A stretch of 64,000 nt of DNA, from positions 1-64,000 of IMG/VR virus record IMGVR_UViG_3300008954_000002, one strand, 5' to 3'. The notes under the pieces were generated by a model. That model was given only the letters and a program-made list of their open reading frames with translations, made no database searches and was not told where the DNA came from. Of the stretch, positions 1-64,000 are shown piece by piece (the stretch's first letter is position 1; every line of letters begins with the position of its first letter). This DNA is from a virus. The position numbers and the translations under genes were made by a program.

Positions 1-572
1 TTTTATTTTAATGGCTAGTAGTAGCCAGTGTGCACCCGTTACCTGGGACAAAGGCGTAAGCCGGTATAGGGACGGTGTTGTAGGGTTTAAAGACCCAGTC
101 CTATGTAGACGATCTATAGGGAAGAGAGTAATTGCCTCGACCTTGTAGAGCATTACCCTATTGGGTAACTAGTCTACATGAAGCTGAATAAGCTGAAGTT
201 GCACAGTAAGTAAGGCGGTGAGATTCACACACCTACTTACCTCTTACTGTGGTATTGGGTTGCTATTAAGTAGCCCCGCATCCCTGCGTAAAGGGGTGCT
301 TGCCGATGAGCGCGGTGCCAAGGGAATGTCGTGAGACACCCCAAGAGCACCTTGAGCAGACCCTATCATGTCGTGAGACACATAGCGTATGCAAAACGAA
401 TCGGTTCGGGTTGCGTGCTGAACCTAGAGGGACTGTCAGGAACCCTCATGTAGCTCTCTTAGGAGAGTGTCATGAGTCTCCAATTACCCCTGACGGACCT
501 AATCAGCACACCCTTGCATCTACAATCCTGTAGGTGCAGCAACAACGCCCTTCGGGGCACAAGGAGGGACTT
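1..572 (+). ncRNA. Structured gene-free region (candidate noncoding RNA), left end cut by window
   Basis: No convincing gene is seen in these 570 bases; the one long open frame (300-533) has no ribosome binding site and no protein-like composition. The stretch is rich in stem-loops: GTAAGTA pairing with TACTTAC near 206-241, two copies of TGTCGTGAGACA (a GTGA tetraloop hairpin), and CCTACA-ATCC-TGTAGG just before the next gene. It opens with the TTTTATTTTAATGGC motif that follows the terminators further on. It could be a long structured leader for the gene at 573 or a separate RNA; I do not recognise a known family. Confidence 0.35.
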
Positions 573-1160
573 ATGTCCTATCTCGCAACTGCTGCTGCCG
601 CTAGTGCGGTAGCACAGGTGTCATTCCTCGCTACCATCCCCTTGGTGGTGGCGCTTTTCCTCCTGGCCATCATTGTGCTGGCCACGGAGGACATTCAGAC
701 CTTCCGGGACTTGTCCCGGGAGGAGCTCATTCTGGGCTGGGAGGCCCAGAATGAGATGAGGGAGGCGCTAGCGTCCCTCATCAGGGAGTGCGAGGAGAGC
801 AATCTTCTCGACGCTCCCCATTGGCAAGAGGAGGAGGAGGTCATTGAGATCTCCTCTAGCCAGGAGCAGTATCGGCTGCTCCTGGAGGACCTCCTTACGG
901 AGGTCGAGATCCAAGATCGTCGCTTGACGGTCTTGGAAGATGAGGTCAGGGTCTTGGAGGCCCTAGTCATTGAGACGAGAGAGCGTAATGCTTCTCTCTC
1001 CACCCTGGTTGGGATGCAGGTGCATCCTGGCCAGGGTGGAAAGGCCATCAATTTGATGGCCAGCTACCTCGATGTAGGGGGCATCGGGGGCGTGAGGGGC
1101 CGCACCAAGGGTGTGGTCCTCCAGGAGATCAGGGAAGCATTGGCTTCCCTGATCTCATAG
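573..1160 (+). CDS. Membrane-anchored coiled-coil protein, function unknown
   Basis: 195 residues. I start it at ATG 573 because AAGGAGG lies five bases upstream; the frame is open further 5' but without a ribosome binding site. Residues about 5-37 are Ala-rich then strongly hydrophobic (one membrane segment). The rest is a Glu/Leu/Arg-rich helix of the type that forms a long coiled coil to about residue 150. The family is not recognised. The shape (N-terminal anchor, long acidic coiled coil) would suit a scaffold or spanin-like role, but nothing fixes that. The gene is monocistronic and followed by a strong hairpin. Confidence 0.7.
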   Translation: MSYLATAAAASAVAQVSFLATIPLVVALFLLAIIVLATEDIQTFRDLSREELILGWEAQNEMREALASLIRECEESNLLDAPHWQEEEEVIEISSSQEQYRLLLEDLLTEVEIQDRRLTVLEDEVRVLEALVIETRERNASLSTLVGMQVHPGQGGKAINLMASYLDVGGIGGVRGRTKGVVLQEIREALASLIS

Positions 1161-1164
1161 CGGT

Positions 1165-1228
1165 GGGGGAGTCCGGTCTACCTTCGGGTAGGCTGGGCTT
1201 CCCCTTGGGGGGATAAGTCTTTTTATTT
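1165..1228 (+). terminator. TTCG-loop terminator-like hairpin
   Basis: An 18-bp stem (1165-1182 with 1187-1204, several G-T pairs) closed by a TTCG tetraloop, followed after 14 bases by TTTTT. It is first of a family of similar elements ending each gene in the first 5 kb. The gap before the T run is unusual for an intrinsic terminator, so it may act in RNA processing or stability as well. Confidence 0.7.
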
Positions 1229-1235
1229 CAATGGC
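1221..1235 (+). promoter_or_regulatory. Repeated intergenic motif TTTTATTTcAATGGC (copy 2)
   Basis: This is one of five near-identical 15-mers (1-15, 1221-1235, 1458-1472, 1805-1819, 4758-4772). Each is followed at once by a short inverted repeat; copies 2-5 directly follow a TTCG hairpin. Position between a terminator and the next ribosome binding site fits a promoter, perhaps for the phage's own RNA polymerase encoded at 1897; the T run may also simply belong to the terminator. Confidence 0.45.
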
Positions 1236-1282
1236 TTATACGTATGAGGCGTATAACCAATCAACTCATCAAAGGAGCTGAG

Positions 1283-1414
1283 ATGAGTGAGCTGATGCAG
1301 ACAACAATCTTGATAGCTGGAGTCCTAGCCTTGGGGCTGGGAGGCTACCTTGTTCTTCCTAAGGGAGAAGAGGTAGATGAGGTCTGGGACTTCATCAAGG
1401 GATTGTTCAAGTAG
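1283..1414 (+). CDS. Small single-pass membrane protein
   Basis: 43 residues from ATG 1283 with AAAGGAG six bases upstream. Residues 5-27 form a Gly/Leu-rich membrane segment; the tail (EEVDEVWDFIKGLFK) is amphipathic. It sits alone between two TTCG hairpins, so it is expressed as its own unit. Function unknown. Confidence 0.65.
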   Translation: MSELMQTTILIAGVLALGLGGYLVLPKGEEVDEVWDFIKGLFK

Positions 1415-1420
1415 AGGATA

Positions 1421-1461
1421 ATGGGGCGGGTCTCTTCGGAGGCTCGTCCCATACTTCTTTT
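1421..1461 (+). terminator. TTCG-loop terminator
   Basis: A 14-bp stem 1421-1434/1439-1452 with a TTCG loop, then ACTTCTTTTATTTT. It ends the unit of the small membrane protein and runs into repeated motif copy 3. Confidence 0.8.
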
Positions 1462-1472
1462 ATTTTAATGGC
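1458..1472 (+). promoter_or_regulatory. Repeated intergenic motif TTTTATTTTAATGGC (copy 3)
   Basis: Exact 15-mer shared with position 1-15, followed by the inverted repeat TGGC-AATAAC-GCCA. Candidate promoter or RNA processing signal (see copy 2). Confidence 0.45.
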
Positions 1473-1498
1473 AATAACGCCACACAATAGGAGATGCC

Positions 1499-1762
1499 AT
1501 GAAAGCTAGACTTCGTGGTAGCTGCAAGCTCTGTGGTCGCCTGTATAAGGCAGGCACAGAGATCGTGCGCTATGGGTCTGTCAGGCCCTGGGTGCACGAA
1601 AAGTGTGCAGCATCTCGGGAAGTGGTCCCCGAGAATAAAGAAGTGACCATGACCACCTCCCACGGTGAGTGTCCTGGAGAGTTCACTCTATGTACCTGTT
1701 GCGGAGGCTTCTGTCAGGGTTGTGATGACCCTGAGTGGAAGTCCCGCTCAAGAGGTAGGTGA
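1499..1762 (+). CDS. Small Cys-rich putative zinc-binding protein
   Basis: 87 residues; ATG 1499 follows AGGAG by six bases. CKLC (residues 9-12) with a later WVHEKC resembles a treble-clef or HNH-type zinc site seen in many small phage proteins; a second Cys cluster (CTCCGGFCQGC) lies near the C-terminus, giving room for a second metal. The strongly basic ends (RLRGSCK, SRSRGR) suggest nucleic-acid contact. No catalytic motif is seen. Flanked on both sides by TTCG hairpins. Confidence 0.65.
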   Translation: MKARLRGSCKLCGRLYKAGTEIVRYGSVRPWVHEKCAASREVVPENKEVTMTTSHGECPGEFTLCTCCGGFCQGCDDPEWKSRSRGR

Positions 1763-1767
1763 ATCAG

Positions 1768-1813
1768 AGGGGTGGTGGGTCTTCGGGCCTGCCACCCCTA
1801 GCCTTTTTATTTT
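1768..1813 (+). terminator. TTCG-loop terminator
   Basis: 14-bp stem 1768-1781/1786-1799 with TTCG loop, followed by AGCCTTTTTATTTT. The next repeated motif (1805-1819) overlaps the T run. Confidence 0.8.
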
Positions 1814-1819
1814 AATGGT
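1805..1819 (+). promoter_or_regulatory. Repeated intergenic motif TTTTATTTTAATGGt (copy 4), upstream of the polymerase gene
   Basis: The 15-mer precedes GGTCAT-TGGTGTG-ATGACC, an inverted repeat in the same place as in the other copies. It lies 77 bases before the ATG of the DxDGD polymerase-like gene. Confidence 0.45.
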
Positions 1820-1896
1820 CATTGGTGTGATGACCACCCCGTGTGTGAGTGCACGACACTCATGGGTTTCTAATAGTGCAACAACAAGGAGAAGTT

Positions 1897-4707
1897 ATGC
1901 ATAATAGCATGACACCACGCGAGCAGCGGAAGATCTCTGCGGCTGCGACACGACTCGTTAATCGAGTTGCATCGTACGTCACGGCGTTCGTGATGCACGT
2001 TCGTGTTAGAGAGAGAGGAGGTGCGGACTTTCCACATCTTCGCTATGAGAGAGCTGTCACCATGGCTGGGTTGCTGACCCGGTCTGTGGAGACAGGTTCT
2101 CCCGTTGTCATCCACCTGAGGGATCAGGTGAACGCAGATGATGATGACCGTGGAACGGAAGTTCCCCGTGAAGTGATCTTGGCCTTGCGTAAGCAGGGTT
2201 GGGTGAGCATTGCGGGGAAGCACTTGATTCCTAGACAACTTCTTAGGAAGTTGTCTAGGATCTTCCCTCGGGCAGTGGATGCCCTGGCATACCTCGGAGG
2301 ACTGTGTGGTCCTCTGTGGGCTGGAACCTTCATTCGTAACTGTAATGTTACGGTACGGACTATCCGTACGAAGGGAAAGCAGAAGGCTGGGTCGGATGGA
2401 GCCGGAAGGCTCCATCCGAAGCATCCACTGTACAGCATGCTGGACATTGTTCCAGCATCTGCCTGTGCAATTCAGATTCGTGCAATGAATCTGGAGACAG
2501 GTATCTTCATCAAGGGCATTCTCGTTCCTGACGAGAGGTGTCTGGATGAAGACGGCAACCCTGACATCTGGGTCGATTGGCTTCAGATCAAGGGGCGCTG
2601 GAAGGCTGCAGCAAAGACCAAAGCAAAGGCTTCAGACGATCCCATGTCTACACTTGTAGTAGATCTTGGGGTTACCGGAGTCTTTGATCGGCCTGTGCCG
2701 TATTCTTGGAACTATGAGATCCTTGGATGGATCAATAGGACCGAGGAGACGTGCAGGATCATCGATAGCTTCATCCACGAGGCTATCGACCGATACATCA
2801 AGAACGATGGAGACATTGGTTTCTTTCGTCAGATGGCTGAGGAGGACGAGCACCTGAGCTTTATGGCAAAGGCGCTTGAACTCCTAGGGTTGAGTCCTAA
2901 GGCGGTTCCCGAGATCCGTCAGCAGTTGGACCAGAGGGTCAGTTCGTTTCGGTATCTCTGTGTACAGGGAGCCGGGCGGAAGAGTCCTGCTCTTGTGTCG
3001 GTAATTGACAACGGGATTCCCGATGGTCATGCCGTCATGAGGCCACTGAAGATAGACGGAGAGTGGAAATACCTGCCAGGTGACGAAGTCGCCATCACCA
3101 GGTATCCGCTGGTCCTGCCTCAGGCCCTTCGGACTGTGAAGATCATTGATCCTGCCCAATGTGGTTTGGGTCATATTCTGATCGGTGACCATCGCGGAGA
3201 GAAAGCAGTTCCTGCTGGAGCTGTCTATCTCTCCGAAGTCGATCTGGTGGAGGGTCTGATGGGCGATGACGATGGAGACATGGTCATTGTCGATTGGGAT
3301 CCTCGGACTGTGGAGCTGTTCAAGAACAGACTCACATTCCCTGGGTTCAGCAAGAACCATCGGTTCTTGATTGAGCCTGAGGAAGCCGAGGGCTTCGCTA
3401 AGTCATCAGCCAAAACGGATACCGACGAAGGGTTGGATATTCTGTCACAAGACGGTAGAGGCCCTGTAGGGCTTGCTACTGTGTGGCAGTTCTCCTTCCT
3501 GAAGCTCGGGAAGCCGTTCCATGCATTGGCTACCGGTGTACTCGTTCAAGAGTTCATCGATATGGCCAAGCGGGTTGTTCAGTACACAGATCCCAGATGG
3601 GCAATTGAGCCGAAGAAGTGGCTCAAGAACCCTAACGGATCTGTTCAACTCACTGACGGGTGCAAGTTTGCATCTGATTCAGTATGGGTTGGTGAGCATG
3701 GTCTTATTGACATGGACATGCTCAGCTCCTGGGTTAAAGAGCAGATGGCTTGGGCCAAATCGGCAGACCTGCTGCCCTGGCGCAGTAGCAACGGTAGGAT
3801 TCCGTTGTCACAGTGTGAAGACCTGTTGAAGCGTTTTGACGGAGACGTCGAGAATGCAACGACGTTGGTTGAGCATTGTGCCATCAGGGCCTCTGAGTTG
3901 CTGCTCAGGGTAGATGCAATCAGCGAGTCGGAGGAGACAGTAGAACTCCCCGATCTGCTTCTGAAGCTCGTAGAAAGGAGGCTTGGAGTCAAGATGGACA
4001 TTCGTCCATTGGGACTTACATCCCCCGAGTACACAGAGTTGAGGAAGCAGTCTGGACTGCATGATTATGGTGCACAGCTGCATCGGATTTGTAAGCCTGG
4101 CTTGCATACCCGTGAAGAGCGCAACACCATGATTGAAGCAGAGAAGGCTCTGCTGCTGGAACAGTTGAAAGGACTAGCCGACCCTACTAGCGCAAGCTAT
4201 GAGGGAGAGCTAGCCACCAAGCTGCTCCTCATCTGGGTGACGGAGACGTCACAGGTCGGAAACAAGCACTATAGATCTCACCTCAACAGGGCATTCCGTG
4301 CCGTGTTGTGGGAAGGGTCTCCAATCTTGGCAATTGTCGATCCCGACGGGAAAGGCATCGCTGAGAGCGGGTGCTCGTTCATGACGCCAGAGCGACTGAG
4401 GGCTACGTCTCAGTATCTGAAGAACTTTGCTACCACACAGCATGGGCGCGAAGAGATGCTGAGCTTGGTCCCGAATGCGAAGCCAAGTGTATTCTTGGCA
4501 ACGCAGGTTAGCCTGAGTCGTAGTGTGAAGCATGAGGATGAGATGGGAATTCCTCTCACCGATTGCCCACACTGTACGAAGGCAGTAGTCGGACAGGTCG
4601 TGTCCGAAGAGCGAAGAGATCGAAGCGGTGACTTCGACAAACATCTCGGTGCACTGGTCAAGAAGACCAATGTGACACTGGGATGGCCTGACTATACCAA
4701 GAAGTAG
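1897..4707 (+). CDS. Single-subunit DxDGD RNA polymerase (YonO/QDE-1-like double-psi beta-barrel fold), putative
   Basis: 936 residues. Start chosen at ATG 1897, six bases after AAGGAG; the frame is open 48 bases further 5' without such a site. The key evidence is MGDDDGDMVIVDWD around residues 455-468: D457, D459 and D461 fit the DxDGD metal-binding loop of the QDE-1/YonO superfamily, related to the NADFDGD loop of cellular RNA polymerase beta-prime. It is preceded by a region ending RYPLVLPQALRTVKIIDPAQ, in the place where these enzymes have an R-x-P segment before the catalytic barrel. Known members (B. subtilis phage SPbeta YonO) are DNA-templated RNA polymerases; eukaryotic relatives copy RNA. 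The downstream ~470 residues have no recognised domain. No T7-type polymerase or beta/beta-prime pair is seen. Family assignment rests on one motif and context, so a divergent or inactive member is possible. Confidence 0.65.
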   Translation: MHNSMTPREQRKISAAATRLVNRVASYVTAFVMHVRVRERGGADFPHLRYERAVTMAGLLTRSVETGSPVVIHLRDQVNADDDDRGTEVPREVILALRKQGWVSIAGKHLIPRQLLRKLSRIFPRAVDALAYLGGLCGPLWAGTFIRNCNVTVRTIRTKGKQKAGSDGAGRLHPKHPLYSMLDIVPASACAIQIRAMNLETGIFIKGILVPDERCLDEDGNPDIWVDWLQIKGRWKAAAKTKAKASDDPMSTLVVDLGVTGVFDRPVPYSWNYEILGWINRTEETCRIIDSFIHEAIDRYIKNDGDIGFFRQMAEEDEHLSFMAKALELLGLSPKAVPEIRQQLDQRVSSFRYLCVQGAGRKSPALVSVIDNGIPDGHAVMRPLKIDGEWKYLPGDEVAITRYPLVLPQALRTVKIIDPAQCGLGHILIGDHRGEKAVPAGAVYLSEVDLVEGLMGDDDGDMVIVDWDPRTVELFKNRLTFPGFSKNHRFLIEPEEAEGFAKSSAKTDTDEGLDILSQDGRGPVGLATVWQFSFLKLGKPFHALATGVLVQEFIDMAKRVVQYTDPRWAIEPKKWLKNPNGSVQLTDGCKFASDSVWVGEHGLIDMDMLSSWVKEQMAWAKSADLLPWRSSNGRIPLSQCEDLLKRFDGDVENATTLVEHCAIRASELLLRVDAISESEETVELPDLLLKLVERRLGVKMDIRPLGLTSPEYTELRKQSGLHDYGAQLHRICKPGLHTREERNTMIEAEKALLLEQLKGLADPTSASYEGELATKLLLIWVTETSQVGNKHYRSHLNRAFRAVLWEGSPILAIVDPDGKGIAESGCSFMTPERLRATSQYLKNFATTQHGREEMLSLVPNAKPSVFLATQVSLSRSVKHEDEMGIPLTDCPHCTKAVVGQVVSEERRDRSGDFDKHLGALVKKTNVTLGWPDYTKK

Positions 4708-4726
4708 TCAGGTAACAGTATAGACA

Positions 4727-4766
4727 GGGGAGGGGGCCTTCGGGCCCTCTCCCCTTCTTTTGTTTT
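4727..4766 (+). terminator. TTCG-loop terminator after the polymerase-like gene
   Basis: Perfect 12-bp GC stem 4727-4738/4743-4754 with TTCG loop, then TTCTTTTGTTTT. Repeated motif copy 5 overlaps the T-rich run. Confidence 0.85.
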
Positions 4767-4772
4767 AGTGGC
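4758..4772 (+). promoter_or_regulatory. Repeated intergenic motif TTTTgTTTTAgTGGC (copy 5)
   Basis: Two changes from the consensus; followed by the inverted repeat GGCACTCA-TGG-TGAGTGTC. It serves the gene at 4814. Confidence 0.4.
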
Positions 4773-4813
4773 ACTCATGGTGAGTGTCAATAACCAACCA
4801 AGGAGCGTGTGAG

Positions 4814-5203
4814 ATGAAGTCAATTAGTTTGACAATGGCCGAGCTGGGGGTGTGGATGCCCCCGAGTCTTCTGACTGAGGAAAGCAGGAGACAACAAGGA
4901 GCAATTGCTCCCAATGAAGCGTTTGCCTTTTGGGCAGATGTCTTCGGATGGGTCAATCCGGCCCAAGCGCGGCGGGCAAAGGAGCAGCGCCTTAGGAAGG
5001 TGTATGCCATGGCCTCAGCTCTCAGGAGAGACGAAACCCTCCACAAGCAGGTAGTTGTGATTGATCGCGGGTACTACATGGAGAACAAGGATGTGTGCTT
5101 TGCATTCTTCCGGGCTCTCCAGAAGCGTGTGGAAGAGAGAGGAATAAAGTGGGAGGTCGTGTGCTACGGGCCTCAGATGAGGCTCAAGGGCTTCCACTGG
5201 TAG
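4814..5203 (+). CDS. Hypothetical protein, basic, Ala/Arg-rich
   Basis: 129 residues from ATG 4814 (AAGGAG eight bases upstream). A basic middle (PAQARRAKEQRLRKVYAMASALRRDE) is followed by a segment with a KQVVVIDRGYY strand and an amphipathic helix (FFRALQKRVEERGIKWEVVCYG), which looks like an alternating alpha/beta fold. No family recognised. It is a separate unit between TTCG hairpins. Confidence 0.65.
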   Translation: MKSISLTMAELGVWMPPSLLTEESRRQQGAIAPNEAFAFWADVFGWVNPAQARRAKEQRLRKVYAMASALRRDETLHKQVVVIDRGYYMENKDVCFAFFRALQKRVEERGIKWEVVCYGPQMRLKGFHW

Positions 5204-5212
5204 AAGCAGAAA

Positions 5213-5253
5213 GGGGAGAGGGTCTTCGGACCCTCTCCCTGACCTTTTTATTT
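5213..5253 (+). terminator. TTCG-loop terminator
   Basis: 12-bp stem 5213-5224/5229-5240 with TTCG loop, then GACCTTTTTATTT. Last hairpin of this exact type. The following motif copy is degenerate (TTTTATTTACTCC). Confidence 0.8.
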
Positions 5254-5289
5254 ACTCCGTTCCCATCTCAAGGACAACAGCTAACGACT

Positions 5290-5322
5290 CCGTGAGGACA
5301 ATAAATAAATAATCCCTCCTCA
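5290..5322 (+). promoter_or_regulatory. Inverted repeat enclosing ATAAATAAATAA
   Basis: CGTGAGG pairs with CCTCACG around an AT-rich loop containing ATAAATAAATAA (5301-5312). The same AT core recurs between genes at 7596 and 9051 and resembles the T4 late promoter core TATAAATA. It may be a promoter-like site or a stem-loop. Confidence 0.35.
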
Positions 5323-5368
5323 CGTCGGGCTTATGTCAGGGTGTCAACTCGTACAAAGGAGAACTGTT

Positions 5369-5413
5369 ATGCCTATCTCATTGGCAGAAGCAGTTGGCTT
5401 TCGTATTGAGTAA
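5369..5413 (+). CDS. 14-residue peptide ORF (possible leader peptide)
   Basis: ATG 5369 follows AAAGGAG by six bases, as good a ribosome binding site as any nearby gene, but the frame ends after MPISLAEAVGFRIE. It precedes a long structured gene-free stretch, so it may be a leader peptide or the remnant of a truncated gene. Confidence 0.4.
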   Translation: MPISLAEAVGFRIE

Positions 5414-5419
5414 TTAGTT

Positions 5420-6310
5420 TTGCACTCGTAACGCCCCTAACGGGGAGGTGCATAGTCAAAGGGCCTGCGACGATAAACAAGGACCCTGCGGGCTTACAAA
5501 GCTGGTTCCCGGCAGTGAGATGAGCAGTAAGTTATAACCCACGGGCTCTGGAGAGTATTCAGTATGTCTATCTTGAATGAATGCTTTACTATACATATGG
5601 ACAGGTAGAGCGGTGTTGAGTCACCATCGTAAAGATCATAGTGCACTATGGTTAGTGGCTCGTTTTCCTATAGAGAGGAAGAAATGGGCGGAGCTCACAG
5701 GGGTATAGACTACTCCGTTAGTATCCTACCTAGGATCCTTAGGTTCTATTTAGATCCTCAATTCTTACCTACAATTGGGTAGGTAGATCTCTACTATCAA
5801 GCATTAGTTCTATTTATGTAGGTAGCGTTCAATACGCGTCTACGTGCGTACACACTTAGGGTGTGTACTCGATTACGAGCTAAAAACAGATATGTAAGCA
5901 CCGTTTATAAAACGTCAAGGGGTCTATTCAAATTAAATACATATTTCTTTTGTATAGGTGTTTATCCAGTACAGGTAAGAGTGGGCCGGGGTCTGTCAGG
6001 GATCAACTCTTTGAGTCCTATTAGATCCTTCGATCCTATCCAGGGTATATCCTATCAACACTCTTTGTTTCTATCTAGTACTCTTACAGTGAGAGTCTTC
6101 TGGGGGAAGCCTCCTGTGGGCGTACTAATCCTTTCAAGGGAATGATTGGGCCGTGCTCGTTGCACACACTGGGCAGGCCCTATAGAGAACTGGATAAGGT
6201 CGCTGACGCTCCCTACCAATAGGGTCCCGTAAGGGGCCCAATCAATACTCTTCAAGTCTGGGACCCACACTCCCATTCTCGATGTGGGTCCCTATGCAGG
6301 ATCCTGATAG
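5420..6310 (+). ncRNA. Long structured gene-free region B (candidate noncoding RNA)
   Basis: About 890 bases without a credible gene. Stem-loops seen include CCCCTAACGGGG near 5445, CTTACCTA-CAATT-GGGTAGG near 5765, GTACACAC-TTAG-GGTGTGTAC near 5848 and, at the 3' end, GGGACCCACA (6260-6269) with TGTGGGTCCC (6283-6292). The last stem lacks a T run. Many purine-rich linkers between stems look like a folded RNA rather than decayed coding sequence. The family is not recognised; large ornate phage RNAs such as GOLLD or ROOL are possible comparisons. Confidence 0.4.
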
Positions 6311-6409
6311 TGACTATTGAACACCTGGGAGAACCATTCTATTCCCCTTTATTGGAAAATAGTTCAGAAAGATCTATTCCGCGCTGAAAATACCAACCAA
6401 GGAGTACTC

Positions 6410-6649
6410 ATGCTTGTAGCTTTCGAAATACTGATCTACGGAGCTAAGGTTCCCGTATATATCAACCCCAACCATGTAGTCATGTTGAGAGAAGATGAAT
6501 CACCCAACGAGACACGCATGATCCTGTCCAGTGTCAACAGCTGTGTTGTTGCTGGAACCCTCCAAGAAGTAGCACAAGCCCTTCAAGGAAAGACACCACC
6601 CTCCCTGTCAGAAGCAATGCTTGCACATGACATCAACTCACTAACTTAG
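6410..6649 (+). CDS. Hypothetical small protein
   Basis: 79 residues from ATG 6410 (AAGGAG five bases upstream; the open frame extends 5' without one). The pattern is beta-rich at first (VAFEILIYGAKVPVYINPNHVVMLRED, then RMILSSVNSCVVAGTLQEVAQAL), ending in a helix. It is reminiscent of small FlbD/SwrD-like beta folds, but the match is too weak to name. Eight bases separate it from the next gene, so the two form an operon. Confidence 0.65.
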   Translation: MLVAFEILIYGAKVPVYINPNHVVMLREDESPNETRMILSSVNSCVVAGTLQEVAQALQGKTPPSLSEAMLAHDINSLT

Positions 6650-6657
6650 GAGACTAT

Positions 6658-6972
6658 ATGTCCCTGGTAAACAAAGTAAGAGAAGCTCTTGAAGCTCTCG
6701 TAGAGATCGGCAGTACTACTACTGATCACCTAGAAGAATGGCTCCGTATCCGTACAGAAGCTGGAGACACATTCCACGCAACAAGTTTGCGTCATGATGC
6801 AGCACTTACAACCCGCAACATTGAATCAGTAAGAGAAAGACTTGAGTATCTTACCTCTATTGGATCTGTCCCTGAACAAGTACAGATGGCGCTGACCATT
6901 CAGGAATTGTTCCCCAGTGGAGAAGCACTCCTCTCTGACCTTGTGTCATCTTCTTTAAATCCAGGTATTTAG
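6658..6972 (+). CDS. Hypothetical mostly helical protein
   Basis: 104 residues, ATG 6658 after TAGGAG. Composition suggests several amphipathic helices (VREALEALVEIG, IESVRERLEYL). No family or motif recognised. Second gene of a two-gene unit with 6410-6649. Confidence 0.65.
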   Translation: MSLVNKVREALEALVEIGSTTTDHLEEWLRIRTEAGDTFHATSLRHDAALTTRNIESVRERLEYLTSIGSVPEQVQMALTIQELFPSGEALLSDLVSSSLNPGI

Positions 6973-7005
6973 GGGCATAATATATATAGCCAAAAGGAGG
7001 TTGCT

Positions 7006-7416
7006 ATGAATCTGACAGAAGCGAAGAAGCTACTCTCGAGTACAGTCCGGGGAGAGCTCCGCGATCATGCCTTCGGTGACCGAGAGGTCACCTGGTTCGT
7101 CGTCAAGGACGGCCTTATTGTGGCGCAAGCTGCAGAGGGCTACTTCGGCGGAGGCTCCAGTGGGGTGAGTGTCTACACGACGCCCATCCCGTTCGAGGAG
7201 CCGTGGGACTTCGAGACGGGAAGCGGGTACCTGGCGGAGGTGGACGACGAGGCCTACGCCGCTGCCGAGTTCGACGGTCGTGATGCTCGCGAGCTGCTGA
7301 CGTGCGGATCGTTGCGTGTCGGGCGCAACGATGAGACGGGTCCGGACACCTACCGGGACGGGGCGTGCATGCCAGGACTGACTCTCGAGGGAGTCAGGAA
7401 AGAGTTGTGCGGCTAA
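7006..7416 (+). CDS. Hypothetical protein with G+C-rich codon use
   Basis: 136 residues, ATG 7006 six bases after AAGGAGG. The protein is acidic with a Gly-rich turn (YFGGGSSGVSVYTT) and reads as a small beta-rich fold. Third positions are mostly G or C (GAC, GAG, CTC, GTC), unlike genes on either side, which suggests recent acquisition. It is followed at a distance by a TCCG-loop terminator. Function unknown. Confidence 0.7.
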   Translation: MNLTEAKKLLSSTVRGELRDHAFGDREVTWFVVKDGLIVAQAAEGYFGGGSSGVSVYTTPIPFEEPWDFETGSGYLAEVDDEAYAAAEFDGRDARELLTCGSLRVGRNDETGPDTYRDGACMPGLTLEGVRKELCG

Positions 7417-7547
7417 GAGCTCTGCGCAAGCGGTAGGTCCAGAAGCAATCTCAAGAGCATACAGCAAAGACCAAAAGCGTATGCTCTGTGTCGCCCTAGG
7501 AATGGAACAGATGGAGTCTGAAGACGAGTACTGAGAACAATAAAAGA

Positions 7548-7577
7548 ACCCTACTCCGGTGGGGTATCTTTTATTTT
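7548..7577 (+). terminator. TCCG-loop terminator
   Basis: ACCCTAC (7548-7554) pairs with GTGGGGT (7559-7565) around TCCG, then ATCTTTTATTTT. It belongs to the same UNCG-loop family as the hairpins at 1-5.3 kb. Confidence 0.75.
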
Positions 7578-7595
7578 ACTTAACTTCAGTATCTC

Positions 7596-7624
7596 ATAAA
7601 TAAATAGCTCATAAATAATAACTC
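7596..7624 (+). promoter_or_regulatory. ATAAATAAATA / ATAAATAATA repeats
   Basis: Two AT-rich cores in tandem (7596-7606 and about 7611-7620) followed by AACTCC-TTAC-GGAGTT, a TTAC-loop hairpin. They lie between a terminator and the gene at 7666. Similarity to the T4 late promoter core is suggestive only. Confidence 0.35.
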
Positions 7625-7665
7625 CTTACGGAGTTTACTAGGTAGCCTTCACAAAAGGAAACAAT

Positions 7666-7848
7666 ATGAATGAGCTACCAAAGTGGATGGATCCTGATTA
7701 TGAACCGTTGGATGACCCAGCAGTTCGTGGATTTGATGGATTCTTCGATCCACCAGTATATGCTATAGGCAGGATACTGTTGATAACCGTAAGTGTAGGA
7801 GCAGCTATGACTGTTACCACACTCCTTGCACAACTCCTACCAGGATAA
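7666..7848 (+). CDS. Small single-pass membrane protein
   Basis: 60 residues from ATG 7666 (AAGGAAACAAT upstream). An acidic, Pro-rich N-terminal half (WMDPDYEPLDDPAVRGFDGFFDPP) is followed by one membrane helix (residues about 33-57). Function unknown; the shape suits a small phage inner-membrane protein. Confidence 0.6.
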   Translation: MNELPKWMDPDYEPLDDPAVRGFDGFFDPPVYAIGRILLITVSVGAAMTVTTLLAQLLPG

Positions 7849-7852
7849 GATA

Positions 7853-7939
7853 ATGGGACTCTTCCATGGAATGCCACCAATACTCTTCCTTCTGTTTTGT
7901 ATTGGATATGTATACTTCAACTCAAATACCGGGGAATAG
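7853..7939 (+). CDS. 28-residue hydrophobic peptide ORF
   Basis: ATG 7853 lies four bases after the previous stop with AGGA eight bases upstream. The product is one hydrophobic stretch (PPILFLLFCIGYVYF) and a short polar tail. Tight spacing with the upstream membrane protein supports expression, but the length makes it uncertain. Confidence 0.4.
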   Translation: MGLFHGMPPILFLLFCIGYVYFNSNTGE

Positions 7940-9050
7940 CCCAAGCATTCTGCTAGCACAAACAAGTGGGCTTACGCCCACTAACCGTACAGAGCCTGTT
8001 TCCGGCTCACAAAAGCGGCAATCCCCGGAATGCCAACTCCCTCGGGAGATAGGAAAGCGCCCGATCAGGCCAGTGGTTCGTATCAACGGATCCAGCACCT
8101 GACTTGATGGGTGGAGAGATTAAGGGTAGTAGGATACCTGAATACTCTTCAGTAACATATCCAGTGAGCCTATAACCTACTATAGGAGTGCTAAAGATAT
8201 GATATAGGTCACAATAGATTCCAACCTGTAAACGGGTAGTCTGACGAAAAAGAACCACGCAACAGGAATCACTTACAATAGACAGAAGCCCCTACGCTCC
8301 GTAACCGCAAGGTGATGAGCGCCTGAAAAGGAATAGACAAAACACTCGTGGGTGTTAGCATCTATATGGTAAGGATACTGGGATGATCACCCCAAGTATT
8401 GCAAGCCAAGATTGTCCTTGTAAGTTACCAACGGCTGGATGAGTTGGGTGTCAAAACCCTAAGCCAGTGGGGAAAACAGTGAAGGGTGTTATCTACCCGT
8501 GGACATACTATGCGAAATATAAGTAGCATAGGACACTGTTAGGAGAGGATACGGTCCTAAAACTCTCCCCTTATTACATTCTCCTACCAAGGGGAAATGA
8601 TTCCTGGATAAGAAACAAAACTATCCCAACTACTTATAGCGAAAGAACATGCACAAAACACACAGTACTTGTAATGCGCAGACAACCTATAGCCTATAGT
8701 TCCTCTGGCCTATATGCTGATTTGTGCAGACAGAATAGGTGAAGTTCCAAAACCAGAAAGTAGATCATGGTCCCAGTTCATAGTTGTCCTAGACAAGCTT
8801 GGTGGCCAACCTCAATGACCTTCAAGAGATTAACTAAAGGCTCGCCACGCCAGGTAAGGCATGAACCCTGGCTCACTTACATCATGGACTCCTACGTGAT
8901 GTTAGAGGAAAAGGAACTCATTAGTCTCACACCAAATGAGTAACCCACCTCGTAGACACCAACTCCTCCTTGGTTGGTTGTTGTAAGGGTAGTACCACAT
9001 GGCTACCCTGGGACCACACTGCAAACAGCGGCGGTGTGGTCCCCCTTTTT
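7940..9050 (+). ncRNA. Long structured gene-free region C (candidate large noncoding RNA) ending in a strong terminator
   Basis: About 1.1 kb with no credible gene on either strand. It begins with a series of short GC hairpins: AGTGGGC-TTAC-GCCCACT (7965-7982), GAGCC/GGCTC (7992-8008) and CTCC-CTCG-GGAG (8037-8048). The 3' end has GGGTAG/CTACCC (8987-9009) directly followed by a perfect terminator. Purine-rich single-stranded linkers and regular stems are what a large folded RNA looks like. Family not recognised; GOLLD, ROOL and OLE-type RNAs should be compared. Confidence 0.5.
9010..9050 (+). terminator. Intrinsic terminator at the end of noncoding region C
   Basis: Perfect 10-bp stem GGGACCACAC (9010-9019) with GTGTGGTCCC (9034-9043), then CCTTTTT. 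It marks the 3' end of a transcript that carries no gene in its last kilobase, directly followed by TATAAATAAATAA. Confidence 0.9.
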
Positions 9051-9199
9051 ATAAATAAATAAGCTTACCTTACGGTAAGCACCGCACAGGGTGCAAACAA
9101 CCCCCAAAGACAGCCAATAAGTCTGTCAGGATGGCCTCACGGCCATCTCTCCCACAGGTATGGTACTCCTGCCATCCCTAACAATACACGGAGGTATCA

Positions 9200-9466
9200 G
9201 TGGCTGATACAACCAATGAAACTCGAAAGCTCCCCTGGTGGGGTAAGCTTCTCATCGGACTGGTAGGTACTAGTGCTATTATCAAGTACACTCCCGTCTT
9301 GGAATTGCTCACGATGTTTTTCTACATTGTGATGGTTCCGTTCATGCTGCTCGCAAGTGTTGGGATCCTGTCCCAAGGCTTGATCGAGGGAGCCCTCAAT
9401 GGCTTCTCTCAAAGCATGGAAGCAATCAAAGAGCGTGCTGCTAATAAAGTAGCTGCCGCATCCTAA
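9200..9466 (+). CDS. Small two-segment membrane protein
   Basis: 88 residues with a GTG start at 9200, placed by GGAGG (9190-9194). Residues 13-60 contain two adjacent hydrophobic stretches (LLIGLVGTSAIIKYTPVLELL and MFFYIVMVPFMLLASVGIL), then an amphipathic tail. Topology resembles a small holin or membrane-fusion-type protein but there is no family evidence. The next gene starts 32 bases later. Confidence 0.65.
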   Translation: MADTTNETRKLPWWGKLLIGLVGTSAIIKYTPVLELLTMFFYIVMVPFMLLASVGILSQGLIEGALNGFSQSMEAIKERAANKVAAAS

Positions 9467-9498
9467 ACAACAATCCTATTGACAATAAGGAGTCAATA

Positions 9499-9942
9499 AT
9501 GGACATCAATGTAGAAACAGTGCAGAGCGTTCTTGGCGATGGCGTATTCGACGTCAGAGAAATCCGAGGTAACGTTCAGGTTACCTTCAAGGACCTGGCG
9601 GGAATTACCCGTAGGTCTGGAGGACGAGGCAAGGATGACCTGAAGGTTGTTCAGGGACTCGCAGCTGCTCACCAAGCTCTGACTGAAGCAGGATATAGCG
9701 CAGACTCTGTGCATGTGTCTCTGTCTCACCAGAACCGTGAGAAGAACGGCTGGGTTGCTTTCCCTTGTGTTTGGGTCAACCAACCACGAGCACAAGAGCA
9801 AGAGATCACTAAATTGCGTGCTGAGATCGCAGATCTTACCGCAAGCTTCAAGGCGGCAGTCGCTGCACAAGCTGCAGGGACTACTGCACCTGCACCAGCT
9901 CCCCAGGAGGCTACTGAAGCCGAACCTGAGAACCCTCTCTAA
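9499..9942 (+). CDS. Hypothetical protein with Ala/Pro-rich tail
   Basis: 147 residues, ATG 9499 after AAGGAG. The first ~95 residues look like a compact alpha/beta domain (VTFKDLAG.., LAAAHQALTEAGYSADSVHVSLSH). A short coiled coil (EQEITKLRAEIADLTASFKAAVAAQ) and a flexible APAPAPQEATEAEPENP tail follow. Good codon choice and a strong terminator suggest high expression. Function unknown. Confidence 0.7.
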   Translation: MDINVETVQSVLGDGVFDVREIRGNVQVTFKDLAGITRRSGGRGKDDLKVVQGLAAAHQALTEAGYSADSVHVSLSHQNREKNGWVAFPCVWVNQPRAQEQEITKLRAEIADLTASFKAAVAAQAAGTTAPAPAPQEATEAEPENPL

Positions 9943-9958
9943 GAGAGAATCCAATATA

Positions 9959-9991
9959 GGGACACTATCGTAATGGTAGTGTCCCTTTTTT
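9959..9991 (+). terminator. Intrinsic terminator
   Basis: Perfect 9-bp stem GGGACACTA (9959-9967) with TAGTGTCCC (9977-9985), followed by TTTTTT. Confidence 0.9.
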
Positions 9992-10054
9992 ATTTGATAA
10001 AAGAATAAGAGCATAAAACAAATAAACCAGTACCAAGAACGACAGGAAATCTCT

Positions 10055-10116
10055 CCCCCCGACAGGGGGGTATAGTCCTACAAGAAGGACTTGAAACACA
10101 ATCCCCCGACAGGGGG
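10055..10116 (+). repeat. Two CCCCCGACAGGGGG hairpins
   Basis: CCCCCC-GACA-GGGGGG-type hairpin at 10055-10070 and CCCCC-GACA-GGGGG at 10103-10116, both followed by TATA. A third copy with extended stem lies at 14518-14537 (AAGCCCCC-GACA-GGGGGCTT). The identical GACA loop in all three suggests a defined element rather than chance. Confidence 0.7.
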
Positions 10117-10158
10117 TATACCTTAACTAAAAAACCACTAATCACATTAGAGAAAACA

Positions 10159-10347
10159 ATGGGAAGATTTAGAAGAGGAAGAGCAGCAAAGGCTGATCGT
10201 AAAGAAAGAGTTGCAGTGTTAGCTGAAGAGTATGCAAAGCGTACTCCAAAGCAACAAGTAGCTCTCCTGGATCAAAGGCTTGGGAAGGGAGCAGGGGCCG
10301 TGAAGGAACGTGCTCAACTTCAAAAGAGAATGGGTTCTATTACTTAA
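10159..10347 (+). CDS. Small highly basic protein
   Basis: 62 residues from ATG 10159. Arg/Lys-rich throughout (MGRFRRGRAAKADRKERVAVLAEEYAKRTPKQQVALLDQRLGKG), predicted helical. It has no clear Shine-Dalgarno site but codons look real. Could bind nucleic acid; the same composition is frequent in small phage proteins of unknown function. Confidence 0.5.
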   Translation: MGRFRRGRAAKADRKERVAVLAEEYAKRTPKQQVALLDQRLGKGAGAVKERAQLQKRMGSIT

Positions 10348-10713
10348 ATAAGAACAACCCCTCATGTATCACATTAAGGGTTGAGTTCTAAACGCTTAGA
10401 AACATTAAACTAAGTACTGTTGTAATCAAATATTAATACCACTGTAATGATACTGTAATGGTTTCTTAATAAAACTACTATGTTTTGGTGAATTCAAAAT
10501 TGAGTTTTTGGGTACTTTTAGGTGTTTTTAAGGAAAATCACTACAAAAGCCCGCTAACTATCTGTAATTGATGGAGAAACTCTAATTAGCTTGTTGGTAA
10601 GAAACCAACCATTATCTTGTAAGTATATGTTATTGCTAGAGAATATAGAATCTACTAGATAACACTTATAAGTTCTTATTTAAGACAAACTAATCTTTCT
10701 TATTAGAAACGGC

Positions 10714-10743
10714 TTGACAGAAAAGTATTATCAGTCTTATAAT
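10714..10743 (+). promoter_or_regulatory. Near-consensus sigma70 promoter
   Basis: TTGACA (10714-10719), an 18-base spacer and TATAAT (10738-10743), both hexamers perfect. Expected start of transcription is near 10750, inside the 26-bp perfect palindrome 10747-10772. No gene follows for more than 1.3 kb, so the product is likely an untranslated RNA, read by the host polymerase. Confidence 0.8.
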
Positions 10744-10746
10744 AGC

Positions 10747-10772
10747 TTTTAGATGATTTAAATCATCTAAAA
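10747..10772. promoter_or_regulatory. 26-bp perfect palindrome over the expected transcription start
   Basis: TTTTAGATGATTT and AAATCATCTAAAA form an uninterrupted palindrome four bases after the -10 box. As DNA it could be an operator for a dimeric repressor; as RNA it would give a 5' terminal hairpin that protects the transcript. Confidence 0.6.
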
Positions 10773-12007
10773 GGAAGAATCACCCTTTAACTGCAGGAAT
10801 CAAGGGTTCATTCTATTGACTTATATAGAAGTAGTTGTTCAGAGACTAACTCCGACTACTCTTAGAGAGAATAAGTACTAACAGAAGTGTTTGTATAGGG
10901 TGGAAAGTGCTCTTACGTGCAGGAATGGCTGGTTTTGTATAAAAACAAAGCCTATAGAAGAGAACTTAGTCTTAAGTACGCGGGCCAACCCCTTCATACT
11001 TGCAGGAAAGAGTGTTTATAGCGTGATTTGCGCGGCTAAATAGACACCCCAAACCAAAACCCCTTTGTACTGGCTAGAATCAAAGGTCACAATTGAAAAC
11101 GAAAGAGTATCCCTTATAGGGGAATCGATTGTTACGTGCGTGCCGTGGGGGGCGCGGGAATATTACAACACCCCTAAAAGACCCAATAGTGTCTTCCCAA
11201 AACACCTATTTCCCCAAAAAGAGCAAATATACCAAAAACACCTAATACATGAACTAATAACGTATTAATACATGTAATAGTTGTAATAAGTAAGGTAAAA
11301 GGTGGGTGTACTGCTCTGAATGGGTAGAAAGATATATAAAAAGGGTGTGTGGGGGAGTACGTGGAGTACAGGGACCTTACGTGGACCCTGTAAGAAGTGC
11401 CTAAGTGTACGCAGCACCCTATAAGACCCTAGAGACACCTAGGAGAGTACTTAGAGTAATACTCTACTTAGACTTTATAAGTAAATAGATCTTATATCCT
11501 TTACAAAGAAGAAAGAATGGGCCGGTGGTTTTTGCTACCTAACTTAGTCTACAAACACCACTTACACGCTAAACAGGCAGATAATGCGGCCTTACAGCCG
11601 CATACCAAATGGTATGCATTCGCTACCACCTGAGGCAATCATAAGCCTCAATAACTAAACCTCAGCTTCCAGAGCGAGTAATTATGGTACTGGAAATGTT
11701 AATTAACTATGACGGGACTATCTTTAGCGGGAAATCTCGTTAACGTAGGGGAACAAAAGTTAGAACAAAATCCTTTACATATTATAGTTATACTTTTAAT
11801 AAGAAAGAATGGCGTTGATCAAATGTATATTTAAGTGATTTCAATACTTTGAGAGTATAAAAAGATCAGCCGCCGGGAATTCGAGTACTAAAATAATCTT
11901 AATGATCTTACAGAAAAGAATAACTATATCAACTACTTACACGTAATGTGAAGTAAATATATTTAGCATAGAAAGAGTACTGGGTGGGCCCCGATAGGGG
12001 CTCATCC
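10748..12007 (+). ncRNA. Promoter-driven structured gene-free region D (candidate large noncoding RNA)
   Basis: About 1.26 kb without a credible gene (the 67-codon frame at 11065 has no ribosome binding site). It carries three copies of TGCAGGAA (near 10794, 10917 and 11001), hairpins such as ATGCGGC-CTTACA-GCCGCAT near 11582, a long-range pairing GGCG..TGATC (11812) with GATCA..CGCC (11865), two copies of AAGAAAGAATGG (near 11508 and 11800), and an 11-bp closing stem 11982-11992/11997-12007 with a GATA loop. The promoter at 10714 points into it. Whether it is one RNA or several cannot be told. Confidence 0.55.
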
Positions 12008-12109
12008 TACCTCTTGTTGCTAGATCACACGCAACCTCTAACTCGTAGCTATCTGTATAAAACACGTACTTTTATAGTAAATAAGCTAAGTAAACAACAG
12101 AGATAAACT

Positions 12110-12499
12110 ATGAACACTCAACCATCACAAGAACTTCTTCCTTGGAACAAATATATATTTGAGCTAGCTAAGAGTGCTCCAACACTTGCAGGCCTAGTAA
12201 CAGTATTGAATGCATATACTTTACTAAGAGAAGCATGTGCTACTGTAGGTCAGCTACGCAATTGGCGACCTATATTCGTAGAATTCCTAGGTAGACTTTC
12301 TGAGTTGTCTGAACTACAACAAGAAGAATTTATTGCACAATGGGAAACCTACCATACAAATCTTGAACTAACCGACTCAGGATATTGGTATCAGTTACTA
12401 CAAGCTATCATAAAAATAAAACCACTAGGACATCCTCACTGGGCAAATCATTATGTCATGAGAGACGTAGTGTGGAATGCAATACGTAAACTTGAATAA
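12110..12499 (+). CDS. Hypothetical protein
   Basis: 129 residues, first gene of a long AT-rich + strand block; ATG 12110 with AGAG upstream. Trp- and Leu-rich, predicted all-helical (AKSAPTLAGLVTVLNAYTLLREACATVGQLRNW). No motif recognised. 12 bases separate it from the next gene. Confidence 0.6.
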   Translation: MNTQPSQELLPWNKYIFELAKSAPTLAGLVTVLNAYTLLREACATVGQLRNWRPIFVEFLGRLSELSELQQEEFIAQWETYHTNLELTDSGYWYQLLQAIIKIKPLGHPHWANHYVMRDVVWNAIRKLE

Positions 12500-12511
12500 G
12501 GAAAAGTACCA

Positions 12512-12841
12512 ATGATTATATATAATAGTGATATATGCGATAGCAACAACAAACCAACAATAACTGCTCTTCAAGCAGGAGACATACTAGTATATAGTAT
12601 AGAGGAAACAATAGCAGTAGCTCGGGACGGAGAAACCTTATATTGGGAAGGTGGAGCATCAAAAAAACTCCTACCTAGCCCCACAGGCAGGAATATACTT
12701 CTAGTTAGTATTATTGCAGACATTGTAGGATTAGTAGCAGTATCTATTTCTGATACACAAAGTGGATCTTGGAGATTTCTTCTGAAAGAGAGTACCTCTG
12801 AAACTACCCATCTTAAAAACTTTAGAGATAGAAATAAATAG
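12512..12841 (+). CDS. Hypothetical protein, beta-rich
   Basis: 109 residues. Alternating hydrophobic residues (ITALQAGDILVYSIEETIAVARDGETLYWEGG) suggest a small beta barrel. A hydrophobic patch (NILLVSIIADIVGLVAVSI) is probably core rather than membrane. Function unknown. Confidence 0.6.
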   Translation: MIIYNSDICDSNNKPTITALQAGDILVYSIEETIAVARDGETLYWEGGASKKLLPSPTGRNILLVSIIADIVGLVAVSISDTQSGSWRFLLKESTSETTHLKNFRDRNK

Positions 12842-12875
12842 AGACTTATTCATACAATTTGATAGCATAACTACT

Positions 12876-13214
12876 ATGCAATTACTTATTGGAATAGGTC
12901 TCTATTGTTTACTACATATATTGATATGGTTTAGTTGTAATACTCAGTTTATGACAAGTAAATGGGCGGATAGCTCGCTGATAATCGCACTATTACTTTC
13001 TATACCAATAACTCTTACTGGATATTACGCAGCTAAACTAACCTATCAATCAGTAGGTAGCGCCTGGAATATAAGATTCATAGCTTTTGGACTATCATAC
13101 CTAGTTTTCCCCATACTTACCTATTGGTTATTAAATGAGAGTATGTTCACACCTAAAACAGTAGTGTGTATCATGCTCTCTTTTTTAATCTTATGGATAC
13201 AACTTTACTTCTAA
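12876..13214 (+). CDS. Small polytopic membrane protein
   Basis: 112 residues with four hydrophobic segments (about 2-19, 30-50, 63-83, 92-111) and almost no soluble loops. Within the small-gene operon 12110-14349. Function unknown. Confidence 0.6.
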   Translation: MQLLIGIGLYCLLHILIWFSCNTQFMTSKWADSSLIIALLLSIPITLTGYYAAKLTYQSVGSAWNIRFIAFGLSYLVFPILTYWLLNESMFTPKTVVCIMLSFLILWIQLYF

Positions 13215-13227
13215 CAAAACATAAATA

Positions 13228-13662
13228 ATGAAACTAAGAGAACTAATAGCCGATCTCGTTCACCAAACTTGGTCAGAATGGTGGGAATACCAAAGCTCAT
13301 GTTCAACCAGAAGCATGGACTTTAAAGGACAACAAGTTGAAAATGGAACAACCTTCCTAACTATTCCACCAACAAAAGTAAGACGCTGGGATCGCCAAGC
13401 CAATACACCTTATAAAGAGCTGACACCTGAAGAACAAAAATCTGATCTAGAGATTGCTGATCGCTATATTGAACTAATGTATAAAAAAATACAACGACTT
13501 CAGTACATAGAAGAAGCAGCTTTAGGTCTTTGTGAAGTTGGTTTTTCATCACCATCTACCATAGAACATGATCCTGAAATTAGCTGCACCCATGACGAAT
13601 GGAGAGCAGCAGCAGGTCACTTTGTACGTATGGTTAATCCACCTAAAAGAGATGAAGAATGA
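13228..13662 (+). CDS. Conserved phage protein of unknown function
   Basis: 144 residues. The arrangement WSEWWEYQ near the N-terminus, then FLTIPPTKVRRWDRQANTPYKELTPEEQKSDLEIADRYIEL, is a pattern I know from many phage genomes (W-x2-W...R-W-x-R-Q-x-N-T-x-Y-x-x-L...E-x-x-SD...AD) in proteins of unknown role that resemble RyR-repeat domains. The C-terminal half is helical. The stop overlaps the next start (ATGA). Confidence 0.7.
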   Translation: MKLRELIADLVHQTWSEWWEYQSSCSTRSMDFKGQQVENGTTFLTIPPTKVRRWDRQANTPYKELTPEEQKSDLEIADRYIELMYKKIQRLQYIEEAALGLCEVGFSSPSTIEHDPEISCTHDEWRAAAGHFVRMVNPPKRDEE

Positions 13663-13808
13663 CTCCCAGCTTAATGATCCTCTTAGGCGGTATAGACACC
13701 TATAGTATCATATCGGCTCATTTACACAACCTAAAAAAAGCCCATCCTAACCTATCTATATATGAGTACTATAAATGTAGCTGGTATGTAGTTGAAAAGG
13801 AAAAATGA
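13659..13808 (+). CDS. Hypothetical 49-residue protein
   Basis: Starts inside the stop of the previous gene (ATGA at 13659) and its own TGA overlaps the ATG of the next gene (13805), so translational coupling on both sides supports it. The protein is MTPSLMILLGGID... with a Tyr/Trp-rich end. Function unknown. Confidence 0.55.
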   Translation: MTPSLMILLGGIDTYSIISAHLHNLKKAHPNLSIYEYYKCSWYVVEKEK

Positions 13809-13993
13809 TTAGCATAGCTTATAAATATTACTTACTGGAAATAGTGTTCCTTAAAACACAGAAAGCTGTTCTTGCCAGCACAGCTAAGGATCCTCTTATA
13901 TTAGATCTAATAGCAGAAAAACTAGATATACTCTGGCAACAAATGACACCTAATCAAAGAGAAAAAGCACGTCGACGACATCTAAAGAAATAA
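13805..13993 (+). CDS. Small helical protein, paralogue A of a tandem pair
   Basis: 62 residues. Shares with the next gene the layout A-Y-x-Y-x-x-L-E....., a central D..LD.LW.QMT motif and an E..A.. C-terminus (DILWQQMTPNQREKARRR versus TSLWNQMTTSEQEAANQR). The pair looks like a tandem duplication. Function unknown. Confidence 0.6.
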   Translation: MISIAYKYYLLEIVFLKTQKAVLASTAKDPLILDLIAEKLDILWQQMTPNQREKARRRHLKK

Positions 13994-13994
13994 A

Positions 13995-14195
13995 ATGACT
14001 AATGCCGCTTACCGCTACTTAACCTTAGAAAATATCTTAATAGATATGCAAGAGAATATATCTTGTATACAAGACATATCATTAAAACCATATATAGATG
14101 AAATGACATCTTTATGGAATCAAATGACAACTAGTGAACAAGAAGCAGCTAATCAACGAGCAGATCATTACTTGAATAAAAAACAGCATGGATAA
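13995..14195 (+). CDS. Small helical protein, paralogue B of a tandem pair
   Basis: 66 residues, one base after the stop of paralogue A. Shares the LWNQMT....EQEAA core. Overlaps the next gene by eight bases. Function unknown. Confidence 0.6.
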   Translation: MTNAAYRYLTLENILIDMQENISCIQDISLKPYIDEMTSLWNQMTTSEQEAANQRADHYLNKKQHG

Positions 14196-14349
14196 AAAAC
14201 CTAATCTTGATATAAACAAGATCAGAGAACGCTTAACAAAAATGGACATGCTACATATAGTTCCAATCTTCTATACAAGTACAATATTAGAACTTTGTGA
14301 CGAAGTAGACAAATTACGTAAACAAGTAATTGAGCCAATAAATAAATAG
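14188..14349 (+). CDS. Hypothetical 53-residue protein
   Basis: ATG 14188 lies in the end of paralogue B. Reads MDKKPNLDINKIRERLTKMD.. with a helical second half (TSTILELCDEVDKLRKQVIE). It ends in ..AATAAATAAATAG followed by the TTAC-loop hairpin GCGGCG-CTTACA-CGCCGC. A plausible small phage gene. Confidence 0.5.
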   Translation: MDKKPNLDINKIRERLTKMDMLHIVPIFYTSTILELCDEVDKLRKQVIEPINK

Positions 14350-14517
14350 CGGCGCTTACACGCCGCATCCTCATAGCATTTAGCTTTAATAACTTTGAAA
14401 AACAACTATTTCCATTTTGGAAATAACTCAATTCTGACTAAAAAAGAAGGAAAAGAGATAAAAATCCATCACAATTGTAGGATTTGTACTTTAGGTATTA
14501 TTTCTAAACCTAACAAA

Positions 14518-14537
14518 AAGCCCCCGACAGGGGGCTT
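14518..14537 (+). repeat. AAGCCCCC-GACA-GGGGGCTT hairpin
   Basis: Third copy of the CCCCC-GACA-GGGGG element seen twice near 10.1 kb, here with an 8-bp perfect stem. It lies in the leader of the next gene, 41 bases before its ATG. Confidence 0.7.
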
Positions 14538-14578
14538 ACCCTCCTTACAACTAGTAACAAAAGGAAGCAGAAGTACTA

Positions 14579-15418
14579 ATGCTAAGAGAACCTATAGATC
14601 TAACCACTAGCATCAACGAAAGACTGACTAGAACAACTAATGTTTACTTCGTAGAAGCTGAGTTTAATCGCAGATGCTACGGAGGAAACCCACATAACCA
14701 AGAGGTATTTCGTAAACATATTGAAATGTCTCTAAAAAAAGAGGTTAAAGCTTCCTTAGAAAAAGAAGAAGAACCTCTTACAGAAGAAGAACTAGAATCT
14801 ATTATTGAACAACGCATGGAAGAAATGTTTGGTCAGAATACTAATACTTCTTCAGAAGAAGTACCTAAAAAAACACATTCTGGCTTTAAAACTAATAGTA
14901 TAGGTCCTTATATCGAAACAAGACAAATAAAAGCAATGATGAGAAATACAATGTCTCATCTAGGGATTACAGTAGAAAGAAAAGGAACCAAAGCTACTCT
15001 TAAAGGACTGGTCAGACTAATTGCTTGCTTACCACCAGGCACACCACTTGATATTAAAAACTCTGATCAAATCAACTTCTGGAAGTCCAATGAAAATCAT
15101 GAGCTTGAAGTAATATCTAAGCCTGATGGAACACATCAGATGGTAGTACATGCAAACACACCACGAGGTGTTGTAACTGCTGTTAAACAACATGATTATG
15201 TAGAAAATGCACGTATCTTCTTCCTAATTGAAGTACCAGCTAATCTTCCATCAAATAGAACTAAAGCTACCCTTCGTGATAAAGAAATAGAAATGATTCT
15301 TGGTCATGCAGGTAGAAGTAGTGGCTTAGGTGCTTGTCACAGTACAGGAGCAGGAAGATTTACAATAGCCTCTCTACAGCGACTTACTGATATACCTTGG
15401 GTACAGAAAGCTAACTAA
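14579..15418 (+). CDS. Conserved hypothetical phage protein (RAMP-like Gly loop)
   Basis: 279 residues, ATG 14579 after AAAGGAAG. An acidic linker (residues about 65-90, many Glu) separates an N-terminal part from a C-terminal domain that ends HAGRSSGLGACHSTGAGRFTI. A Gly-rich GLGA-x-x-S-x-G-x-GRF loop of that kind is typical of RRM/RAMP-fold proteins such as Cas7/Cas6-like families, but no CRISPR genes are near. I name only the resemblance; many phages carry proteins of this build with unknown role. Confidence 0.55.
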   Translation: MLREPIDLTTSINERLTRTTNVYFVEAEFNRRCYGGNPHNQEVFRKHIEMSLKKEVKASLEKEEEPLTEEELESIIEQRMEEMFGQNTNTSSEEVPKKTHSGFKTNSIGPYIETRQIKAMMRNTMSHLGITVERKGTKATLKGLVRLIACLPPGTPLDIKNSDQINFWKSNENHELEVISKPDGTHQMVVHANTPRGVVTAVKQHDYVENARIFFLIEVPANLPSNRTKATLRDKEIEMILGHAGRSSGLGACHSTGAGRFTIASLQRLTDIPWVQKAN

Positions 15419-15469
15419 CAGTTACTTACCGCGCCAATCCTCGTCAAGCCTTTGACTTGGTATGGAAAT

Positions 15470-15539
15470 GGCAGGGGGCTTAGCCCCCTGCCAGCTTATC
15501 CTTGAGCATATAGAACATGGCAAGGCAAGCCTTGCCATG
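15470..15539 (+). terminator. Two strong hairpins after 14579-15418
   Basis: GGCAGGGGGC-TTA-GCCCCCTGCC (15470-15492) and CATGGCAAGG-CAAG-CCTTGCCATG (15516-15539), each a perfect 10-bp stem. No T run follows, so they may stabilise mRNA ends instead of terminating. Confidence 0.55.
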
Positions 15540-15607
15540 AGAGGGTCTATATACTTGCAACATTACCTCTAATAACTATCTAACAAATAGTAAAAAATAA
15601 AAAACAT

Positions 15608-16081
15608 ATGTTAAATGCTCATCTTGAACAATTAAACTATGAAAATGACCCAAGAGTAAAAGCTTCTAATAGTATAAAGCCTTGGATCTTACTAGAAATA
15701 GAGAGATATGCTGGCAATTTTCGCCTAAATGATTCTCTATTAGAATATCTTATTGAAGAAAAAATACCAGTTAGAAAAACAGGTGAATATACTCTTCAAA
15801 TTAGAAGAATTATATGTTCTCTATGCCATGGGTATGGCAAAGTTATTAATCCCTCTATTGATTGTAATGGTCTAACTCAGGAAGATTTTGATCAAGAACC
15901 AGGATTTGAAGATGACTACAACATAGGCATGTATGACATTACCTGTCCTCAATGTAAGGGGAAAAATATAGAAATTATTCCTATATCTCCTCCTAAATTA
16001 AAAGAAGCCATTGCTAGCTGGATACAAGCTGAATACGAATATGAAGCTCAAGCTCGTCAAGAGCGAATAATGGGCTACTAA
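15608..16081 (+). CDS. Zinc-binding phage protein (DnaJ-type Cys motifs)
   Basis: 157 residues. CSLCHGYG (near residue 70) and CPQCKGKN (near residue 118) form a pair of CxxCxGxG-type knuckles that would bind one zinc ion. The N-terminal helical part has DSLLEYLIEEKIPVRKTGEYTLQIR. Such single DnaJ-like zinc modules are common in small phage proteins, probably for RNA or protein contacts. Function otherwise unknown. Confidence 0.65.
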   Translation: MLNAHLEQLNYENDPRVKASNSIKPWILLEIERYAGNFRLNDSLLEYLIEEKIPVRKTGEYTLQIRRIICSLCHGYGKVINPSIDCNGLTQEDFDQEPGFEDDYNIGMYDITCPQCKGKNIEIIPISPPKLKEAIASWIQAEYEYEAQARQERIMGY

Positions 16082-16138
16082 CAGCTATTATATGTAGCCC
16101 GTAGGGATGCCCTACGGACCCCCAGTATAGGAGTTATC

Positions 16139-16390
16139 ATGAATAAGATAACTGCTGGCGATATCATCGAGTATCTACATACTCGATCCTGGAACAACTT
16201 CATCCTGGAGGAGTTCATCGTCGTTCATTGTCTTGAACATAGCGATGGACCAGATCTGTTCAGAACTGCCCTTAAGGGCAAGGATAAGCTGTATCACTAT
16301 CTTCATCAGAAGATGACAGATTACCTGGACGCTGAATATGACTGCGTCGAGCGGATCATCTGGCCAGATGGATCTACCCAAGATCTCTAA
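16139..16390 (+). CDS. Hypothetical protein
   Basis: 83 residues, ATG 16139 after GGAG. Codon use is richer in G+C than neighbours. Leader contains CGTAGGG-ATG-CCCTACG. No motif is recognised (DIIEYLHTRSWNNFILEEFIVVHCLEHSDG). Confidence 0.6.
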   Translation: MNKITAGDIIEYLHTRSWNNFILEEFIVVHCLEHSDGPDLFRTALKGKDKLYHYLHQKMTDYLDAEYDCVERIIWPDGSTQDL

Positions 16391-16449
16391 AGATTGAAGA
16401 TGTTCCCGCCTAGTACAGCTTCTAGGCATCTCCTAAGTAAGAGGCTAAA

Positions 16450-16560
16450 CTGCTTCCCTCTTCCCCTAACGGGGAATTATAACAGCCTACATCCTGTAGG
16501 CTTATCCGGGGCAGGTAATGCCCATCTCGAACGCAAATCAGGCACATATACCTGAAAATT
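16450..16560 (+). promoter_or_regulatory. Structured leader of the RRM gene
   Basis: Three adjacent hairpins, CCCC-TAA-CGGGG-type, AGCCTACA-TCC-TGTAGGCT (near 16482) and GGGCAGGTAATGCCC-type, precede AAGGAAAG and the ATG at 16578. RRM proteins often bind their own leader; that is only a suggestion here. Confidence 0.35.
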
Positions 16561-16577
16561 AATAAGGAAAGTAACTA

Positions 16578-16847
16578 ATGTCAGCTAAGCTCTTCGCAGG
16601 CGGTCTCGCCTGGTCTACAACCGATGAAACCCTACGCAGTCACTTCTCTCAGTATGGTGAAGTTGTAGAAGCAAAGGTTATTATGGATCGAGAAACAGGA
16701 CGATCACGAGGCTTTGGCTTTATTACATACAAAGAAAACAGTAGTGCATCTACTGCTCAAACTCAACTAAATGGCTCTGAACTTGATGGACGATCTATTC
16801 GTGTAGATGCTGCCACTGAGCGTAGCGCACCAACACCAGCCTACTAA
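16578..16847 (+). CDS. RRM-domain RNA-binding protein
   Basis: 89 residues, a single RNA recognition motif. RNP2 is KLFAGGLAW and RNP1 is RSRGFGFITY, with the usual spacing and the ETGRSRGFGF context; a short PTPAY tail follows. It resembles the small glycine-rich/Rbp-type single-RRM proteins of cyanobacteria and some proteobacteria, which act on mRNA, often in cold stress. RRM proteins are uncommon in phages. Given the structured RNAs in this genome a role in RNA metabolism is a reasonable inference. The preceding leader is structured. Confidence 0.92.
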   Translation: MSAKLFAGGLAWSTTDETLRSHFSQYGEVVEAKVIMDRETGRSRGFGFITYKENSSASTAQTQLNGSELDGRSIRVDAATERSAPTPAY

Positions 16848-16966
16848 TATTCTAGTATGGGCAACGCACACTTTATATTGAAAACACAGAGCGGTTGCAC
16901 TTTGTAAGTAGAAATATACTATACTATTTAGTATATGAACCTTACTTACATCCTTTAGGATAATAG

Positions 16967-17653
16967 ATGATCTACTATGCTGGCGATATTCATGGAGAAG
17001 TAGAAGCTGTTATTGGTGTAAACAATGCCGCTAGAAATAATAATATAAAGTATATTATCCAAGTAGGTGATTTTGGAATTAGATGGCCGGGAAGACCCTG
17101 TCCTATATATAAATACTTTAAAAAACAAAACTATCTTGGTAACAATAGTCCTATATGGATTACCTGTGGCGGTAATCACGACAATTGGGATAAATGGTTT
17201 AGCTTAGCTGAAAAACAAAGTCAACCCAACTTAGTAGAACTAGCACCTAACTGCTTTTATGCACAAAGGGGTGTTTACCTTAAAATAGAAGACATAGGAC
17301 ACTTGTTTTTAGGTGGCGCGGAAAGTGTTGATAAACACCACCGTACTGAAGGTAAAAGTTGGTGGGCAAGTGAAACACCTTCTTATGAAGAATTTAGTAA
17401 GTTCTTTACTAACTTGGAAAATCATAAGCCTGAAGTAGTAGTTACACATGATGCTCCTCTATTCTTGCCAATAGCAGGATATCAACGAAACAATAGTCCA
17501 ACACCACGCAATTTAGAGAATATTATTAAACTCTCTAGTCATAAGCCCACATATCATGTATATGGACATCACCATCTTCTTCAAGAAGATTTGATAGATG
17601 GAATCACTTACAAATGTTGTGGTCTTGGTGGTCAATATATAACCTTAGAATAG
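16967..17653 (+). CDS. Calcineurin-like metallophosphoesterase
   Basis: 228 residues. The metal-site motifs come in the family order: GDIHG (residues 6-10), GDFG (32-35), GNHDN (66-70), VTHDAP (about 162) and YGHHH (about 202). The residues for a di-metal centre are all present, so the enzyme is likely active as a phosphodiesterase or protein/nucleotide phosphatase. Phage relatives include lambda-type Ser/Thr phosphatases and small uncharacterised esterases. Substrate unknown. Confidence 0.9.
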   Translation: MIYYAGDIHGEVEAVIGVNNAARNNNIKYIIQVGDFGIRWPGRPCPIYKYFKKQNYLGNNSPIWITCGGNHDNWDKWFSLAEKQSQPNLVELAPNCFYAQRGVYLKIEDIGHLFLGGAESVDKHHRTEGKSWWASETPSYEEFSKFFTNLENHKPEVVVTHDAPLFLPIAGYQRNNSPTPRNLENIIKLSSHKPTYHVYGHHHLLQEDLIDGITYKCCGLGGQYITLE

Positions 17654-17688
17654 CGCGGCTTACGCCACGCAATAAGTAGGCATGTAAT

Positions 17689-18093
17689 ATGTACAAATGT
17701 ACTATTTGTGATGGCACAGGTATGCTTGGCGGAAGCATTAAATATACCTGTTTTGTATGTAATGGTGAAAAGAAAACTAGAAGACAAATTTCTCTTCAAG
17801 CCACTTCTAAATTTACAGCAAACACTCAAAATATATGGCTTCAAATTAATAATGCTCTCCACTCAACAGCTTCCAGTGTAAACATTGGAAATCAAACAAT
17901 TCCTATTAAGACAGGAACTAATGGCTGTCGTTTTATTAGATGGAAAAACAAAACATTTATGGAGCAAAACAAAGCCAAATCAAGCCACTATGCTAAAAAA
18001 GCAAAATTAGGCCAGAAAATTACTTGGATAATGAGCCAAGACAAAAGTAAATCTTGGGGCCTTATTATAGATGGAAAAATAAAACACTATTAA
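17689..18093 (+). CDS. Small zinc-knuckle protein
   Basis: 134 residues. CTICDGTGMLGG and CFVCNGEKKTRR at residues 4-30 form a DnaJ-like zinc knuckle. The remaining ~100 residues are basic and beta-rich (KSWGLIIDGKIKHY). Preceded by the hairpin GCGCGGC-TTAC-GCCACGC. Function unknown; RNA binding is plausible. Confidence 0.65.
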   Translation: MYKCTICDGTGMLGGSIKYTCFVCNGEKKTRRQISLQATSKFTANTQNIWLQINNALHSTASSVNIGNQTIPIKTGTNGCRFIRWKNKTFMEQNKAKSSHYAKKAKLGQKITWIMSQDKSKSWGLIIDGKIKHY

Positions 18094-18233
18094 TATCTAA
18101 TTATATTTAACTTCATAGATATTATATTTAAATATACAAGCCTAGCTCAATAGTAAGAAACTCATTCAAACACTATTGCTCTAATAGTGTTCTTATACCC
18201 ATCAAGGCATCACCTGCCGACTAGGAGAAAATT

Positions 18234-18836
18234 ATGGAGACTATCTCGTCTTCAGAAGTCACCCTCACCCCTACCATTACTATTGGAATAAATGAGTTTG
18301 CATCTCGCCATACTATGAACTCTCCCTATAGCTTCTATAATGGTTCAAACGATAGTTTGATCGATCTCATTACAGCAGCTTGGGACAATAAACAAGTAGG
18401 TGAACTGGAAGGTACTTTCATTGTTCCAGTACCTCCTGAAGGATTCTTTACTGGTATTGTAGAAGTAGATGAAAATACAGAACTTACTGCTATTTATTCT
18501 ACACGTACAAACGCTATAGAAGCAGAAACACCCTCCATTAGTGTATTTGCTAATGGTCGCAAGATCCCCGCTAAAACTGCACAAGCAATCATCTACAGTA
18601 GAACTATTCTAGCTTCTCAGAACATGAATACTACCGATGCTGATTATGAGGTAATTAGTATTGAAGCCTCTCCTACAGTAGAAGCCGAGCCTATGTCGCC
18701 TATGACAATGGCTCGCAATTACCTTAATATGCCTGGCGGCACTAAGACAAAGTATACTGCAGAGCAGTTTGCAAAGGCTATTTGGTTTTGGGCAACTCAC
18801 GCCCATTCAATACCTACTACTACAGACTCAGAATAA
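18234..18836 (+). CDS. DUF3228 family protein
   Basis: 200 residues. Recognised from VPVPPEGFFTGIVEVDENTEL, then KIPAKTAQAIIYSRTILA and EVISIEASPTVEAEPMSPMTMARNYLNMPGGTK, the family's successive conserved blocks. DUF3228 proteins occur in bacteria and plants and have no known activity. Length is normal for the family. Its presence on a phage points to a housekeeping role captured from a host. Confidence 0.8.
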   Translation: METISSSEVTLTPTITIGINEFASRHTMNSPYSFYNGSNDSLIDLITAAWDNKQVGELEGTFIVPVPPEGFFTGIVEVDENTELTAIYSTRTNAIEAETPSISVFANGRKIPAKTAQAIIYSRTILASQNMNTTDADYEVISIEASPTVEAEPMSPMTMARNYLNMPGGTKTKYTAEQFAKAIWFWATHAHSIPTTTDSE

Positions 18837-18846
18837 TTAGGAGTTC

Positions 18847-18892
18847 TATTTGTTGTGAGAGGTATATGAACTAATACCTCTTGCAACAAATA
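18847..18892 (+). terminator. Long hairpin after DUF3228 gene
   Basis: TATTTGTTG-GAGAGGTAT and ATACCTCTT-CAACAAATA pair almost perfectly (about 18 bp) around an 8-base loop. No long T run follows. May end the DUF3228 transcript or stabilise it. Confidence 0.55.
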
Positions 18893-18899
18893 TCTTTAT

Positions 18900-19052
18900 A
18901 TGAATAAACTATCTCAACTTCCAACTGTTGAACCAGTTAAAAATAATAAAACAACTCAATTTTCTCATAAGTATATAACAACAATAGTAAGAAATTCTTA
19001 CACAACTACTATTGTATATAAAAACAAACTCAGAGAAAAAACTCATACTTGA
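18900..19052 (+). CDS. Hypothetical 50-residue protein
   Basis: Thr/Lys-rich short frame (MNKLSQLPTVEPVKNNKTTQ..., then ITTIVRNSYTTTIVYKNK). No good ribosome binding site, and its start lies right after the hairpin. Low confidence; it fills an otherwise empty gap. Confidence 0.3.
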   Translation: MNKLSQLPTVEPVKNNKTTQFSHKYITTIVRNSYTTTIVYKNKLREKTHT

Positions 19053-19135
19053 AATATAATCAAGAACAATCTTGTATCTATTTTGATACAAGACAGCATA
19101 TAGCTGTCCTTGTCACCCTCTCATAGAAATGAATA

Positions 19136-19690
19136 ATGGACGATATCGCAGGAAGCCCGTATCTTACTCTCGTAGACGTAGAAAATAGTAAGCAGCTTTT
19201 AAATTATATAGAACCCTACGATGTAACAGCTAAACATCAAGAACATATAGCTACTCTAATAAAAGAATTAATCAATACCTCAGCCAGAGAAATCCGGCCA
19301 TTGCTTACCTCTTTTATGAAAGAGAATGTCCTCTATCTTCAAATTTCTATTCCTTATCGACCTTATGACTCGCCAGAGACACAAACCGAATATAAGGTAA
19401 AAAATATAGAAACAATAGAGTTTCCTATTGATAGAGAACTACTCTCAGATCATAGCTATTGTACTAGTATGTCAACTGTTACAGGCATAGCGATTATTAA
19501 TTTGTCTATAGCATATGGAGCACTCACAGATATGTATTTACATACACTTGTGTCTCCCTTTCATAGTACTGAGAAAAAGAAGCAAACAATTGCTTTTGAA
19601 ATTGGTGATGGTCTTGTAGACTTTTGTAGCCTTAGTGATAAAGATTTGATGAGTCTTAGAGAAAAACTAATCGAATACGAATCACTCTAG
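19136..19690 (+). CDS. Hypothetical protein
   Basis: 184 residues. Helical N-terminal part (QEHIATLIKELINTSAREIRPLLTSF) followed by beta-rich stretches (LYLQISIPYRPYDSPETQTEYKVKN) and an acidic end. Its stop overlaps the TTAC-loop hairpin GACATCG-CTTAC-GCGATGTC-type at 19690-19709. No family recognised. Confidence 0.6.
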   Translation: MDDIAGSPYLTLVDVENSKQLLNYIEPYDVTAKHQEHIATLIKELINTSAREIRPLLTSFMKENVLYLQISIPYRPYDSPETQTEYKVKNIETIEFPIDRELLSDHSYCTSMSTVTGIAIINLSIAYGALTDMYLHTLVSPFHSTEKKKQTIAFEIGDGLVDFCSLSDKDLMSLREKLIEYESL

Positions 19691-19789
19691 CTGACATCGC
19701 TTACGCGATGTCTTGCATAGCATTACAATATACAAGACAATCTAGAGCAAGGCCACTAATGGTCTTGCTCTTATTTCATATAAAGTTAT

Positions 19790-19872
19790 GGGCACATATC
19801 CCAGCGGTCTTATATACCGTCCAGTATAATTCGGGTAATCGGTGGATGTAGGTTCGAGTCCTACTGTGCCTA
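19790..19872 (+). tRNA. tRNA-like element, anticodon not assignable
   Basis: Acceptor GGGCACA (19790-19796) pairs with TGTGCCT (19865-19871), discriminator A; the T arm GTAGG-TTCGAGT-CCTAC (19848-19864) is perfect. The 50 bases between do not fold into normal D and anticodon arms; the best local stem is TATAC-CGTCCA-GTATA, whose loop would show GTC (Asp) but has six bases. It is either a divergent or degenerate tRNA, or a tRNA mimic. It sits 17 bases before a normal tRNA with nearly the same acceptor stem. Confidence 0.5.
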
Positions 19873-19889
19873 CCTCAACATATACATTA

Positions 19890-19962
19890 GGGCACTTAAT
19901 TCAGTGGTTAGAATCTCCGTCTCATACGCGGCCAGTCCTCAGTTCGAATCTGAGAGTGCCCA
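19890..19962 (+). tRNA. tRNA-Met/Ile (anticodon CAT)
   Basis: Cloverleaf: acceptor GGGCACT/AGTGCCC with discriminator A, D stem ATTC/GAAT, anticodon loop CTCATAC giving CAT, T arm CTCAG-TTCGAAT-CTGAG. The anticodon stem has four pairs with a mismatch at the first position. CCA is not encoded in full. Whether it acts as elongator Met or, after lysidine change, as Ile cannot be told. Confidence 0.85.
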
Positions 19963-19983
19963 CCTTCAATATAAAAGGAATAC

Positions 19984-20343
19984 ATGTCAGACACATCATA
20001 TAAACCTTATACTCCCTCCGTAAATAGACTTATTCAACCTGAAGAAGATCCTTATGATCCCCTAGAAGAAGTAACTGATGAACAAGGCTACGAGCCATAT
20101 AGTAGCTCACCAGCTGTTGTCCCTTCTACACAAGTTACATCTCCTAAAAAGTCAAACTTTAAGATAATAGAATTATCTAAAAGATTTATGGGACACTTTT
20201 ATAAGCTTATTGAGCATACAATTACACGAGAAAGGAAATGGGTAGATGCAGATAGTATAAAAATAGATGGAATACCAACTGCCTTCTATGACGCAGACCC
20301 CCATTTCGAACCTCAGATTGATGACGAAGATATACCATTCTAA
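19984..20343 (+). CDS. Hypothetical protein ending in an SSB-type acidic tip (DDEDIPF)
   Basis: 119 residues. The N-terminal 50 residues are acidic and Pro-rich, the middle is a small basic domain (FKIIELSKRFMGHFYKLIEHTITRERKW). The last seven residues, DDEDIPF, match the C-terminal tip that bacterial SSB uses to recruit repair and replication proteins. The phage's clear OB-fold SSB (38209) lacks this tip. This protein could dock on the host's SSB-interacting proteins, either as a separate recruiter or as a decoy. Confidence 0.6.
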   Translation: MSDTSYKPYTPSVNRLIQPEEDPYDPLEEVTDEQGYEPYSSSPAVVPSTQVTSPKKSNFKIIELSKRFMGHFYKLIEHTITRERKWVDADSIKIDGIPTAFYDADPHFEPQIDDEDIPF

Positions 20344-20444
20344 ATAGTATAAATACTACATAGAACAAGTTCTCACAAAAGCAAAATACATTTTGCTTTA
20401 TCCTGTCCTTTTAGGACATCCTTCAATTGGAGTAATTCCAAACC

Positions 20445-20894
20445 ATGAACAGTACTGATATTGCTCGTATCGTCGAGCTTGCTACATCCATTCAAGAGCT
20501 TCACGAAGCCATGGAATCACAAACCATGAAACTTCACGAAGTAATGAAAACAAGTCTTGATACAACAGGTGTTTCTATTACTGACAGCTCTATTAATGGC
20601 ACTGTGATGCCTGTTTCTGTCTACAACCCTTACACTCTCAATAGCTATCGCTGGAAGGTATTTAACTTTCTGCTAGAACATACAGTAGGAGAAACATCTG
20701 ATACAAGATATACAAAAGTAGATCTTGCTCGTATCATGTATGGAAATGCTTCTTCCTCTAACAAGAGTAAAGTAAGCAGCGTCCTTTATGCTCTTAAAAA
20801 GGATGGCTGGGTAACACTTGATGAAAACTCAGAGTGGTACTTTTGCTCTGAACAAATTGTTACAGAAACTACACCAGAAAGTTATACTAGCTAA
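20445..20894 (+). CDS. Putative winged-helix protein
   Basis: 149 residues. Residues 65-130 have the layout of a winged helix: YRWKVFNFLLEHTVGE, YTKVDLARIMYGN, KSKVSSVLYALKKDGWVTLDENSEWYF (recognition helix then wing). The N-terminus is a short helix rich in Glu/Met. Could be a DNA-binding regulator. Followed by ATGCCGGGAAATTCCCGGCAT, a perfect terminator-like hairpin at 20915-20935. Confidence 0.55.
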   Translation: MNSTDIARIVELATSIQELHEAMESQTMKLHEVMKTSLDTTGVSITDSSINGTVMPVSVYNPYTLNSYRWKVFNFLLEHTVGETSDTRYTKVDLARIMYGNASSSNKSKVSSVLYALKKDGWVTLDENSEWYFCSEQIVTETTPESYTS

Positions 20895-20914
20895 CAAGGA
20901 TAATTATTATAGGG

Positions 20915-20935
20915 CATGCCGGGAAATTCCCGGCA
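20915..20935 (+). terminator. GC hairpin ATGCCGGGA-AAT-TCCCGGCAT
   Basis: Perfect 9-bp stem between the winged-helix gene and the next gene. No T run follows. Confidence 0.5.
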
Positions 20936-20951
20936 TAGCTCTACTAATATT

Positions 20952-21242
20952 ATGTCTAAAAATATATACAGTATTTCATCTTATGGTAGTGGATCTCCTC
21001 CTCTTATTCTTCAATCACAAGAGACTCTCACTCTCTACTGGAAATATGAAACTTATACTCATATAATCCGTTGCGATAATCCTGCTAAAAAAACAGGAAA
21101 AGGTACTTGGTACCAAGAAAACAAAAAAACCAAGACCAAAACTTGGTGGGTAGGTTCCAACAGTACAGTAGATATCAACCCAATACTTTGGAAAAAAGAG
21201 TACTGGCAACAACACTTTGAATTTGAAAAGGATGTCTCATAA
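20952..21242 (+). CDS. Hypothetical protein, Lys/Trp-rich
   Basis: 96 residues from ATG 20952; an upstream in-frame ATG at 20916 lies inside the hairpin and is rejected. Contains KKTGKGTWYQENKKTKTKTWWVG, a basic, Trp-rich beta-like stretch. No family recognised. Confidence 0.55.
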   Translation: MSKNIYSISSYGSGSPPLILQSQETLTLYWKYETYTHIIRCDNPAKKTGKGTWYQENKKTKTKTWWVGSNSTVDINPILWKKEYWQQHFEFEKDVS

Positions 21243-21288
21243 CACTTACAAATAAACTCATAGTTTTCTATACTTAACTTAAGAAACT

Positions 21289-21495
21289 ATGGACGCACTT
21301 AAACTCCAAATACACAACCTTTCTGATGAACTCAGAAGAATGTATCAGTGGGGATTAGAAGATACACCTCTCTTCAAGAAAAAGTGCAAAGAACTTATTC
21401 GATTACAAGAAAAACTAGATAAAGCTAATAAAGTACTAAACAAATATTTTAAAGATATTGCTTTAGAGGTATATTGGTACAATAAAAAGCTATAG
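21289..21495 (+). CDS. Small coiled-coil protein
   Basis: 68 residues, nearly all helical heptads (MDALKLQIHNLSDELRRMY.., then KKKCKELIRLQEKLDKANKVLNKYF). Function unknown. Confidence 0.55.
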   Translation: MDALKLQIHNLSDELRRMYQWGLEDTPLFKKKCKELIRLQEKLDKANKVLNKYFKDIALEVYWYNKKL

Positions 21496-21499
21496 ACTA

Positions 21500-21880
21500 C
21501 TATAAAATACTTTGCTTATTACTCTCATATAGCTGGCACGACTCTCAACGAGACAATCTGTACAAGTATATTCTTAAGAGTACAGGCTGGTAATGGTAAC
21601 TAGTCAGGCTAAGCATTATAAGTATTATTAGTAATGTGGTGACTACAATTGATATCTTGGTATCAATATAGGTCAGGATCCTAAGAAAACTTACTCTTGT
21701 TTATGCTTAGGTATGGTGGCGGGGTAGTAATAAGAGTGGAATGCGCAACACAGCATTGGACCCTAGCAGGAGGGCGTTCTAACGAATATCCTGCCAACTT
21801 AATTGTCTTGTTGAAAGTAACAACTCTATGAGTTATATTCTTACATAAAATCAGACTACTTAATACTCTGATTATGGATT
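21500..21880 (+). ncRNA. Gene-free stretch with stems (possible small RNA)
   Basis: No gene is seen in about 380 bases. Paired elements include GATATC-TTG-GTATCAATAT-type near 21655 and AGCAGG..CCTGC flanking GGGCGTTCTAACGAATAT near 21770. G-rich patches (GGTGGCGGGGTAGTAATAAGAGTGG) stand out in this AT-rich area. It lacks the RNase P and 6S signatures I know. Weak candidate. Confidence 0.3.
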
Positions 21881-21884
21881 TAAT

Positions 21885-22055
21885 ATGTCACAAACAAAAG
21901 ATATATATCTTGAAAATCTCTCTCAAGAACATCAAGATAAGAAAGATTGGGAGGAAGAGCGGCTTACAACCCAAATCTTTAAAGAAATACAAGAAAGCAA
22001 ACCAGAAAAAGAAGAAAGTAGCTCAGATCTTAGTAATGATCCTGTTGATTGGTAA
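21885..22055 (+). CDS. Small acidic protein ahead of the endolysin
   Basis: 56 residues (MSQTKDIYLENLSQEHQDKK..), Glu/Lys/Ser-rich, helical then disordered. Its TAA overlaps the ATG of the amidase (TAATG), so the two are probably translationally coupled. A longer frame on another phase (21874) is rejected because it would clash with the amidase coupling. Function unknown; a chaperone or inhibitor of the endolysin is one possibility. Confidence 0.5.
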   Translation: MSQTKDIYLENLSQEHQDKKDWEEERLTTQIFKEIQESKPEKEESSSDLSNDPVDW

Positions 22056-22984
22056 TGGACCATATAGCCTATAACAAAACAAGCTCCTTACTATATAGCT
22101 GGCAACCTAGCTGGTTTGGTAGAATTACAATAGATAAAGAACTTATATATGAGATAGCTAAATGGCAGCGCACTCATCAGTTAACTGTTGATGGACTTAT
22201 GGGTCCACTCACATATAAAAAGCTTTGGCTAGAAAGAGAACGCAACATCCATAGATATCAACCACTTACTCCTGGATACTCAAATAAAAACTCATATATA
22301 GTACATAATAGTAATTTTGCTCCTATTGAATGGCCTAAAGTAATTTTATGGTCAGAACCTAGTGGCCTAAAAACAAGAAGAAATGCATACTATGATTACA
22401 GTGGTAAAAGAGATAGGACTCCTACCCAATTTATAAATCATTGGGATGTATGTCTTTCCTCAGCTATCTGTGCAAAGGTTTTACATAGAAGAAAAATCTC
22501 TATTCACTTCTGTATAGATAATGATGGAACCATATATCAATTATTAGATACTCAACATGGAGCATGGCATGCTGGCAATAGAACTGTTAATAAGAATGCC
22601 ATTGGAGTAGAAATATCAAATGCATACTACCTTAAACATCAATCCCAATATATAGCTAAAGGATTTAGTAGTAGACCAATAGCTAAAAATATTACTGTAC
22701 ATAACAAAACTCTCTCTCCCTTTTTAGACTTCTACTCTATTCAAATAGAAGCACTAAAAGCTCTTTGGAAAGCTATACACATTAATAATAGAATTCCTCT
22801 AGAATATCCTAAAGTAGGAGAAGAATTTTGTACTACAATTCACCCACCAACTAAAACAGGTATCTTCTCAGGTTTTGCCAATCACTATAATATCTCTTTA
22901 GATAAGATAGATTGTGCAAACCTAGATTTACCTCTTCTTTTAACTCAAGTAAAACAGTTGAGGACAAACTATTGCCCAACTTAA
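22055..22984 (+). CDS. Endolysin: N-acetylmuramoyl-L-alanine amidase with peptidoglycan-binding domain
   Basis: 309 residues. Residues about 25-60 (IAKWQRTHQLTVDGLMGPLTYKKL) are a PG_binding_1 module. The catalytic part is an Amidase_2/PGRP type zinc amidase: FINHWDVC supplies the first His, then IHFCIDNDGTIYQLLDTQHGAWHAG, NAIGVEISN, and TTIHPPTKTG with the late His. These cut the bond between MurNAc and L-Ala of peptidoglycan. No signal peptide is seen, so release would need a holin; a holin-like gene lies at 39065. An unusual insertion of about 60 residues between the NHWDV and IHPP parts makes it longer than lysozyme-size endolysins. Confidence 0.9.
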   Translation: MDHIAYNKTSSLLYSWQPSWFGRITIDKELIYEIAKWQRTHQLTVDGLMGPLTYKKLWLERERNIHRYQPLTPGYSNKNSYIVHNSNFAPIEWPKVILWSEPSGLKTRRNAYYDYSGKRDRTPTQFINHWDVCLSSAICAKVLHRRKISIHFCIDNDGTIYQLLDTQHGAWHAGNRTVNKNAIGVEISNAYYLKHQSQYIAKGFSSRPIAKNITVHNKTLSPFLDFYSIQIEALKALWKAIHINNRIPLEYPKVGEEFCTTIHPPTKTGIFSGFANHYNISLDKIDCANLDLPLLLTQVKQLRTNYCPT

Positions 22985-23613
22985 CCCCAATATATCTATA
23001 TGGGGACAAAACAGGACGCATATCTTGCATTTCTTATGACGGACTAGATCTAGTATCGTCAGAAACTAATCTGAGTGTTCCCCTGAGCTCAATCCTCAAA
23101 TCTAATACACTAACTATTGAATTAGTAGTGCCTAACTTTATCTATGACAAGTGTCCTTCAGCAAATACTACAATCTTGACTCAAGAAGAATTCTATACTC
23201 CTCCTAATACACTTAAAACTGATAATACTTCATATATGGTAGATCCCTTGATAAGTTATCCAAGAGATCTTTTTGCTTGTATAACAGCATCAAGCGCTAT
23301 TAGAGAGCATGCCAAGCTAAGCATTGAATTATATAGAAGACTAATTGATTCTGGAGTACACCACCGCCAAGCAATTATGGTGCTGCCTGGTAATATTTAT
23401 ATTAAATACCAAACAACTATTACCTTATCTGAACTTTTTGAATATACAGACTTAAAGGTACATCCTGCAGAACCAGAACTAACAGCTCTATACTATACTC
23501 TATATGCTATAGCCCATAAAGTTTGGCCCAATATAACTACTACTTACACTAAAACTAGTAATCGTTTAATAGAATACGAATATAATAGAGAGCAAGCTTT
23601 AAAAGAAGCTTAA
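22972..23613 (+). CDS. ThyX-like flavin-dependent thymidylate synthase, divergent
   Basis: About 213 residues. The start is uncertain: TTG 22972 with GAGG upstream is chosen; TTG 22912 would add 20 residues. The C-terminal half follows ThyX closely in order: SSAIREHAKLSIELYRRLIDSGVHHRQAIMVLP resembles the Y-x-x-L-x-x-x-G-x-x-x-E-x-AR-x-x-LP core, then TTITLSELFEYTDL corresponds to the 'nlr.l..fl.lR' strand, with PEL as the AQxE equivalent. The RHRx7S signature is not visible, and the usual catalytic Arg/Glu residues are altered, so it may be inactive or very divergent. ThyX makes dTMP from dUMP with FAD and folate; a class II RNR is encoded at 55 kb. Confidence 0.55.
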   Translation: MPNLTPIYLYGDKTGRISCISYDGLDLVSSETNLSVPLSSILKSNTLTIELVVPNFIYDKCPSANTTILTQEEFYTPPNTLKTDNTSYMVDPLISYPRDLFACITASSAIREHAKLSIELYRRLIDSGVHHRQAIMVLPGNIYIKYQTTITLSELFEYTDLKVHPAEPELTALYYTLYAIAHKVWPNITTTYTKTSNRLIEYEYNREQALKEA

Positions 23614-23618
23614 ACTAC

Positions 23619-23694
23619 TGAGAGATAGTTCAATTGGCAGAACGCCTGGTTGTTACCCAGGAAGTTGCAGGTTCGAGTCCTGCTCTCTCAGCCA
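23619..23694 (+). tRNA. tRNA-Asn (anticodon GTT), CCA encoded
   Basis: Full cloverleaf: acceptor TGAGAGA/TCTCTCA, D stem GTTC/GAAC, anticodon arm CCTGG-TTGTTAC-CCAGG, T arm GCAGG-TTCGAGT-CCTGC, discriminator G, and CCA in the DNA. The AT-rich phage genome uses AAT/AAC often, which may be why it keeps this tRNA. Confidence 0.95.
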
Positions 23695-23710
23695 CCTTGA
23701 TGAGAAAAAT

Positions 23711-24805
23711 ATGACTTCAACACCTGACTCAATAAATACTGAATCTGCTACAGAACCTATCATCTGCACAGCAGAATATATATGGATCGATGGTACCGAA
23801 CCTACAGCACAACTTAGATCCAAGACAAGAATTCTTACATCAGAACAACTATCTAATCCACCAGCATGGACCTTCGATGGCTCATCTACAAATCAAGCCA
23901 CAGGAGATAGCTCCGATTGCATACTTCAGCCAGTAAGAGTAGCTTACGATCCCATTAGGCCTAATGGTGCACTAATACTATGCGAAGTTTTCAATTCTGA
24001 TCTTACACCTAGTAAAACAAACTACAGAGCTAGTTTGCGCAAAGTACTAGCTGAAGGTGCAGATAGTCTTGAGCCTATATTTGGCTTTGAACAGGAGTAT
24101 ACTATCTTTGAAGGAGATAAGCCATTTGGATTCCCAGAAGAGGGTGAGCCCGAAGCACAAGGTCCTTATTACTGTTCTGTGGGTACCTATAACCATGGCA
24201 GAAATCTTGCTGAACATCATATGAAATTATGTCTTGCTGCTAGAATTGCTTATGGTGGATTAAACGCTGAAGTAATGCCAGGACAATGGGAATTCCAAAT
24301 TGGACCTGCAAATCCACTTCGAGCAGGAGATGATATCTGGTTAGGCAGATGGCTATTGCAACGCATTGCAGAAAACTATGATGTAGATATTTCATACGAT
24401 CCAAAACCAGTAGCTGGAGATTGGAACGGCGCAGGTATGCATAGTAACTTCTCAACTAACCAAAGTAGAAATAAAAATGGTGTTGAGTATCTTAAAAATC
24501 TCTGCAGCCACTTACAATATCACACAGTAAACTGTCTAGCTGGGTATGGAGCAAATTATGAAAGTCGCCTAACTGGTGAACACGAAACAGCATCTTATAA
24601 GGACTACAAATGGGGTATTGCAGATAGAACAGCAAGCATTAGAATTCCACTACACGTAGATGTAGATGGAGCAGGCTATCTAGAAGATAGACGTCCTAAT
24701 GCTAATGCAGATCCATATAGAGTAGCTACTGTATTACTTGAAGCTACCCTAAAAATGACAAATACAGAAATAATTTCTCAAGAAGAAACCCAAACAACTA
24801 CATAA
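23711..24805 (+). CDS. glnII: Glutamine synthetase, type II (eukaryote-like GSII)
   Basis: 364 residues, the normal length of GSII. The order of blocks matches the family: AEYIWIDGT near the N-terminus, LRSKTRIL, WTFDGSSTNQATG, CEVFN, FGFEQEYTIFE (metal/ATP site Glu), QGPYYCSVG, LNAEVMPGQWEFQIGP, PKPVAGDWNGAGMHSNFST, RLTGEHETASYKDYKWGIADRTASIRIP and GYLEDRRPNANADPY. The catalytic residues for ATP-dependent amidation of glutamate are therefore present. GSII forms decamers and is found in eukaryotes, Rhizobium/Streptomyces-type and some myxobacterial genomes. A phage-borne copy is rare; it could keep nitrogen flowing to nucleotide synthesis during infection. Confidence 0.95.
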   Translation: MTSTPDSINTESATEPIICTAEYIWIDGTEPTAQLRSKTRILTSEQLSNPPAWTFDGSSTNQATGDSSDCILQPVRVAYDPIRPNGALILCEVFNSDLTPSKTNYRASLRKVLAEGADSLEPIFGFEQEYTIFEGDKPFGFPEEGEPEAQGPYYCSVGTYNHGRNLAEHHMKLCLAARIAYGGLNAEVMPGQWEFQIGPANPLRAGDDIWLGRWLLQRIAENYDVDISYDPKPVAGDWNGAGMHSNFSTNQSRNKNGVEYLKNLCSHLQYHTVNCLAGYGANYESRLTGEHETASYKDYKWGIADRTASIRIPLHVDVDGAGYLEDRRPNANADPYRVATVLLEATLKMTNTEIISQEETQTTT

Positions 24806-24878
24806 CTTTACCTTCTTATAAAAGACATGTTAGCCTGAAAGTTCTAGTACTAAGATTTAGTAGAACTCAAGGTGTATC

Positions 24879-25859
24879 ATGTCTTTTTTATTATTACTTA
24901 GCTTTATTACCTCCTGTACTCCTGACTACGGAATAGTAGGTCATAGTACTTTCTATGTAGAAACACCTGGCGAAACCGAATACATATATACTCATGATAC
25001 AGGTGGAGAACCAGGAGTAGTTTGGGTAGATTCTTTTACTCAGCCTGCAAGTGTAGATGAAATAGATATACTCTGGATTATTGATACATCAGGCTCAATG
25101 TACAGATATACAGCTAACTTTTTAGTAGGTATTGAAGCAATGTTAAATGCTCTACCACCCTCTGGGTGGAGACTTGCTATGCTGTCAAATGATCCATTTA
25201 GAGCAGCAACAGAAAACCAATTCCCATTAGTACCCGGTGATGACATCATAGATGCAACTGATATGTATACACGAATGGGACAAGGCCCTTGGGAAGAAGG
25301 CTTTGATGCAGCATATGAATATATAGTTAACAATCCCTATTCAAGAACTTGGATGAGAAATAGTGCTGCACTATTAGTTGTTTTTGTATCTGACGAAGAA
25401 GAACAAAGCAATCAATATATGATAAACGTAAGAGATTTCACAAATTGGTATAGTGGGTTAAGATTAAACTCATCTTTTGTCTCAAGTATTGTGAATCTCG
25501 ATGGAAATACTTCTGTATGCCCATCAACTCCCACCGCTTTTGATGTAGGAGATAGATATATAGAAGCAACAAACTTCTTTAACGGGATAATTGTAGATAT
25601 ATGCTCAGATGATTGGTCTCCTGGAGTTACCGATGCCTTTCAACAAATAGAACCATATGAAGAGTGGAAACTTACCTATACTCCACTTGGCAACTCAGTA
25701 AGAGTATTTATAAATACTCAACCAATGCCTACTACAGATTGGTATTATAGTTTATATAATAATACTGTATATTTTAATACAATACCTTCAGAAGGTTCCC
25801 TAATAGAAATAGGGTATAGAATAGAAGATAATTTAGATACAGCCGACACTGGCTACTAG
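24879..25859 (+). CDS. Lipoprotein with von Willebrand factor A-like domain
   Basis: 326 residues. Residues 1-13 form a short lipoprotein signal with an FITSC lipobox, so the mature protein should be anchored from Cys13. A VWA-like domain starts at IDILWIIDTSGSMYRY, with the MIDAS DxSGS motif, and continues through WRLAMLSND and LLVVFVSDEEEQ. The end NLDTADTGY is the Asp/Thr tail style of Myxococcota-type surface proteins. It looks captured from a host genome. It could bind another surface protein or act in host-cell adhesion or superinfection exclusion; nothing proves that. Confidence 0.8.
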   Translation: MSFLLLLSFITSCTPDYGIVGHSTFYVETPGETEYIYTHDTGGEPGVVWVDSFTQPASVDEIDILWIIDTSGSMYRYTANFLVGIEAMLNALPPSGWRLAMLSNDPFRAATENQFPLVPGDDIIDATDMYTRMGQGPWEEGFDAAYEYIVNNPYSRTWMRNSAALLVVFVSDEEEQSNQYMINVRDFTNWYSGLRLNSSFVSSIVNLDGNTSVCPSTPTAFDVGDRYIEATNFFNGIIVDICSDDWSPGVTDAFQQIEPYEEWKLTYTPLGNSVRVFINTQPMPTTDWYYSLYNNTVYFNTIPSEGSLIEIGYRIEDNLDTADTGY

Positions 25860-25865
25860 GAAAAC

Positions 25866-26351
25866 ATGATCCGACAATTCATATATAAACTTAGAAAACT
25901 CTTTAGAAAAAACTTTTCTTATATAGAAATCAAAGCTTATCTTGGACTCATAAATGCAGAAGCTATATATCGAGTACAAGCGCATACGCCAAATAAAGAA
26001 CAAAATGAAGAATTAGAAGAATTCTTCTATACTGTAACAAATTCCGATCTTAGTACTATTATCTCTTGGACTCACAACTTCACTGAAAAACATTTTGATC
26101 ATATTGTTAAGCGTAAACAAGAAAGACTACATGCATTACAATATGATATGGCATTTCTTACACTAGACGAATGGCTAAAGCTACAACAATATCTATTAGA
26201 TCTAGATACAGAATGGCTTGTAGCCACAAATCAATATATCAAGGATCTACTCTACAAAAGTCACTCTGGTATGATAGAAAAGTCAATGACATTACCAAAT
26301 GCATATGAAATAATAGAACCATCACTTTCAGACGATGACTTTATTAATTAG
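25866..26351 (+). CDS. Hypothetical helical protein
   Basis: 161 residues, ATG 25866 six bases after the lipoprotein stop. Basic N-terminus (IRQFIYKLRKLFRKNFSYIE) then amphipathic helices rich in Glu/Leu. No membrane segment or family. Probably cotranscribed with the VWA lipoprotein. Confidence 0.6.
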   Translation: MIRQFIYKLRKLFRKNFSYIEIKAYLGLINAEAIYRVQAHTPNKEQNEELEEFFYTVTNSDLSTIISWTHNFTEKHFDHIVKRKQERLHALQYDMAFLTLDEWLKLQQYLLDLDTEWLVATNQYIKDLLYKSHSGMIEKSMTLPNAYEIIEPSLSDDDFIN

Positions 26352-26399
26352 AAAAAAACGATTTCTACGCCCAATTACTAGATGTAAGGGAGGATGTTG

Positions 26400-26732
26400 A
26401 TGAGTTTTTACAATATACATCCTACTCATTTGTTAATAATCTTACTTACCTATACTCTTAGTGTGTATGGTATTTCTTGGACTATAACAATGAGTTCTCT
26501 CTTTGCTCCCTTAAGAGATAAACTACTAAACTTGCCCATCTTAAGCAAACTATTTCAGTGTATAGTTTGTATCTCTGTATGGGTAGGAATATTTGTTGCA
26601 TTAATTGCACCCTACACAGTAGGACTCTTTGAAGCATCCTTCATTAGAGAACCAGCAGATCTTTTTATATGGGGCGGCTGGAGTGCAGCAACTACATGGG
26701 CTATAGCACTTAAATTAGGCGATGCCCAATAA
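26400..26732 (+). CDS. DUF1360-type membrane protein
   Basis: 110 residues; ATG 26400 is chosen because GGGAGG sits six bases before it (26394 would lie against the site). Three to four hydrophobic segments. FQCIVCISVWVGIFVALIAPY in the middle is the C-x-x-C-x-S-x-W-x-G feature of DUF1360, a family of small phage/bacterial membrane proteins with no known role. Ends eight bases before the tmRNA. Confidence 0.65.
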   Translation: MSFYNIHPTHLLIILLTYTLSVYGISWTITMSSLFAPLRDKLLNLPILSKLFQCIVCISVWVGIFVALIAPYTVGLFEASFIREPADLFIWGGWSAATTWAIALKLGDAQ

Positions 26733-26740
26733 CTATTTTC

Positions 26741-27103
26741 GGGGGTGAACTGGCTTCGACTTTGTAGCAAAGAAGAATAGTACAGGTGACCTTAAGAAAC
26801 AATAGGTCTAAAACTTAGTTTCAAAACCATAACTGCTAACAACAACAGTTTCAACGTAGCTCTAGCAGCTTAGTTGGGAGGCTTCTTAGAGCCTTCTATC
26901 CAATCTAAGATATCTTACCCTCGATGGAGAGAAACAACGCATTGAGAGAATGGCTACCCTACTTGTAGTAGGTGGATTCTAAGATGACATAAGAATGGTT
27001 GGCCTTGTCATTATTTTGCTATTTGAAGAAACAAATAGATAAACCTGTGAATAACTTGAATTCAAAACTATGAAGAACGCGGGTTCGAATCCCGCCACCT
27101 CCA
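26741..27103 (+). ncRNA. ssrA: tmRNA (ssrA)
   Basis: 363 bases. It starts GGGGGTGAACTGGCTTCGAC, the almost invariant tmRNA 5' end, and ends GCGGGTTCGAATCCCGC-CACCTCC-A: the tRNA-like T arm and the acceptor stem GGGGGTG/CACCTCC. The tag frame, 26835-26873, reads GCT AAC AAC AAC AGT TTC AAC GTA GCT CTA GCA GCT TAG (ANNNSFNVALAA, then stop), with a degradation signal ending ALAA. tmRNA rescues stalled ribosomes and tags the unfinished protein for proteases. Phage copies are known but uncommon. Confidence 0.96.
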
Positions 27104-27112
27104 CCCTTTTGA

Positions 27113-27184
27113 CTCCCTATAGCTTAATAGTAAAGCCCTAGATTTTAACTAGGAAGATGTAGGTATCGAATCCTACTGGGGAGC
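27113..27184 (+). tRNA. tRNA-Lys (anticodon TTT)
   Basis: Acceptor CTCCCTA/TGGGGAG, D stem GCTT/AAGC, anticodon arm CCTAG-ATTTTAA-CTAGG (TTT), T stem GTAGG/CCTAC. The T loop has eight bases (TATCGAAT) instead of seven. Nine bases downstream of tmRNA, so probably cotranscribed and processed with it. Confidence 0.85.
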
Positions 27185-27220
27185 TTTTTCTACCCTAAAT
27201 ATTAAATCTACATAAAACCT

Positions 27221-27460
27221 ATGGACTTCATAAAGTGGAAATATGGTCTTATCCTCATCTCTATTGAAGATAAAGATACTGACTACGAATCTGAAATATG
27301 CGAACTAGTAGAGCTATACCAAGACAAAAATGGCAACTATACCTCTTGGTGTAAAGCTAGAATCAACTCTCTAGAAGAGCTTACCAATGCTTACAACGAT
27401 ATCCAGCGTGATGGTATAAACCATTGGTTCTATAAAAATGGATTTACTCATGAGCAATGA
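27221..27460 (+). CDS. Hypothetical protein
   Basis: 79 residues. Starts KWKYGLILISIEDKD and holds an alternating beta/alpha pattern with an acidic ICELVELYQDKNGNYTSWCKARINSLEELTNAYNDIQ stretch. Related small proteins (W-x-Y-G-x-x-L-I..., C/W/..) are common in phages without known role. Confidence 0.65.
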   Translation: MDFIKWKYGLILISIEDKDTDYESEICELVELYQDKNGNYTSWCKARINSLEELTNAYNDIQRDGINHWFYKNGFTHEQ

Positions 27461-27701
27461 TTCTTTAGATCCTGATGATATCTTAATAACTCGTGTAGTT
27501 AATGGATGGATAACTAAATCAGTTGATGTAGAAAATCCAGAACACACAAATATCATCATATATGAAGACCAAGATGGAGAGTTAGGAACTCAAAAAGCTC
27601 TCATATCTCTAATATATGATCATTTCAGTCACTACCTTCAATCTAAACATAAAGGTGGAATAATTATAGAACTAAAATCAAAAGGAAGAGATAATGAATA
27701 A
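27450..27701 (+). CDS. Hypothetical protein
   Basis: 83 residues from ATG 27450, overlapping the previous gene by 11 bases (ATG 27438 would overlap more). Acidic, beta-rich (DDILITRVVNGWITKSV; NIIIYEDQDGELGTQKALISLIYDHF). Overlaps the next gene by eight bases. Function unknown. Confidence 0.6.
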   Translation: MSNDSLDPDDILITRVVNGWITKSVDVENPEHTNIIIYEDQDGELGTQKALISLIYDHFSHYLQSKHKGGIIIELKSKGRDNE

Positions 27702-27912
27702 AAGCTATGCTAAGTCACTTCTCCATAACGCTCCACTTATTCTTTTATGTATTACTCTATCCTTGTTGCTGTGGAATAAAGCATCTCTAAAAGCAGAACA
27801 TCCATTACTTGCATGTAAGGCAGCATGTGTTCCTCTTATGTATGAGATTATTGATGAAGAATGTTGGTGTAGAGTAAATGAAAACACACTTAAACTTCAA
27901 ACAAATAAGTAA
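27694..27912 (+). CDS. Small membrane-anchored Cys-rich protein
   Basis: 72 residues. Residues 11-29 are a membrane segment; the outer/periplasmic side has four Cys (ACKAACVP.., ECWCRV) that could form disulfides. Rz1/spanin-like topology is possible but length and spacing do not prove it. Confidence 0.55.
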   Translation: MNKSYAKSLLHNAPLILLCITLSLLLWNKASLKAEHPLLACKAACVPLMYEIIDEECWCRVNENTLKLQTNK

Positions 27913-27925
27913 AAAAGAGAAAATA

Positions 27926-28414
27926 ATGAGCAAAACTAATAAAGAATTAGAAAAACAAATTATAGCCCAAACTATTATTTCTCTACTTAAGAGCAAAGAC
28001 AGTCCACTCCTGCGTTATTTAATCCCAGAACATGAAGCAGAAAACTGTGGAATGAAAAAGGAAGAAGTAGCCTGCTCATTTAGTAAATTGGTTGAACTAT
28101 TACGAGAAAAATATGATCTAACTAGTAAACAATTAAGCTATTCACATATCTATCCAAGTGTTCTATTTAATGCAAATCTAACTTGGGATGATAGTGGATT
28201 TCTCGCAGATCTTGACAGCAAGAAACCCGCATTGCCTTGGTATGGGAAATGCGCTCATCATGGTGATGGCTATCCTGATCAGGAGTGCTCTTGTGAAAAC
28301 TGGATTTGTGATGCCTGTGGCGTCACCTACACAAATGACACTGAGCTTAGTTTGATCACAGAAAAAAATCTCTCTGGTATAACTATGTGTCCCAACTGTA
28401 TTTCTCCTGAATAA
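27926..28414 (+). CDS. Zinc-ribbon-like hypothetical protein
   Basis: 162 residues; ATG 27926 with AGAGAAA upstream is chosen over the in-frame 27878. Helical N-terminal half (ELEKQIIAQTIISLLKSKDSP). The C-terminal 60 residues carry Cys/His pairs: CAHHGDG..., CSCENWICDACGVTY and CPNC, probably binding one or two zincs. Function unknown. Confidence 0.65.
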   Translation: MSKTNKELEKQIIAQTIISLLKSKDSPLLRYLIPEHEAENCGMKKEEVACSFSKLVELLREKYDLTSKQLSYSHIYPSVLFNANLTWDDSGFLADLDSKKPALPWYGKCAHHGDGYPDQECSCENWICDACGVTYTNDTELSLITEKNLSGITMCPNCISPE

Positions 28415-28418
28415 ACTT

Positions 28419-28628
28419 ATGTTTAGACTTACTTCTTACAAGTTCCTAGAAATTAGCTTCTTTAAACTGCACAAATCGCATCATATAAAAACACATATAA
28501 TATTTTGGGATAGTAGTTGTGATTTTAGATGGAAAGGTTCTTATAGCCCTTGTTTCTATATTGCTCTCACAGTTCTAAACCTTCAATTGTTTGAAATATC
28601 TTTATATGATTGTCGAACCCGAGACTAA
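28419..28628 (+). CDS. Conserved small phage protein (MFRxTxYKFLEIxFFK)
   Basis: 69 residues. The start MFRLTSYKFLEISFFKL and end FEISLYDCRTRD, with DFRWKGSYSP in the middle, match a recurrent phage protein layout (YKFLEI.FFK... FRW...H.G....I.L....F...IYD.R). Role unknown. One base separates it from the next gene. Confidence 0.65.
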   Translation: MFRLTSYKFLEISFFKLHKSHHIKTHIIFWDSSCDFRWKGSYSPCFYIALTVLNLQLFEISLYDCRTRD

Positions 28629-28629
28629 T

Positions 28630-28998
28630 ATGCAATTTGATATCATAAATGAAACTCCTAATGAAGACGGTACAATAACTCTTACTATAGAAATAGATGA
28701 TGAGTTCCAAGCTTGGTTCTTAAAAGAAACAGGCTTCGAAGAATGGGATGATACAAAATTCCAAGAGATATTATTAGAAGCTCTAGAAGTTGCTGCAGAA
28801 CTTCACAATAGCAATGAATTGCTTTACACAACTGTAAAAGAAAATGATGAAGGTCAATTATATCTAGAACTTCCAGAAACTCTTCTTTCAGATATAGGCT
28901 GGACAATAAACGACATGATAGACTGGATACCTAATCCCGATCAAAGTATTACATTAATTAATCTTTCTAAGAAACAGCGAGACATAATAGATAAATGA
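28630..28998 (+). CDS. Hypothetical acidic protein
   Basis: 122 residues from ATG 28630; the frame opens at 28591 but that would overlap the previous gene. Acidic, with WFLKETGFEEWDDTKFQEILLEALEVAAE and a C-terminal LSDIGWTINDMIDW segment recalling small AbrB-like/phage folds. Overlaps the next gene by four bases (ATGA). Confidence 0.6.
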   Translation: MQFDIINETPNEDGTITLTIEIDDEFQAWFLKETGFEEWDDTKFQEILLEALEVAAELHNSNELLYTTVKENDEGQLYLELPETLLSDIGWTINDMIDWIPNPDQSITLINLSKKQRDIIDK

Positions 28999-29462
28999 GC
29001 ACATGGTACACAGGTACAGGTAAATCAGTTTCTCATACCACTGTACTTGATGCAATCAAAACTCATATTGAGAAGTCAGGCCAACTATATATTGGTACTG
29101 ATAGTATGATCTCTAAGAAAGAATGCACCCTTGTAACTTCTATTTGCTTACATGGAGCAGAAGGACAAACTGGTGGCAATTACTTCTGGAAAAAAACCAA
29201 ATACAAAAATAAAAAGTATCAGTCCCTACCTACTAGGATATTCCAAGAAGTAGCAGATTCAGTTCAACTTGGATTAAGTCTGTTGGAAATCTATCCAGAT
29301 GCACCCATTGAATTGCATCTAGATGTTTCACAAAATAAAACAGCAAAAACCTCTACACTAGTAGAACAGCTTACAGGCTATGTAAGAGGTGCTGGCTTTG
29401 ACTATAAGATAAAACCAAACTCATGGGCTTCTAGCTCTGTAGCTGATAAACACTCTAAATAA
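28995..29462 (+). CDS. YkuK-family RNase H-like protein
   Basis: 155 residues. YIGTDSM (first acidic residue of the RNase H-type site), TRIFQEVADSVQLGLSLLEIYPDAPIELHLDVSQN (second acidic region) and IKPNSWASSSVADKHSK (C-terminal Asp) follow the pattern of the YkuK family, a ribonuclease H-like fold of unknown substrate widespread in firmicutes and phages. Length is normal. Confidence 0.8.
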   Translation: MSTWYTGTGKSVSHTTVLDAIKTHIEKSGQLYIGTDSMISKKECTLVTSICLHGAEGQTGGNYFWKKTKYKNKKYQSLPTRIFQEVADSVQLGLSLLEIYPDAPIELHLDVSQNKTAKTSTLVEQLTGYVRGAGFDYKIKPNSWASSSVADKHSK

Positions 29463-29506
29463 TCTGAACCTGTAAGTATCTCTTACAAGTTCAAAACGAG
29501 AACCTT

Positions 29507-29878
29507 ATGGGAACAAATTATTATGCCCAACAAGACTCTTGTCGTCACTGTGGACGATGTAACAAGTATGATCGCTATCATATAGGCAAATCTAGCGGAG
29601 GATGGAACTTCAGTTTACATGTCAAAGGCCCTCAAGAACATGCAGCAAATCATGAGCTCCCCGAAGGGAAGTTCTCCTGCTTAGAAGACTGGAAACACTT
29701 CCTTTCCGCTATAGCAAAAGCAGAACACGAATCCCTTCAACGAGTAAAGAGACAGCTCTTTGATCAAAAAGAATTAGTAAAAAAACTTCGTAAAAGAAAT
29801 ACTCTTCTAGAAGAACAATATGAAGCTCTACAAGAGGATCTGGTTAATCTTGGTAAAGATTACTTAAACCAAACCTAG
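29507..29878 (+). CDS. Conserved phage protein, MGTNYYA family
   Basis: 123 residues. MGTNYYAQQD-CRHCGRC...YHIGKSSGGWNFSLH is a well-known phage/bacterial small protein signature with a likely zinc site (CxxCxxC and His). The C-terminal 50 residues form a coiled coil. The role is unknown. Confidence 0.75.
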   Translation: MGTNYYAQQDSCRHCGRCNKYDRYHIGKSSGGWNFSLHVKGPQEHAANHELPEGKFSCLEDWKHFLSAIAKAEHESLQRVKRQLFDQKELVKKLRKRNTLLEEQYEALQEDLVNLGKDYLNQT

Positions 29879-29892
29879 GAATCAAATATCAA

Positions 29893-30057
29893 ATGGAACA
29901 ATTTATAACTCTCGATAAACTAGTTAGTCTAGTATTGCCTATCTTGCCTGCTGCTCAATTTGAAGGAGATCTTGAAGAACAAATTGCAATATATACAAAT
30001 CTAACCTTAGGCAATACTGATAAAATATTTGAAATACCTGAAGAACCTTCTGTATGA
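29893..30057 (+). CDS. Hypothetical 54-residue protein
   Basis: MEQFITLDKLVSLVLPILPAAQFEG..; a helical acidic peptide. Its TGA overlaps the next ATG (ATGA at 30054), which supports translation coupling. Function unknown. Confidence 0.55.
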   Translation: MEQFITLDKLVSLVLPILPAAQFEGDLEEQIAIYTNLTLGNTDKIFEIPEEPSV

Positions 30058-30344
30058 AAGACTCCTTAGGTAGAACTATCTCTATAGGAGATATCTTCTT
30101 AATTCCTGGAGGAAATCCTCGTTATGGAGGACTTCATCTTGAAATAGGAATTATTGAGGCTATAACAGAAAAAAGAATAAAAACCATTGTTACTAAACTT
30201 GCTGGAGACAAACATGCTTTCAAGAAGAGCTCTAGAACCAGTACAAAAATTCTAGTTATAGATGATCCAATTCTATCTTCACTAGATGTTGTTAACACTC
30301 TAAAACAAATGGTATTTCCTAATGAAAGTTCAGAAACTTATTGA
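30054..30344 (+). CDS. Hypothetical protein
   Basis: 96 residues. SLGRTISIGDIFLIPGGNPRYGGLHLEIGIIEAITEKRIKTIV looks like a small SH3-like beta barrel. Overlaps the following gene by 23 bases. Function unknown. Confidence 0.6.
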   Translation: MKDSLGRTISIGDIFLIPGGNPRYGGLHLEIGIIEAITEKRIKTIVTKLAGDKHAFKKSSRTSTKILVIDDPILSSLDVVNTLKQMVFPNESSETY

Positions 30345-30561
30345 ATTGCTCTCTAAAGAGGATCCTTCCTCTATTGTAATCCTTCCAGGATATGAAGGCG
30401 GAGTAGATGAAGTACAAAATATTACTCAAGTGCAAATATATTTAGACTATAATATAGGCACTTGGCATTATGGAGATCATGAGATATGCGATAGATATAA
30501 CTCATCTGAACTAGATACTATGCCACCTGATAAGATAGCAACTGCTATCTTAGTTAAATAA
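30322..30561 (+). CDS. Conserved small phage protein (DP..IV..GYEGG type)
   Basis: 79 residues. KVQKLIELLSKEDPSSIVILPGYEGGVDEV is a widely recurring start in phage proteins (KVxELIxxLxxxDPxxxVVVxGYEGGxDxV). Role unknown. Confidence 0.7.
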   Translation: MKVQKLIELLSKEDPSSIVILPGYEGGVDEVQNITQVQIYLDYNIGTWHYGDHEICDRYNSSELDTMPPDKIATAILVK

Positions 30562-30580
30562 CCTTAAAACAAATAGCATT

Positions 30581-31189
30581 ATGAATAAAGAACTAGACCT
30601 AAAACTTGTAAAAGCTTTTCCACTACTTTATCAAGATAGAAACAGTAGTATGATGTCAACAGCTATGTGCTGGGGCTTTCCAGGAGATGGCTGGTTTGAC
30701 ATCATATGGAACCTATCTTCTAAACTTGAGCCACTAATACAAGAATTCTTAGACAACAGTCCTAATCTAGAGTGTAGTAATTGTGGCTGTAAAAGAGATC
30801 GACATTATGCCTGTAAAACAAAAACACCTGGCAAATGTTCCACTATATATATAGACCCAGAATCCGAAGAAGAGCCACCCGATAATTATAGGACTTGTTT
30901 CTGTGATGTCTATATAAGCTCTCATCCACGAGCAGCACAAGTTAAGGAAAAGTTTGGCGGTCTTCGCTACTATATGACATGTGGTAGCGATCAAATATAT
31001 GATCTAATATCTGAAGCCGAAGCTCTCTCTTATAAAACATGTGAAGAATGTGGAAACCCAGGAGAAGAAAGAGATACTGGGTGGATTAAAACATTATGTA
31101 CAGAATGTTTTACAAACTGGGATCAAATAAGAAAAGACCACACAGAAAAGTGGACAAAGGATTGCAGGAATGAGAGTAACAAGTCTTAA
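30581..31189 (+). CDS. Conserved phage zinc-binding protein
   Basis: 202 residues. The GFPGDGWFDIIWNLSSKLEPLI start, the KEKFGGLRYYM motif and the C-terminal CEECGNPGEERDTGWIKTLCTECF zinc ribbon are all typical of a phage family I know from many genomes with unknown role. An additional Cys-rich insert (CSNCGCKRDRHYACKTKTPGKC, then FCDVY) in the middle is unusual for it. Overlaps the next gene by 20 bases. Confidence 0.7.
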   Translation: MNKELDLKLVKAFPLLYQDRNSSMMSTAMCWGFPGDGWFDIIWNLSSKLEPLIQEFLDNSPNLECSNCGCKRDRHYACKTKTPGKCSTIYIDPESEEEPPDNYRTCFCDVYISSHPRAAQVKEKFGGLRYYMTCGSDQIYDLISEAEALSYKTCEECGNPGEERDTGWIKTLCTECFTNWDQIRKDHTEKWTKDCRNESNKS

Positions 31190-31490
31190 AACTATATATT
31201 TAACAGAAGAAGAACTTAAACAAGTAATATCTAATCACCTGCGAGAAAAGGGCGATCATATTCTAGCTGAACACCTTCATACTAATATATGCACAATGGA
31301 ATGGCTTAAAAATGGAAACTTTGCGATTAGTATAGATGGAGAAGTTAATGAAAAATGTCTCTACACTGCAGTATCATCACGTATTGATAAGCTAAATAAT
31401 GATACTAAAGAAATGAAATCAAGTAATATACCTATGAGAATTATAGATAAGTTTCTTGAAGATGTTTGGAATATAACAAAGAAACAATGA
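31170..31490 (+). CDS. Hypothetical protein
   Basis: 106 residues starting inside the previous gene's end. TIYLTEEELKQVISNHLREKG begins it; then a helical-beta mix. The LTxxEL...I start is common in small phage proteins. Function unknown. About 150 gene-free bases follow before the tubulin-like gene, with AT-rich stretches (TATATAATCTATACTATAG) that may hold a promoter. Confidence 0.6.
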   Translation: MRVTSLKTIYLTEEELKQVISNHLREKGDHILAEHLHTNICTMEWLKNGNFAISIDGEVNEKCLYTAVSSRIDKLNNDTKEMKSSNIPMRIIDKFLEDVWNITKKQ

Positions 31491-31638
31491 GCTCCACTTT
31501 AAATATATAAACTAATACACCCAACTATAGAATTAGAGAAAAACTTACTAGATGAGCCGAAAGTCTATATACTTCAGTTCTTGTCTGATATAGACGAGTA
31601 AGCTATATTGCTAAGTCTATATAATCTATACTATAGTT

Positions 31639-32913
31639 ATGACTAAAAGAATTGCTGGCAGAAGACCTGTTAAATTTAAACAGCGACTTCCTAAAAAAGG
31701 AAAACATGCTGATACTAAATATTTGAATGAAGAGCTTATTGCTACTAAAGATACAAAAGAAGCACAAATATACAATTCAGGTAATATCGAGAGAAAAGAT
31801 ATTATCCTTGCACAAACCTATCCTAAGACTAAGAAGGCAATTATTATGAGTACAGACATTCTAGATACTACCCCTGAAATAGGGGACGACTTTGATTTTC
31901 TTGGTCATTATGATGAAGAATCCATCACACATGATGAAAAACTTCTTCCAGACAATACTGCAAGATCTGCTATTAATTGTGGATTTGTAGGTATTGGTGG
32001 GGGCGGCGGCAAGCTTGCCAGAGCTTTCTTAGACTTAGGCTTCAACAAGACACTACTGATTAATACTACTACCAAAGATCAACCTGACGGTACTCCTAAC
32101 GAGCATTTTGTACTACTCGAAGGTGCTGATGGTGTAGGCAAAGATGTAACTCTAGGCAAACAAGTACTTTCTGATAATAGTGCAGTAGTAGAAGATGCAC
32201 TTAGAACCCGTATGGGCAAAGTTGATTGGCTTTTTGTAATAGCTGGAGGCGGTGGTGGGACAGGAAGTGCAACCTCAGCCTTAAACAGTTCTTTTCAGCG
32301 TTATCTTACCTCTTTAGAAGCAGAAGGAAAAGTAGTCTACATAGTGACTAAGCCTACTGCTCAAGAGCTCCTAAACCCAACAATCAAGAATAACTATACT
32401 AGCTTGCTGAATGATATCAATAGCAATCCACATATTGTTATTGATAATGAAAGACAACTTGAACTATTACGAGGAAAGGTGGGCATATTGGGTATGTACC
32501 CAACTGCTAACAAATCTCTTGCTAAGCTTTTATACCAAGTACTTAAGCTAGCTTCAGAAAACTCTCCTGTACAAACATTTGATAGAAAAGATCTAGAAAA
32601 GCTTTTTTCTACCAATGGAAGAATATTTCTAGGTACCACTATTATACGCAACCCAGAAGATAAGAACCTAGGATCTACAATCTTCCAGAATTGCCTTAAG
32701 GGGTCTCCTTGTCCTCTACCTAGAGGTAAACCCCAGACAGGAGTTCTACTCCTAGTTATAGACTCTGCTATGGCTTCTAGTCCAGAAGTATCTAAGCATA
32801 TTGAGGCTGCAACATCTTATGTAGGCGGAAGAACAGAAACACTTTTCTCTGGCGTATATATACGGGAAGGATTGCCTGGTATGGTAGTCATAAGTGCTTT
32901 TGGCGGCTTATAA
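31639..32913 (+). CDS. Tubulin/FtsZ-superfamily GTPase (phage tubulin)
   Basis: 424 residues from ATG 31639; an inner ATG at 31846 (355 residues) starts nearer the fold, so the Lys-rich first 69 residues could be a leader or a mis-set start. The nucleotide-binding elements are clear: GFVGIGGGGGKLARAF (T1/P-loop-like), then WLFVIAGGGGGTGSATSA, the tubulin signature GGGTGSG region (near residue 203). NTTTKDQPDGTP may be the T2/T3 region. No FtsZ-like C-terminal peptide is seen. Known phage tubulins (PhuZ, TubZ) form filaments that centre the phage nucleus or segregate DNA in large phages. Which class this belongs to is unclear. Confidence 0.8.
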   Translation: MTKRIAGRRPVKFKQRLPKKGKHADTKYLNEELIATKDTKEAQIYNSGNIERKDIILAQTYPKTKKAIIMSTDILDTTPEIGDDFDFLGHYDEESITHDEKLLPDNTARSAINCGFVGIGGGGGKLARAFLDLGFNKTLLINTTTKDQPDGTPNEHFVLLEGADGVGKDVTLGKQVLSDNSAVVEDALRTRMGKVDWLFVIAGGGGGTGSATSALNSSFQRYLTSLEAEGKVVYIVTKPTAQELLNPTIKNNYTSLLNDINSNPHIVIDNERQLELLRGKVGILGMYPTANKSLAKLLYQVLKLASENSPVQTFDRKDLEKLFSTNGRIFLGTTIIRNPEDKNLGSTIFQNCLKGSPCPLPRGKPQTGVLLLVIDSAMASSPEVSKHIEAATSYVGGRTETLFSGVYIREGLPGMVVISAFGGL

Positions 32914-32914
32914 G

Positions 32915-33607
32915 CTACCTACCTAGTACTTCATCTACCCAGCCAAGAACAGTGGCTCCATTCCAACCATTCATACCATTATATAAAATCATTTCATCTG
33001 TAATAACAACAAGTGTTGGCCAAGCTGAAATTGGGTAACCGTCAATACCGGTAAGATCAACTAGATCTCTTGAACCTAAAAGCACTGCTGTGCTAGTTAA
33101 ATTATACGCATTAGCCCAAGCAACTAGATCCTCTTGTACTACTGGGTTGCGTGCTTCATCTTCTATAAGTACAGTTACCCATATCACATCATAGCCATAT
33201 GCCTGATACTTATCCTGTACCATCTGTGCTTCTGGTGCAATCATCTTGCATACTGAACACCACATAGTAGAAAAATCTATAATAATTACACTGCCATAAT
33301 GATCATATAAGTTCCAGTCATCACCATTTTGATCTACAAGTGTAAAATCACAAGGATGTGAACCAAGCCACTGATCGCAATCAGTCCATGTAATTGGGCT
33401 AGGAGCATCAGTATCACTTATAGCAGGCTCAGTAACATCTATGTCACCAATTGATGGATCTACTGAAACTATTGACGTATCACTATTACTAGTATTTTCA
33501 GCAACCTCTACAGTTTGACTACCTTGGCAAGCAATAAATATGTAACATATTGCTACTAAGAAACTTGTAATAAAAATAATAGTACTTCTATTTTTAAAAA
33601 ATGACAT
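32915..33607 (-). CDS. Thioredoxin-like (TlpA/redoxin) lipoprotein
   Basis: 230 residues, on the minus strand, convergent with the tubulin-like gene. Signal with a hydrophobic stretch (IIFITSFLVAICYIFIAC) and a Cys that could be a lipobox. Asp/Ser/Thr-rich linker (residues about 30-70, SDTSIVSVD..SDTDAPS). The thioredoxin-fold part has FSTMWCSVC (the redox CxxC), WVTVL and a cis-Pro-like AWPTLVVI. Thiol-disulfide oxidoreductase in the periplasm is expected. One of several isolated, inverted, host-type envelope genes here. Confidence 0.85.
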   Translation of the reverse strand: MSFFKNRSTIIFITSFLVAICYIFIACQGSQTVEVAENTSNSDTSIVSVDPSIGDIDVTEPAISDTDAPSPITWTDCDQWLGSHPCDFTLVDQNGDDWNLYDHYGSVIIIDFSTMWCSVCKMIAPEAQMVQDKYQAYGYDVIWVTVLIEDEARNPVVQEDLVAWANAYNLTSTAVLLGSRDLVDLTGIDGYPISAWPTLVVITDEMILYNGMNGWNGATVLGWVDEVLGR

Positions 33608-33690
33608 ATTAGCTCCTGATATAGCTTACTTAGCAGAATAACATATATAGTTCACTTTATTCTGCTATCTTATGATGATAAGATCAAAAT

Positions 33691-33975
33691 ATGTCTCAGG
33701 CTCCTTGGTTTATAGTGTTCCTGCTTATGCTTTCTTGTTTTCTTGTAGGACATGTCACTGGCTTTATTAGTTATGGTCTATCACTTATAGAAAAGAAAAA
33801 AGAAAGCAATACCCTGCCAGACAATATAATTCCATTCCCTAATGATATAAGACAACCTATTGTTATAGAGATTAATACTAATGCAGATAGACATAGAACA
33901 ACATATTCAAAATCTGTTGACAGACATTATCAATCCAGGACTAGAAGATTATCAGACAACGATCACTCTGATTAA
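33691..33975 (+). CDS. Small single-pass membrane protein
   Basis: 94 residues. Residues 5-31 form one membrane segment (FIVFLLMLSCFLVGHVTGFISY); a charged, Lys/Arg/Asp-rich cytoplasmic tail follows. Starts 84 bases from the divergent lipoprotein gene. Function unknown. Confidence 0.6.
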   Translation: MSQAPWFIVFLLMLSCFLVGHVTGFISYGLSLIEKKKESNTLPDNIIPFPNDIRQPIVIEINTNADRHRTTYSKSVDRHYQSRTRRLSDNDHSD

Positions 33976-34120
33976 AGTAGAGCCACCTGAGCCTATTGTA
34001 ATTGTAGCAATTGAAATAGAATCATTGGATGAAATAGATAAAAATACAATACTTAATATGGTTGAAGTATATCTTAGAGATGAAACAAATATAGATACAC
34101 TTATTGTGCTAGATGACTAA
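33881..34120 (+). CDS. Hypothetical acidic protein
   Basis: 79 residues, overlapping the end of the previous gene by 95 bases, more than usual here. The composition (EPPEPIVIVAIEIESLDEIDKNTILNMVEVYLRD) looks like a real alpha/beta protein, so the overlap may be genuine or the upstream gene may end differently. Confidence 0.5.
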   Translation: MQIDIEQHIQNLLTDIINPGLEDYQTTITLIKVEPPEPIVIVAIEIESLDEIDKNTILNMVEVYLRDETNIDTLIVLDD

Positions 34121-34126
34121 AATATT

Positions 34127-34324
34127 ATGTCGGACGATCAACAGCTTCTAACCACAGCCCTTATTACCATTATTAATCTTGAACTTAAGATGGCCTATAT
34201 GGTTCTTGAACAACCATCTCAATTCCCAAACCCTCAAAAAATGCTATATCATAATATACAAAATACAATGATAGCTGTAAAAAAACTACAAAACGTATTA
34301 GAGCAAGACTCTACCTCTTTCTAA
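34127..34324 (+). CDS. Hypothetical helical protein
   Basis: 65 residues, six bases after the previous stop. Helical: SDDQQLLTTALITIINLELKMAYMVLEQP. Overlaps the 3' end of the minus-strand HNH gene by 14 bases. Function unknown. Confidence 0.55.
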   Translation: MSDDQQLLTTALITIINLELKMAYMVLEQPSQFPNPQKMLYHNIQNTMIAVKKLQNVLEQDSTSF

Positions 34325-34709
34325 GCCTTGTGGTATGAAGACGAGCTATCTGTATACTCTTCTTCCAAAAGACAATTCTTAAAGTTGCTACTACTTCGTT
34401 TCGTGGCATCTCGCTAGAATGTACACCGCCCTTACCCATGTGGCATGCTTTACATAGAGTGATGCCATTATCTAAATCATATGCAAATTGTGGTCTATAA
34501 TTCTTTGATATAACATGATGTGCATGTAGTACTTTGCTTTTACAATTACATGCAACGCATCTATAGTCATCTATTTCTCTAATAGCTAAAGACCACTTTC
34601 GAAGTTTATCTTTATTAAGTACAATATTAGTCGAAGCCTTACGGCTTCGCCTTCTGCGGGGCTTACCTCTTGAGAGATTTTTCCTTCTTTTATATAATCT
34701 TCTACGCAT
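34311..34709 (-). CDS. HNH endonuclease (free-standing)
   Basis: 132 residues on the minus strand. Very basic N-terminus (RRRLYKRRKNLSRGKPRRRR). CVACNCKSKVLHAHHVISKN, then LDNGITLCKACHMGKGG is the full HNH/McrA-type pattern: two CxxC zinc pairs with the HAHH and N residues of the active site. Typical of phage homing endonucleases or HNH nickases. Its lone inverted position fits an inserted mobile gene. Confidence 0.9.
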   Translation of the reverse strand: MRRRLYKRRKNLSRGKPRRRRSRKASTNIVLNKDKLRKWSLAIREIDDYRCVACNCKSKVLHAHHVISKNYRPQFAYDLDNGITLCKACHMGKGGVHSSEMPRNEVVATLRIVFWKKSIQIARLHTTRLRKR

Positions 34710-34826
34710 TGTTCTTAATAAACCAAAATAAAAGATTTATATACTTGCACTGATTTGAAAACCTGTTATAACTCTGTTTCTGTTTTTATCTTAATATACT
34801 AAAACAGATACACAAAGGATAATAAC

Positions 34827-34955
34827 ATGTTAAAAACCAGCCTCATACTAATGTTTGTATGCATATTTTTATGTGGATGCACTTCTAAAGAGAAAGATTC
34901 TGCAATCGACACAGCAGATATTGATACTGCTGAAGCTATAGATACCGCAGAATAA
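34827..34955 (+). CDS. Small Asp/Thr-rich lipoprotein
   Basis: 42 residues. Signal MLKTSLILMFVCIFLCGC with a classic LCGC lipobox; the mature 25 residues read CTSKEKDSAIDTADIDTAEAIDTAE. The DTA repeats are the same type as the tail of the VWA lipoprotein (DTADTG). Preceded by ACAAAGGATAATAAC. Probably a surface lipoprotein of host origin, maybe for superinfection exclusion. Confidence 0.65.
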   Translation: MLKTSLILMFVCIFLCGCTSKEKDSAIDTADIDTAEAIDTAE

Positions 34956-34994
34956 TACTCTTACTTATCTTACTATAAACAATAAGTACTTTTA

Positions 34995-35219
34995 ATGACC
35001 ATACATGATTTAGATCTTCTTGAAAATATAAAAATATATCTTATGCAATGTCAGCAATACCTTCTTGCAGAAGTTGGTCTTGAGCCAACTAATACATTGA
35101 TAGCAGATATAGACATATTGATAGAGAAGATCGACTATAAACTTAATGTTAGCTCAGATGAGCAGCCTTCTGATCAACAAGAGATTGACCCATTTGATAT
35201 GTCTCTTACAGGATTTTAA
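34995..35219 (+). CDS. Hypothetical acidic protein
   Basis: 74 residues: DLDLLENIKIYLMQCQQYLLAEVGLEPTNTLIADIDILIEKIDYKLN is helical, the tail is acidic and disordered. No family recognised. Confidence 0.55.
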   Translation: MTIHDLDLLENIKIYLMQCQQYLLAEVGLEPTNTLIADIDILIEKIDYKLNVSSDEQPSDQQEIDPFDMSLTGF

Positions 35220-35224
35220 CTCTA

Positions 35225-35314
35225 ATGATAGATATACTGATCGCCATTCCAATTTATTTCCTACTGGGACTATCTGTAATAGCGATGACATATGAAGTAA
35301 TTGAGCGAACCTAA
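35225..35314 (+). CDS. 29-residue membrane peptide
   Basis: MIDILIAIPIYFLLGLSVIAMTYEVIERT, one membrane helix. It starts six bases after one stop and ends three bases before the next gene, so it fits the packing of the operon. Function unknown. Confidence 0.45.
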   Translation: MIDILIAIPIYFLLGLSVIAMTYEVIERT

Positions 35315-35316
35315 TA

Positions 35317-35607
35317 ATGCATAAAGCACTAATACCTCTAATATTACTAGGAACTGTTGATAAAGTAGAAGATAATATAATTAGTGTAGAAATACCTAAT
35401 GTCCAACTAATTAATATTCCTTATACACTAGATAATAATGAGCTTCTTACAGACTCAACAATCTACTTCTTTCCTAACCAATTGATCCCATGTATAGTGG
35501 AAGAAGGAGCAACTCTATATTTTAGAGTTGAACCCAATTCACTTCAAATCAAGTGTGAACTTGATCCTATATATATGAATCCTATGAAAAGATATATTTA
35601 CTTATAA
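35317..35607 (+). CDS. Hypothetical beta-rich protein
   Basis: 96 residues (HKALIPLILLGTVDKVEDNIISVEIPNVQLINIPYTL). No motif is recognised; alternating hydrophobics suggest a small beta barrel. Three bases before the nuclease gene. Confidence 0.55.
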   Translation: MHKALIPLILLGTVDKVEDNIISVEIPNVQLINIPYTLDNNELLTDSTIYFFPNQLIPCIVEEGATLYFRVEPNSLQIKCELDPIYMNPMKRYIYL

Positions 35608-35610
35608 GAT

Positions 35611-35934
35611 ATGCTCTATACCTATGAAGCCATTGTTACTGGTGTCTATGACGGAGATAGCATTACACTAAAATGCGATCTTGGTTATAAAATAACCTAT
35701 GAAATAAAAGTACGCTTATACGGTATAGATACTCCTGAGCTTAGAGGAAGTTCAAGAGAAAAAGGATTAGAAGCACGGGACTTCTTAAGAGAACTTATTC
35801 TTGATAAGAAAATCATATTTCACTCTATTAAAGATAGAAAAGGTAAATATGGCAGGTACTTAGGAATTATTTACCTAGATGACATAAATATAAATGATCT
35901 CCTATTAGACAAAGGGTTCGCAGAGCCCTATTAA
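35611..35934 (+). CDS. Staphylococcal-nuclease-like (thermonuclease) protein
   Basis: 107 residues. YEAIVTGVYDGDSITLK (first motif with metal Asp), VRLYGIDTPELRGSSREKGLEARDFLREL (Arg and Glu of the active site) and KGKYGRYLGIIYLDDININDLLLDKGFAEPY (second Arg). All catalytic positions of the SNase fold are visible, no signal peptide. Cuts DNA or RNA in a Ca-dependent way in the family; probably host DNA breakdown or a moron nuclease. Confidence 0.9.
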   Translation: MLYTYEAIVTGVYDGDSITLKCDLGYKITYEIKVRLYGIDTPELRGSSREKGLEARDFLRELILDKKIIFHSIKDRKGKYGRYLGIIYLDDININDLLLDKGFAEPY

Positions 35935-36013
35935 TCTCGCGTTAGAACTCTTAAAATATAGAAATATATAGTTTGAGTTTTACGTATTTAGAAATTTGTA
36001 TTACTTCTTATAC

Positions 36014-36039
36014 AACAAGAAGATTAAAGTCTTCTTGTT
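36014..36039 (+). terminator. Perfect 10-bp hairpin
   Basis: AACAAGAAGA (36014-36023), loop TTAAAG, TCTTCTTGTT (36030-36039). No T run after it. Lies in a 240-base gene-free gap after the nuclease gene; the rest of that gap shows nothing I recognise. Confidence 0.5.
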
Positions 36040-36178
36040 ACTACTTACATCTTGTTGTTGCTATCCCGCTCATAGACATCTAACTTATTTATTCAGAACG
36101 CTAGCTATGAATATGAGTTTACATGTCTTGCTCTTAGGATACTAGCTGGTATAATAAGTAGTCAGCTCAACAACTTCT

Positions 36179-36394
36179 ATGAAGTTCATAGTACAAAAAG
36201 CTAAATACTATTTATTTAACTTAAAACTATATACTTATGAGATTAAAATAGGAATTTATTATATCCTATTTAATATTCTGATTGTATTTTTATATATAGC
36301 TTTACTTAACAAACAAATAGAACTTGCTAATGTCATCTTGATAATTATCTTAGTTATGACATCTGCTATTTACACTATTTTAGGTAAAGGATAA
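36179..36394 (+). CDS. Small membrane protein
   Basis: 71 residues, Ile/Leu-rich, probably two membrane segments (about 24-43 and 49-66), Lys-rich N-terminus. Function unknown. Confidence 0.55.
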   Translation: MKFIVQKAKYYLFNLKLYTYEIKIGIYYILFNILIVFLYIALLNKQIELANVILIIILVMTSAIYTILGKG

Positions 36395-36453
36395 TTATTT
36401 ATTTAGAGTCTTGCACAATATAGAGTTAATTAACCTATTAAAGTGAGCTAATT

Positions 36454-36951
36454 ATGAGAACAAAATCTCAGAACTACGACTCTGTTTTACACAAATCTAT
36501 ACAAGCAACACCAGAGGAATGGCTAGCACCGTTTGACTTGGTGTTGAGCCAAATGTTTAATACAGCTTTTCCACAAGCTTCCAAGGAACTAGGTGAAAAC
36601 TTCTTTATTAAAGGATCATATCCTAAAGTAAATGTTCTTAATGAAGAAGAACAAGTTACTATAGAAGCTGCCATTCCTGGCTTGGCAAGAGATAATGTAT
36701 CAATTGTTATTGCTGATAATATCTTAACCATTATTGGCGATAAAAATCAAATAGCAGAAATAACTGAAAGTCAGTTTATAAGGCGCGAATTAAAGCGTTC
36801 AGCTTTTAAACGCTCCTTTAGCTTGTCTAATAATCTCGATGTAGATAGTATATCTGCTACCCAAAAAAATGGGATACTAACTATACGAATAAGGAAAAAG
36901 GTAGTAATCCCCCATCCTTCTATAGATCGAAAGACTATAGAAATAACTTAG
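36454..36951 (+). CDS. Small heat-shock protein (Hsp20/IbpA family)
   Basis: 165 residues with an alpha-crystallin domain: SYPKVNVLNEEEQVTIEAAIPGLARDNVSI..DNILTIIGDKN, FIRRELKRSAFKRSFSLSNNLDVDSISATQKNGILTIRIRKK. The ELxRxxFxRSFxL and A-x-x-x-NGIL-x-I motifs are typical. Chaperone that holds unfolding proteins; phage Hsp20 genes are known from cyanophages and other large phages. Confidence 0.92.
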   Translation: MRTKSQNYDSVLHKSIQATPEEWLAPFDLVLSQMFNTAFPQASKELGENFFIKGSYPKVNVLNEEEQVTIEAAIPGLARDNVSIVIADNILTIIGDKNQIAEITESQFIRRELKRSAFKRSFSLSNNLDVDSISATQKNGILTIRIRKKVVIPHPSIDRKTIEIT

Positions 36952-37000
36952 CAATATCTTAAAACACAAAGTTTATACAACTTGTAATATAGGAAATATA

Positions 37001-37426
37001 ATGATAGCTAAGCAAATAAATATAAGCCCTACAATTCTCAAACAAGGAAAAGAAGTTCCTACAACTGATACAACTCTACAAGGTTATATAGCCTGTAGTT
37101 ATACTCATATTGTAGATGTCTTGGGTCCTCCTGAAGCAGGTAGTAGCGATAATAAAACAACAGCAAATTGGTCTATCAAATTTGACGATGGAATAATCGC
37201 CACTATATATGATTGGAAAGTTGGAACAGCTTACTTAGGTAAAACAGGCATAACCCCAGAACAAGTGCTAGAATGGTGCGTAGGAGGCTATACAAGCCAA
37301 GCGCTACACAATACTCAAGCTCTACTAGCACTTGATAATGAGTCAGTTCTTAAAGCTAATCTTAAGGCAGATCTTGAACAAAGAAAAATCTTCTGGAAGA
37401 AGATAAAAGAGCTATCTAATAGATAA
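37001..37426 (+). CDS. Conserved phage protein of unknown function
   Basis: 141 residues. The core GYIACSYTHIVDVLGPP....TANWSIKFDDGIIATIYDWKVG, then EWCVGGYTSQAL, follows a pattern common in phages (GYI..SY..L...FG.P......W.I.F.DG.VATIYDWK.G....W.IGG). Function unknown. Confidence 0.75.
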   Translation: MIAKQINISPTILKQGKEVPTTDTTLQGYIACSYTHIVDVLGPPEAGSSDNKTTANWSIKFDDGIIATIYDWKVGTAYLGKTGITPEQVLEWCVGGYTSQALHNTQALLALDNESVLKANLKADLEQRKIFWKKIKELSNR

Positions 37427-37446
37427 TAAATATAAACTATAGGTAC

Positions 37447-37522
37447 GCGCCCGTAGCTCAGTATGGATAAGAGCACGAGGTTTCTACCCTCGCGGCCGTG
37501 GGTTCAAATCCTACCGGGCGTA
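37447..37522 (+). tRNA. tRNA-Arg (anticodon TCT)
   Basis: Acceptor GCGCCCG/CGGGCGT, D stem GCTC/GAGC, anticodon arm CGAGG-TTTCTAC-CCTCG (TCT, AGA codon), T arm GTGGG-TTCAAAT-CCTAC. AGA is a heavily used Arg codon in the AT-rich genes here. Confidence 0.95.
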
Positions 37523-37552
37523 CCCTATTACACCTTGGATACCCTTAAAAAG

Positions 37553-37762
37553 ATGATGTGGACCTTAGTCTCATACCAAAATGATAAACTCTTAGTGACT
37601 GAAAGCAACGGACCTCATGGCGAAGCAACTGCTTCTAATCACTTTGCTAAAACTTACTCTAATATACTTCTACTAATACCTGGCCGTCATTCAAAAGAAA
37701 TCTATTTTCTAAATAAAAAGGATTTAACATGCAAAAAACTGGTCGATTTATACAAGCTATAA
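37553..37762 (+). CDS. Hypothetical protein
   Basis: 69 residues from ATG 37553 (or 37556); the frame extends 5' across the tRNA and that part is rejected. MMWTLVSYQNDKLLVTESNG suggests a small beta fold. Overlaps the next gene by 34 bases. Confidence 0.5.
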   Translation: MMWTLVSYQNDKLLVTESNGPHGEATASNHFAKTYSNILLLIPGRHSKEIYFLNKKDLTCKKLVDLYKL

Positions 37763-37989
37763 TTATGCGTTCTAACGCTAGAAAACAAGAAGCATTAGGC
37801 AATATAGAACTTATTCTAGATGAACCCAACCTAGAATTAAATCTAGCCAATAGACTAGAAAAAGAGATAGAAGAAGTAGCTCAGGCAGACTTAGTATTAT
37901 CTACTATCTCAAGCCTCTTCCCTACTCCTTCTCCAGCAAGTGAGCTACCTCCAGCTCCTCTACATGCAATAGTAGAAGAAGATGAATGA
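37729..37989 (+). CDS. Hypothetical protein
   Basis: 86 residues. Basic helical start (KTGRFIQAIIMRSNARKQEALGNIELI) then acidic helix (NRLEKEIEEVAQADLVLS) and Pro-rich end. No family recognised. Confidence 0.6.
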   Translation: MQKTGRFIQAIIMRSNARKQEALGNIELILDEPNLELNLANRLEKEIEEVAQADLVLSTISSLFPTPSPASELPPAPLHAIVEEDE

Positions 37990-38113
37990 TAGTCAAAAAG
38001 ATAAAACTCCACTTCTATTAAAGATAATTATCTTTACTACAATTACAATAATATGCATACTAGGAACAGCTATCCCTGCTAGAAAATGTACTTATTCTAA
38101 TAGTCAATTCTAA
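37982..38113 (+). CDS. Small membrane protein
   Basis: 43 residues, overlapping the previous stop by eight bases. Middle residues 11-32 form one membrane segment (LLLKIIIFTTITIICILGTAIP). Followed by the TTAC-loop hairpin GCAGGC-TTAC-GCCTGC. Confidence 0.5.
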   Translation: MNDSQKDKTPLLLKIIIFTTITIICILGTAIPARKCTYSNSQF

Positions 38114-38208
38114 ATAAATAATACCTTCAGCAGGCTTACGCCTGCTCTTCCTGCGGCAGTTCATTAGAACTCTATTAATCTAAAATTAAGTGCTATAAGG
38201 AATAGCTG

Positions 38209-38643
38209 ATGAATAAATTTACTGGTATTGGTAACTTGGGTTCAAACCCTCAACTGCGGAAGACAGACTCGGGTATATCTGTAACAAACTTTAGTATTGC
38301 TATTGATAGAACCTACTATCAAGGCGAGGGTTCGAATAGGCAAACAGTTAAAGGAACTGATTGGATTCCAGTTGTTGCATGGGTAGGGCTTGCAGAAATT
38401 TGCTGTAAGCACCTACAGAAAGGCTCAAAGATTTGTGTAGAGGGAGTTATTAGACCTCGCTCATATCAAAATAGTCGAGGCACTACTCATAATACATTTG
38501 AAGTAATTGCTTCTGCAGTACACTTTTTGGACAAGATCCGTTCTAACAGTGAAGTTATGAACCAAGAAGAATCAGATACTAATACATCTGAAAAACTTGC
38601 AAGATTTATTGCAAACCACAGAGAAACATCTAGTCCTCTTTAG
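38209..38643 (+). CDS. ssb: Single-stranded DNA-binding protein (OB fold)
   Basis: 144 residues. NKFTGIGNLGSNPQLRKTDSGISVTNFSIAIDR and KGTDWIPVVAWVGLAEICCKHLQKGSKICVEGVIRPRSYQN match bacterial SSB. The C-terminus ends ..HRETSSPL and lacks the acidic DDDIPF tip, which instead appears on the protein at 19984. It should coat ssDNA in phage replication but not recruit SSB-partner proteins by the usual route. Followed by an imperfect inverted repeat (GGCAG..TGCC) near 38656-38680. Confidence 0.92.
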   Translation: MNKFTGIGNLGSNPQLRKTDSGISVTNFSIAIDRTYYQGEGSNRQTVKGTDWIPVVAWVGLAEICCKHLQKGSKICVEGVIRPRSYQNSRGTTHNTFEVIASAVHFLDKIRSNSEVMNQEESDTNTSEKLARFIANHRETSSPL

Positions 38644-38732
38644 GTTACTATAATAGGCAGCTGGGATATCTTCCCATGTTGCCTATTATTCTATACAACT
38701 TGCTGTGCTAATATATCTTAAATGCGAGGTAT

Positions 38733-39065
38733 ATGATGGCCAAATCTGTAGACAAAGATACAATAGATCAAGTTACAGAATTATTAGATATAATAGAAGC
38801 AGCTAACTTATCTAATATAGCTAAACTATCTATATGGTTAGCACTTACACAAAAAGTCTCAGCCACTGAGCCGGATCTGCTAACTACCACTATATTTAAT
38901 ATGATAGTAGAGGGCTTATGTGGTGATACTAACGATTTTCTTAATAGTACCTTAGTTTTTACTACTGCATTCGATAATGTTTCAAGATTTATTGTAGAAA
39001 ACTTTGACGATCTTATAGAACAAGAACATATTGCTAAAGATAAAGATGATGACTTCTTAAACTAA
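38733..39065 (+). CDS. Hypothetical acidic helical protein
   Basis: 110 residues (ATG 38733; 38736 is a second ATG). Acidic, all-helical, e.g. DQVTELLDIIEAANLSNIAKLSIWLALTQK. Ends one base before the holin-like start. Function unknown. Confidence 0.6.
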   Translation: MMAKSVDKDTIDQVTELLDIIEAANLSNIAKLSIWLALTQKVSATEPDLLTTTIFNMIVEGLCGDTNDFLNSTLVFTTAFDNVSRFIVENFDDLIEQEHIAKDKDDDFLN

Positions 39066-39265
39066 TGTTTAATACAATATCACCTATTATAGATCTACTT
39101 ACTAATAAATTGATTAGTAGGAAACTGCTTGCATTTGGACTTGCTACCTACCTTTTAGCAAACGATAACTTAACATCAGGCGATTGGACAATTATCACCT
39201 GCATTTATATAGGAGTTCAAGGTGCAATTGACTTCTGGAAAGTTAAGCACAGTATATCACCTTAA
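39065..39265 (+). CDS. Holin-like small membrane protein
   Basis: 66 residues with two hydrophobic segments (LLAFGLATYLLA and WTIITCIYIGVQGAIDFW) and a short charged end, like class II phage holins and related pore proteins. No direct family match; the amidase endolysin at 22055 needs such a partner. It is overlapped by the next gene. Confidence 0.5.
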   Translation: MFNTISPIIDLLTNKLISRKLLAFGLATYLLANDNLTSGDWTIITCIYIGVQGAIDFWKVKHSISP

Positions 39266-39821
39266 TAATTTAACCCAACAAATGAGATCATGTAAGGAAT
39301 GCTCCTTGCATGAGGAAGCAATACGCTCAGTACCAGGCTTCTCAACCTCTCCTCTTGCAAACATAGATTGTATGCTTATTGGAGAAGGCCCTGGTGAAGA
39401 TGAAGATAATCATGGATTACCATTTATTGGTAAGGCTGGGCAACTACTACAACAAATACTAACAGATATAGGACTAACAGAAAATATATACATTACTAAT
39501 GTAGTTAAACATCGTCCTCCTAAAAACAGAAAACCACATAAGCACGAAATGAAAACATGTGGGTTACATTTCTTACTTAGAGAAATAGATGAAATAAATC
39601 CTAAAAAAATAGTATGCTTAGGTAGAACATCTGCTGAATATCTTCTTGAAATATTAGAGCTACCATTTAAAGGTTCTCTCAGAGGACATAGATTCATGTA
39701 TATGGATATCCCTGTCCTCTGCACATGGCACCCAGCTTATATTCTTAGAAGAGAAGATAAACTAAGCGAATTGCTTGAAGATCTTACTTCTATAAGCATG
39801 TCTAACCTCACTCAAAAATAA
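39222..39821 (+). CDS. Uracil-DNA glycosylase, family 4-like (Fe-S)
   Basis: About 199 residues from GTG 39222, needed to keep the usual LNNLTQQMRSCKECSL start; ATG 39282 is the alternative. Motif A is GEGPGEDEDNHGLPFIGKAGQLL; then YITNVVKHRPPKNRKP and CTWHPAYILRR (motif B). Four Cys (SCKEC, KTC, IVCLG) suit the 4Fe-4S cluster of family 4. Removes uracil from DNA. Phage copies are found in Bacillus and others; dU in DNA may matter for the phage's own DNA repair. Confidence 0.9.
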   Translation: MQLTSGKLSTVYHLNNLTQQMRSCKECSLHEEAIRSVPGFSTSPLANIDCMLIGEGPGEDEDNHGLPFIGKAGQLLQQILTDIGLTENIYITNVVKHRPPKNRKPHKHEMKTCGLHFLLREIDEINPKKIVCLGRTSAEYLLEILELPFKGSLRGHRFMYMDIPVLCTWHPAYILRREDKLSELLEDLTSISMSNLTQK

Positions 39822-39829
39822 TAAATATA

Positions 39830-40210
39830 ATGCAATCAACTCCATATACAGTCTTAGTATCTTTTGCAGGTACTCTAAATCTAGAAACATTATCTACAGA
39901 AAATAGAGTTGCGGCTGAAACCAATTCCACAGTATACCTTCTAAATAAAGTATATACTGAATTAAACAGAGCAATAGCTCATGGCTATATCTCTAGTAAT
40001 TCTATAGACATTAAAGCAGTATCACTTGAAAAACAGAACTTTTTAATTAAGGCTAATGAAGAAAGTACAGTTAAGCAAATATCTTGTACTGACCAGTCAA
40101 GCCAAAGCCTACTAAATAAAGAACTACTTTTATACTATAAGCCTACTCATTCACAAGGAGAACCCATGATATCTCTATTATCGAATAGTGAATCACCCTC
40201 AACGGCTTAA
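39830..40210 (+). CDS. Hypothetical protein
   Basis: 126 residues. Beta-rich at first (YTVLVSFAGTLNLETL), then mixed, Ser/Thr-rich at the end. Overlaps the deaminase gene by 23 bases. No family is recognised. Confidence 0.55.
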   Translation: MQSTPYTVLVSFAGTLNLETLSTENRVAAETNSTVYLLNKVYTELNRAIAHGYISSNSIDIKAVSLEKQNFLIKANEESTVKQISCTDQSSQSLLNKELLLYYKPTHSQGEPMISLLSNSESPSTA

Positions 40211-40562
40211 GAAGCCTCCAGGAGGTCATAGACACTTTGCCTTTGCAATTATAGGTAAGACTATCTATATAGGTTGGAACAATAGTAAGACAAGACCTCA
40301 ACTCTTACATATAAAGAAAAGTGGCGTTGCTGTTGCATGTCATCATGCTGAAGCACACGCAATATATAAAGTACCATACAGTAAAAGGAAGGATGCTAAA
40401 ATATATGTAATGAGAATAAGAAAAAATGGTAATCTAGCATTAAGCAAACCCTGTTCAAATTGCATTAGATTGCTAAAAGAATACAAAATAAAGCCTAGAA
40501 ATATCTGGTATACAGATAAACATGGCAAATGGACAAACCTCCATGAAAACAAAACTGTATAG
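40188..40562 (+). CDS. Cytidine/deoxycytidylate deaminase-like protein
   Basis: 124 residues. CHHAEAHAIYK gives the HAE zinc/proton-shuttle motif and KPCSNCIRLLKEY the PCxxC zinc pair, in the order and spacing of CDA-fold enzymes. The N-terminal half is shorter than in dCMP deaminase. It could provide dUMP for ThyX or deaminate RNA or other nucleobases. Overlaps its neighbours. Confidence 0.8.
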   Translation: MNHPQRLKKPPGGHRHFAFAIIGKTIYIGWNNSKTRPQLLHIKKSGVAVACHHAEAHAIYKVPYSKRKDAKIYVMRIRKNGNLALSKPCSNCIRLLKEYKIKPRNIWYTDKHGKWTNLHENKTV

Positions 40563-40770
40563 TGGAACAAGTTATTGGCTTAGCAGGGCAGGTCATTATA
40601 ACTTCTATTATCAATATGGCTCTCCCTTAAAGTTAGAAAATACAATAATGGGAGAGAAACTACTTTGGCTATCAGACAATCAGCAATATTTGGCATATAG
40701 AATAGAACCAAATGATATTCCTAATTTTCAGTCTAAAATAAATGTTATATGGATAAAAAATGAAGAGTAG
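40543..40770 (+). CDS. Hypothetical protein
   Basis: 75 residues from ATG 40543, which cuts the overlap with the deaminase to 20 bases. Tyr/Leu-rich beta-like (GHYNFYYQYGSPLKLE). Function unknown. Confidence 0.5.
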   Translation: MKTKLYSGTSYWLSRAGHYNFYYQYGSPLKLENTIMGEKLLWLSDNQQYLAYRIEPNDIPNFQSKINVIWIKNEE

Positions 40771-40951
40771 TAAAATTAAAAAACTTCAGAAAGTATTGTT
40801 TGATAGCATATTAAAAAACAACTTGCTAAAAGCCCAACTTACTAGATACCAATCAAAAATCAGCCAGCTTGAAAATAGACTACTAAGATTAGATAAAAAG
40901 AACTCAGAAGAGTTAGAAATAGTAGCACTAGCTGAAGATATACTTGAGTAA
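40760..40951 (+). CDS. Small coiled-coil protein
   Basis: 63 residues, Lys/Leu-rich heptads (KLQKVLFDSILKNNLLKAQLTRYQSKISQLENRLLRLDKK). Overlaps the previous gene by 11 bases. Function unknown. Confidence 0.55.
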   Translation: MKSSKIKKLQKVLFDSILKNNLLKAQLTRYQSKISQLENRLLRLDKKNSEELEIVALAEDILE

Positions 40952-40962
40952 TAGGATTAGTG

Positions 40963-41208
40963 ATGACACTATCAATTCTTCCCCTCACTATTTTCTCTAT
41001 AGTTGGGTTAATAATTACTAGTTATTACTTTATCTGTGTAGGCAAAGCACTTGTATACTATGTAAAATTCCATAGCTTTCCATTAACAGAAAAAGAACAG
41101 CAATTAAAAATCCTCCAACAAGAAAATAAAAGACTTAATGAGATCATTTCTAGACTTGAATCTGAAACAGAAGAAATGACTCGCGCTTTAATACAGCGCC
41201 TCTCTTAA
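40963..41208 (+). CDS. Membrane-anchored coiled-coil protein (possible i-spanin)
   Basis: 81 residues; ATG 40963 (the GTG before it is an alternative). One N-terminal membrane helix (ILPLTIFSIVGLIITSYYFICV) then a coiled coil (EKEQQLKILQQENKRLNEIISRLESETEEMTR). The topology matches inner-membrane spanins (Rz) but no outer partner is obvious. Confidence 0.55.
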   Translation: MTLSILPLTIFSIVGLIITSYYFICVGKALVYYVKFHSFPLTEKEQQLKILQQENKRLNEIISRLESETEEMTRALIQRLS

Positions 41209-41224
41209 CTAATAAAAGATATAT

Positions 41225-41380
41225 ATGCTTTATACTACTTTCTTAGATACATCTCAGTATCAACCCTATTATACTCCTGCTCAAAATATACATACCGTCT
41301 CTTATATTCCGTACATTGGATGTACGTTATCTGCAGATACGACAAGCTTGTATACTGCTTATTTTAGTTTTTCTCGCTAA
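41225..41380 (+). CDS. Hypothetical 51-residue protein
   Basis: Tyr/Thr/Ser-rich (MLYTTFLDTSQYQPYYTPAQ...), without charged clusters. No ribosome binding site better than AAAAGA. Fills the gap before the Lon-like gene. Low confidence. Confidence 0.4.
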   Translation: MLYTTFLDTSQYQPYYTPAQNIHTVSYIPYIGCTLSADTTSLYTAYFSFSR

Positions 41381-41457
41381 ATAAGTGCATATACATAGTT
41401 GATAGGAGCTATTCGATAGATTTACAATAGCTATAATTGTTCACAATTAGAAGAAGT

Positions 41458-43209
41458 ATGACTCTATTACCACTACAGGTCGTCTCATTTGAAGAAGGAG
41501 TTCCTATTCCAAACAATATCTTCAATTTTAAGATGACAAAAAGCCAAATAGAGTCTTTTGAAGTTGAGCCTGTTGAACTGCAGGATTCAACTACTATAGA
41601 ACATGCTTTCCTATTGGGAATTTCTGTACTAGATAGTTTAAATCTAAATCTTACTACTTCTGCTGAAGAGCTAGTAGAAACTATTACATTTGTAGGCACT
41701 CTATGTGAACTTATAAAAGTTTCTGAATCAGACGAATATATATATAATGTTGAATGCTTAGTTTATGCTAGAGCAAATTTAGATACAATAGATGGTACAC
41801 AAAACCCACTTAAGTGTGGAGTACATATAATAGACGACATACTTCTTCCTGGTGAAGAAGAGCTACTTACTGATATGCGGTCACTTATTAAACTGCTTTT
41901 AGTTAATGAAAATGTTTTGTCTATAGAAATAACAAAACAAATAGCTATTACCAATGACATACTAATTATATCAAATATATTAGCTACGTCTCTAAATCTT
42001 AGCAATAAAGACAAACTAAGATATCTACAATCAAATGATACTCTAGATCGATTTACAATCGTTCTTCAAAACCTTATAAGAACTTTAGACAAAACTTCTT
42101 CTCAAGGATCATCTATTGGGAAACTAATAGATCCCTTCTCTTTGGAAACAAGTAAACCTAAAAAAACTTCTAGATCTAAGCGCAAGCCAGTAACTTCTTC
42201 TTTAGAAGATAAGCTTAAGCTAGTTAAAAATGCACCCCAAGAAGTACTAGACAAAGTACAAAGAGAAACCAGTAGGCTATCATCGTTGCCCACTGGCTCA
42301 TTAGAATATCAAACATTATATGAATATCTTACTTGGGTATCTGAAATTCCATGGGGAGTCACTACAAATAAACAAGTAGAACTTACTACCTTGATTGATG
42401 AACTAAGCAAAACTCATTACGGATTAGATGATGCTAAAGAACATATTCTTGAGTATCTAACTATCGAGCATATAACCGGGAGTACAAAAGGCACAGTAAT
42501 GTGTTTTGCAGGACCTCCTGGTACTGGAAAAACAACCTTAGCTAAGCAAATTGCTCATGCTTGTAATAGAAAGCTAATACGCATTGCATTAGGTGGCCTA
42601 TCTGATGAATCAGAACTTAGAGGACACCGCAAAACTTATGTATCTGCATACCCAGGTCGCTTAGCTAAGGGACTCAAGGATGCCAAGGCAATGGATCCAC
42701 TGTTCTTGTTGGATGAAGTAGATAAGCTAGATATGAAGAGAGGAGATCCTACAGCTGCCCTACTGGAAATATTAGATCCAGAACAAAATGACGCTTTTAT
42801 AGATAGATATCTAGAACTACCTGTAGATCTTTCAAAAGCTATGTTTATATGCACAGCTAACTATCTTGATATGGTTCCTGAACCACTACTCGATAGATTC
42901 GAAATAATTGAGTTTAGAGAGTATACGCTAGAAGAAAGAGAAATAATCCTACAATCTTTTATGGTAGATAAATGGATAAGAGAATACGGATTGGCTGACT
43001 TTGATATTACTATCCAAGAAGAAGCATACCCAGTATTCTGCCAACCTACTGGCGTAAGAAATATAGAGAGAACACTTAAAAAACTACTACGAAAGGCAGC
43101 AGTTTCTATTGTAGTCAATCACGAAGACAAAGTTATTATCACAGCAGAAGATGTTGAAAAAGTATCTAAACAACAATCTAAAACTAAAATAGGTTTCTCA
43201 GCAGGTTAA
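41458..43209 (+). CDS. Lon-like AAA+ ATPase lacking the protease domain
   Basis: 583 residues. MTLLPLQVVSFEEGVPIPN opens a Lon N-terminal (LAN) domain; a helical region follows. The ATPase part is typical Lon: GPPGTGKTT (Walker A, residues 352-360), IALGGLSDESELRGHRKTYVSAYPGRL, FLLDEVDK (Walker B, about 415-422), ALLEILDPEQNDAF and the sensor/Arg-finger region ANYLDMVPEPLLDRFEII. Full Lon continues about 200 residues with a Ser-Lys protease site; here the chain stops at ..KIGFSAG, right after the AAA lid. It may unfold or remodel proteins, or poison host Lon by mixed hexamers, a recognised phage tactic in principle. Confidence 0.92.
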   Translation: MTLLPLQVVSFEEGVPIPNNIFNFKMTKSQIESFEVEPVELQDSTTIEHAFLLGISVLDSLNLNLTTSAEELVETITFVGTLCELIKVSESDEYIYNVECLVYARANLDTIDGTQNPLKCGVHIIDDILLPGEEELLTDMRSLIKLLLVNENVLSIEITKQIAITNDILIISNILATSLNLSNKDKLRYLQSNDTLDRFTIVLQNLIRTLDKTSSQGSSIGKLIDPFSLETSKPKKTSRSKRKPVTSSLEDKLKLVKNAPQEVLDKVQRETSRLSSLPTGSLEYQTLYEYLTWVSEIPWGVTTNKQVELTTLIDELSKTHYGLDDAKEHILEYLTIEHITGSTKGTVMCFAGPPGTGKTTLAKQIAHACNRKLIRIALGGLSDESELRGHRKTYVSAYPGRLAKGLKDAKAMDPLFLLDEVDKLDMKRGDPTAALLEILDPEQNDAFIDRYLELPVDLSKAMFICTANYLDMVPEPLLDRFEIIEFREYTLEEREIILQSFMVDKWIREYGLADFDITIQEEAYPVFCQPTGVRNIERTLKKLLRKAAVSIVVNHEDKVIITAEDVEKVSKQQSKTKIGFSAG

Positions 43210-43212
43210 CCC

Positions 43213-44064
43213 ATGATAATAAAATCCACTCCAGAAGACGGAGTGGTGCCTCATCGTGAGAACATCCGTGTTATTCATGAAAGCCTACCTATACTGCCAA
43301 TATTAAGCGATCTAGACCCCATATATGCAGGTGGGTATGCTATGGCACTACTCTTTGCTCCTAGAGCTGAAAACGGAACTACTATTCAGTCTAAATACTA
43401 TGGAGATTATGATATTTACTTTAGTAATATCGATACACTTGACGAAGCTCAAGGTAGATTGGCCAGTGTTGATACCGTAAAAAGTTGTTCAGAAACAGAT
43501 AACGCTCACACATATAGTCATCTATCTTCTGATGGAAAATATAATCCTCAATTACAGCTTATTAAGATAGCAACAGGCAATCCTAGTATAATATTAAAAG
43601 AATTTGATTTTATTAATTGCGCAGTTGCTTATACTCCATTGAATCAAAATATCTATTTTCATAAAGACACTATCTCGTTACATCACGATCGTTCTCTTGG
43701 TGTGCTAAAGCCAAGATATATTCCTCCCAGAACTGAAGATGATGTAATTGTACAACTCGCTAGAATACAAAAGTATTGTATGCGTTGGGAATATAGACTA
43801 AGCAATACATTATATGATCTATTAATAGAACTATATAATGAATACCCAAATCTTATAGCAAGACAAGGCCAAGTATATTACAGCACTTTCTCATCTTATC
43901 GAGACACACAAGTTATAGGAACTTGTACAGAGAATATCTGGACAATATTAGCTCCGCTAATACGAGCACATCCCAATTGGATAAACACTCCAGATATACA
44001 TAATATAATTACTAGAGCACCTCTAGAATATAGAATTAACTCTATATTAGAAGCTAGAACCTAG
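43213..44064 (+). CDS. Hypothetical protein, nucleotidyltransferase-like start
   Basis: 283 residues, three bases after the Lon-like stop. YAGGYAMALLFAPR...YGDYDIYFSN resembles the GG/GS...DxD metal-site layout of nucleotidyltransferase-fold proteins (GS-x(n)-DxD). FINCAVAYTPLNQNIYFHKD follows in place of the third acidic strand. The rest is helical. Similar proteins of unknown role occur in phages; evidence for catalysis is weak. Confidence 0.4.
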   Translation: MIIKSTPEDGVVPHRENIRVIHESLPILPILSDLDPIYAGGYAMALLFAPRAENGTTIQSKYYGDYDIYFSNIDTLDEAQGRLASVDTVKSCSETDNAHTYSHLSSDGKYNPQLQLIKIATGNPSIILKEFDFINCAVAYTPLNQNIYFHKDTISLHHDRSLGVLKPRYIPPRTEDDVIVQLARIQKYCMRWEYRLSNTLYDLLIELYNEYPNLIARQGQVYYSTFSSYRDTQVIGTCTENIWTILAPLIRAHPNWINTPDIHNIITRAPLEYRINSILEART

Positions 44065-44132
44065 ATCTCTTATTATATAAAAAGATCGTTCTTAAAATAA
44101 TACGATCCTACCCTAAATAAAGGAAACCTTTA

Positions 44133-44321
44133 ATGGAAATTTCACGAGTGCCCCAAAACTTTTACTTTGTAGAACGTGACGGCAGAGTTATGCCTACAGT
44201 CCTAACATCTAGAAAGGAAGCACGTAGCGTAAAAACTAGCCTTGCTTCAAGCTATCAGAGCAGCAGCTTTCGCATTCTACAGAGAGCAGTTGTCTTAGGA
44301 GAGCCAACCCTAGTTAGCTAA
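44133..44321 (+). CDS. Hypothetical basic protein
   Basis: 62 residues, ATG 44133 after AAAGGAAAC. Reads VPQNFYFVERDGRVMPTVLTSRKEARSVKTSLASSY. The small size and good ribosome binding site suggest a regulator. Ends across the convergent protease gene. Confidence 0.55.
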   Translation: MEISRVPQNFYFVERDGRVMPTVLTSRKEARSVKTSLASSYQSSSFRILQRAVVLGEPTLVS

Positions 44322-45016
44322 TAAAGCTTAATAGGTATATTTTCAATGGGGACTGCAAGCACTTGACTTGCTTGTGGTCCCCATGTGCCTACGCCTATAG
44401 CTATAGTAATAGCTACTAGCTCTCCTTGCCTATTGTAAATACCACCACCAGAATATCCAGGAGCAGCATAACCATCTATACCATAAAGCACTCCCTCAGG
44501 ATACTCTAATAACCAAGCTGTATGACCTTGACTAACCCATGGATGTTGTCCAAAGGGTACTCCAATTAGTGTTACTGGTTCTCCTATAGCAAGTTGAGAG
44601 CCTTGACTAACTAGTGCTGGAGTTACCCCCTCAGGTATCTCAGTGAGTGGATAGAATGCCCAATCAGTAACTGGGTGTTCATCCGAATCGAAAAGAAAAT
44701 ATCCATCCATGTTGATACAACTTTTGCCCTCTAGATTACATACTCTGATATTGGTGTCTAATACGCCCAAAACAACATGTTCTGCAGTAAGTACAATACT
44801 ACCAAGACTTTCCGTATATATTAAGACTCCAGATCCCGTTGCTCGCCAATCTTTATATATCGGATCAAATTCTTGTATCACTAAAGCATGTTCTATTGCT
44901 TGTGCACTAATTTTTTCAATACTTCGTGTTGGGCCTAAAGACATCGTGTTAGACCATATACAACAAATAGAAAAGGTCAACACTGTAACTAATACGGCTA
45001 GGTTATAGCGAAACAT
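44318..45016 (-). CDS. Secreted trypsin-like serine protease
   Basis: 232 residues on the minus strand. Signal peptide (YNLAVLVTVLTFSICC). GSGVLI then TAEHVVLGV supplies the His, DWAFYPL the Asp, and GYAAPGYSGGGIYN the Ser, in the normal order for S1-type/HtrA-like proteases. Acts in the periplasm or outside. Isolated and inverted like the other envelope genes; may be a lysogenic-conversion-type or anti-superinfection gene. Confidence 0.9.
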   Translation of the reverse strand: MFRYNLAVLVTVLTFSICCIWSNTMSLGPTRSIEKISAQAIEHALVIQEFDPIYKDWRATGSGVLIYTESLGSIVLTAEHVVLGVLDTNIRVCNLEGKSCINMDGYFLFDSDEHPVTDWAFYPLTEIPEGVTPALVSQGSQLAIGEPVTLIGVPFGQHPWVSQGHTAWLLEYPEGVLYGIDGYAAPGYSGGGIYNRQGELVAITIAIGVGTWGPQASQVLAVPIENIPIKLY

Positions 45017-45097
45017 TATAATCTCCTACTAAATACTACCACTCTATAAAACATTAGTATAAAGTAAGAAGACTTACCATTCAAAGGCTATTCAAAT

Positions 45098-45370
45098 ATG
45101 TACAACACAGAAACTGCTATTATAAATCCATCTGATCTGTTATATGACTCATCAATAGATGCTTGGTCAGCAGTTACAAAGCAACATACTATTATTGTTA
45201 TAGATAAAGATGATACTTTCTATAAAGTAGAGGGCTGGGCCTCATCTAATATGACAGCTGTACCAGATATGAGCTTTTCAGTAAGAAAAGACTCTTACAC
45301 CCCGCCTGGATCTATAACATTGTCTAATATCATAAATTCTTTTGATCTTTTCATTGAAGAATACAATTAA
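45098..45370 (+). CDS. Hypothetical protein
   Basis: 90 residues. Beta-rich (HTIIVIDKDDTFYKVEGWASSN). Overlaps the next start by one base. No family recognised. Confidence 0.55.
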   Translation: MYNTETAIINPSDLLYDSSIDAWSAVTKQHTIIVIDKDDTFYKVEGWASSNMTAVPDMSFSVRKDSYTPPGSITLSNIINSFDLFIEEYN

Positions 45371-45579
45371 TGAAACTCTATTGTTTAGATTTCGACAACT
45401 GTGGCTTCTACAAAAAATATGAAGAAGATGAAGTTGTACCAAAGAATATATGCCCAGATTGTTACTCTTTAGCAGCAGTATATTCTGATAATTATACTCC
45501 TATATTCATAGATTCAGATCCTAATAAGCAAGAATATTTAGAGTCTCTTTTACAATACTATCTTACAAAAGAGACCTAA
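45370..45579 (+). CDS. Small Cys-containing hypothetical protein
   Basis: 69 residues. MKLYCLDFDNCGFYKKYEEDEVVPKNICPDCYSLAAVY suggests a zinc site of four Cys. Followed by GCGCTC-TTAC-GTGCGC hairpin (45582-45599). Function unknown. Confidence 0.55.
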   Translation: MKLYCLDFDNCGFYKKYEEDEVVPKNICPDCYSLAAVYSDNYTPIFIDSDPNKQEYLESLLQYYLTKET

Positions 45580-45646
45580 TAAGCGCTCTTACGTGCGCTC
45601 TTTGTATAGCGATAAACTTATTAACCCTAAATAGGATATTCTGATA

Positions 45647-48328
45647 ATGATTCCTATAACTAGAGATGAATTTGCTGTTGTTACAAGAACAATACTTGAA
45701 TATAATCAATGGCAATCACTACTTACTCAAAATGAAATAGAAACAGCATATATACTAGAGAACTATAACCTCTATCTACCTTATCGAAGACCAAGAGAAG
45801 GAGACGATCAGGAAGTGTTGGGCTTTCTAAACACAGAAGCTCCAGATACTCTATTTTGTAGAGTGTCATCTAATTCTGTACGCAAAGCTATGCTTTGTAG
45901 CTATAGAACAAATCCTATAACAGAGCAAAAAGAGCTTGCTTTCCCACTTACAGTTAGCAAAATTAGTAACAATATATATACTACATGCCCTGGAAAGGCA
46001 TATGAATATTTTCAGTCTGAAATAGACATAAATCTTTTTGAAGCAGATATAGTGGAAAGACATAGCAATGATCAAGATATAACTATCAATAATAAAGAGC
46101 TCACTTTAGATCTTATAGATCCTGTGCACTCTAAGCGTGCGTTCTACGCACGTAACAGACGCTACATGGAACTAATTGATTGCTCTCTTCCGATTGATAC
46201 TATTGCACCCTTCTCATTACTTGGTGATATGCCAAACGTAAAGCAAGCCTTTCTAAGTACTACCAATAACAATAGAATACCTGCTATCAAAATTAGCAAC
46301 TTGTATAGAGGCGGCTCTACAGGAGATGCAGTAGCAGAACTAGTTCCTAATGCAAGACCTCAAAAAATAGCTAAAGGTGGACACATCTTTATGTATAAGA
46401 TGTCAGTCTTAGCTATAGATTTTGAAACAACAAGTTGGAAACCTGTCACAATATACAACTTAGGTATCTTTGAACCACGTACAAAAGTTATCAAGTATAA
46501 GCGAAGTAGAACATTTATACCCAAAATAGCTACTGAACTGTTTGATAATGAAGGTCTTAAATACTTTGCTCCTGAAGAGTGGGAAGAGTATATACTTAAG
46601 CAATATGGACATCACACTACATATTGGAACGGTATCACTAGAATATTTCCTAAAGGATTACCGCCTAAAACTAAAGTTATAAATAACATTTTAGATCAGC
46701 ACGAAACTAGTCCAGAAGAATTTAAATATATAACTTATGCCTCTCAGATAGAAAATATTCCAGATGTAGTACAATATAGAAACATCTACTCATCTTATAA
46801 CAATATTGATAATCAGCTAACTGGACTAGTGGCTACTATAAATAATAATGACAGAATAATTAATAGAAATACTCGGGATATTAAATCTTATCGACAAAGC
46901 ATTGAAGAATATGAAAACAATATTCAACAGTTGACTACTGCTAATGAAAAGCATAGCACTTCACTAACTGGATTAGAAGAAGCAAAAACTTCAATACAAG
47001 AAGAATTGGCAGCTGCAGAAGCAAGTTATACTGCTGCTCTTAATAAAAGTATTTTATCTGAGGAAGTCCTTATTCAAGCAGAATCATGGATAAATAATCT
47101 CAGAAATACTGGTATTGTTATCCATAAAATTACTTATTATAATAGCAACACTAATGAAAGCAGAGACTTATCTGAGTCTCCTCAAGTAGCCTTGTTAGCT
47201 AAACAAGACATAGCATGGAATTTGCAGAGTATAAACTTCTCAACTCTTAAACCAGTAGTTATTAAAGTAGACTATGGACGTGATGGTGAGAATTGTAAGA
47301 AGATAGTAGGTGGTCCATATAATGTTGAGCTTACACAAAGCAATCTCAATATCAAACTATCCTCAAGCACAGCCTGTTTTGGTTTAAGTGATAGCTACAT
47401 ATGGGCTCATCCACATACTTCTTCTCAATCTATATGCATATCTACATCTACATCTGATTCAAAAGTAGCTTGGACCAACTTTAAAAGAGCAATTTCTAGG
47501 TGGACATCAGCATGCTTAGGTGAAGCATCACCAGGAATATATAAAGCTTTTGAGAACAATGAACCAAAGACAGCTATTTTTGCAGCAATGACTTGGATAA
47601 CAAATGCTAACTCAAAAGATGCTTGGGGTAAGAACTATAAATATTTTCCTAAACTAGATGCCGTTTCTATAACAGAAAGTAAAAATGAAAATATTATAGA
47701 CAAATTTAATGCTGAGACATTAGTAACTACTGAAGATGGTATGGACATCATTATCGAGGAAATGTTTACTAGGTTAACTAATATAGAAGAAACTAACACC
47801 ATCGACAATTTAGAAGAATATATAGAATCAGTTCCAACCGTAAATGTAAACAGTGGCTGGTCATATGTACACTTTGATGATATTGCTATAGAAAACTATT
47901 TACACAATATAAGACTACACACTAGGACTAGTGAAGGTAATAGAGAAATATCTTTTGCACAAGATATGGAAACTAGTATTATTCTTAGCCATGAAGAAAT
48001 AATAAATTGGCTAATTGATAACATAGACAAATGGAAAGAACTAGTAAATTATCATACTATTTCTACAGAAATAGAACCAGTAGAATCTATCCATGCAAGA
48101 GCATTCAGCAGAACATATGAAAATATGTTTATTATGTATTTTGGTAGTAACCCTTGGCAATATATACCAAATCCTATAGTTATTGAAAATAACACTATCT
48201 ACGATGAGCAAAGATATACCATATTAGATTCTGTTAACTCAGTAGAAAACTATATAAAGAGTTGTTTAGGTATTCCTTCTAACTTGCCTATAGCAACTAC
48301 TAGCTCTAGCTACCAACCATATCGATAA
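45647..48328 (+). CDS. Large 893-residue protein with central coiled coil, associated with the ubiquitin-like cassette
   Basis: 893 residues. The N-terminal ~390 residues are a mixed fold without known motif (VSSNSVRKAMLCSYR.., KGGHIFMYKMSVLAIDFETTSWKPV). Residues about 400-480 form a coiled coil (SYRQSIEEYENNIQQLTTANEKHST..). The remaining part is beta/alpha. It stands first in a run with a JAMM protein, an E1-like enzyme and a beta-grasp protein, 64 bases before the JAMM gene. I cannot see an E2 or E3 signature; a substrate, structural protein or new conjugation partner are all possible. Confidence 0.7.
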   Translation: MIPITRDEFAVVTRTILEYNQWQSLLTQNEIETAYILENYNLYLPYRRPREGDDQEVLGFLNTEAPDTLFCRVSSNSVRKAMLCSYRTNPITEQKELAFPLTVSKISNNIYTTCPGKAYEYFQSEIDINLFEADIVERHSNDQDITINNKELTLDLIDPVHSKRAFYARNRRYMELIDCSLPIDTIAPFSLLGDMPNVKQAFLSTTNNNRIPAIKISNLYRGGSTGDAVAELVPNARPQKIAKGGHIFMYKMSVLAIDFETTSWKPVTIYNLGIFEPRTKVIKYKRSRTFIPKIATELFDNEGLKYFAPEEWEEYILKQYGHHTTYWNGITRIFPKGLPPKTKVINNILDQHETSPEEFKYITYASQIENIPDVVQYRNIYSSYNNIDNQLTGLVATINNNDRIINRNTRDIKSYRQSIEEYENNIQQLTTANEKHSTSLTGLEEAKTSIQEELAAAEASYTAALNKSILSEEVLIQAESWINNLRNTGIVIHKITYYNSNTNESRDLSESPQVALLAKQDIAWNLQSINFSTLKPVVIKVDYGRDGENCKKIVGGPYNVELTQSNLNIKLSSSTACFGLSDSYIWAHPHTSSQSICISTSTSDSKVAWTNFKRAISRWTSACLGEASPGIYKAFENNEPKTAIFAAMTWITNANSKDAWGKNYKYFPKLDAVSITESKNENIIDKFNAETLVTTEDGMDIIIEEMFTRLTNIEETNTIDNLEEYIESVPTVNVNSGWSYVHFDDIAIENYLHNIRLHTRTSEGNREISFAQDMETSIILSHEEIINWLIDNIDKWKELVNYHTISTEIEPVESIHARAFSRTYENMFIMYFGSNPWQYIPNPIVIENNTIYDEQRYTILDSVNSVENYIKSCLGIPSNLPIATTSSSYQPYR

Positions 48329-48392
48329 GGGCAGGGCGGGCTTACACCCGCCATCTACCCAGCGCTTCCACTCTATACCTAATGGATAACTA

Positions 48393-49595
48393 ATGAAAGC
48401 AATAGGGGAACTTACCCTAATAGATAAGAAACCTACAATCCTCGTTAACCACCAAGATCTTGAGGCTATTAGACATATAGTTGCATTAGCACCTCAAGAA
48501 GCACAATGGTTTCATAGAGTAGACAAACTTACTGCAGATAATCATATTTTATATCATATATATGAAATGTATATTCCAGAACAATTCTGTAGTGCTGCAG
48601 AAGTAGATACATCACCTGAAATGATGATGAATTTCTACAAAGAACTACGAGAAGAGCATGGGCAAGAAGATACCAACTCAATCATGAGTAATCTAACTGT
48701 TTGGTGTCATAGCCATCATAATATGGCTGTCAATCCTAGTGGACAAGACACAAAACAATTTAGAGAGCAAATTGATAATGCAATTAAAGCTAAGGTAGAA
48801 GTTCCACAGCTTATGTTCATATTTAACAAGAAGGATCAGTTCTTTTGTAGAGTCTGGGATCCTGAATATAATCTTACTTTTGAAAATCCTAGAATGGTAG
48901 TGGGTACATATGACTTTGATCATTTAACTACACAAGCTAAAGCTAAATTTAAGAAACGCCCTGTAACTAAGCGGAAAGTAGTTAAGACAACTCCTAAACT
49001 ATCTACTTCTACTGGCAGCGTCATAGACTGGAAAAACAGTTATGATTGGGAAGGCTCTTGGAAAGACCCACTAAGAGTTACTCCAATGGCTAAAAAAAAA
49101 GTAGATAATAAAGTAACAGGACTTACTACAGATTTAAGCTTTGACATTGAAGAACAAATTGATGAATTCTTAGCAGCAATTAATGCTTGCAATGGAGCTC
49201 ACTATGAAATCTCAGCCCTACTAACATTAATAGATTCTATCCTGAATGCAGAACAACTATACATACTGCTTGCTCTATTGTCCCTAGAGCATGAGGCTAT
49301 TCGTGAACTTGAGTTCTGTAAATGGCGCACCAATAAAGCAGAACATACAGACACTCTTGCAGAATTATATGATTTGTTCAATGATACAATTATAGCAACT
49401 GAATTAATTGTAACTGGACTAAAAGTAGCTAAAACTATCTCCACTTGTTCATCTGAATCTGAAGTAGAAAACCTATTAGATCTTTGGATAGAATTTTATG
49501 AAGAAATAGATTATGAACCTTACTTCTCTGAAGAAGATGACTCCTTAACTCATATTATGGAAGAAGGACGCAATGCCATCAGTAAGCTTTCTTAG
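48393..49595 (+). CDS. JAMM/MPN-domain peptidase-like protein
   Basis: 400 residues. The JAMM metal site is complete: Glu36 (PQEAQWF) and H106-S-H108-x7-S116-x-x-D119 within WCHSHHNMAVNPSGQD. The domain ends near residue 180. The C-terminal 200 residues are basic then acidic and helical, unlike known deubiquitinases. JAMM enzymes cut isopeptide or C-terminal bonds of ubiquitin-like proteins. The gene overlaps the E1-like gene by 23 bases, and its likely substrate, the beta-grasp protein at 50276, follows. Confidence 0.85.
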   Translation: MKAIGELTLIDKKPTILVNHQDLEAIRHIVALAPQEAQWFHRVDKLTADNHILYHIYEMYIPEQFCSAAEVDTSPEMMMNFYKELREEHGQEDTNSIMSNLTVWCHSHHNMAVNPSGQDTKQFREQIDNAIKAKVEVPQLMFIFNKKDQFFCRVWDPEYNLTFENPRMVVGTYDFDHLTTQAKAKFKKRPVTKRKVVKTTPKLSTSTGSVIDWKNSYDWEGSWKDPLRVTPMAKKKVDNKVTGLTTDLSFDIEEQIDEFLAAINACNGAHYEISALLTLIDSILNAEQLYILLALLSLEHEAIRELEFCKWRTNKAEHTDTLAELYDLFNDTIIATELIVTGLKVAKTISTCSSESEVENLLDLWIEFYEEIDYEPYFSEEDDSLTHIMEEGRNAISKLS

Positions 49596-50265
49596 ACATG
49601 CAGGCTGGTTTGGTCCAGAAGACGTAACAGAACCTCTTCACATCATAGGAGTAGGAGCAACAGGCAGCTATATTGGACTGATAGCTGCTAAAATGGGATT
49701 CCATAGCTTCAAAATATGGGATCCTGACATAGTTGAAGATCATAATCTGCCAAATCAAATTTATGATGTAGAACATATTGGCGAAAGAAAAGTTATTGCC
49801 TTTCAGAAAGTATTGCAAAGATTCAATCCTATGATTAAGGTTGAAGCTTATGATGAATACTTTGCAAGCGATAGTAAAGACAGTATAGAAGGCCCACTTG
49901 TACTTACCGTAGATACAATGTCTGCCAGAAAAGAAATTTATGATGCTTTTAGACTGAATTGGAAAGTAAAGAATGTATTTGAAACTAGACTAGGCTTTGA
50001 TTACGGCGAAATAAATATTATAAAAAATATGGATTTAGCCGTATTAGAAGAATGGAAAAGTACCCTCAGAGATGATTCAGAAATTCCTGAGGGACCATGT
50101 AATATGCGTATCTGTACTACTTTAGTTAATCTAGCAGCCTCCTTAACAGTGCATAGCATATGCAGTATGCTATCTGCTCAACGACAAAATAGAGAATGGG
50201 AGTATAGTAAAAAGACTATCTTCTCTACTAATCCCCAGTTCTCTTCATACAACATAAGCGAATAG
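49573..50265 (+). CDS. E1-like (ThiF/MoeB/HesA) adenylyltransferase
   Basis: 230 residues. IIGVGATGSYIGLIAAKMG is the ATP-binding GxGxxGS Rossmann start; FKIWDPDIVEDHNLPNQIYDVEHIGERKVIAFQKVLQRFNP is the D-x(n)-E-x-x-NL-x-x-Q-hook with Arg/Lys of E1 enzymes, though the usual NLxRQ is NLPNQ. The end has EGPCNMRICTT, offering Cys residues near where E1 thioester Cys lie. Family members adenylate the C-terminus of ubiquitin-like proteins for sulfur transfer or conjugation. Shorter than MoeB, without rhodanese domain. Confidence 0.85.
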   Translation: MPSVSFLRHAGWFGPEDVTEPLHIIGVGATGSYIGLIAAKMGFHSFKIWDPDIVEDHNLPNQIYDVEHIGERKVIAFQKVLQRFNPMIKVEAYDEYFASDSKDSIEGPLVLTVDTMSARKEIYDAFRLNWKVKNVFETRLGFDYGEINIIKNMDLAVLEEWKSTLRDDSEIPEGPCNMRICTTLVNLAASLTVHSICSMLSAQRQNREWEYSKKTIFSTNPQFSSYNISE

Positions 50266-50275
50266 GAAACATTTA

Positions 50276-50503
50276 ATGCCTAACAATACTAATAATATAA
50301 CACTTGTACTAGTACCTGGCCCTGGAGCATCTTCTGTAGCAATCACAGAAGGAATGACCCTTGCCCAGTTTGCTGCCGAGCACAGTCTAAATGGTCGTCA
50401 ACTTATTGTTGATGGCGAAGGTATCTCACCTGATAATTGGAGCAGCGTTACTCTTAACGCAGCTAGCGAAGTCTTTGCCACCGGTGCAGTAAAGGGTAAC
50501 TAA
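50276..50503 (+). CDS. Ubiquitin-like beta-grasp protein (ThiS/MoaD type)
   Basis: 75 residues. The order ITLVLVPGPGASSVAITEGMTLAQFAAEHSL (strands 1-2 and helix), LIVDGEGISPDNWSSVTLN, then ASEVFATGAVKGN is that of ThiS/MoaD-like beta-grasp proteins, whose last strand leads to a Gly-Gly tail. Here the tail is KGN: one Gly plus an extra Asn, which a JAMM protease could remove. Followed by its own terminator and with strong codon use, it seems the most highly expressed gene of this set. Confidence 0.7.
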   Translation: MPNNTNNITLVLVPGPGASSVAITEGMTLAQFAAEHSLNGRQLIVDGEGISPDNWSSVTLNAASEVFATGAVKGN

Positions 50504-50541
50504 CTCTTTACTAGCCCTTGAGACTTACCGCTTAAGCGCTC

Positions 50542-50578
50542 CAAAGGGGTCCAAGTATAATAGCTTGGGCCCCTTTCT
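50542..50578 (+). terminator. Terminator after the ubiquitin-like gene
   Basis: AAAGGGG-CCAAG pairs with CTTGG-CCCCTTT (50542-50554 / 50563-50575) around TATAATAG; the T run is within the stem. Closes the cassette 45647-50503. Confidence 0.7.
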
Positions 50579-50584
50579 ATTAAC

Positions 50585-50971
50585 ATGAAAACAATTATAC
50601 AAATAATAGGCTTACCTGCCTCTGGAAAAACAACAGCTGTTAATCGCTATATACAAAAACATAACAATATAGCTTATATAGATATTAGAAATTTCAATGG
50701 TAAGAATAGAATTAAGAACTACACTAAAGCCATTAGTCAATCTAAACATAGTGTACTAGCAGAATCAGCTTGTGGAGTTAAGTTAAGAAATAGTGTTATT
50801 ATACATTGGGATGTACCTATACATATTCTATACTCAAGATACTTGAGAAGAGAACAAGTCTTAGACGAAGACTATCTTTCACTACTCAAAACAGAAATGC
50901 TTCCTGCACAGTACTCAGTTAACGATTATAATGCTTTAGAACAGTTACTTAATACTTTAATAGAGAAATAG
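50585..50971 (+). CDS. P-loop kinase-like protein
   Basis: 128 residues. IIGLPASGKTTAVNRY is a Walker A of the nucleotide/AAA-kinase type; DIRNFNG may be part of the nucleotide site. WDVPIHILYSRYLRREQ is the lid-like Arg region. Small for a kinase. Substrate unknown; polynucleotide or nucleoside kinases are options. Next to phoH. Confidence 0.7.
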   Translation: MKTIIQIIGLPASGKTTAVNRYIQKHNNIAYIDIRNFNGKNRIKNYTKAISQSKHSVLAESACGVKLRNSVIIHWDVPIHILYSRYLRREQVLDEDYLSLLKTEMLPAQYSVNDYNALEQLLNTLIEK

Positions 50972-50972
50972 T

Positions 50973-51851
50973 ATGATAGAGCTCTGTAGAATAATAGATG
51001 TTCAAATAGAAGACAAACAGATCAATACTATATATGATAAGTCACAGATAAGAGCACCTATATCTCTACCTCAAGTTCCTATAAATACTTATATGATCTT
51101 AAGATCCTCTATAAACCCACAAAAAACCGCTCTAGCTAGACTGCAAGATAGAAATACCATTGTATTGGTTAATACCAAACATGGACATAAACTATGCAGT
51201 GTTAAGCCTAAAGATGCTAAACAAACTACTTTAATAGACTCTTTTGTCAATGAAGACATACTTATATCTTGCGCAATAGGACCTGCAGGTACAGGAAAAA
51301 CCTACCTTGCAATGGCCTACGCTATGGACAAGTATCTCAGTGAGAATAAATGTGTTTATATGACAAAGCCTACTACTCTAATAGGTAGAGGCAAAGCTTT
51401 TGGGCCAGTACCAGGAGATATTAAAGAAAAATACTCTCCTCATATTGCTTCATATAAGATAGTATTGAAAAAACTTTTAGGAGAAACTTCTGCAAATTAC
51501 ATCGATCTCTTAGAAGAAAAAAAAGCGATTGAGTATGTTCCTCTAGAATATGTACGAGGATGTACATTCGAGAACTGTACTTTTATATTAGATGAAGTAC
51601 AAAACTTGAACTGGCATGAACTTAAGTCACTAGCTTCTAGAATGGGCGAGAATACTAAGCTTATATTACTAGGCGATCCAGAACAAATCGATACCCGTCA
51701 AAATGTAGCAGACTCAGGTATTGCTAGTATGCTTTACTCTAAAAGCTATCAAGACTCTAAGCTTACTAGTTGTATATATTTAGAACAACAATATCGTGGA
51801 CCAATTCCACAAATAATTACATCTATAGATAGAGAACTTAATTTAAAATAA
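50973..51851 (+). CDS. phoH: PhoH-like ATPase
   Basis: 292 residues. Walker A is IGPAGTGKTYLAMAYA; KPTTLIGRGKAFGPVPGDIKEKYSPH, VPLEYVRGCTFENCTFILDEVQNLNWHELK (Walker B with DEVQN) and GDPEQIDTR follow, in the typical PhoH order. An extra 90-residue N-terminal region is present (CRIIDVQIEDKQINTIYDKS), as in many phage PhoH genes. PhoH is an RNA helicase/nuclease-linked ATPase in bacteria, frequent in marine phages. Confidence 0.95.
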   Translation: MIELCRIIDVQIEDKQINTIYDKSQIRAPISLPQVPINTYMILRSSINPQKTALARLQDRNTIVLVNTKHGHKLCSVKPKDAKQTTLIDSFVNEDILISCAIGPAGTGKTYLAMAYAMDKYLSENKCVYMTKPTTLIGRGKAFGPVPGDIKEKYSPHIASYKIVLKKLLGETSANYIDLLEEKKAIEYVPLEYVRGCTFENCTFILDEVQNLNWHELKSLASRMGENTKLILLGDPEQIDTRQNVADSGIASMLYSKSYQDSKLTSCIYLEQQYRGPIPQIITSIDRELNLK

Positions 51852-51863
51852 CTTTCACCGAAT

Positions 51864-52148
51864 ATGATTACTTCTAATCAATCTATACATACAAATATAA
51901 AACTCCTCTTAGAGCCTCTAGATATAAATGAGCAAGTAGAAATACTCGCTAACTTATTTATAGATTTAGGCGTTAGACACCTTCCTATACAAAGCTCCCC
52001 TCAAGAGATTACTAAACATGATATTATTAAAATAATACTAGATGACGTAAAAACTTGTGGAGATACGATACCCAACTCCTTAGTAAGGCAAGGATTAGTA
52101 CTACTAAGTTGGCTTGAGGATATTGACCTAAAAAAGAAAAAGATATGA
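51864..52148 (+). CDS. Hypothetical protein
   Basis: 94 residues, helical: TNIKLLLEPLDINEQVEILANLFIDLGVRHLP. Overlaps the next start by four bases (ATGA). No family is recognised. Confidence 0.6.
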   Translation: MITSNQSIHTNIKLLLEPLDINEQVEILANLFIDLGVRHLPIQSSPQEITKHDIIKIILDDVKTCGDTIPNSLVRQGLVLLSWLEDIDLKKKKI

Positions 52149-52597
52149 AGCAACACCCTGGACAATTTACCATATATAAGAAACTGGGAGCAGCTCAGTT
52201 TACACTAATAAATCCCACAAGATCAGACGAAACAGGTAGAATAGAAAGAGATGGCGCTATTCTACTAGACGCAGCAAGTAGTGCTGGAGATAAGCATTAT
52301 AGTTGGAGCTCCAAGATTAACTTTGCTTTTGGAGTCTCAGACATATGCAGAATCTTCGATAATCCAGATAAGCCACCACGACTAGTTCATTCTCCCCCTG
52401 GGTCTACAATTATTAAGAGCCTCGACTTAGTACCAGGCAGTGGAAAGTATGTAGGAACCTATATGCTTAACCTACAAGAGAAGAATAAAGAAACAGATCA
52501 AACCAAAAGTGTCTCAGTACCTATCTCAGGTGGAGAGTACACAGTACTCCTAAGACTTTTGATGACTGCTACACCATTATTGATTGGGTGGGAGTAA
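52145..52597 (+). CDS. Conserved phage protein, possible Whirly-like ssDNA-binding fold
   Basis: 150 residues. GAAQFTLINPTR......GAILLDAASSAG...YSWSSKINFAFGVSDICRIF is beta-rich, ending SVPISGGEYTVLLRLLMTATPLLIGW (C-terminal helix). This layout recalls PC4/Whirly-type ssDNA-binding proteins encoded by phages, and the gene lies near recombination genes, but identification is tentative. Confidence 0.45.
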   Translation: MKQHPGQFTIYKKLGAAQFTLINPTRSDETGRIERDGAILLDAASSAGDKHYSWSSKINFAFGVSDICRIFDNPDKPPRLVHSPPGSTIIKSLDLVPGSGKYVGTYMLNLQEKNKETDQTKSVSVPISGGEYTVLLRLLMTATPLLIGWE

Positions 52598-52598
52598 T

Positions 52599-52919
52599 AT
52601 GAAGTGGAATATTAAAACCAGCACAGAACCTCTCTCTCTTACAAGAGAGCAGCTATTAGATATGCTTATGAGTAAAGTAATAAGCTCTACTAAACCAGAA
52701 TTTACAACACTTGTCTCATCCTTTAATAACTTTCTCCAAAGTAAAAAGACTATGAGTACATGTAATATAGATCAGCTTATGACTATGGGGTTCACAGTTG
52801 GCTATTATTACAGAGTATTCCTAGAGAAAAATAATGTAGAGATAATAGGAGAAGAATTAGATGATAATGTGGTTGAAAGCTCTGACAACAGCACCAACAA
52901 TCAAAACCCTATTTTATGA
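52599..52919 (+). CDS. Hypothetical protein
   Basis: 106 residues from ATG 52599 after GGGAG; the frame opens 15 bases earlier. Helical, with SLTREQLLDMLMSKV and an acidic Asn-rich tail. Function unknown. Confidence 0.6.
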   Translation: MKWNIKTSTEPLSLTREQLLDMLMSKVISSTKPEFTTLVSSFNNFLQSKKTMSTCNIDQLMTMGFTVGYYYRVFLEKNNVEIIGEELDDNVVESSDNSTNNQNPIL

Positions 52920-53106
52920 TATAGCGGATTACGTTCTCGATCAGATAGCAGAAGTCGCTGCTACGCATATATTAGAGTTACGTAAACAAAATACTAATAA
53001 CATACTAAAATTTAGAGAAAACAATAATGTTCAGTTACACAGTACAAGTACGCACAATAAAGAATCCAAGAACGAAAGTAGTTGCCTTCGCCTCGTTACT
53101 GATTAA
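52867..53106 (+). CDS. Doubtful 79-residue ORF
   Basis: MWLKALTTAPTIKTLFYDIADYVLDQIAEVAATHILELRK... looks like real helix, but it overlaps the previous gene by 53 bases and the SpoVG-like gene by 80. Otherwise about 107 bases would be empty. Low confidence. Confidence 0.35.
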   Translation: MWLKALTTAPTIKTLFYDIADYVLDQIAEVAATHILELRKQNTNNILKFRENNNVQLHSTSTHNKESKNESSCLRLVTD

Positions 53107-53383
53107 TGATGTACTATCTTTAGAAGGCTTTAGAATCATCGATGGTGCAAAAGGCCTTTTTGTTTCAGCTCCTTCACACAAAGGGAAGAACAAAGAAGGC
53201 GAAGATACTTGGTATGATGACGTTAGATTTGTAGGAGATGATGCAGAAGCAGTTAAGGAAGAGATTTATAAATCTGTTCTACAAGCTTATACAGATACTA
53301 GTACATCTAGAGAATCTGCTGCAGAAGCTCAAGCATCTGTAAACGATACTGAGAGCTCAATGACTCGTCGCCCCCTCTGGTAA
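53027..53383 (+). CDS. SpoVG-family nucleic-acid-binding protein
   Basis: 118 residues. VRTIKNPRTKVVAFASLLINDVLSLEGFRIIDGAKGLFVSAPSHK is the SpoVG core (...GLFVSMPS-K). The C-terminal tail is acidic and Ser/Ala-rich. SpoVG proteins bind DNA and RNA and act as regulators in Gram-positives and others. Phage copies are frequent. Followed by a strong terminator. Confidence 0.88.
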   Translation: MFSYTVQVRTIKNPRTKVVAFASLLINDVLSLEGFRIIDGAKGLFVSAPSHKGKNKEGEDTWYDDVRFVGDDAEAVKEEIYKSVLQAYTDTSTSRESAAEAQASVNDTESSMTRRPLW

Positions 53384-53394
53384 CTCCCAATTTA

Positions 53395-53429
53395 AACCCC
53401 TCCACTTGTAAGGGGTGGAGGGGTTATCT
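53395..53429 (+). terminator. Terminator after the SpoVG-like gene
   Basis: AACCCCTCCAC (53395-53405) with GTGGAGGGGTT (53415-53425), a perfect 11-bp stem, then ATCTT. Confidence 0.8.
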
Positions 53430-53441
53430 TATGGATAAGAT

Positions 53442-53783
53442 ATGTTAAAAAACATTGATATAGCTATTGCATGGACTCAACAAGAAAGAGCCTCTTGCAG
53501 AAACTTTAAAACTGCAAATGGTAGAGCTTGGTCCTATAACCTTCTAGTAGCTAGATGGACCAAAGATGGAACCATGATTATTTACGACTATACAAATAGT
53601 GCTAATAATTTTGTAAGTCATTCTACTACTAGACATATAACAGCTTTAGTAGAAGCCGCTTATAAACATGCTCCAGCAGCAGCACCATTAGTTATTACTC
53701 CACGCGTACCTCGTCAACCTCATCAATCAAAGAGAACTCATGATAGACGCAGCGGAAAACAGCAAACCAATAGAAAACACTAA
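53442..53783 (+). CDS. Conserved basic phage protein
   Basis: 113 residues. WSYNLLVARWTKDGTMIIYDYTNSANNFVSHSTTRHITAL is a recurring phage layout (YSYG/N..IA......IDY...S.TTSRH...). The tail is Arg/Lys/Gln-rich (RQPHQSKRTHDRRSGKQQTNRKH). Function unknown. Overlaps the next gene by 44 bases. Confidence 0.65.
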   Translation: MLKNIDIAIAWTQQERASCRNFKTANGRAWSYNLLVARWTKDGTMIIYDYTNSANNFVSHSTTRHITALVEAAYKHAPAAAPLVITPRVPRQPHQSKRTHDRRSGKQQTNRKH

Positions 53784-54315
53784 AGCTGAAATTGAAATTG
53801 AAGTTTCTACAGATACTTTAGTTGCAGTAGTAGAGGAAGGTGCTCAAATATATTCAGAGATAACCGCCTCGTTTATATCTACATTTGTTTTCTATGATAA
53901 AACTCTTTACCAATGGGCAAATGAAATGATGATCCATATTCCAGAGAATATGGACGAAAATCAGTTTAGAAGCACATTAGTAACATTAGCTAATAACTTA
54001 CAAATAGCTCAGAACTATTTCTCAGTAGCATCCTCCATGGCTGACGCCATATCCGGGGGGGGCTCAATAAAGCGTTCTGATGTTATATCAGCTATTGTAT
54101 ATTCTTATGCGAAATCAGGAGCTAGAAGACCAGCAGCCACAGTTATAGAAAAAATGGCAGATAGCTATATGTCTTCAACTGTTTCAGCAAGGGTTGCAGC
54201 TCAAATAGTTAAAAACTTTTGGAAACAAAGAACTGATACCTTGTTGGAACTTAGAAAGATTTTAGAACAAATTGGTATGAGCCTTCATGTAGAAATGAAG
54301 TGGACAAACCAATAA
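53740..54315 (+). CDS. Hypothetical protein
   Basis: 191 residues. Helical: WANEMMIHIPENMDENQFRSTLVTLANNLQIAQNYFSVASSMADAISGGGS, then KSGARRPAATVIEKMADSYMSS. The shape and the nearness of recA recall recombination mediators such as UvsY, but no motif supports that. Contains a run of seven G at 54055-54061, worth a check for a sequencing slip. Confidence 0.5.
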   Translation: MIDAAENSKPIENTKAEIEIEVSTDTLVAVVEEGAQIYSEITASFISTFVFYDKTLYQWANEMMIHIPENMDENQFRSTLVTLANNLQIAQNYFSVASSMADAISGGGSIKRSDVISAIVYSYAKSGARRPAATVIEKMADSYMSSTVSARVAAQIVKNFWKQRTDTLLELRKILEQIGMSLHVEMKWTNQ

Positions 54316-54369
54316 TTTACTCTCACCTGATAAGACTTTATAAAGCTTATCCTATTAAAGGAGCCAATC

Positions 54370-54675
54370 ATGATTGATGGCACAATCCTCGGTATTCTTA
54401 CCTGGTTCAGTATGATGTTTTCATATAGACACTTTCCTATTTGGATTAGAAACTATATGCTTAGACATCCAGTAATGACAGATGTAATTGCTACATCGAT
54501 CTGCTTCTTCTTTCTCTGCAGTATCTCAAGCAGTCTGACTGCAGTAGCAGCATCTGTCGTTTGTGGTCTACTAGTTAATATGACACTTGTCATTGCCATT
54601 CAAATTGGAGAATTTAATGCCAGAACAAAACTTGTGGCAGACTCTATCAGAGGAAAACAAACAGCAACTTGCTAA
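54370..54675 (+). CDS. Small polytopic membrane protein
   Basis: 101 residues, ATG 54370 after AAAGGAGC. Three hydrophobic segments (about 3-20, 35-55, 60-80), end exposed (GEFNARTKLVADSIRGKQ). Function unknown. Confidence 0.6.
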   Translation: MIDGTILGILTWFSMMFSYRHFPIWIRNYMLRHPVMTDVIATSICFFFLCSISSSLTAVAASVVCGLLVNMTLVIAIQIGEFNARTKLVADSIRGKQTATC

Positions 54676-54907
54676 ATTAGTATTAGATGATATCTGTACT
54701 GAAACCTTTTCTCTTTTATGTGATGATGAACCACAAATATTCGTAGAACTATTAGATCAAGTACTTTTAAAGAGTGAGGCCTCCTGTTCAAGGAGGCTTC
54801 TCTCTTTTTTACTAAGTGCTTCAGATCTAAATATGCACCTAACTGGTCTCTTATCAATCATTAACGAAGAAGCCTTATATAATGATATACAAGGAGAAAC
54901 AGAATAA
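54617..54907 (+). CDS. Hypothetical acidic helical protein
   Basis: 96 residues from ATG 54617 (GGAG six bases upstream), overlapping the membrane protein by 59 bases. PEQNLWQTLSEENKQQLAKLVLDDICTETFSLL begins it. The ribosome binding site supports it. Function unknown. Confidence 0.55.
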   Translation: MPEQNLWQTLSEENKQQLAKLVLDDICTETFSLLCDDEPQIFVELLDQVLLKSEASCSRRLLSFLLSASDLNMHLTGLLSIINEEALYNDIQGETE

Positions 54908-55142
54908 TTACTACTTTTATAGTATTTATTCTAAAATTAAAACAATACGATCATATTATTATGATAAAGTACTTATTCTAACAAAAGAAGGAATATCACT
55001 CTTAACAAGAGTGGTGTTGCTTCTTTTTATAATTCTATTGTTGAGCAATCTCTGCATAGTGCTTTTTTTATATAAGCTCAGCAACAAACTGTCTAACAAG
55101 CAGTCACAATCTATTATTATAGATACAACAGAAACCTTATAG
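54882..55142 (+). CDS. Small single-pass membrane protein
   Basis: 86 residues, overlapping the previous stop by 26 bases. Tyr/Lys-rich N-terminus; residues about 41-64 form a strong membrane segment (LTRVVLLLFIILLLSNLCIVLFLY). Function unknown. Confidence 0.5.
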   Translation: MIYKEKQNNYYFYSIYSKIKTIRSYYYDKVLILTKEGISLLTRVVLLLFIILLLSNLCIVLFLYKLSNKLSNKQSQSIIIDTTETL

Positions 55143-55150
55143 GACACTAA

Positions 55151-58100
55151 ATGTTTTTATCAGAAGAGTATGATGGTCGTAAGATCCGTACCTTTAGTTT
55201 GAGTGACTCCTTTATAGAGCAATTTGTAGGGAAGCAACCTAACTGGGGTCCCGTAGGCCAGTTTACATTTAAAAGAACATACTCAAGACCTACTTGTGAA
55301 TGTGAAGACCCAAACACCTGCAGCCACCCCTCAGAAGAGTACTGGGAGACCTGTAAGCGTGTAGTAGAAGGCATCTATACAATACAAAAGCAACACTGTA
55401 AGACACTTCTTTTACCTTGGGACGATAGAAGAGCACAGCGCTCAGCCCAAGAGATGTTTACTCGTATATGGGAGTTTAAGTTTACTCCTTCTGGCCGTGG
55501 CTTTTGGATGATGGGAACAGATCTCATTTACAAGAAAGGATCTGCTGCACTAAACTCATGTGCATTTGTTACTACTGAAAACCTCAATATAGATTTTGCT
55601 GCCCCATTCTGCTTCCTCATGGATATGTCTATGCTGGGAGTAGGCGTAGGAACTGATACAAGAGGAGCCGGTACAGTTAAGCTATGTATGCCTCGCTATA
55701 CAGATGAGCCCCACATTGTAGAGGATTCTAGAGAAGGTTGGGCACAAATAGTTAGCAGAGTTCTAAACTCCTTTGTAGGTAAAGGAACCTATCCTACAAA
55801 TATAGATTACTCTCAAGTAAGACCTAGAGGTACGCCAATTAGAACATTTGGTGGAGTAGCATCAGGACCAGATCCTCTAATTAAACTTATAGACAATCTA
55901 ACTAAGCTATTAACACCAACAAATGATGAGCCTATACCAATTACCTCAACACATATAACAGATATATTTAACTATATAGGCAAATGTGTTGTCTCAGGTG
56001 GAGTTAGGCGATGCTTACCAGCAGGAACCCTTATACATACTTCAGAAGGACTTGTTCCCATTGAAAATGTAAAAGCTGGAATGGCAGCACTTACTTCAAA
56101 CGGTATGAGCAAAATAACAGATTGGTTTCAGCAAGGTATACAACCTATCAGTCAGATTACAACACAAATGGGAACATTTGAATGCACTGACAAGCATCAA
56201 GTTGCTGTAATCTCAGACATAAGTGGTGGCTACAAGTGGAAAACAGCCAATGAGCTTGAGCCTGGAGACCGTATGGTGTTCGTGGATCGTGTTCTTGAGG
56301 GGCAAGCCACTAAGCTACCTTCGTATAATTATATCCGTCCTAAACACTCAATAATATGTAAAGACATTGCTATTCCAGATCTCAGCACTGAAATGAGCTG
56401 GTTCTTAGGACTTTTACATGGAGATGGATACAAGACCTCAGACAAGGGCTATGTTTCTATAGCTATTGCTGTAGGTCAAGAGGCAATTCTTAATCGAGCA
56501 AGAAAAGTGTTTGAATCTTTTGGAGTCAATACAGGAACGATTGAGCCAAAGGAATCAGATCAATGCTATAAGCTTAGTGTCTCATCCAAACAGCTTGCCG
56601 ACTACCTGTCTCGATTCAAGAAGCCTAAAATATCAATTGATATTCCAGAATGTATTCTTCAAGGCGATCCTAGGATCCGTGCCAGCTATGTTGCTGGACT
56701 TTTTGACGCCGATGGCTCATCAAGAAGTCGTCCCTTGGTCGCTGCAACAAGTGTATATCCTAACTATCTTAAGCAAGTGCAAGCAGTACTAGCATCTCTT
56801 GGTATTCCTTCTCAGCTTAACCTTAACAAGGATAAAGCACGACTACTTAAGGGATGGCAACCTATCCATAGCCTTACAATTGTGGGCGAAAAAGCTATCC
56901 TGCGCTGGGAGCAGCGAGTTGCCACTTATGCCTCTAAATATGAAAACAAGAATAAGACTCGTCGCTCACAAAACGACTATGGGTTTCCCACTGCTATGGC
57001 AGCAGAATGTGGCATTACAGGATACAAAGATGGAAAATCAGTTTGGAGCCAACAAAATCGTCAGATTACTGTCTCTCACCTTGAGATGATAACAAAAAAA
57101 GACATTCATCTTGTACCAGTTGAAGTGCTTAAAATAGAACACGATGTACGAGAGGATATAACTTATGATATCACAGTAGAAGCACATGAGTTTGTTGCTC
57201 AAGATGGATACTTAGTTCATAACTCAGCCGAAATAGTCTTTGGGACTCCAGATGACACCGAGTTTCTTGCTTTGAAGCAAGATAAAGAAGCTCTACAGGA
57301 CAGAAGATGGGCCTCGAATAATAGTATCTTTGCTGAAATAGGTATGGATTACACACACATAGCTGATTCTATTGCTATTAATGGAGAGCCAGGACTAGCA
57401 TGGCTAGAGAACATTCGCCATTACGGTAGACTAGCAGATGCATACAATGGTAAAGATCTCCGCGCCATGGGATGCAATCCTTGCTTTACAGGAGATACAC
57501 TAATAGCAGTAGCTGATGGACGAAATGCTATATCTATTAAACAATTAGTAGATGAAGCCAATGATATACCTGTCTATTCTATTAATCTTGAGGGCCAAGT
57601 AGAGATTAAGATGGGCCGCAACCCACGATTAACTCGTGAGTCAGCTCAAATACTCGAAATAACTCTTGATGATGATTCTACATTACGAGTAACACCTGAC
57701 CACAAGATGGTTCTGCTAGATGGTACTCGTTGTGAAGCTCAAGATCTTAAAGCTGGAGATAGTCTTCCAAGGTTCTCAAAGAGACAGGAAGTAGCCAAGA
57801 AAGACGGCAACAAGTATTGGCAGATAATAACAAATACTAGAAATCCACAAAGTAAGGGCAGCAGAGTATCTGAGCAAGAGCTAGTAGCTAGGTTTAACGA
57901 AGAAGAGAAAACTGACTTAAATACAGTTTGGATAGGCAATAGGCTACATGCCATTCGGAATTGTGAAATCTGTTCTGAAGAATTTATTACTACCTGGACA
58001 AGGAGAGGCCGCAGTTACTGCTCACACTCTTGTAGAAACAAAAGTGTAGAAGGCATTGCCGCTCGCACAGCAGGACAGGAGATGGTCTTTGAAGATAAAC

Positions 58101-59332
58101 AGCGCCAAACTCTTCACTTACAGATACAGAAGTATAAAGAATTACAAGAAAACTTAAGTAGAGAGCCTTGGAAAACAGAATGGGAAGCAGCATGTAGAGC
58201 TGATCAAATACCTGTTAGATTTAGAACTAAAGGAACAACAGATAATCTACATACTCTCCGTGGATTTAGACATCTTAAAGAAGTAGCTGCTGAGTATAAT
58301 CACAGAGTTAAATCTATTAGGCTGCTAGATGTACAAGAGCCTGTTTACAACCTATCTGTAGATGATAATCATACAGTAGGACTAGTTACAAACAATAGCA
58401 ATAGCAAGTACTTAGGAATTTATACAGCACAATGTAGCGAACAATCCTTGGAGGACCAAGAAACCTGCAATTTGGTAGAAACTTTTCCAGCCAAGCATGA
58501 CAGCTTTGAAGACTATAAACGAACACTTAAGTTCGCTTATCTATATGCAAAGACTGTTACTTTAATACCTACTCATAACCCTAAAACTAATGCAGTCATG
58601 ATGAGAAATAGAAGAATTGGTTGCTCTATGAGTGGTATCGCTCAAGCCATACAGAAACTAGGTAGAAGAGAGTTTCTCAATTGGTGTGATAATGGATATA
58701 AATATATCCAAGACTTAGATCAAATATATAGTGAGTGGCTATGCATACCTAAGAGTATTAAAATGACTAGTGTTAAGCCTAGTGGAAGTGTGTCTTTATT
58801 GAACAATAGTACGCCTGGGATCCATTATCCTCATAGTGAATATTACATCAGAAATATACGCGTACAAAATACATCACCATTATTAAAAGCTTGTGTAGAT
58901 GCTGGATATACTGTAGAGCTAGACGTTTATTCGGATGATACATCAGTTGTTTCTTTTCCTGTACAAGAGGAACATTTTATAAAGTCAAAGTTTGATGTTA
59001 GTGTCTGGGAGCAGTTTATGAATGCCGCCGATATGCAATATTGGTGGGCTGACAATCAAGTATCTATTACTATTAGCTTTAAGGAATCTGAGAGACATGA
59101 GATAGCAAATTGTCTTGAGACCTTTGAGACAAGACTAAAGTCAGTATCGTTACTACCCTTAGAAAACAGTAAGCATGGATATGTCCAAGCACCATACATA
59201 GAGATAACAAAAGAGCAATATATAGAAATGACTTCCAAGCTAAAACACTTAGATTTATCTGGTGCAGTTCATGAAGCTGATGACAAGTTTTGCGATGGTG
59301 ATACATGTACAATTGGTCCTAGAGAACTATGA
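55151..59332 (+). CDS. nrdJ: Class II (adenosylcobalamin-dependent) ribonucleotide reductase interrupted by two inteins
   Basis: 1393 residues, of which about 672 remain after splicing. The extein matches the monomeric B12-type enzyme (Lactobacillus leichmannii-like): SAALNSCAFVTTEN holds the first reductive Cys (C137); VVSGGVRR/SAEIVFG is broken by intein 1; GCNP/CSEQSLEDQETCNLVE is broken by intein 2. In the spliced enzyme NPCSE carries the thiyl-radical Cys and, 11 residues later, TC is the second reductive Cys, as C408/C419 in L. leichmannii. The end, KFCDGDTCTIGPREL, has the C-terminal CxxxxC pair that shuttles electrons. Reduces ribonucleotides for DNA synthesis without needing oxygen. 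Confidence 0.95.
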   Translation: MFLSEEYDGRKIRTFSLSDSFIEQFVGKQPNWGPVGQFTFKRTYSRPTCECEDPNTCSHPSEEYWETCKRVVEGIYTIQKQHCKTLLLPWDDRRAQRSAQEMFTRIWEFKFTPSGRGFWMMGTDLIYKKGSAALNSCAFVTTENLNIDFAAPFCFLMDMSMLGVGVGTDTRGAGTVKLCMPRYTDEPHIVEDSREGWAQIVSRVLNSFVGKGTYPTNIDYSQVRPRGTPIRTFGGVASGPDPLIKLIDNLTKLLTPTNDEPIPITSTHITDIFNYIGKCVVSGGVRRCLPAGTLIHTSEGLVPIENVKAGMAALTSNGMSKITDWFQQGIQPISQITTQMGTFECTDKHQVAVISDISGGYKWKTANELEPGDRMVFVDRVLEGQATKLPSYNYIRPKHSIICKDIAIPDLSTEMSWFLGLLHGDGYKTSDKGYVSIAIAVGQEAILNRARKVFESFGVNTGTIEPKESDQCYKLSVSSKQLADYLSRFKKPKISIDIPECILQGDPRIRASYVAGLFDADGSSRSRPLVAATSVYPNYLKQVQAVLASLGIPSQLNLNKDKARLLKGWQPIHSLTIVGEKAILRWEQRVATYASKYENKNKTRRSQNDYGFPTAMAAECGITGYKDGKSVWSQQNRQITVSHLEMITKKDIHLVPVEVLKIEHDVREDITYDITVEAHEFVAQDGYLVHNSAEIVFGTPDDTEFLALKQDKEALQDRRWASNNSIFAEIGMDYTHIADSIAINGEPGLAWLENIRHYGRLADAYNGKDLRAMGCNPCFTGDTLIAVADGRNAISIKQLVDEANDIPVYSINLEGQVEIKMGRNPRLTRESAQILEITLDDDSTLRVTPDHKMVLLDGTRCEAQDLKAGDSLPRFSKRQEVAKKDGNKYWQIITNTRNPQSKGSRVSEQELVARFNEEEKTDLNTVWIGNRLHAIRNCEICSEEFITTWTRRGRSYCSHSCRNKSVEGIAARTAGQEMVFEDKQRQTLHLQIQKYKELQENLSREPWKTEWEAACRADQIPVRFRTKGTTDNLHTLRGFRHLKEVAAEYNHRVKSIRLLDVQEPVYNLSVDDNHTVGLVTNNSNSKYLGIYTAQCSEQSLEDQETCNLVETFPAKHDSFEDYKRTLKFAYLYAKTVTLIPTHNPKTNAVMMRNRRIGCSMSGIAQAIQKLGRREFLNWCDNGYKYIQDLDQIYSEWLCIPKSIKMTSVKPSGSVSLLNNSTPGIHYPHSEYYIRNIRVQNTSPLLKACVDAGYTVELDVYSDDTSVVSFPVQEEHFIKSKFDVSVWEQFMNAADMQYWWADNQVSITISFKESERHEIANCLETFETRLKSVSLLPLENSKHGYVQAPYIEITKEQYIEMTSKLKHLDLSGAVHEADDKFCDGDTCTIGPREL
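56012..57223 (+). other. Intein 1 in ribonucleotide reductase (LAGLIDADG type)
   Basis: 404 residues (288-691). Starts with Cys in CLPAGTLIHTSEGLVPIENV (block A), block B-like CTDKHQVAVI, two LAGLIDADG endonuclease motifs (GLLHGDGYKT and GLFDADGSSR), block F-like VREDITYDITVEAHEFVAQDGYLVHN, ends His-Asn before the extein Ser. All splicing and endonuclease residues look intact, so it is probably an active splicing and homing element. It sits in the conserved SGGVRR|SAE site. Confidence 0.93.
57482..58432 (+). other. Intein 2 in ribonucleotide reductase (no LAGLIDADG, non-standard end)
   Basis: 317 residues (778-1094). Block A is CFTGDTLIAVADGRNAISIKQL; block B is LRVTPDHKMVLLDG; block F is VYNLSVDDNHTVGLVTNN. 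In the middle is CEICSEEFI...YCSHSCRNKS, a zinc-finger-like piece, with no nuclease motif. To restore the extein GCNP-CSEQ, the intein must end ..YLGIYTAQ|C, with Ala-Gln replacing the usual His-Asn; an NN|S end 12 residues earlier is possible chemically but would leave 12 extra residues at the active site. The +1 residue is the catalytic thiyl Cys itself. Confidence 0.88.
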
Positions 59333-59913
59333 ATATAGCAGATCCAAAAGACTACAATGTTCTCTTAAATGCCATATTGCGACAAGCTATGGATGATTAT
59401 GTAAAGCTTCAGCACCCTAAGCTGCGTAGAAAGAAATATTTACAAGAGGCATTTGATAATGCCGTAGATATGTTCTTCGACTCTGATTATCGTCTACTAT
59501 ATGTATCAGACGATGATGGAAGCTTTATGTCACTACCAGAGCTGCTTAAAACGCTAATGAACAACAACAATGTAGACATTAGCAAGATGCAAGAGCACCT
59601 CATTTTAGAGGCTCAATCTTTTTGGGAAACCAAGATGGTACATACACTCTATATTCCAGATAGCTTTATATATGATGGGCATGTCTACTCTATAACCGCA
59701 CACAGCGAAGACATTCCAGAGATAGACTTCAAAAGCAAGATAGTTAAGATCAATAAAGACTTCTCCTGCTCAGACAACCAAGAAGCCTTTATGCAGGTAG
59801 CACTTAAAATAATGCTTTATCACGAAGAAATACCTATGCCGCAAGCTAAGATTGATGCTTTGGGCAAAGGTCTCTTTAAGATGATGAGACTTAATGGCTG
59901 CTTTACAGGCTAG
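59329..59913 (+). CDS. Conserved phage protein
   Basis: 194 residues, starting in the RNR stop (ATGA). LLNAILRQAMDDYVKLQHPKLRRKKYLQEAFDNAVDMFFDSDYRL...FMSLPELLKTLM..NNNVDISKMQEHLILEAQSFWETK is a layout common in phage proteins near DNA metabolism genes (ALRQAxxDYxxLxHPxxRxKKYLxEA). Unknown role. Confidence 0.75.
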   Translation: MNIADPKDYNVLLNAILRQAMDDYVKLQHPKLRRKKYLQEAFDNAVDMFFDSDYRLLYVSDDDGSFMSLPELLKTLMNNNNVDISKMQEHLILEAQSFWETKMVHTLYIPDSFIYDGHVYSITAHSEDIPEIDFKSKIVKINKDFSCSDNQEAFMQVALKIMLYHEEIPMPQAKIDALGKGLFKMMRLNGCFTG

Positions 59914-60330
59914 CTATTTTATTTTATCAAGAACGGCTGGAAGTCCGCTGCTGAGAATAGAGGCATTGTACTCTTTCTCTGCTCGGTGAATAATAAGCGT
60001 ACTACCTACTTCTTCTAAAGCAGCTGCTTCAGGAAGAACCTGGTTAAGATAATCAGGTCCTCTAATGTAATAGAGAGGTTTGAGCTGTCTGATTAGTTCA
60101 GATGGCTCATCCTCTCTAAACATTACTACCTTATGTACGAAAACGTTATTACGTAAAACATAACTTCTATCAGATAGTGGCACTGCAAGCTCTCCATACT
60201 TATTCTGTAAGTATTTATCACTATTGATCCCTACTGTTACTAATCCGTATCTGGATGCAAATTCCAGCAATCTCAAATGACCAGCATGGAGTATATTAAA
60301 ACACCCTGTGCATAACACTTGTGTGCTCAT
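59914..60330 (-). CDS. Cytidylyltransferase-like nucleotidyltransferase (TagD/RfaE type)
   Basis: 138 residues on the minus strand, convergent with and adjacent to the previous gene. VLCTGCFNILHAGHLRLLEFASRYG carries the HxGH motif; GINSDKYLQNKYG and YYIRGPDYL follow, with the R/G...D pattern (KGxDY/RGPDY). Members include glycerol-3-phosphate cytidylyltransferase and the ADP-heptose synthase domain of HldE. Substrate unclear; it could make an activated sugar or head group that alters the cell surface or the DNA. Confidence 0.88.
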   Translation of the reverse strand: MSTQVLCTGCFNILHAGHLRLLEFASRYGLVTVGINSDKYLQNKYGELAVPLSDRSYVLRNNVFVHKVVMFREDEPSELIRQLKPLYYIRGPDYLNQVLPEAAALEEVGSTLIIHRAEKEYNASILSSGLPAVLDKIK

Positions 60331-60331
60331 T

Positions 60332-60853
60332 ATGAATCAATCCTTAGAGACATATATCTTAATATCCTCTATTATACTATTGCTTATCCTATTGGGATAC
60401 AAGATACATTCTACAATTAGTATCCTAAAGCGAACCAATCATGGACTGTCTATCGATACTATCTCTTTGATAGCCGAAAACAGACTACTGCATGACAAAC
60501 TTTTTAATCTTGCTGAAAGCAAAGATAAAGCTATTACAGAAGCTCGTAAAGACGCTCTAACACGCTCCCGACACGTAATGAGGGGGCAGGCCACAGAACA
60601 CCTTGCACCGCTACTTCAGAACGACTACAATCCCAAGGATTTTAGGTTCCTAGCTAACCCAATCGACTACATAATCTATGATGGTCTTTCTGACCTCTCA
60701 GATAAGGTTAGAAAAGATATCAACAAGATTGTATTCTTGGATATTAAAACAGGGAGCAGCAACCTAACTACAATTCAAAGACGCATCAGAGACGCAATAC
60801 AAGAAGGTAGAGTTGAGTTTCAAGTATATAATCCAGACAAAGAAGAAGAGTGA
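60332..60853 (+). CDS. Holliday-junction-resolvase-like endonuclease with membrane anchor
   Basis: 173 residues from ATG 60332, one base from the start of the divergent cytidylyltransferase gene. Residues 6-25 are a membrane segment (TYILISSIILLLILLGYKI), then a coiled coil, then RSRHVMRGQATEHLAPLLQNDYNPKDFRFLANPIDYIIYDGLSD..KIVFLDIKTGSSNLTTIQRRIRDAIQEGRVEFQVYN. This is the family 'endonuclease related to archaeal Holliday junction resolvase', with the PIDYIIYDG...LDIKTG PD-(D/E)xK core. It may cut branched phage DNA. Confidence 0.88.
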   Translation: MNQSLETYILISSIILLLILLGYKIHSTISILKRTNHGLSIDTISLIAENRLLHDKLFNLAESKDKAITEARKDALTRSRHVMRGQATEHLAPLLQNDYNPKDFRFLANPIDYIIYDGLSDLSDKVRKDINKIVFLDIKTGSSNLTTIQRRIRDAIQEGRVEFQVYNPDKEEE

Positions 60854-60960
60854 ACCAACTCAGATGCAAGGGTTGCTATTGCGTAACCGCTTGCACCTGA
60901 TACAAATAAGAAGTTCTAATATGGCTTATCACTTATGTGATTTAACAATAGGAGTTTCTC

Positions 60961-61326
60961 ATGGACAATGAGCAACCTGAACAAAGTGCTAATGACCTGC
61001 TACCAAAAAGACCCTCTAAGCTTGCGCCACAAGGCATTGATACATTTACAGTATGCAGAGTCCTTGATGAGACAGGCATATCGGGAGAAGGTGTTGTAAT
61101 TGAAGGCGTTATTCTTGCTACTGGACAGTGCATTGTACATTGGCTATACCCACCGCCAAGAGGAGGTATAGCTGTATTTGATTCTATGGAAGACTTTTTA
61201 AAAGTACATGTAATACCACATCCTAAGAATAGGACAATTATTACCTTTGCAGATGGTGAGCAGAAGACCTATCCGCCCCCTCCTGTCCCTCCCGAAGAGG
61301 AGGAAGAAAATGAAGATCAATCATGA
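60961..61326 (+). CDS. Conserved phage protein
   Basis: 121 residues. FTVCRVLDETGISGEGVVIEGVILATGQCIVHWLYPPPRGGIAVFDSMEDFLKVHVIPHP is a layout widespread in phages (F...R..D.TG.SG.G.V..G..F.DG..V..W.....S...Y.S......IHG...). Unknown role; often next to recombination genes. Overlaps the next gene by 17 bases. Confidence 0.75.
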   Translation: MDNEQPEQSANDLLPKRPSKLAPQGIDTFTVCRVLDETGISGEGVVIEGVILATGQCIVHWLYPPPRGGIAVFDSMEDFLKVHVIPHPKNRTIITFADGEQKTYPPPPVPPEEEEENEDQS

Positions 61327-61588
61327 GTATGTGTACGAGGTACTAGTTAGGAACTGGCGCATATCTTGGTGGAAATCGCATAAAATATCTGATTATCTGC
61401 AGATTTCCCTGTACTATGATTGGAAAGAAGTTCTTCATGTACCAACTCAACTGTCAATAGAAGCATCGAAAGCTGATCTTCTATCACTTAGCAATCAGCT
61501 TATAGCTGAACTAACCATTCCAGACGAGCTTGATAGGTCACTTATCCAGCAAAAAATAAATCAAGGGATAGCTTTTACTGAGCTATAG
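61310..61588 (+). CDS. Hypothetical protein
   Basis: 92 residues from ATG 61310 (AGGAGGAAGAAA upstream; the frame is open earlier without a site). YEVLVRNWRISWWKSHKISDYLQISLYYDW is beta-rich. 25 bases before the recA fragment. Function unknown. Confidence 0.6.
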   Translation: MKINHEYVYEVLVRNWRISWWKSHKISDYLQISLYYDWKEVLHVPTQLSIEASKADLLSLSNQLIAELTIPDELDRSLIQQKINQGIAFTEL

Positions 61589-61612
61589 CCCAACTATACA
61601 AAAGGAACATAT

Positions 61613-62269
61613 ATGGGAATAAAGAAAATAACAGGCATTCCTGAAATAGACACTATAGCTAACGCCTTATCTAAGAAGTTTGGTGGCAAGGAAGTGCTTA
61701 CTCTTGGCCCAAGAATTAAAGAGGCCAACCCAATCCCTACAGGCTCTCTATCTCTAGACTGCCAACTAGGTATAGGCGGAATACCAGACGATAGAGTAAT
61801 AGAGCTGTTCGGCCCATCCTCAGCCGGGAAAACCTCCTTAGCCCTACAGTTTATGCGTCAGTACGTAGACACTAGAGGATATGATCGCCCCCCTGCCTTT
61901 ATTGATCTAGAAAGAACTACTGGACTAGATCTTATACAGGGCATGGGTATAGACCCTGATAGAATTCTATTCTGCTATCCAGATACAGCTGAAGAAGCAC
62001 TACAAATAGCTGCTGACCTAGGCCGTAGTGGTCAAGTAGGCATGATTATATTCGATTCAGTAGATGCGGCTCAGTCTGAGAAAGAGACTAAGAGACAAAT
62101 GGATGAGCTTGGTGTTGGCGATCTACCGAGAGTAATGTCAAAAGCACTAAGAACTATATCCAAGATAGCTACAGACAATAAAGTTGCTTATATCTTCATA
62201 AATCAAATCAGAATGAAGATCGGTTGTGTTGCTCCAGATACTAACATAACCTGGCGACAAGTTGACTAA
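61613..62269 (+). CDS. recA: RecA N-terminal part fused to a 14-residue split-intein N-fragment
   Basis: 218 residues, ATG 61613 after AAAAGGAAC. The first 204 residues are RecA: PTGSLSLDCQLGIGGIPDDRVIELFGPSSAGKTSLALQF (Walker A GPSSAGKT), PAFIDLERTTG, IIFDSVDAA (Walker B) and AYIFINQIRMKIG. There the protein stops being RecA and reads CVAPDTNITWRQVD (62225-62266) and then a stop. Cys1 and the short block A are an intein N-fragment. RecA (strand exchange, recombination) would be complete only after trans-splicing with the product of 63150. Confidence 0.92.
   Translation: MGIKKITGIPEIDTIANALSKKFGGKEVLTLGPRIKEANPIPTGSLSLDCQLGIGGIPDDRVIELFGPSSAGKTSLALQFMRQYVDTRGYDRPPAFIDLERTTGLDLIQGMGIDPDRILFCYPDTAEEALQIAADLGRSGQVGMIIFDSVDAAQSEKETKRQMDELGVGDLPRVMSKALRTISKIATDNKVAYIFINQIRMKIGCVAPDTNITWRQVD
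62225..62266 (+). other. Int-N fragment (14 residues) of an atypically split intein
   Basis: CVAPDTNITWRQVD after RecA ..RMKIG. Very short Int-N pieces (about 15-25 residues) are known from atypically split inteins such as VidaL and AceL-TerL. The matching 146-residue Int-C is at 63150-63587. Confidence 0.85.
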
Positions 62270-62296
62270 GTTGATTTATAGTACTATCCTATATAT

Positions 62297-63166
62297 ATGA
62301 AAAATATATGCAGAGTTTGCTCAACCCGAATAGAGCAATCTAAAAAATACTGTTCAAGAAGCTGTTATCATACAAGTCGCAAAGGCATACCTAGATCAGA
62401 GTCTTTTAAAGAAAAAATAAAGCTTGCTCTTATCGGCAAACCACTTTCTCAAGAGAGAAAAGATAAAATAGGCTTAGCTAATTTAAAAAAAGAAGATTTG
62501 TATATAGAAGAACTTAAGTACCTTTGGTCCATAAGATATATTCAAGACTATTATGCAGTAAAAAGCCACATGAACTTTCCCCATTCTTTAAGAGTCTACA
62601 ATAGACTAAGGAAGAAATATGCAAGCTATCTTATAGAGTGCAAGCCCATCTCCCATCTCCCTGTTACCCTTCAAAAAATGAAAACAGAAAGATGGGAACA
62701 ACTACTTCTTGATCTTAAAACAATGAGAACAAGAGCAGTTTTGGCTAAATGGAGAATAGGCGAAAAAACCATTCGGAGAATTTTAGAAGCCTATTCACTT
62801 CAATGGATCTCAAGCTCTAGACGCTATGGTCAAGAAACCTCAATAGAAAAAACAGTGAGGATATGGCTTCAAAAGCAGGAAGTAGAATTTACACAAGAGT
62901 ACTCTCTTGGCTCTTACTTTTATGATTTTAGAATAAGAAATTTACTTATTGAAGTTCATGGGGACTACTGGCACTGTAATCCTCAGATCTATAACGAGCC
63001 GATATCAGCTACTCAAAAACGAAACCTCATAAACGATAGCCTTAAATTTTCATTTGCCTCTAAAGAGAATTACGAAGTTTACTATATTTGGGAATATGAT
63101 TTAAAAAGAAATACTCAAGCTGAGTTAGATAAACTCAAGGACAAAATAAATGAACTCAACAATTAG
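62297..63166 (+). CDS. Free-standing homing endonuclease, Vsr-like (EDxHD family)
   Basis: 289 residues, between the two recA pieces. N-terminal zinc finger CRVCSTRIEQSKKYCSRSC, then a NUMOD-like basic helix (RSESFKEKIKLALIGKPLSQERKDKIGLANL). The C-terminal domain YFYDFRIRNLLIEVHGDYWHCNPQIYN... resembles the Vsr mismatch endonuclease fold (D..I..HGDxWH). EDxHD endonucleases of this type have been described in recA and other genes of phages (e.g. I-Bth0305I). It probably cuts intein-free recA copies and spreads the fractured allele. Overlaps the next cistron by 17 bases. Confidence 0.85.
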   Translation: MKNICRVCSTRIEQSKKYCSRSCYHTSRKGIPRSESFKEKIKLALIGKPLSQERKDKIGLANLKKEDLYIEELKYLWSIRYIQDYYAVKSHMNFPHSLRVYNRLRKKYASYLIECKPISHLPVTLQKMKTERWEQLLLDLKTMRTRAVLAKWRIGEKTIRRILEAYSLQWISSSRRYGQETSIEKTVRIWLQKQEVEFTQEYSLGSYFYDFRIRNLLIEVHGDYWHCNPQIYNEPISATQKRNLINDSLKFSFASKENYEVYYIWEYDLKRNTQAELDKLKDKINELNN

Positions 63167-63587
63167 CGAGCTTTTCTTAGCGCTAGGGCACCCACAAGAA
63201 AACCTTGTAGAGGACTCTCCAGTAGATGTCAAAGATAAAAACTTTGAGATAGAGAGCTTCGATTTTAGCACAAACCAAAACACTTGGAAGAAAATCTTAA
63301 CAATAGTTAAGAAACCAAAAACAAAAGCCTATATTGTATCCGCAGAAAGTAGGGCCTTTACTTGTTCACCAAATCATAGAATAGCAATATCTCTAGATAA
63401 AGACCTAACAGGTCTACATTTTGTTGAAGCATCTGAATTAGTTTCATTTAAGAAACCCTTTTATTGTAAAACTCCTAAAGGTTTAGTACAAGCATCTGTA
63501 GTTCAGACAGGCAAAGAAACCAATATTCTAGATATAGAAGTAGAAGATACTCATTCTTACTACTCTAACGGAATACTTTCTCATAAT
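63150..63587 (+). other. Int-C fragment (146 residues) of the recA split intein
   Basis: Carries blocks B, F and G but not block A, which is on the Int-N piece at 62225. Ends in His-Asn before Thr+1. No endonuclease domain inside; that function is provided by the separate gene at 62297. Confidence 0.9.
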
Positions 63588-64000
63588 ACTCTTTATGGCA
63601 ATCCAGAGGCTACATCGGGAGGAAATGCCCTACCCTACTATAGCTCTGTACGCCTTAGAGTAACTTCTAAAGCATCTCCTACACAGAAAGATGCCTTGAG
63701 TATGAAAGTAAGAGTAGTAAAGAATAAAATGGCCCCTGCTTTATCAAAGCAAGCAGAATTTACTTTCATATGTGCACAGGGCACAGATATATACGATGAT
63801 ACATTTGAATTTGCTAAGTCTATTGGCTTAATAAGATCTGCAGGCTCTGCAGTAAAAATTACAATGCCGGGTAAAGAAGAAGAGACATTATGTACTGGAG
63901 GAAAGCTTGGCGCAAGACAGCACTTTATTGAAAATACAGAATACTTTGAACAAATTAGACAGGCCTGCTATAGTATTTCAGGGCTTACCCCGTCAGACTC
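63150..64000 (+). CDS. recA: Split-intein C-fragment fused to RecA C-terminal part (runs off the window)
   Basis: ATG 63150 overlaps the endonuclease end. The first 146 residues (63150-63587) are Int-C: TKAYIVSAESRAFTCSPNHRIAI (block B with TCSPNH) and NILDIEVEDTHSYYSNGILSHN (blocks F and G, ending His-Asn). Thr +1 then RecA resumes: TLYGNPEATSGGNALPYYSSVRLRV, matching the L2/C-terminal side of RecA. Joined at RMKIG|TLYGNPE, a continuous RecA results. At least 137 RecA residues are in the window; the gene goes on past 64000. Confidence 0.92.
   Translation, partial: MNSTISELFLALGHPQENLVEDSPVDVKDKNFEIESFDFSTNQNTWKKILTIVKKPKTKAYIVSAESRAFTCSPNHRIAISLDKDLTGLHFVEASELVSFKKPFYCKTPKGLVQASVVQTGKETNILDIEVEDTHSYYSNGILSHNTLYGNPEATSGGNALPYYSSVRLRVTSKASPTQKDALSMKVRVVKNKMAPALSKQAEFTFICAQGTDIYDDTFEFAKSIGLIRSAGSAVKITMPGKEEETLCTGGKLGARQHFIENTEYFEQIRQACYSISGLTPSD

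Follow-up and report, generated by a model that had tools for sequence, protein, structure and literature searches.

The region at positions 7940–9050 of the window, which is the first 64 kb (64,000 bases) of a 161,098-base IMG/VR virus record of an uncultivated phage, is confirmed by comparative analysis to encode a real non-coding structured RNA. Comparison with a distant relative shows that the predicted fold, which begins with the 5′ domain, continues with a five-way junction, and closes with a last hairpin and the terminator, is kept with many compensatory changes. We give a probability of about 0.7 to the reading that the RNA is a large phage non-coding RNA of a new family of the GOLLD/ROOL kind, which would form the 3′ part of an operon and act in trans as a folded RNA. 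The first-pass annotation had described the region as a large, structured phage RNA that encodes no protein and ends in a terminator, and this description is borne out by the covariation with the relative, in which the region is also non-coding.

The RNA extends from about 7985 to 9047 on the + strand, approximately 1,050 bases, with its start between about 7985 and 7992. The region had been called gene-free, which was found to be correct: neither strand of 7940–9050 contains an open reading frame (ORF) longer than 83 amino acids, and no translated similarity to the counterpart in the relative was detected using tblastx. That counterpart, in which a protein-coding homologue had been named as the finding that would speak against an RNA, codes on neither strand, and the region is thus non-coding in both phages. 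The 3′ limit proposed earlier holds at the terminator end (9010–9050), whereas the proposed start at 7940 does not, as the homologous RNA begins at about 7985–7992 and the stretch of 7940–7984 adds one hairpin without a match in the relative. The GGGTAG/CTACCC pairing reported to close the region is present at 8986–9009 and is followed by the intrinsic terminator, whose stem of 13 pairs, including one G-T pair, occupies 9010–9043 before the T run. The neighboring gene-free regions mentioned in the first-pass annotation are also present, at about 5205–6410, 7417–7665, and 10350–12110.

The comparison rests on two divergent members and one near-identical copy of the region, the latter on a 38-kb IMG/VR contig. 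The divergent relative, L006, is a distant syntenic phage on a 30-kb IMG/VR contig, which was found using the protein encoded at 1849–4704 as bait. Its homologue of this protein is 36% identical over the alignment, and the two proteins of 88 and 147 amino acids encoded after the RNA in the window have homologues in L006 with identities of 44% and 37%, so that the shared proteins are 36–44% identical. L006 has two gene-free, well-folding regions, and the one that contains the RNA is about 650 nt long. The large 1849–4704 protein also occurs in two further relatives, L010 and L012, of which L010 encodes both small proteins as well; in L012, the 88-aa protein has a likely counterpart that was seen by eye only.

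A weak blastn similarity (E = 0.018) between about 7997–8076 of the window and about 19327–19410 of L006 led to a comparison of the energy folds of both phages. The folds, calculated separately, both show a closing helix of 8 bp followed by an inner one of 3–4 bp and by the same four hairpins, the second of which is CCU-GAAA-AGG in the window and CCC-GAAA-GGG in L006. In the window, this five-way junction consists of a closing helix of 8 + 4 bp, with the outer helix at 8271–8278/8418–8425, and four hairpins including CCUGAAAAGG.

A covariance model, R1, was constructed from 156 nt of the L006 module alone, which avoids circularity. In the unfiltered search of positions 4700–20000 of the window, its best match scored 42.4 bits (E = 4.3e-12) and covered exactly 8271–8425 of the + strand, and the second-best match reached 13.9 bits. 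The model derived from L006 alone therefore found the same module that the independent energy fold had drawn in the window. A peak of R1 at 28683 (19.3 bits, E = 0.0009) was rejected, as it lies within coding sequence; it indicates that the E-values of R1 are optimistic, so that the gap between the best and the next score is the better guide. The R1 alignment has standard pairs in 98% of its cells, and both sides changed in 23 of the 50 base pairs, compared to a mean of 11.5 in the shuffles, none of which (0 of 500) was as high as 23, and to 1–4 in the slid controls. Since the structure had guided the alignment, these pair counts lean towards it; the unfiltered score gap is free of that bias.

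A second covariance model, R3, constructed from the 5′ domain of L006, gave a match at 7991–8105 with 31.1 bits (E = 7.1e-7), where the next match had 11.3 bits. The R3 and R1 domains were found independently, in the same order and on the same strand. In a hand count of 29 pairs in the 5′ domain, 11 showed double changes, 5 single changes, 12 were unchanged, and 1 was broken. The hairpin after the junction module, the 3′ hairpin, and the terminator also correspond between the phages, with the sequence itself largely diverged. The parts of the RNA and of its putative transcription unit are listed in Table 1.

Table 1. Features of the structured RNA and of its putative transcription unit (positions in the window).
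Feature	Position	Strand	Basis or counterpart
Terminator-like hairpin of the preceding unit	7548–7565	+	
ATAAATAAATA motif, putative (late-type) promoter of the RNA-containing unit	7596–7606	+	predicted function
60-aa ORF on the putative transcript of the RNA	7666–7848	+	
28-aa ORF, predicted single-span membrane peptide, directly upstream of the RNA	7853–7939	+	span assigned by eye
5′ domain	7985–8112	+	R3 match 7991–8105, 31.1 bits, E 7.1e-7
5′ domain hairpin a	7992–8008	+	
5′ domain hairpin b, CCCG loop	8016–8035	+	
5′ domain hairpin c	8037–8048	+	
5′ domain hairpin d	8064–8108	+	
Two predicted hairpins between the domains	8113–8205	+	energy fold; homology not established
Predicted arm preceding the five-way junction	8217–8270	+	AACGGG as in L006
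Conserved five-way-junction module	8271–8425	+	R1 match, 42.4 bits, E 4.3e-12
Hairpin CUGG/CCAG	8435–8467	+	local alignment; CUAG/CUAG at L006 19788–19821
Expanded variable domain	8486–8978	+	sequence comparison; no counterpart of such length in L006
Penultimate hairpin GGGUAG/CUACCC, ACAUG in the loop	8986–9009	+	L006 19902–19920, loop also ACAUG
Intrinsic terminator, 13-pair stem and T run	9010–9050	+	

The many short GC stems described in the first-pass annotation are, by folding energy, no more than expected by chance, whereas by covariation the structure is well above chance. The z-score of 7990–8980 is −2.8, and −3.45 with slightly different ends; coding controls in the same window mostly have z-scores of −2.3 to −4.7, and the gene of the 952-aa protein has −11 to −21. 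As the RNA lies within the range of coding sequences of this genome, folding energy proves nothing here and the case is carried by covariation only; local z-scores were dropped as evidence because the coding controls are equally or more structured. For the same reason, the good folding of 5336–6330 (z = −5.3) in the gene-free region of about 1.2 kb at 5205–6410, and of 11241–12100 (z = −5.1) in that of about 1.75 kb at 10350–12110, is uninformative, and when the other gene-free regions were aligned with the relatives by a profile-type structural method, the result was not discriminating. The variable part of the RNA comprises about 490 bases in the window and about 60 in L006; in its energy fold, long-range pairs conflict with the conserved CUGG/CCAG hairpin, which makes the details of that fold untrustworthy.

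The strongly folding coding sequences are an observation in their own right. The genes at 534–1157 and 1849–4704 contain far more secondary structure than synonymous-codon shuffles do, with z-scores of −20.2 and −15.6, respectively, on the + strand and −10.2 and −15.4 on the − strand. The L010 homologue of the strongly folded gene has a z-score of about −10 on both strands, and the L006 and L012 homologues show little of this. In 300-nt windows, positions 1–5100 mostly have z-scores of −3 to −13, and most of the 64 kb has about −1 to −2. The 952-aa protein encoded at 1849–4704 contains a DDDGD motif and has no match in annotated phages. The Pfam RdRP family (PF05183) matches the L012 homologue with E = 5.4e-12 and the protein of the window with E = 0.0024, which is below the curated cut-off. 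We regard the protein as a probable two-barrel RNA polymerase of the RdRP-like type.

No Rfam family matched the region, either when the whole window was searched or when the isolated 1.2 kb was searched up to E = 10, except for two sub-threshold chance matches, and the L006 region likewise gave only sub-threshold chance matches. The Infernal comparison with large RNA families, which had been suggested earlier, found none, including GOLLD, ROOL, and OLE (up to E = 10). The likeness to GOLLD and ROOL noted at first reading therefore stands for size, phage origin, and complexity, and fails for family membership. At the nucleotide level, the region had no match in 50,697 phage records, and the gene-free regions of the relatives gave at most tiny chance matches. 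DNA patterns from two conserved blocks, applied to IMG/VR and GTDB contigs, found chance matches only beyond the two known members, for GTDB among the matches listed. Neither domain was found in an unfiltered search of the available parts of L010 and L012, nor was the junction found with a two-sequence model in a filtered search of their whole records. With default filters, R1 also missed the copy in the window, and all filtered negative results are thus of limited weight. The blanks of R1 and R3 in L010 and L012 indicate that the RNA is accessory or diverged beyond detection. Three candidate homologues, L006 15230–15960, L010 11430–12103, and L012 13040–13440, were compared, and their homology was not established. 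These results suggest that the RNA family is rare, too diverged for the methods used, or mainly outside the searched collections; the best explanation of the RNA appears to be a new family, small so far, within a group of uncultivated phages.

The 161-kb record contains four copies of the putative promoter motif ATAAATAAATA, at 5301, 7596, 9051, and 14338, all of them on the + strand. By reading, a terminator-like hairpin immediately precedes three of the copies, and the fourth copy lies where an ORF ends. L006 and L010 also have the motif, which resembles the T4 late promoter, TATAAATA. The motif is probably a phage promoter. If so, the RNA would be the 3′ part of a transcript of about 7600–9047, which starts near the motif at 7596 and carries the 60-aa and 28-aa ORFs before the RNA. 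The layout in L006 is alike in kind: ATAAATAAATA lies at 18616 and is followed by small genes, by an ORF for a 30-aa membrane-type peptide (19169–19261), by the RNA, and by a terminator. In both phages, the RNA comes last in its putative operon, with a tiny ORF for a predicted membrane peptide immediately before it. The genes of the 88-aa and 147-aa proteins are placed differently, as the RNA is upstream of them in the window and downstream in L006.

Other features were observed in these genomes. A CCCCGACAGGGG hairpin is repeated between genes in these three very diverged phages, at 10057, 10104, and 14522 in the window, at 20058 and 22607 in L006, and at 14810, 14852, and 14934 in L010. The second structured gene-free region of L006, 15230–15960 (z = −3.3 to −6), contains pieces that resemble tRNA T arms and a terminator, with no tRNA called. 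The window has a phage-borne tmRNA at 26741–27105 with the tag ANNNSFNVALAA, and L010 has a tmRNA too. The 1393-aa ribonucleotide reductase ORF at 55151–59332 shows an apparent intein interruption with endonuclease-like domains.

By analogy with GOLLD and ROOL, the RNA, which may be cut free from the mRNA, would act in trans during infection as a folded RNA or an RNA-protein particle. Among other readings, a structured 3′ UTR on the membrane-peptide mRNA, which controls its stability or translation and has no separate trans role, is unlikely but the most probable. In both phages, the tiny membrane-peptide ORF is followed by the RNA with little space and no ATAAATAAATA between them, and the RNA ends in a terminator. 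However, a fold of 650–1,050 nt with a conserved five-way junction far exceeds what known stability hairpins need, and the upstream peptides are not clearly conserved between the phages. It is very improbable that the RNA is a cis-regulatory leader or antitermination element of the 88-aa and 147-aa genes: the RNA immediately precedes them in the window, but a strong terminator and the new ATAAATAAATA at 9051 intervene, and the changed gene order in L006, where the same genes precede the RNA, makes this role unlikely.

A diverged form of a known large RNA (GOLLD, ROOL, OLE, HEARO, a group I or II intron, RNase P, or tmRNA) would agree with the size, phage origin, and complexity, but the lack of Rfam matches beyond chance, up to E = 10 for the isolated 1.2 kb and also for the L006 region, leaves it equally improbable. 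A decayed gene or a spacer that folds by chance would agree with the ordinary folding energy; the covariation, seen independently in two domains, refutes this reading, barring a systematic error in it, and we consider it barely credible.

Within the preferred reading of a trans-acting large RNA, there are hints of a compact form. A possible conserved pseudoknot pairs UUUCC at 7999–8003 with GGAAA at 8052–8056 (UUCCU with AGGAA in L006), and another pairs CCCG at 8024–8027 with CGGG at 8233–8236, the same as in L006. Beside the terminator, both phages have the ACAUG loop, in which CAUG is self-complementary. The loop and the possible pseudoknots would suit a compact, perhaps oligomeric RNA; being drawn from two sequences with almost no variation, they are a lead and not a test. 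That the RNA is oligomeric is doubtful on present evidence. A still bolder reading, that of a new class of RNA-only assemblies of 650–1,050 nt, oligomerizing via the ACAUG loop, with the RdRP-like polymerase, whose gene lies a few kilobases from the RNA, perhaps transcribing the operon from ATAAATAAATA, is correspondingly less likely.

Among known large RNAs, GOLLD is a large ornate RNA borne by phages and prophages, often longer than 800 nt, with a conserved and a more variable part; ROOL is phage-borne with a complex fold and no known function; and GOLLD, ROOL, and OLE form RNA-only oligomers (PMC12286853). The RNA of the window is similar to GOLLD in being phage-borne, large, and ornate with conserved and variable parts, and similar to ROOL in being phage-borne with a complex fold and a similar size (about 650 nt in L006). 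It differs from GOLLD, ROOL, and OLE in having no Rfam match, and from ROOL also in that assembly into oligomers is no more than a hint here. In GOLLD, the conserved part is the 3′ region, whereas the conserved part of the window RNA includes the 5′ domain. Genes for tRNA are frequent near GOLLD, although not universal, and the window RNA has no tRNA island nearby, the nearest tRNA being at 19790, about 10.7 kb away. GOLLD forms a closed 14-mer nanocage and ROOL an RNA-only nanocage. OLE, a cellular RNA of extremophilic Bacillota, forms a dimer and works with membrane proteins; the window RNA is likewise large and ornate, and adjoins a tiny membrane-peptide ORF. RNA families this large are few, and no function is known for the phage-borne ones, GOLLD and ROOL. 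An additional unrelated family, in a phage lineage in which we found no isolate, would suggest that phages have repeatedly evolved very large RNAs, and the covariation model offers helices that can be tested by probing and cryo-EM and can be used to search for more members.
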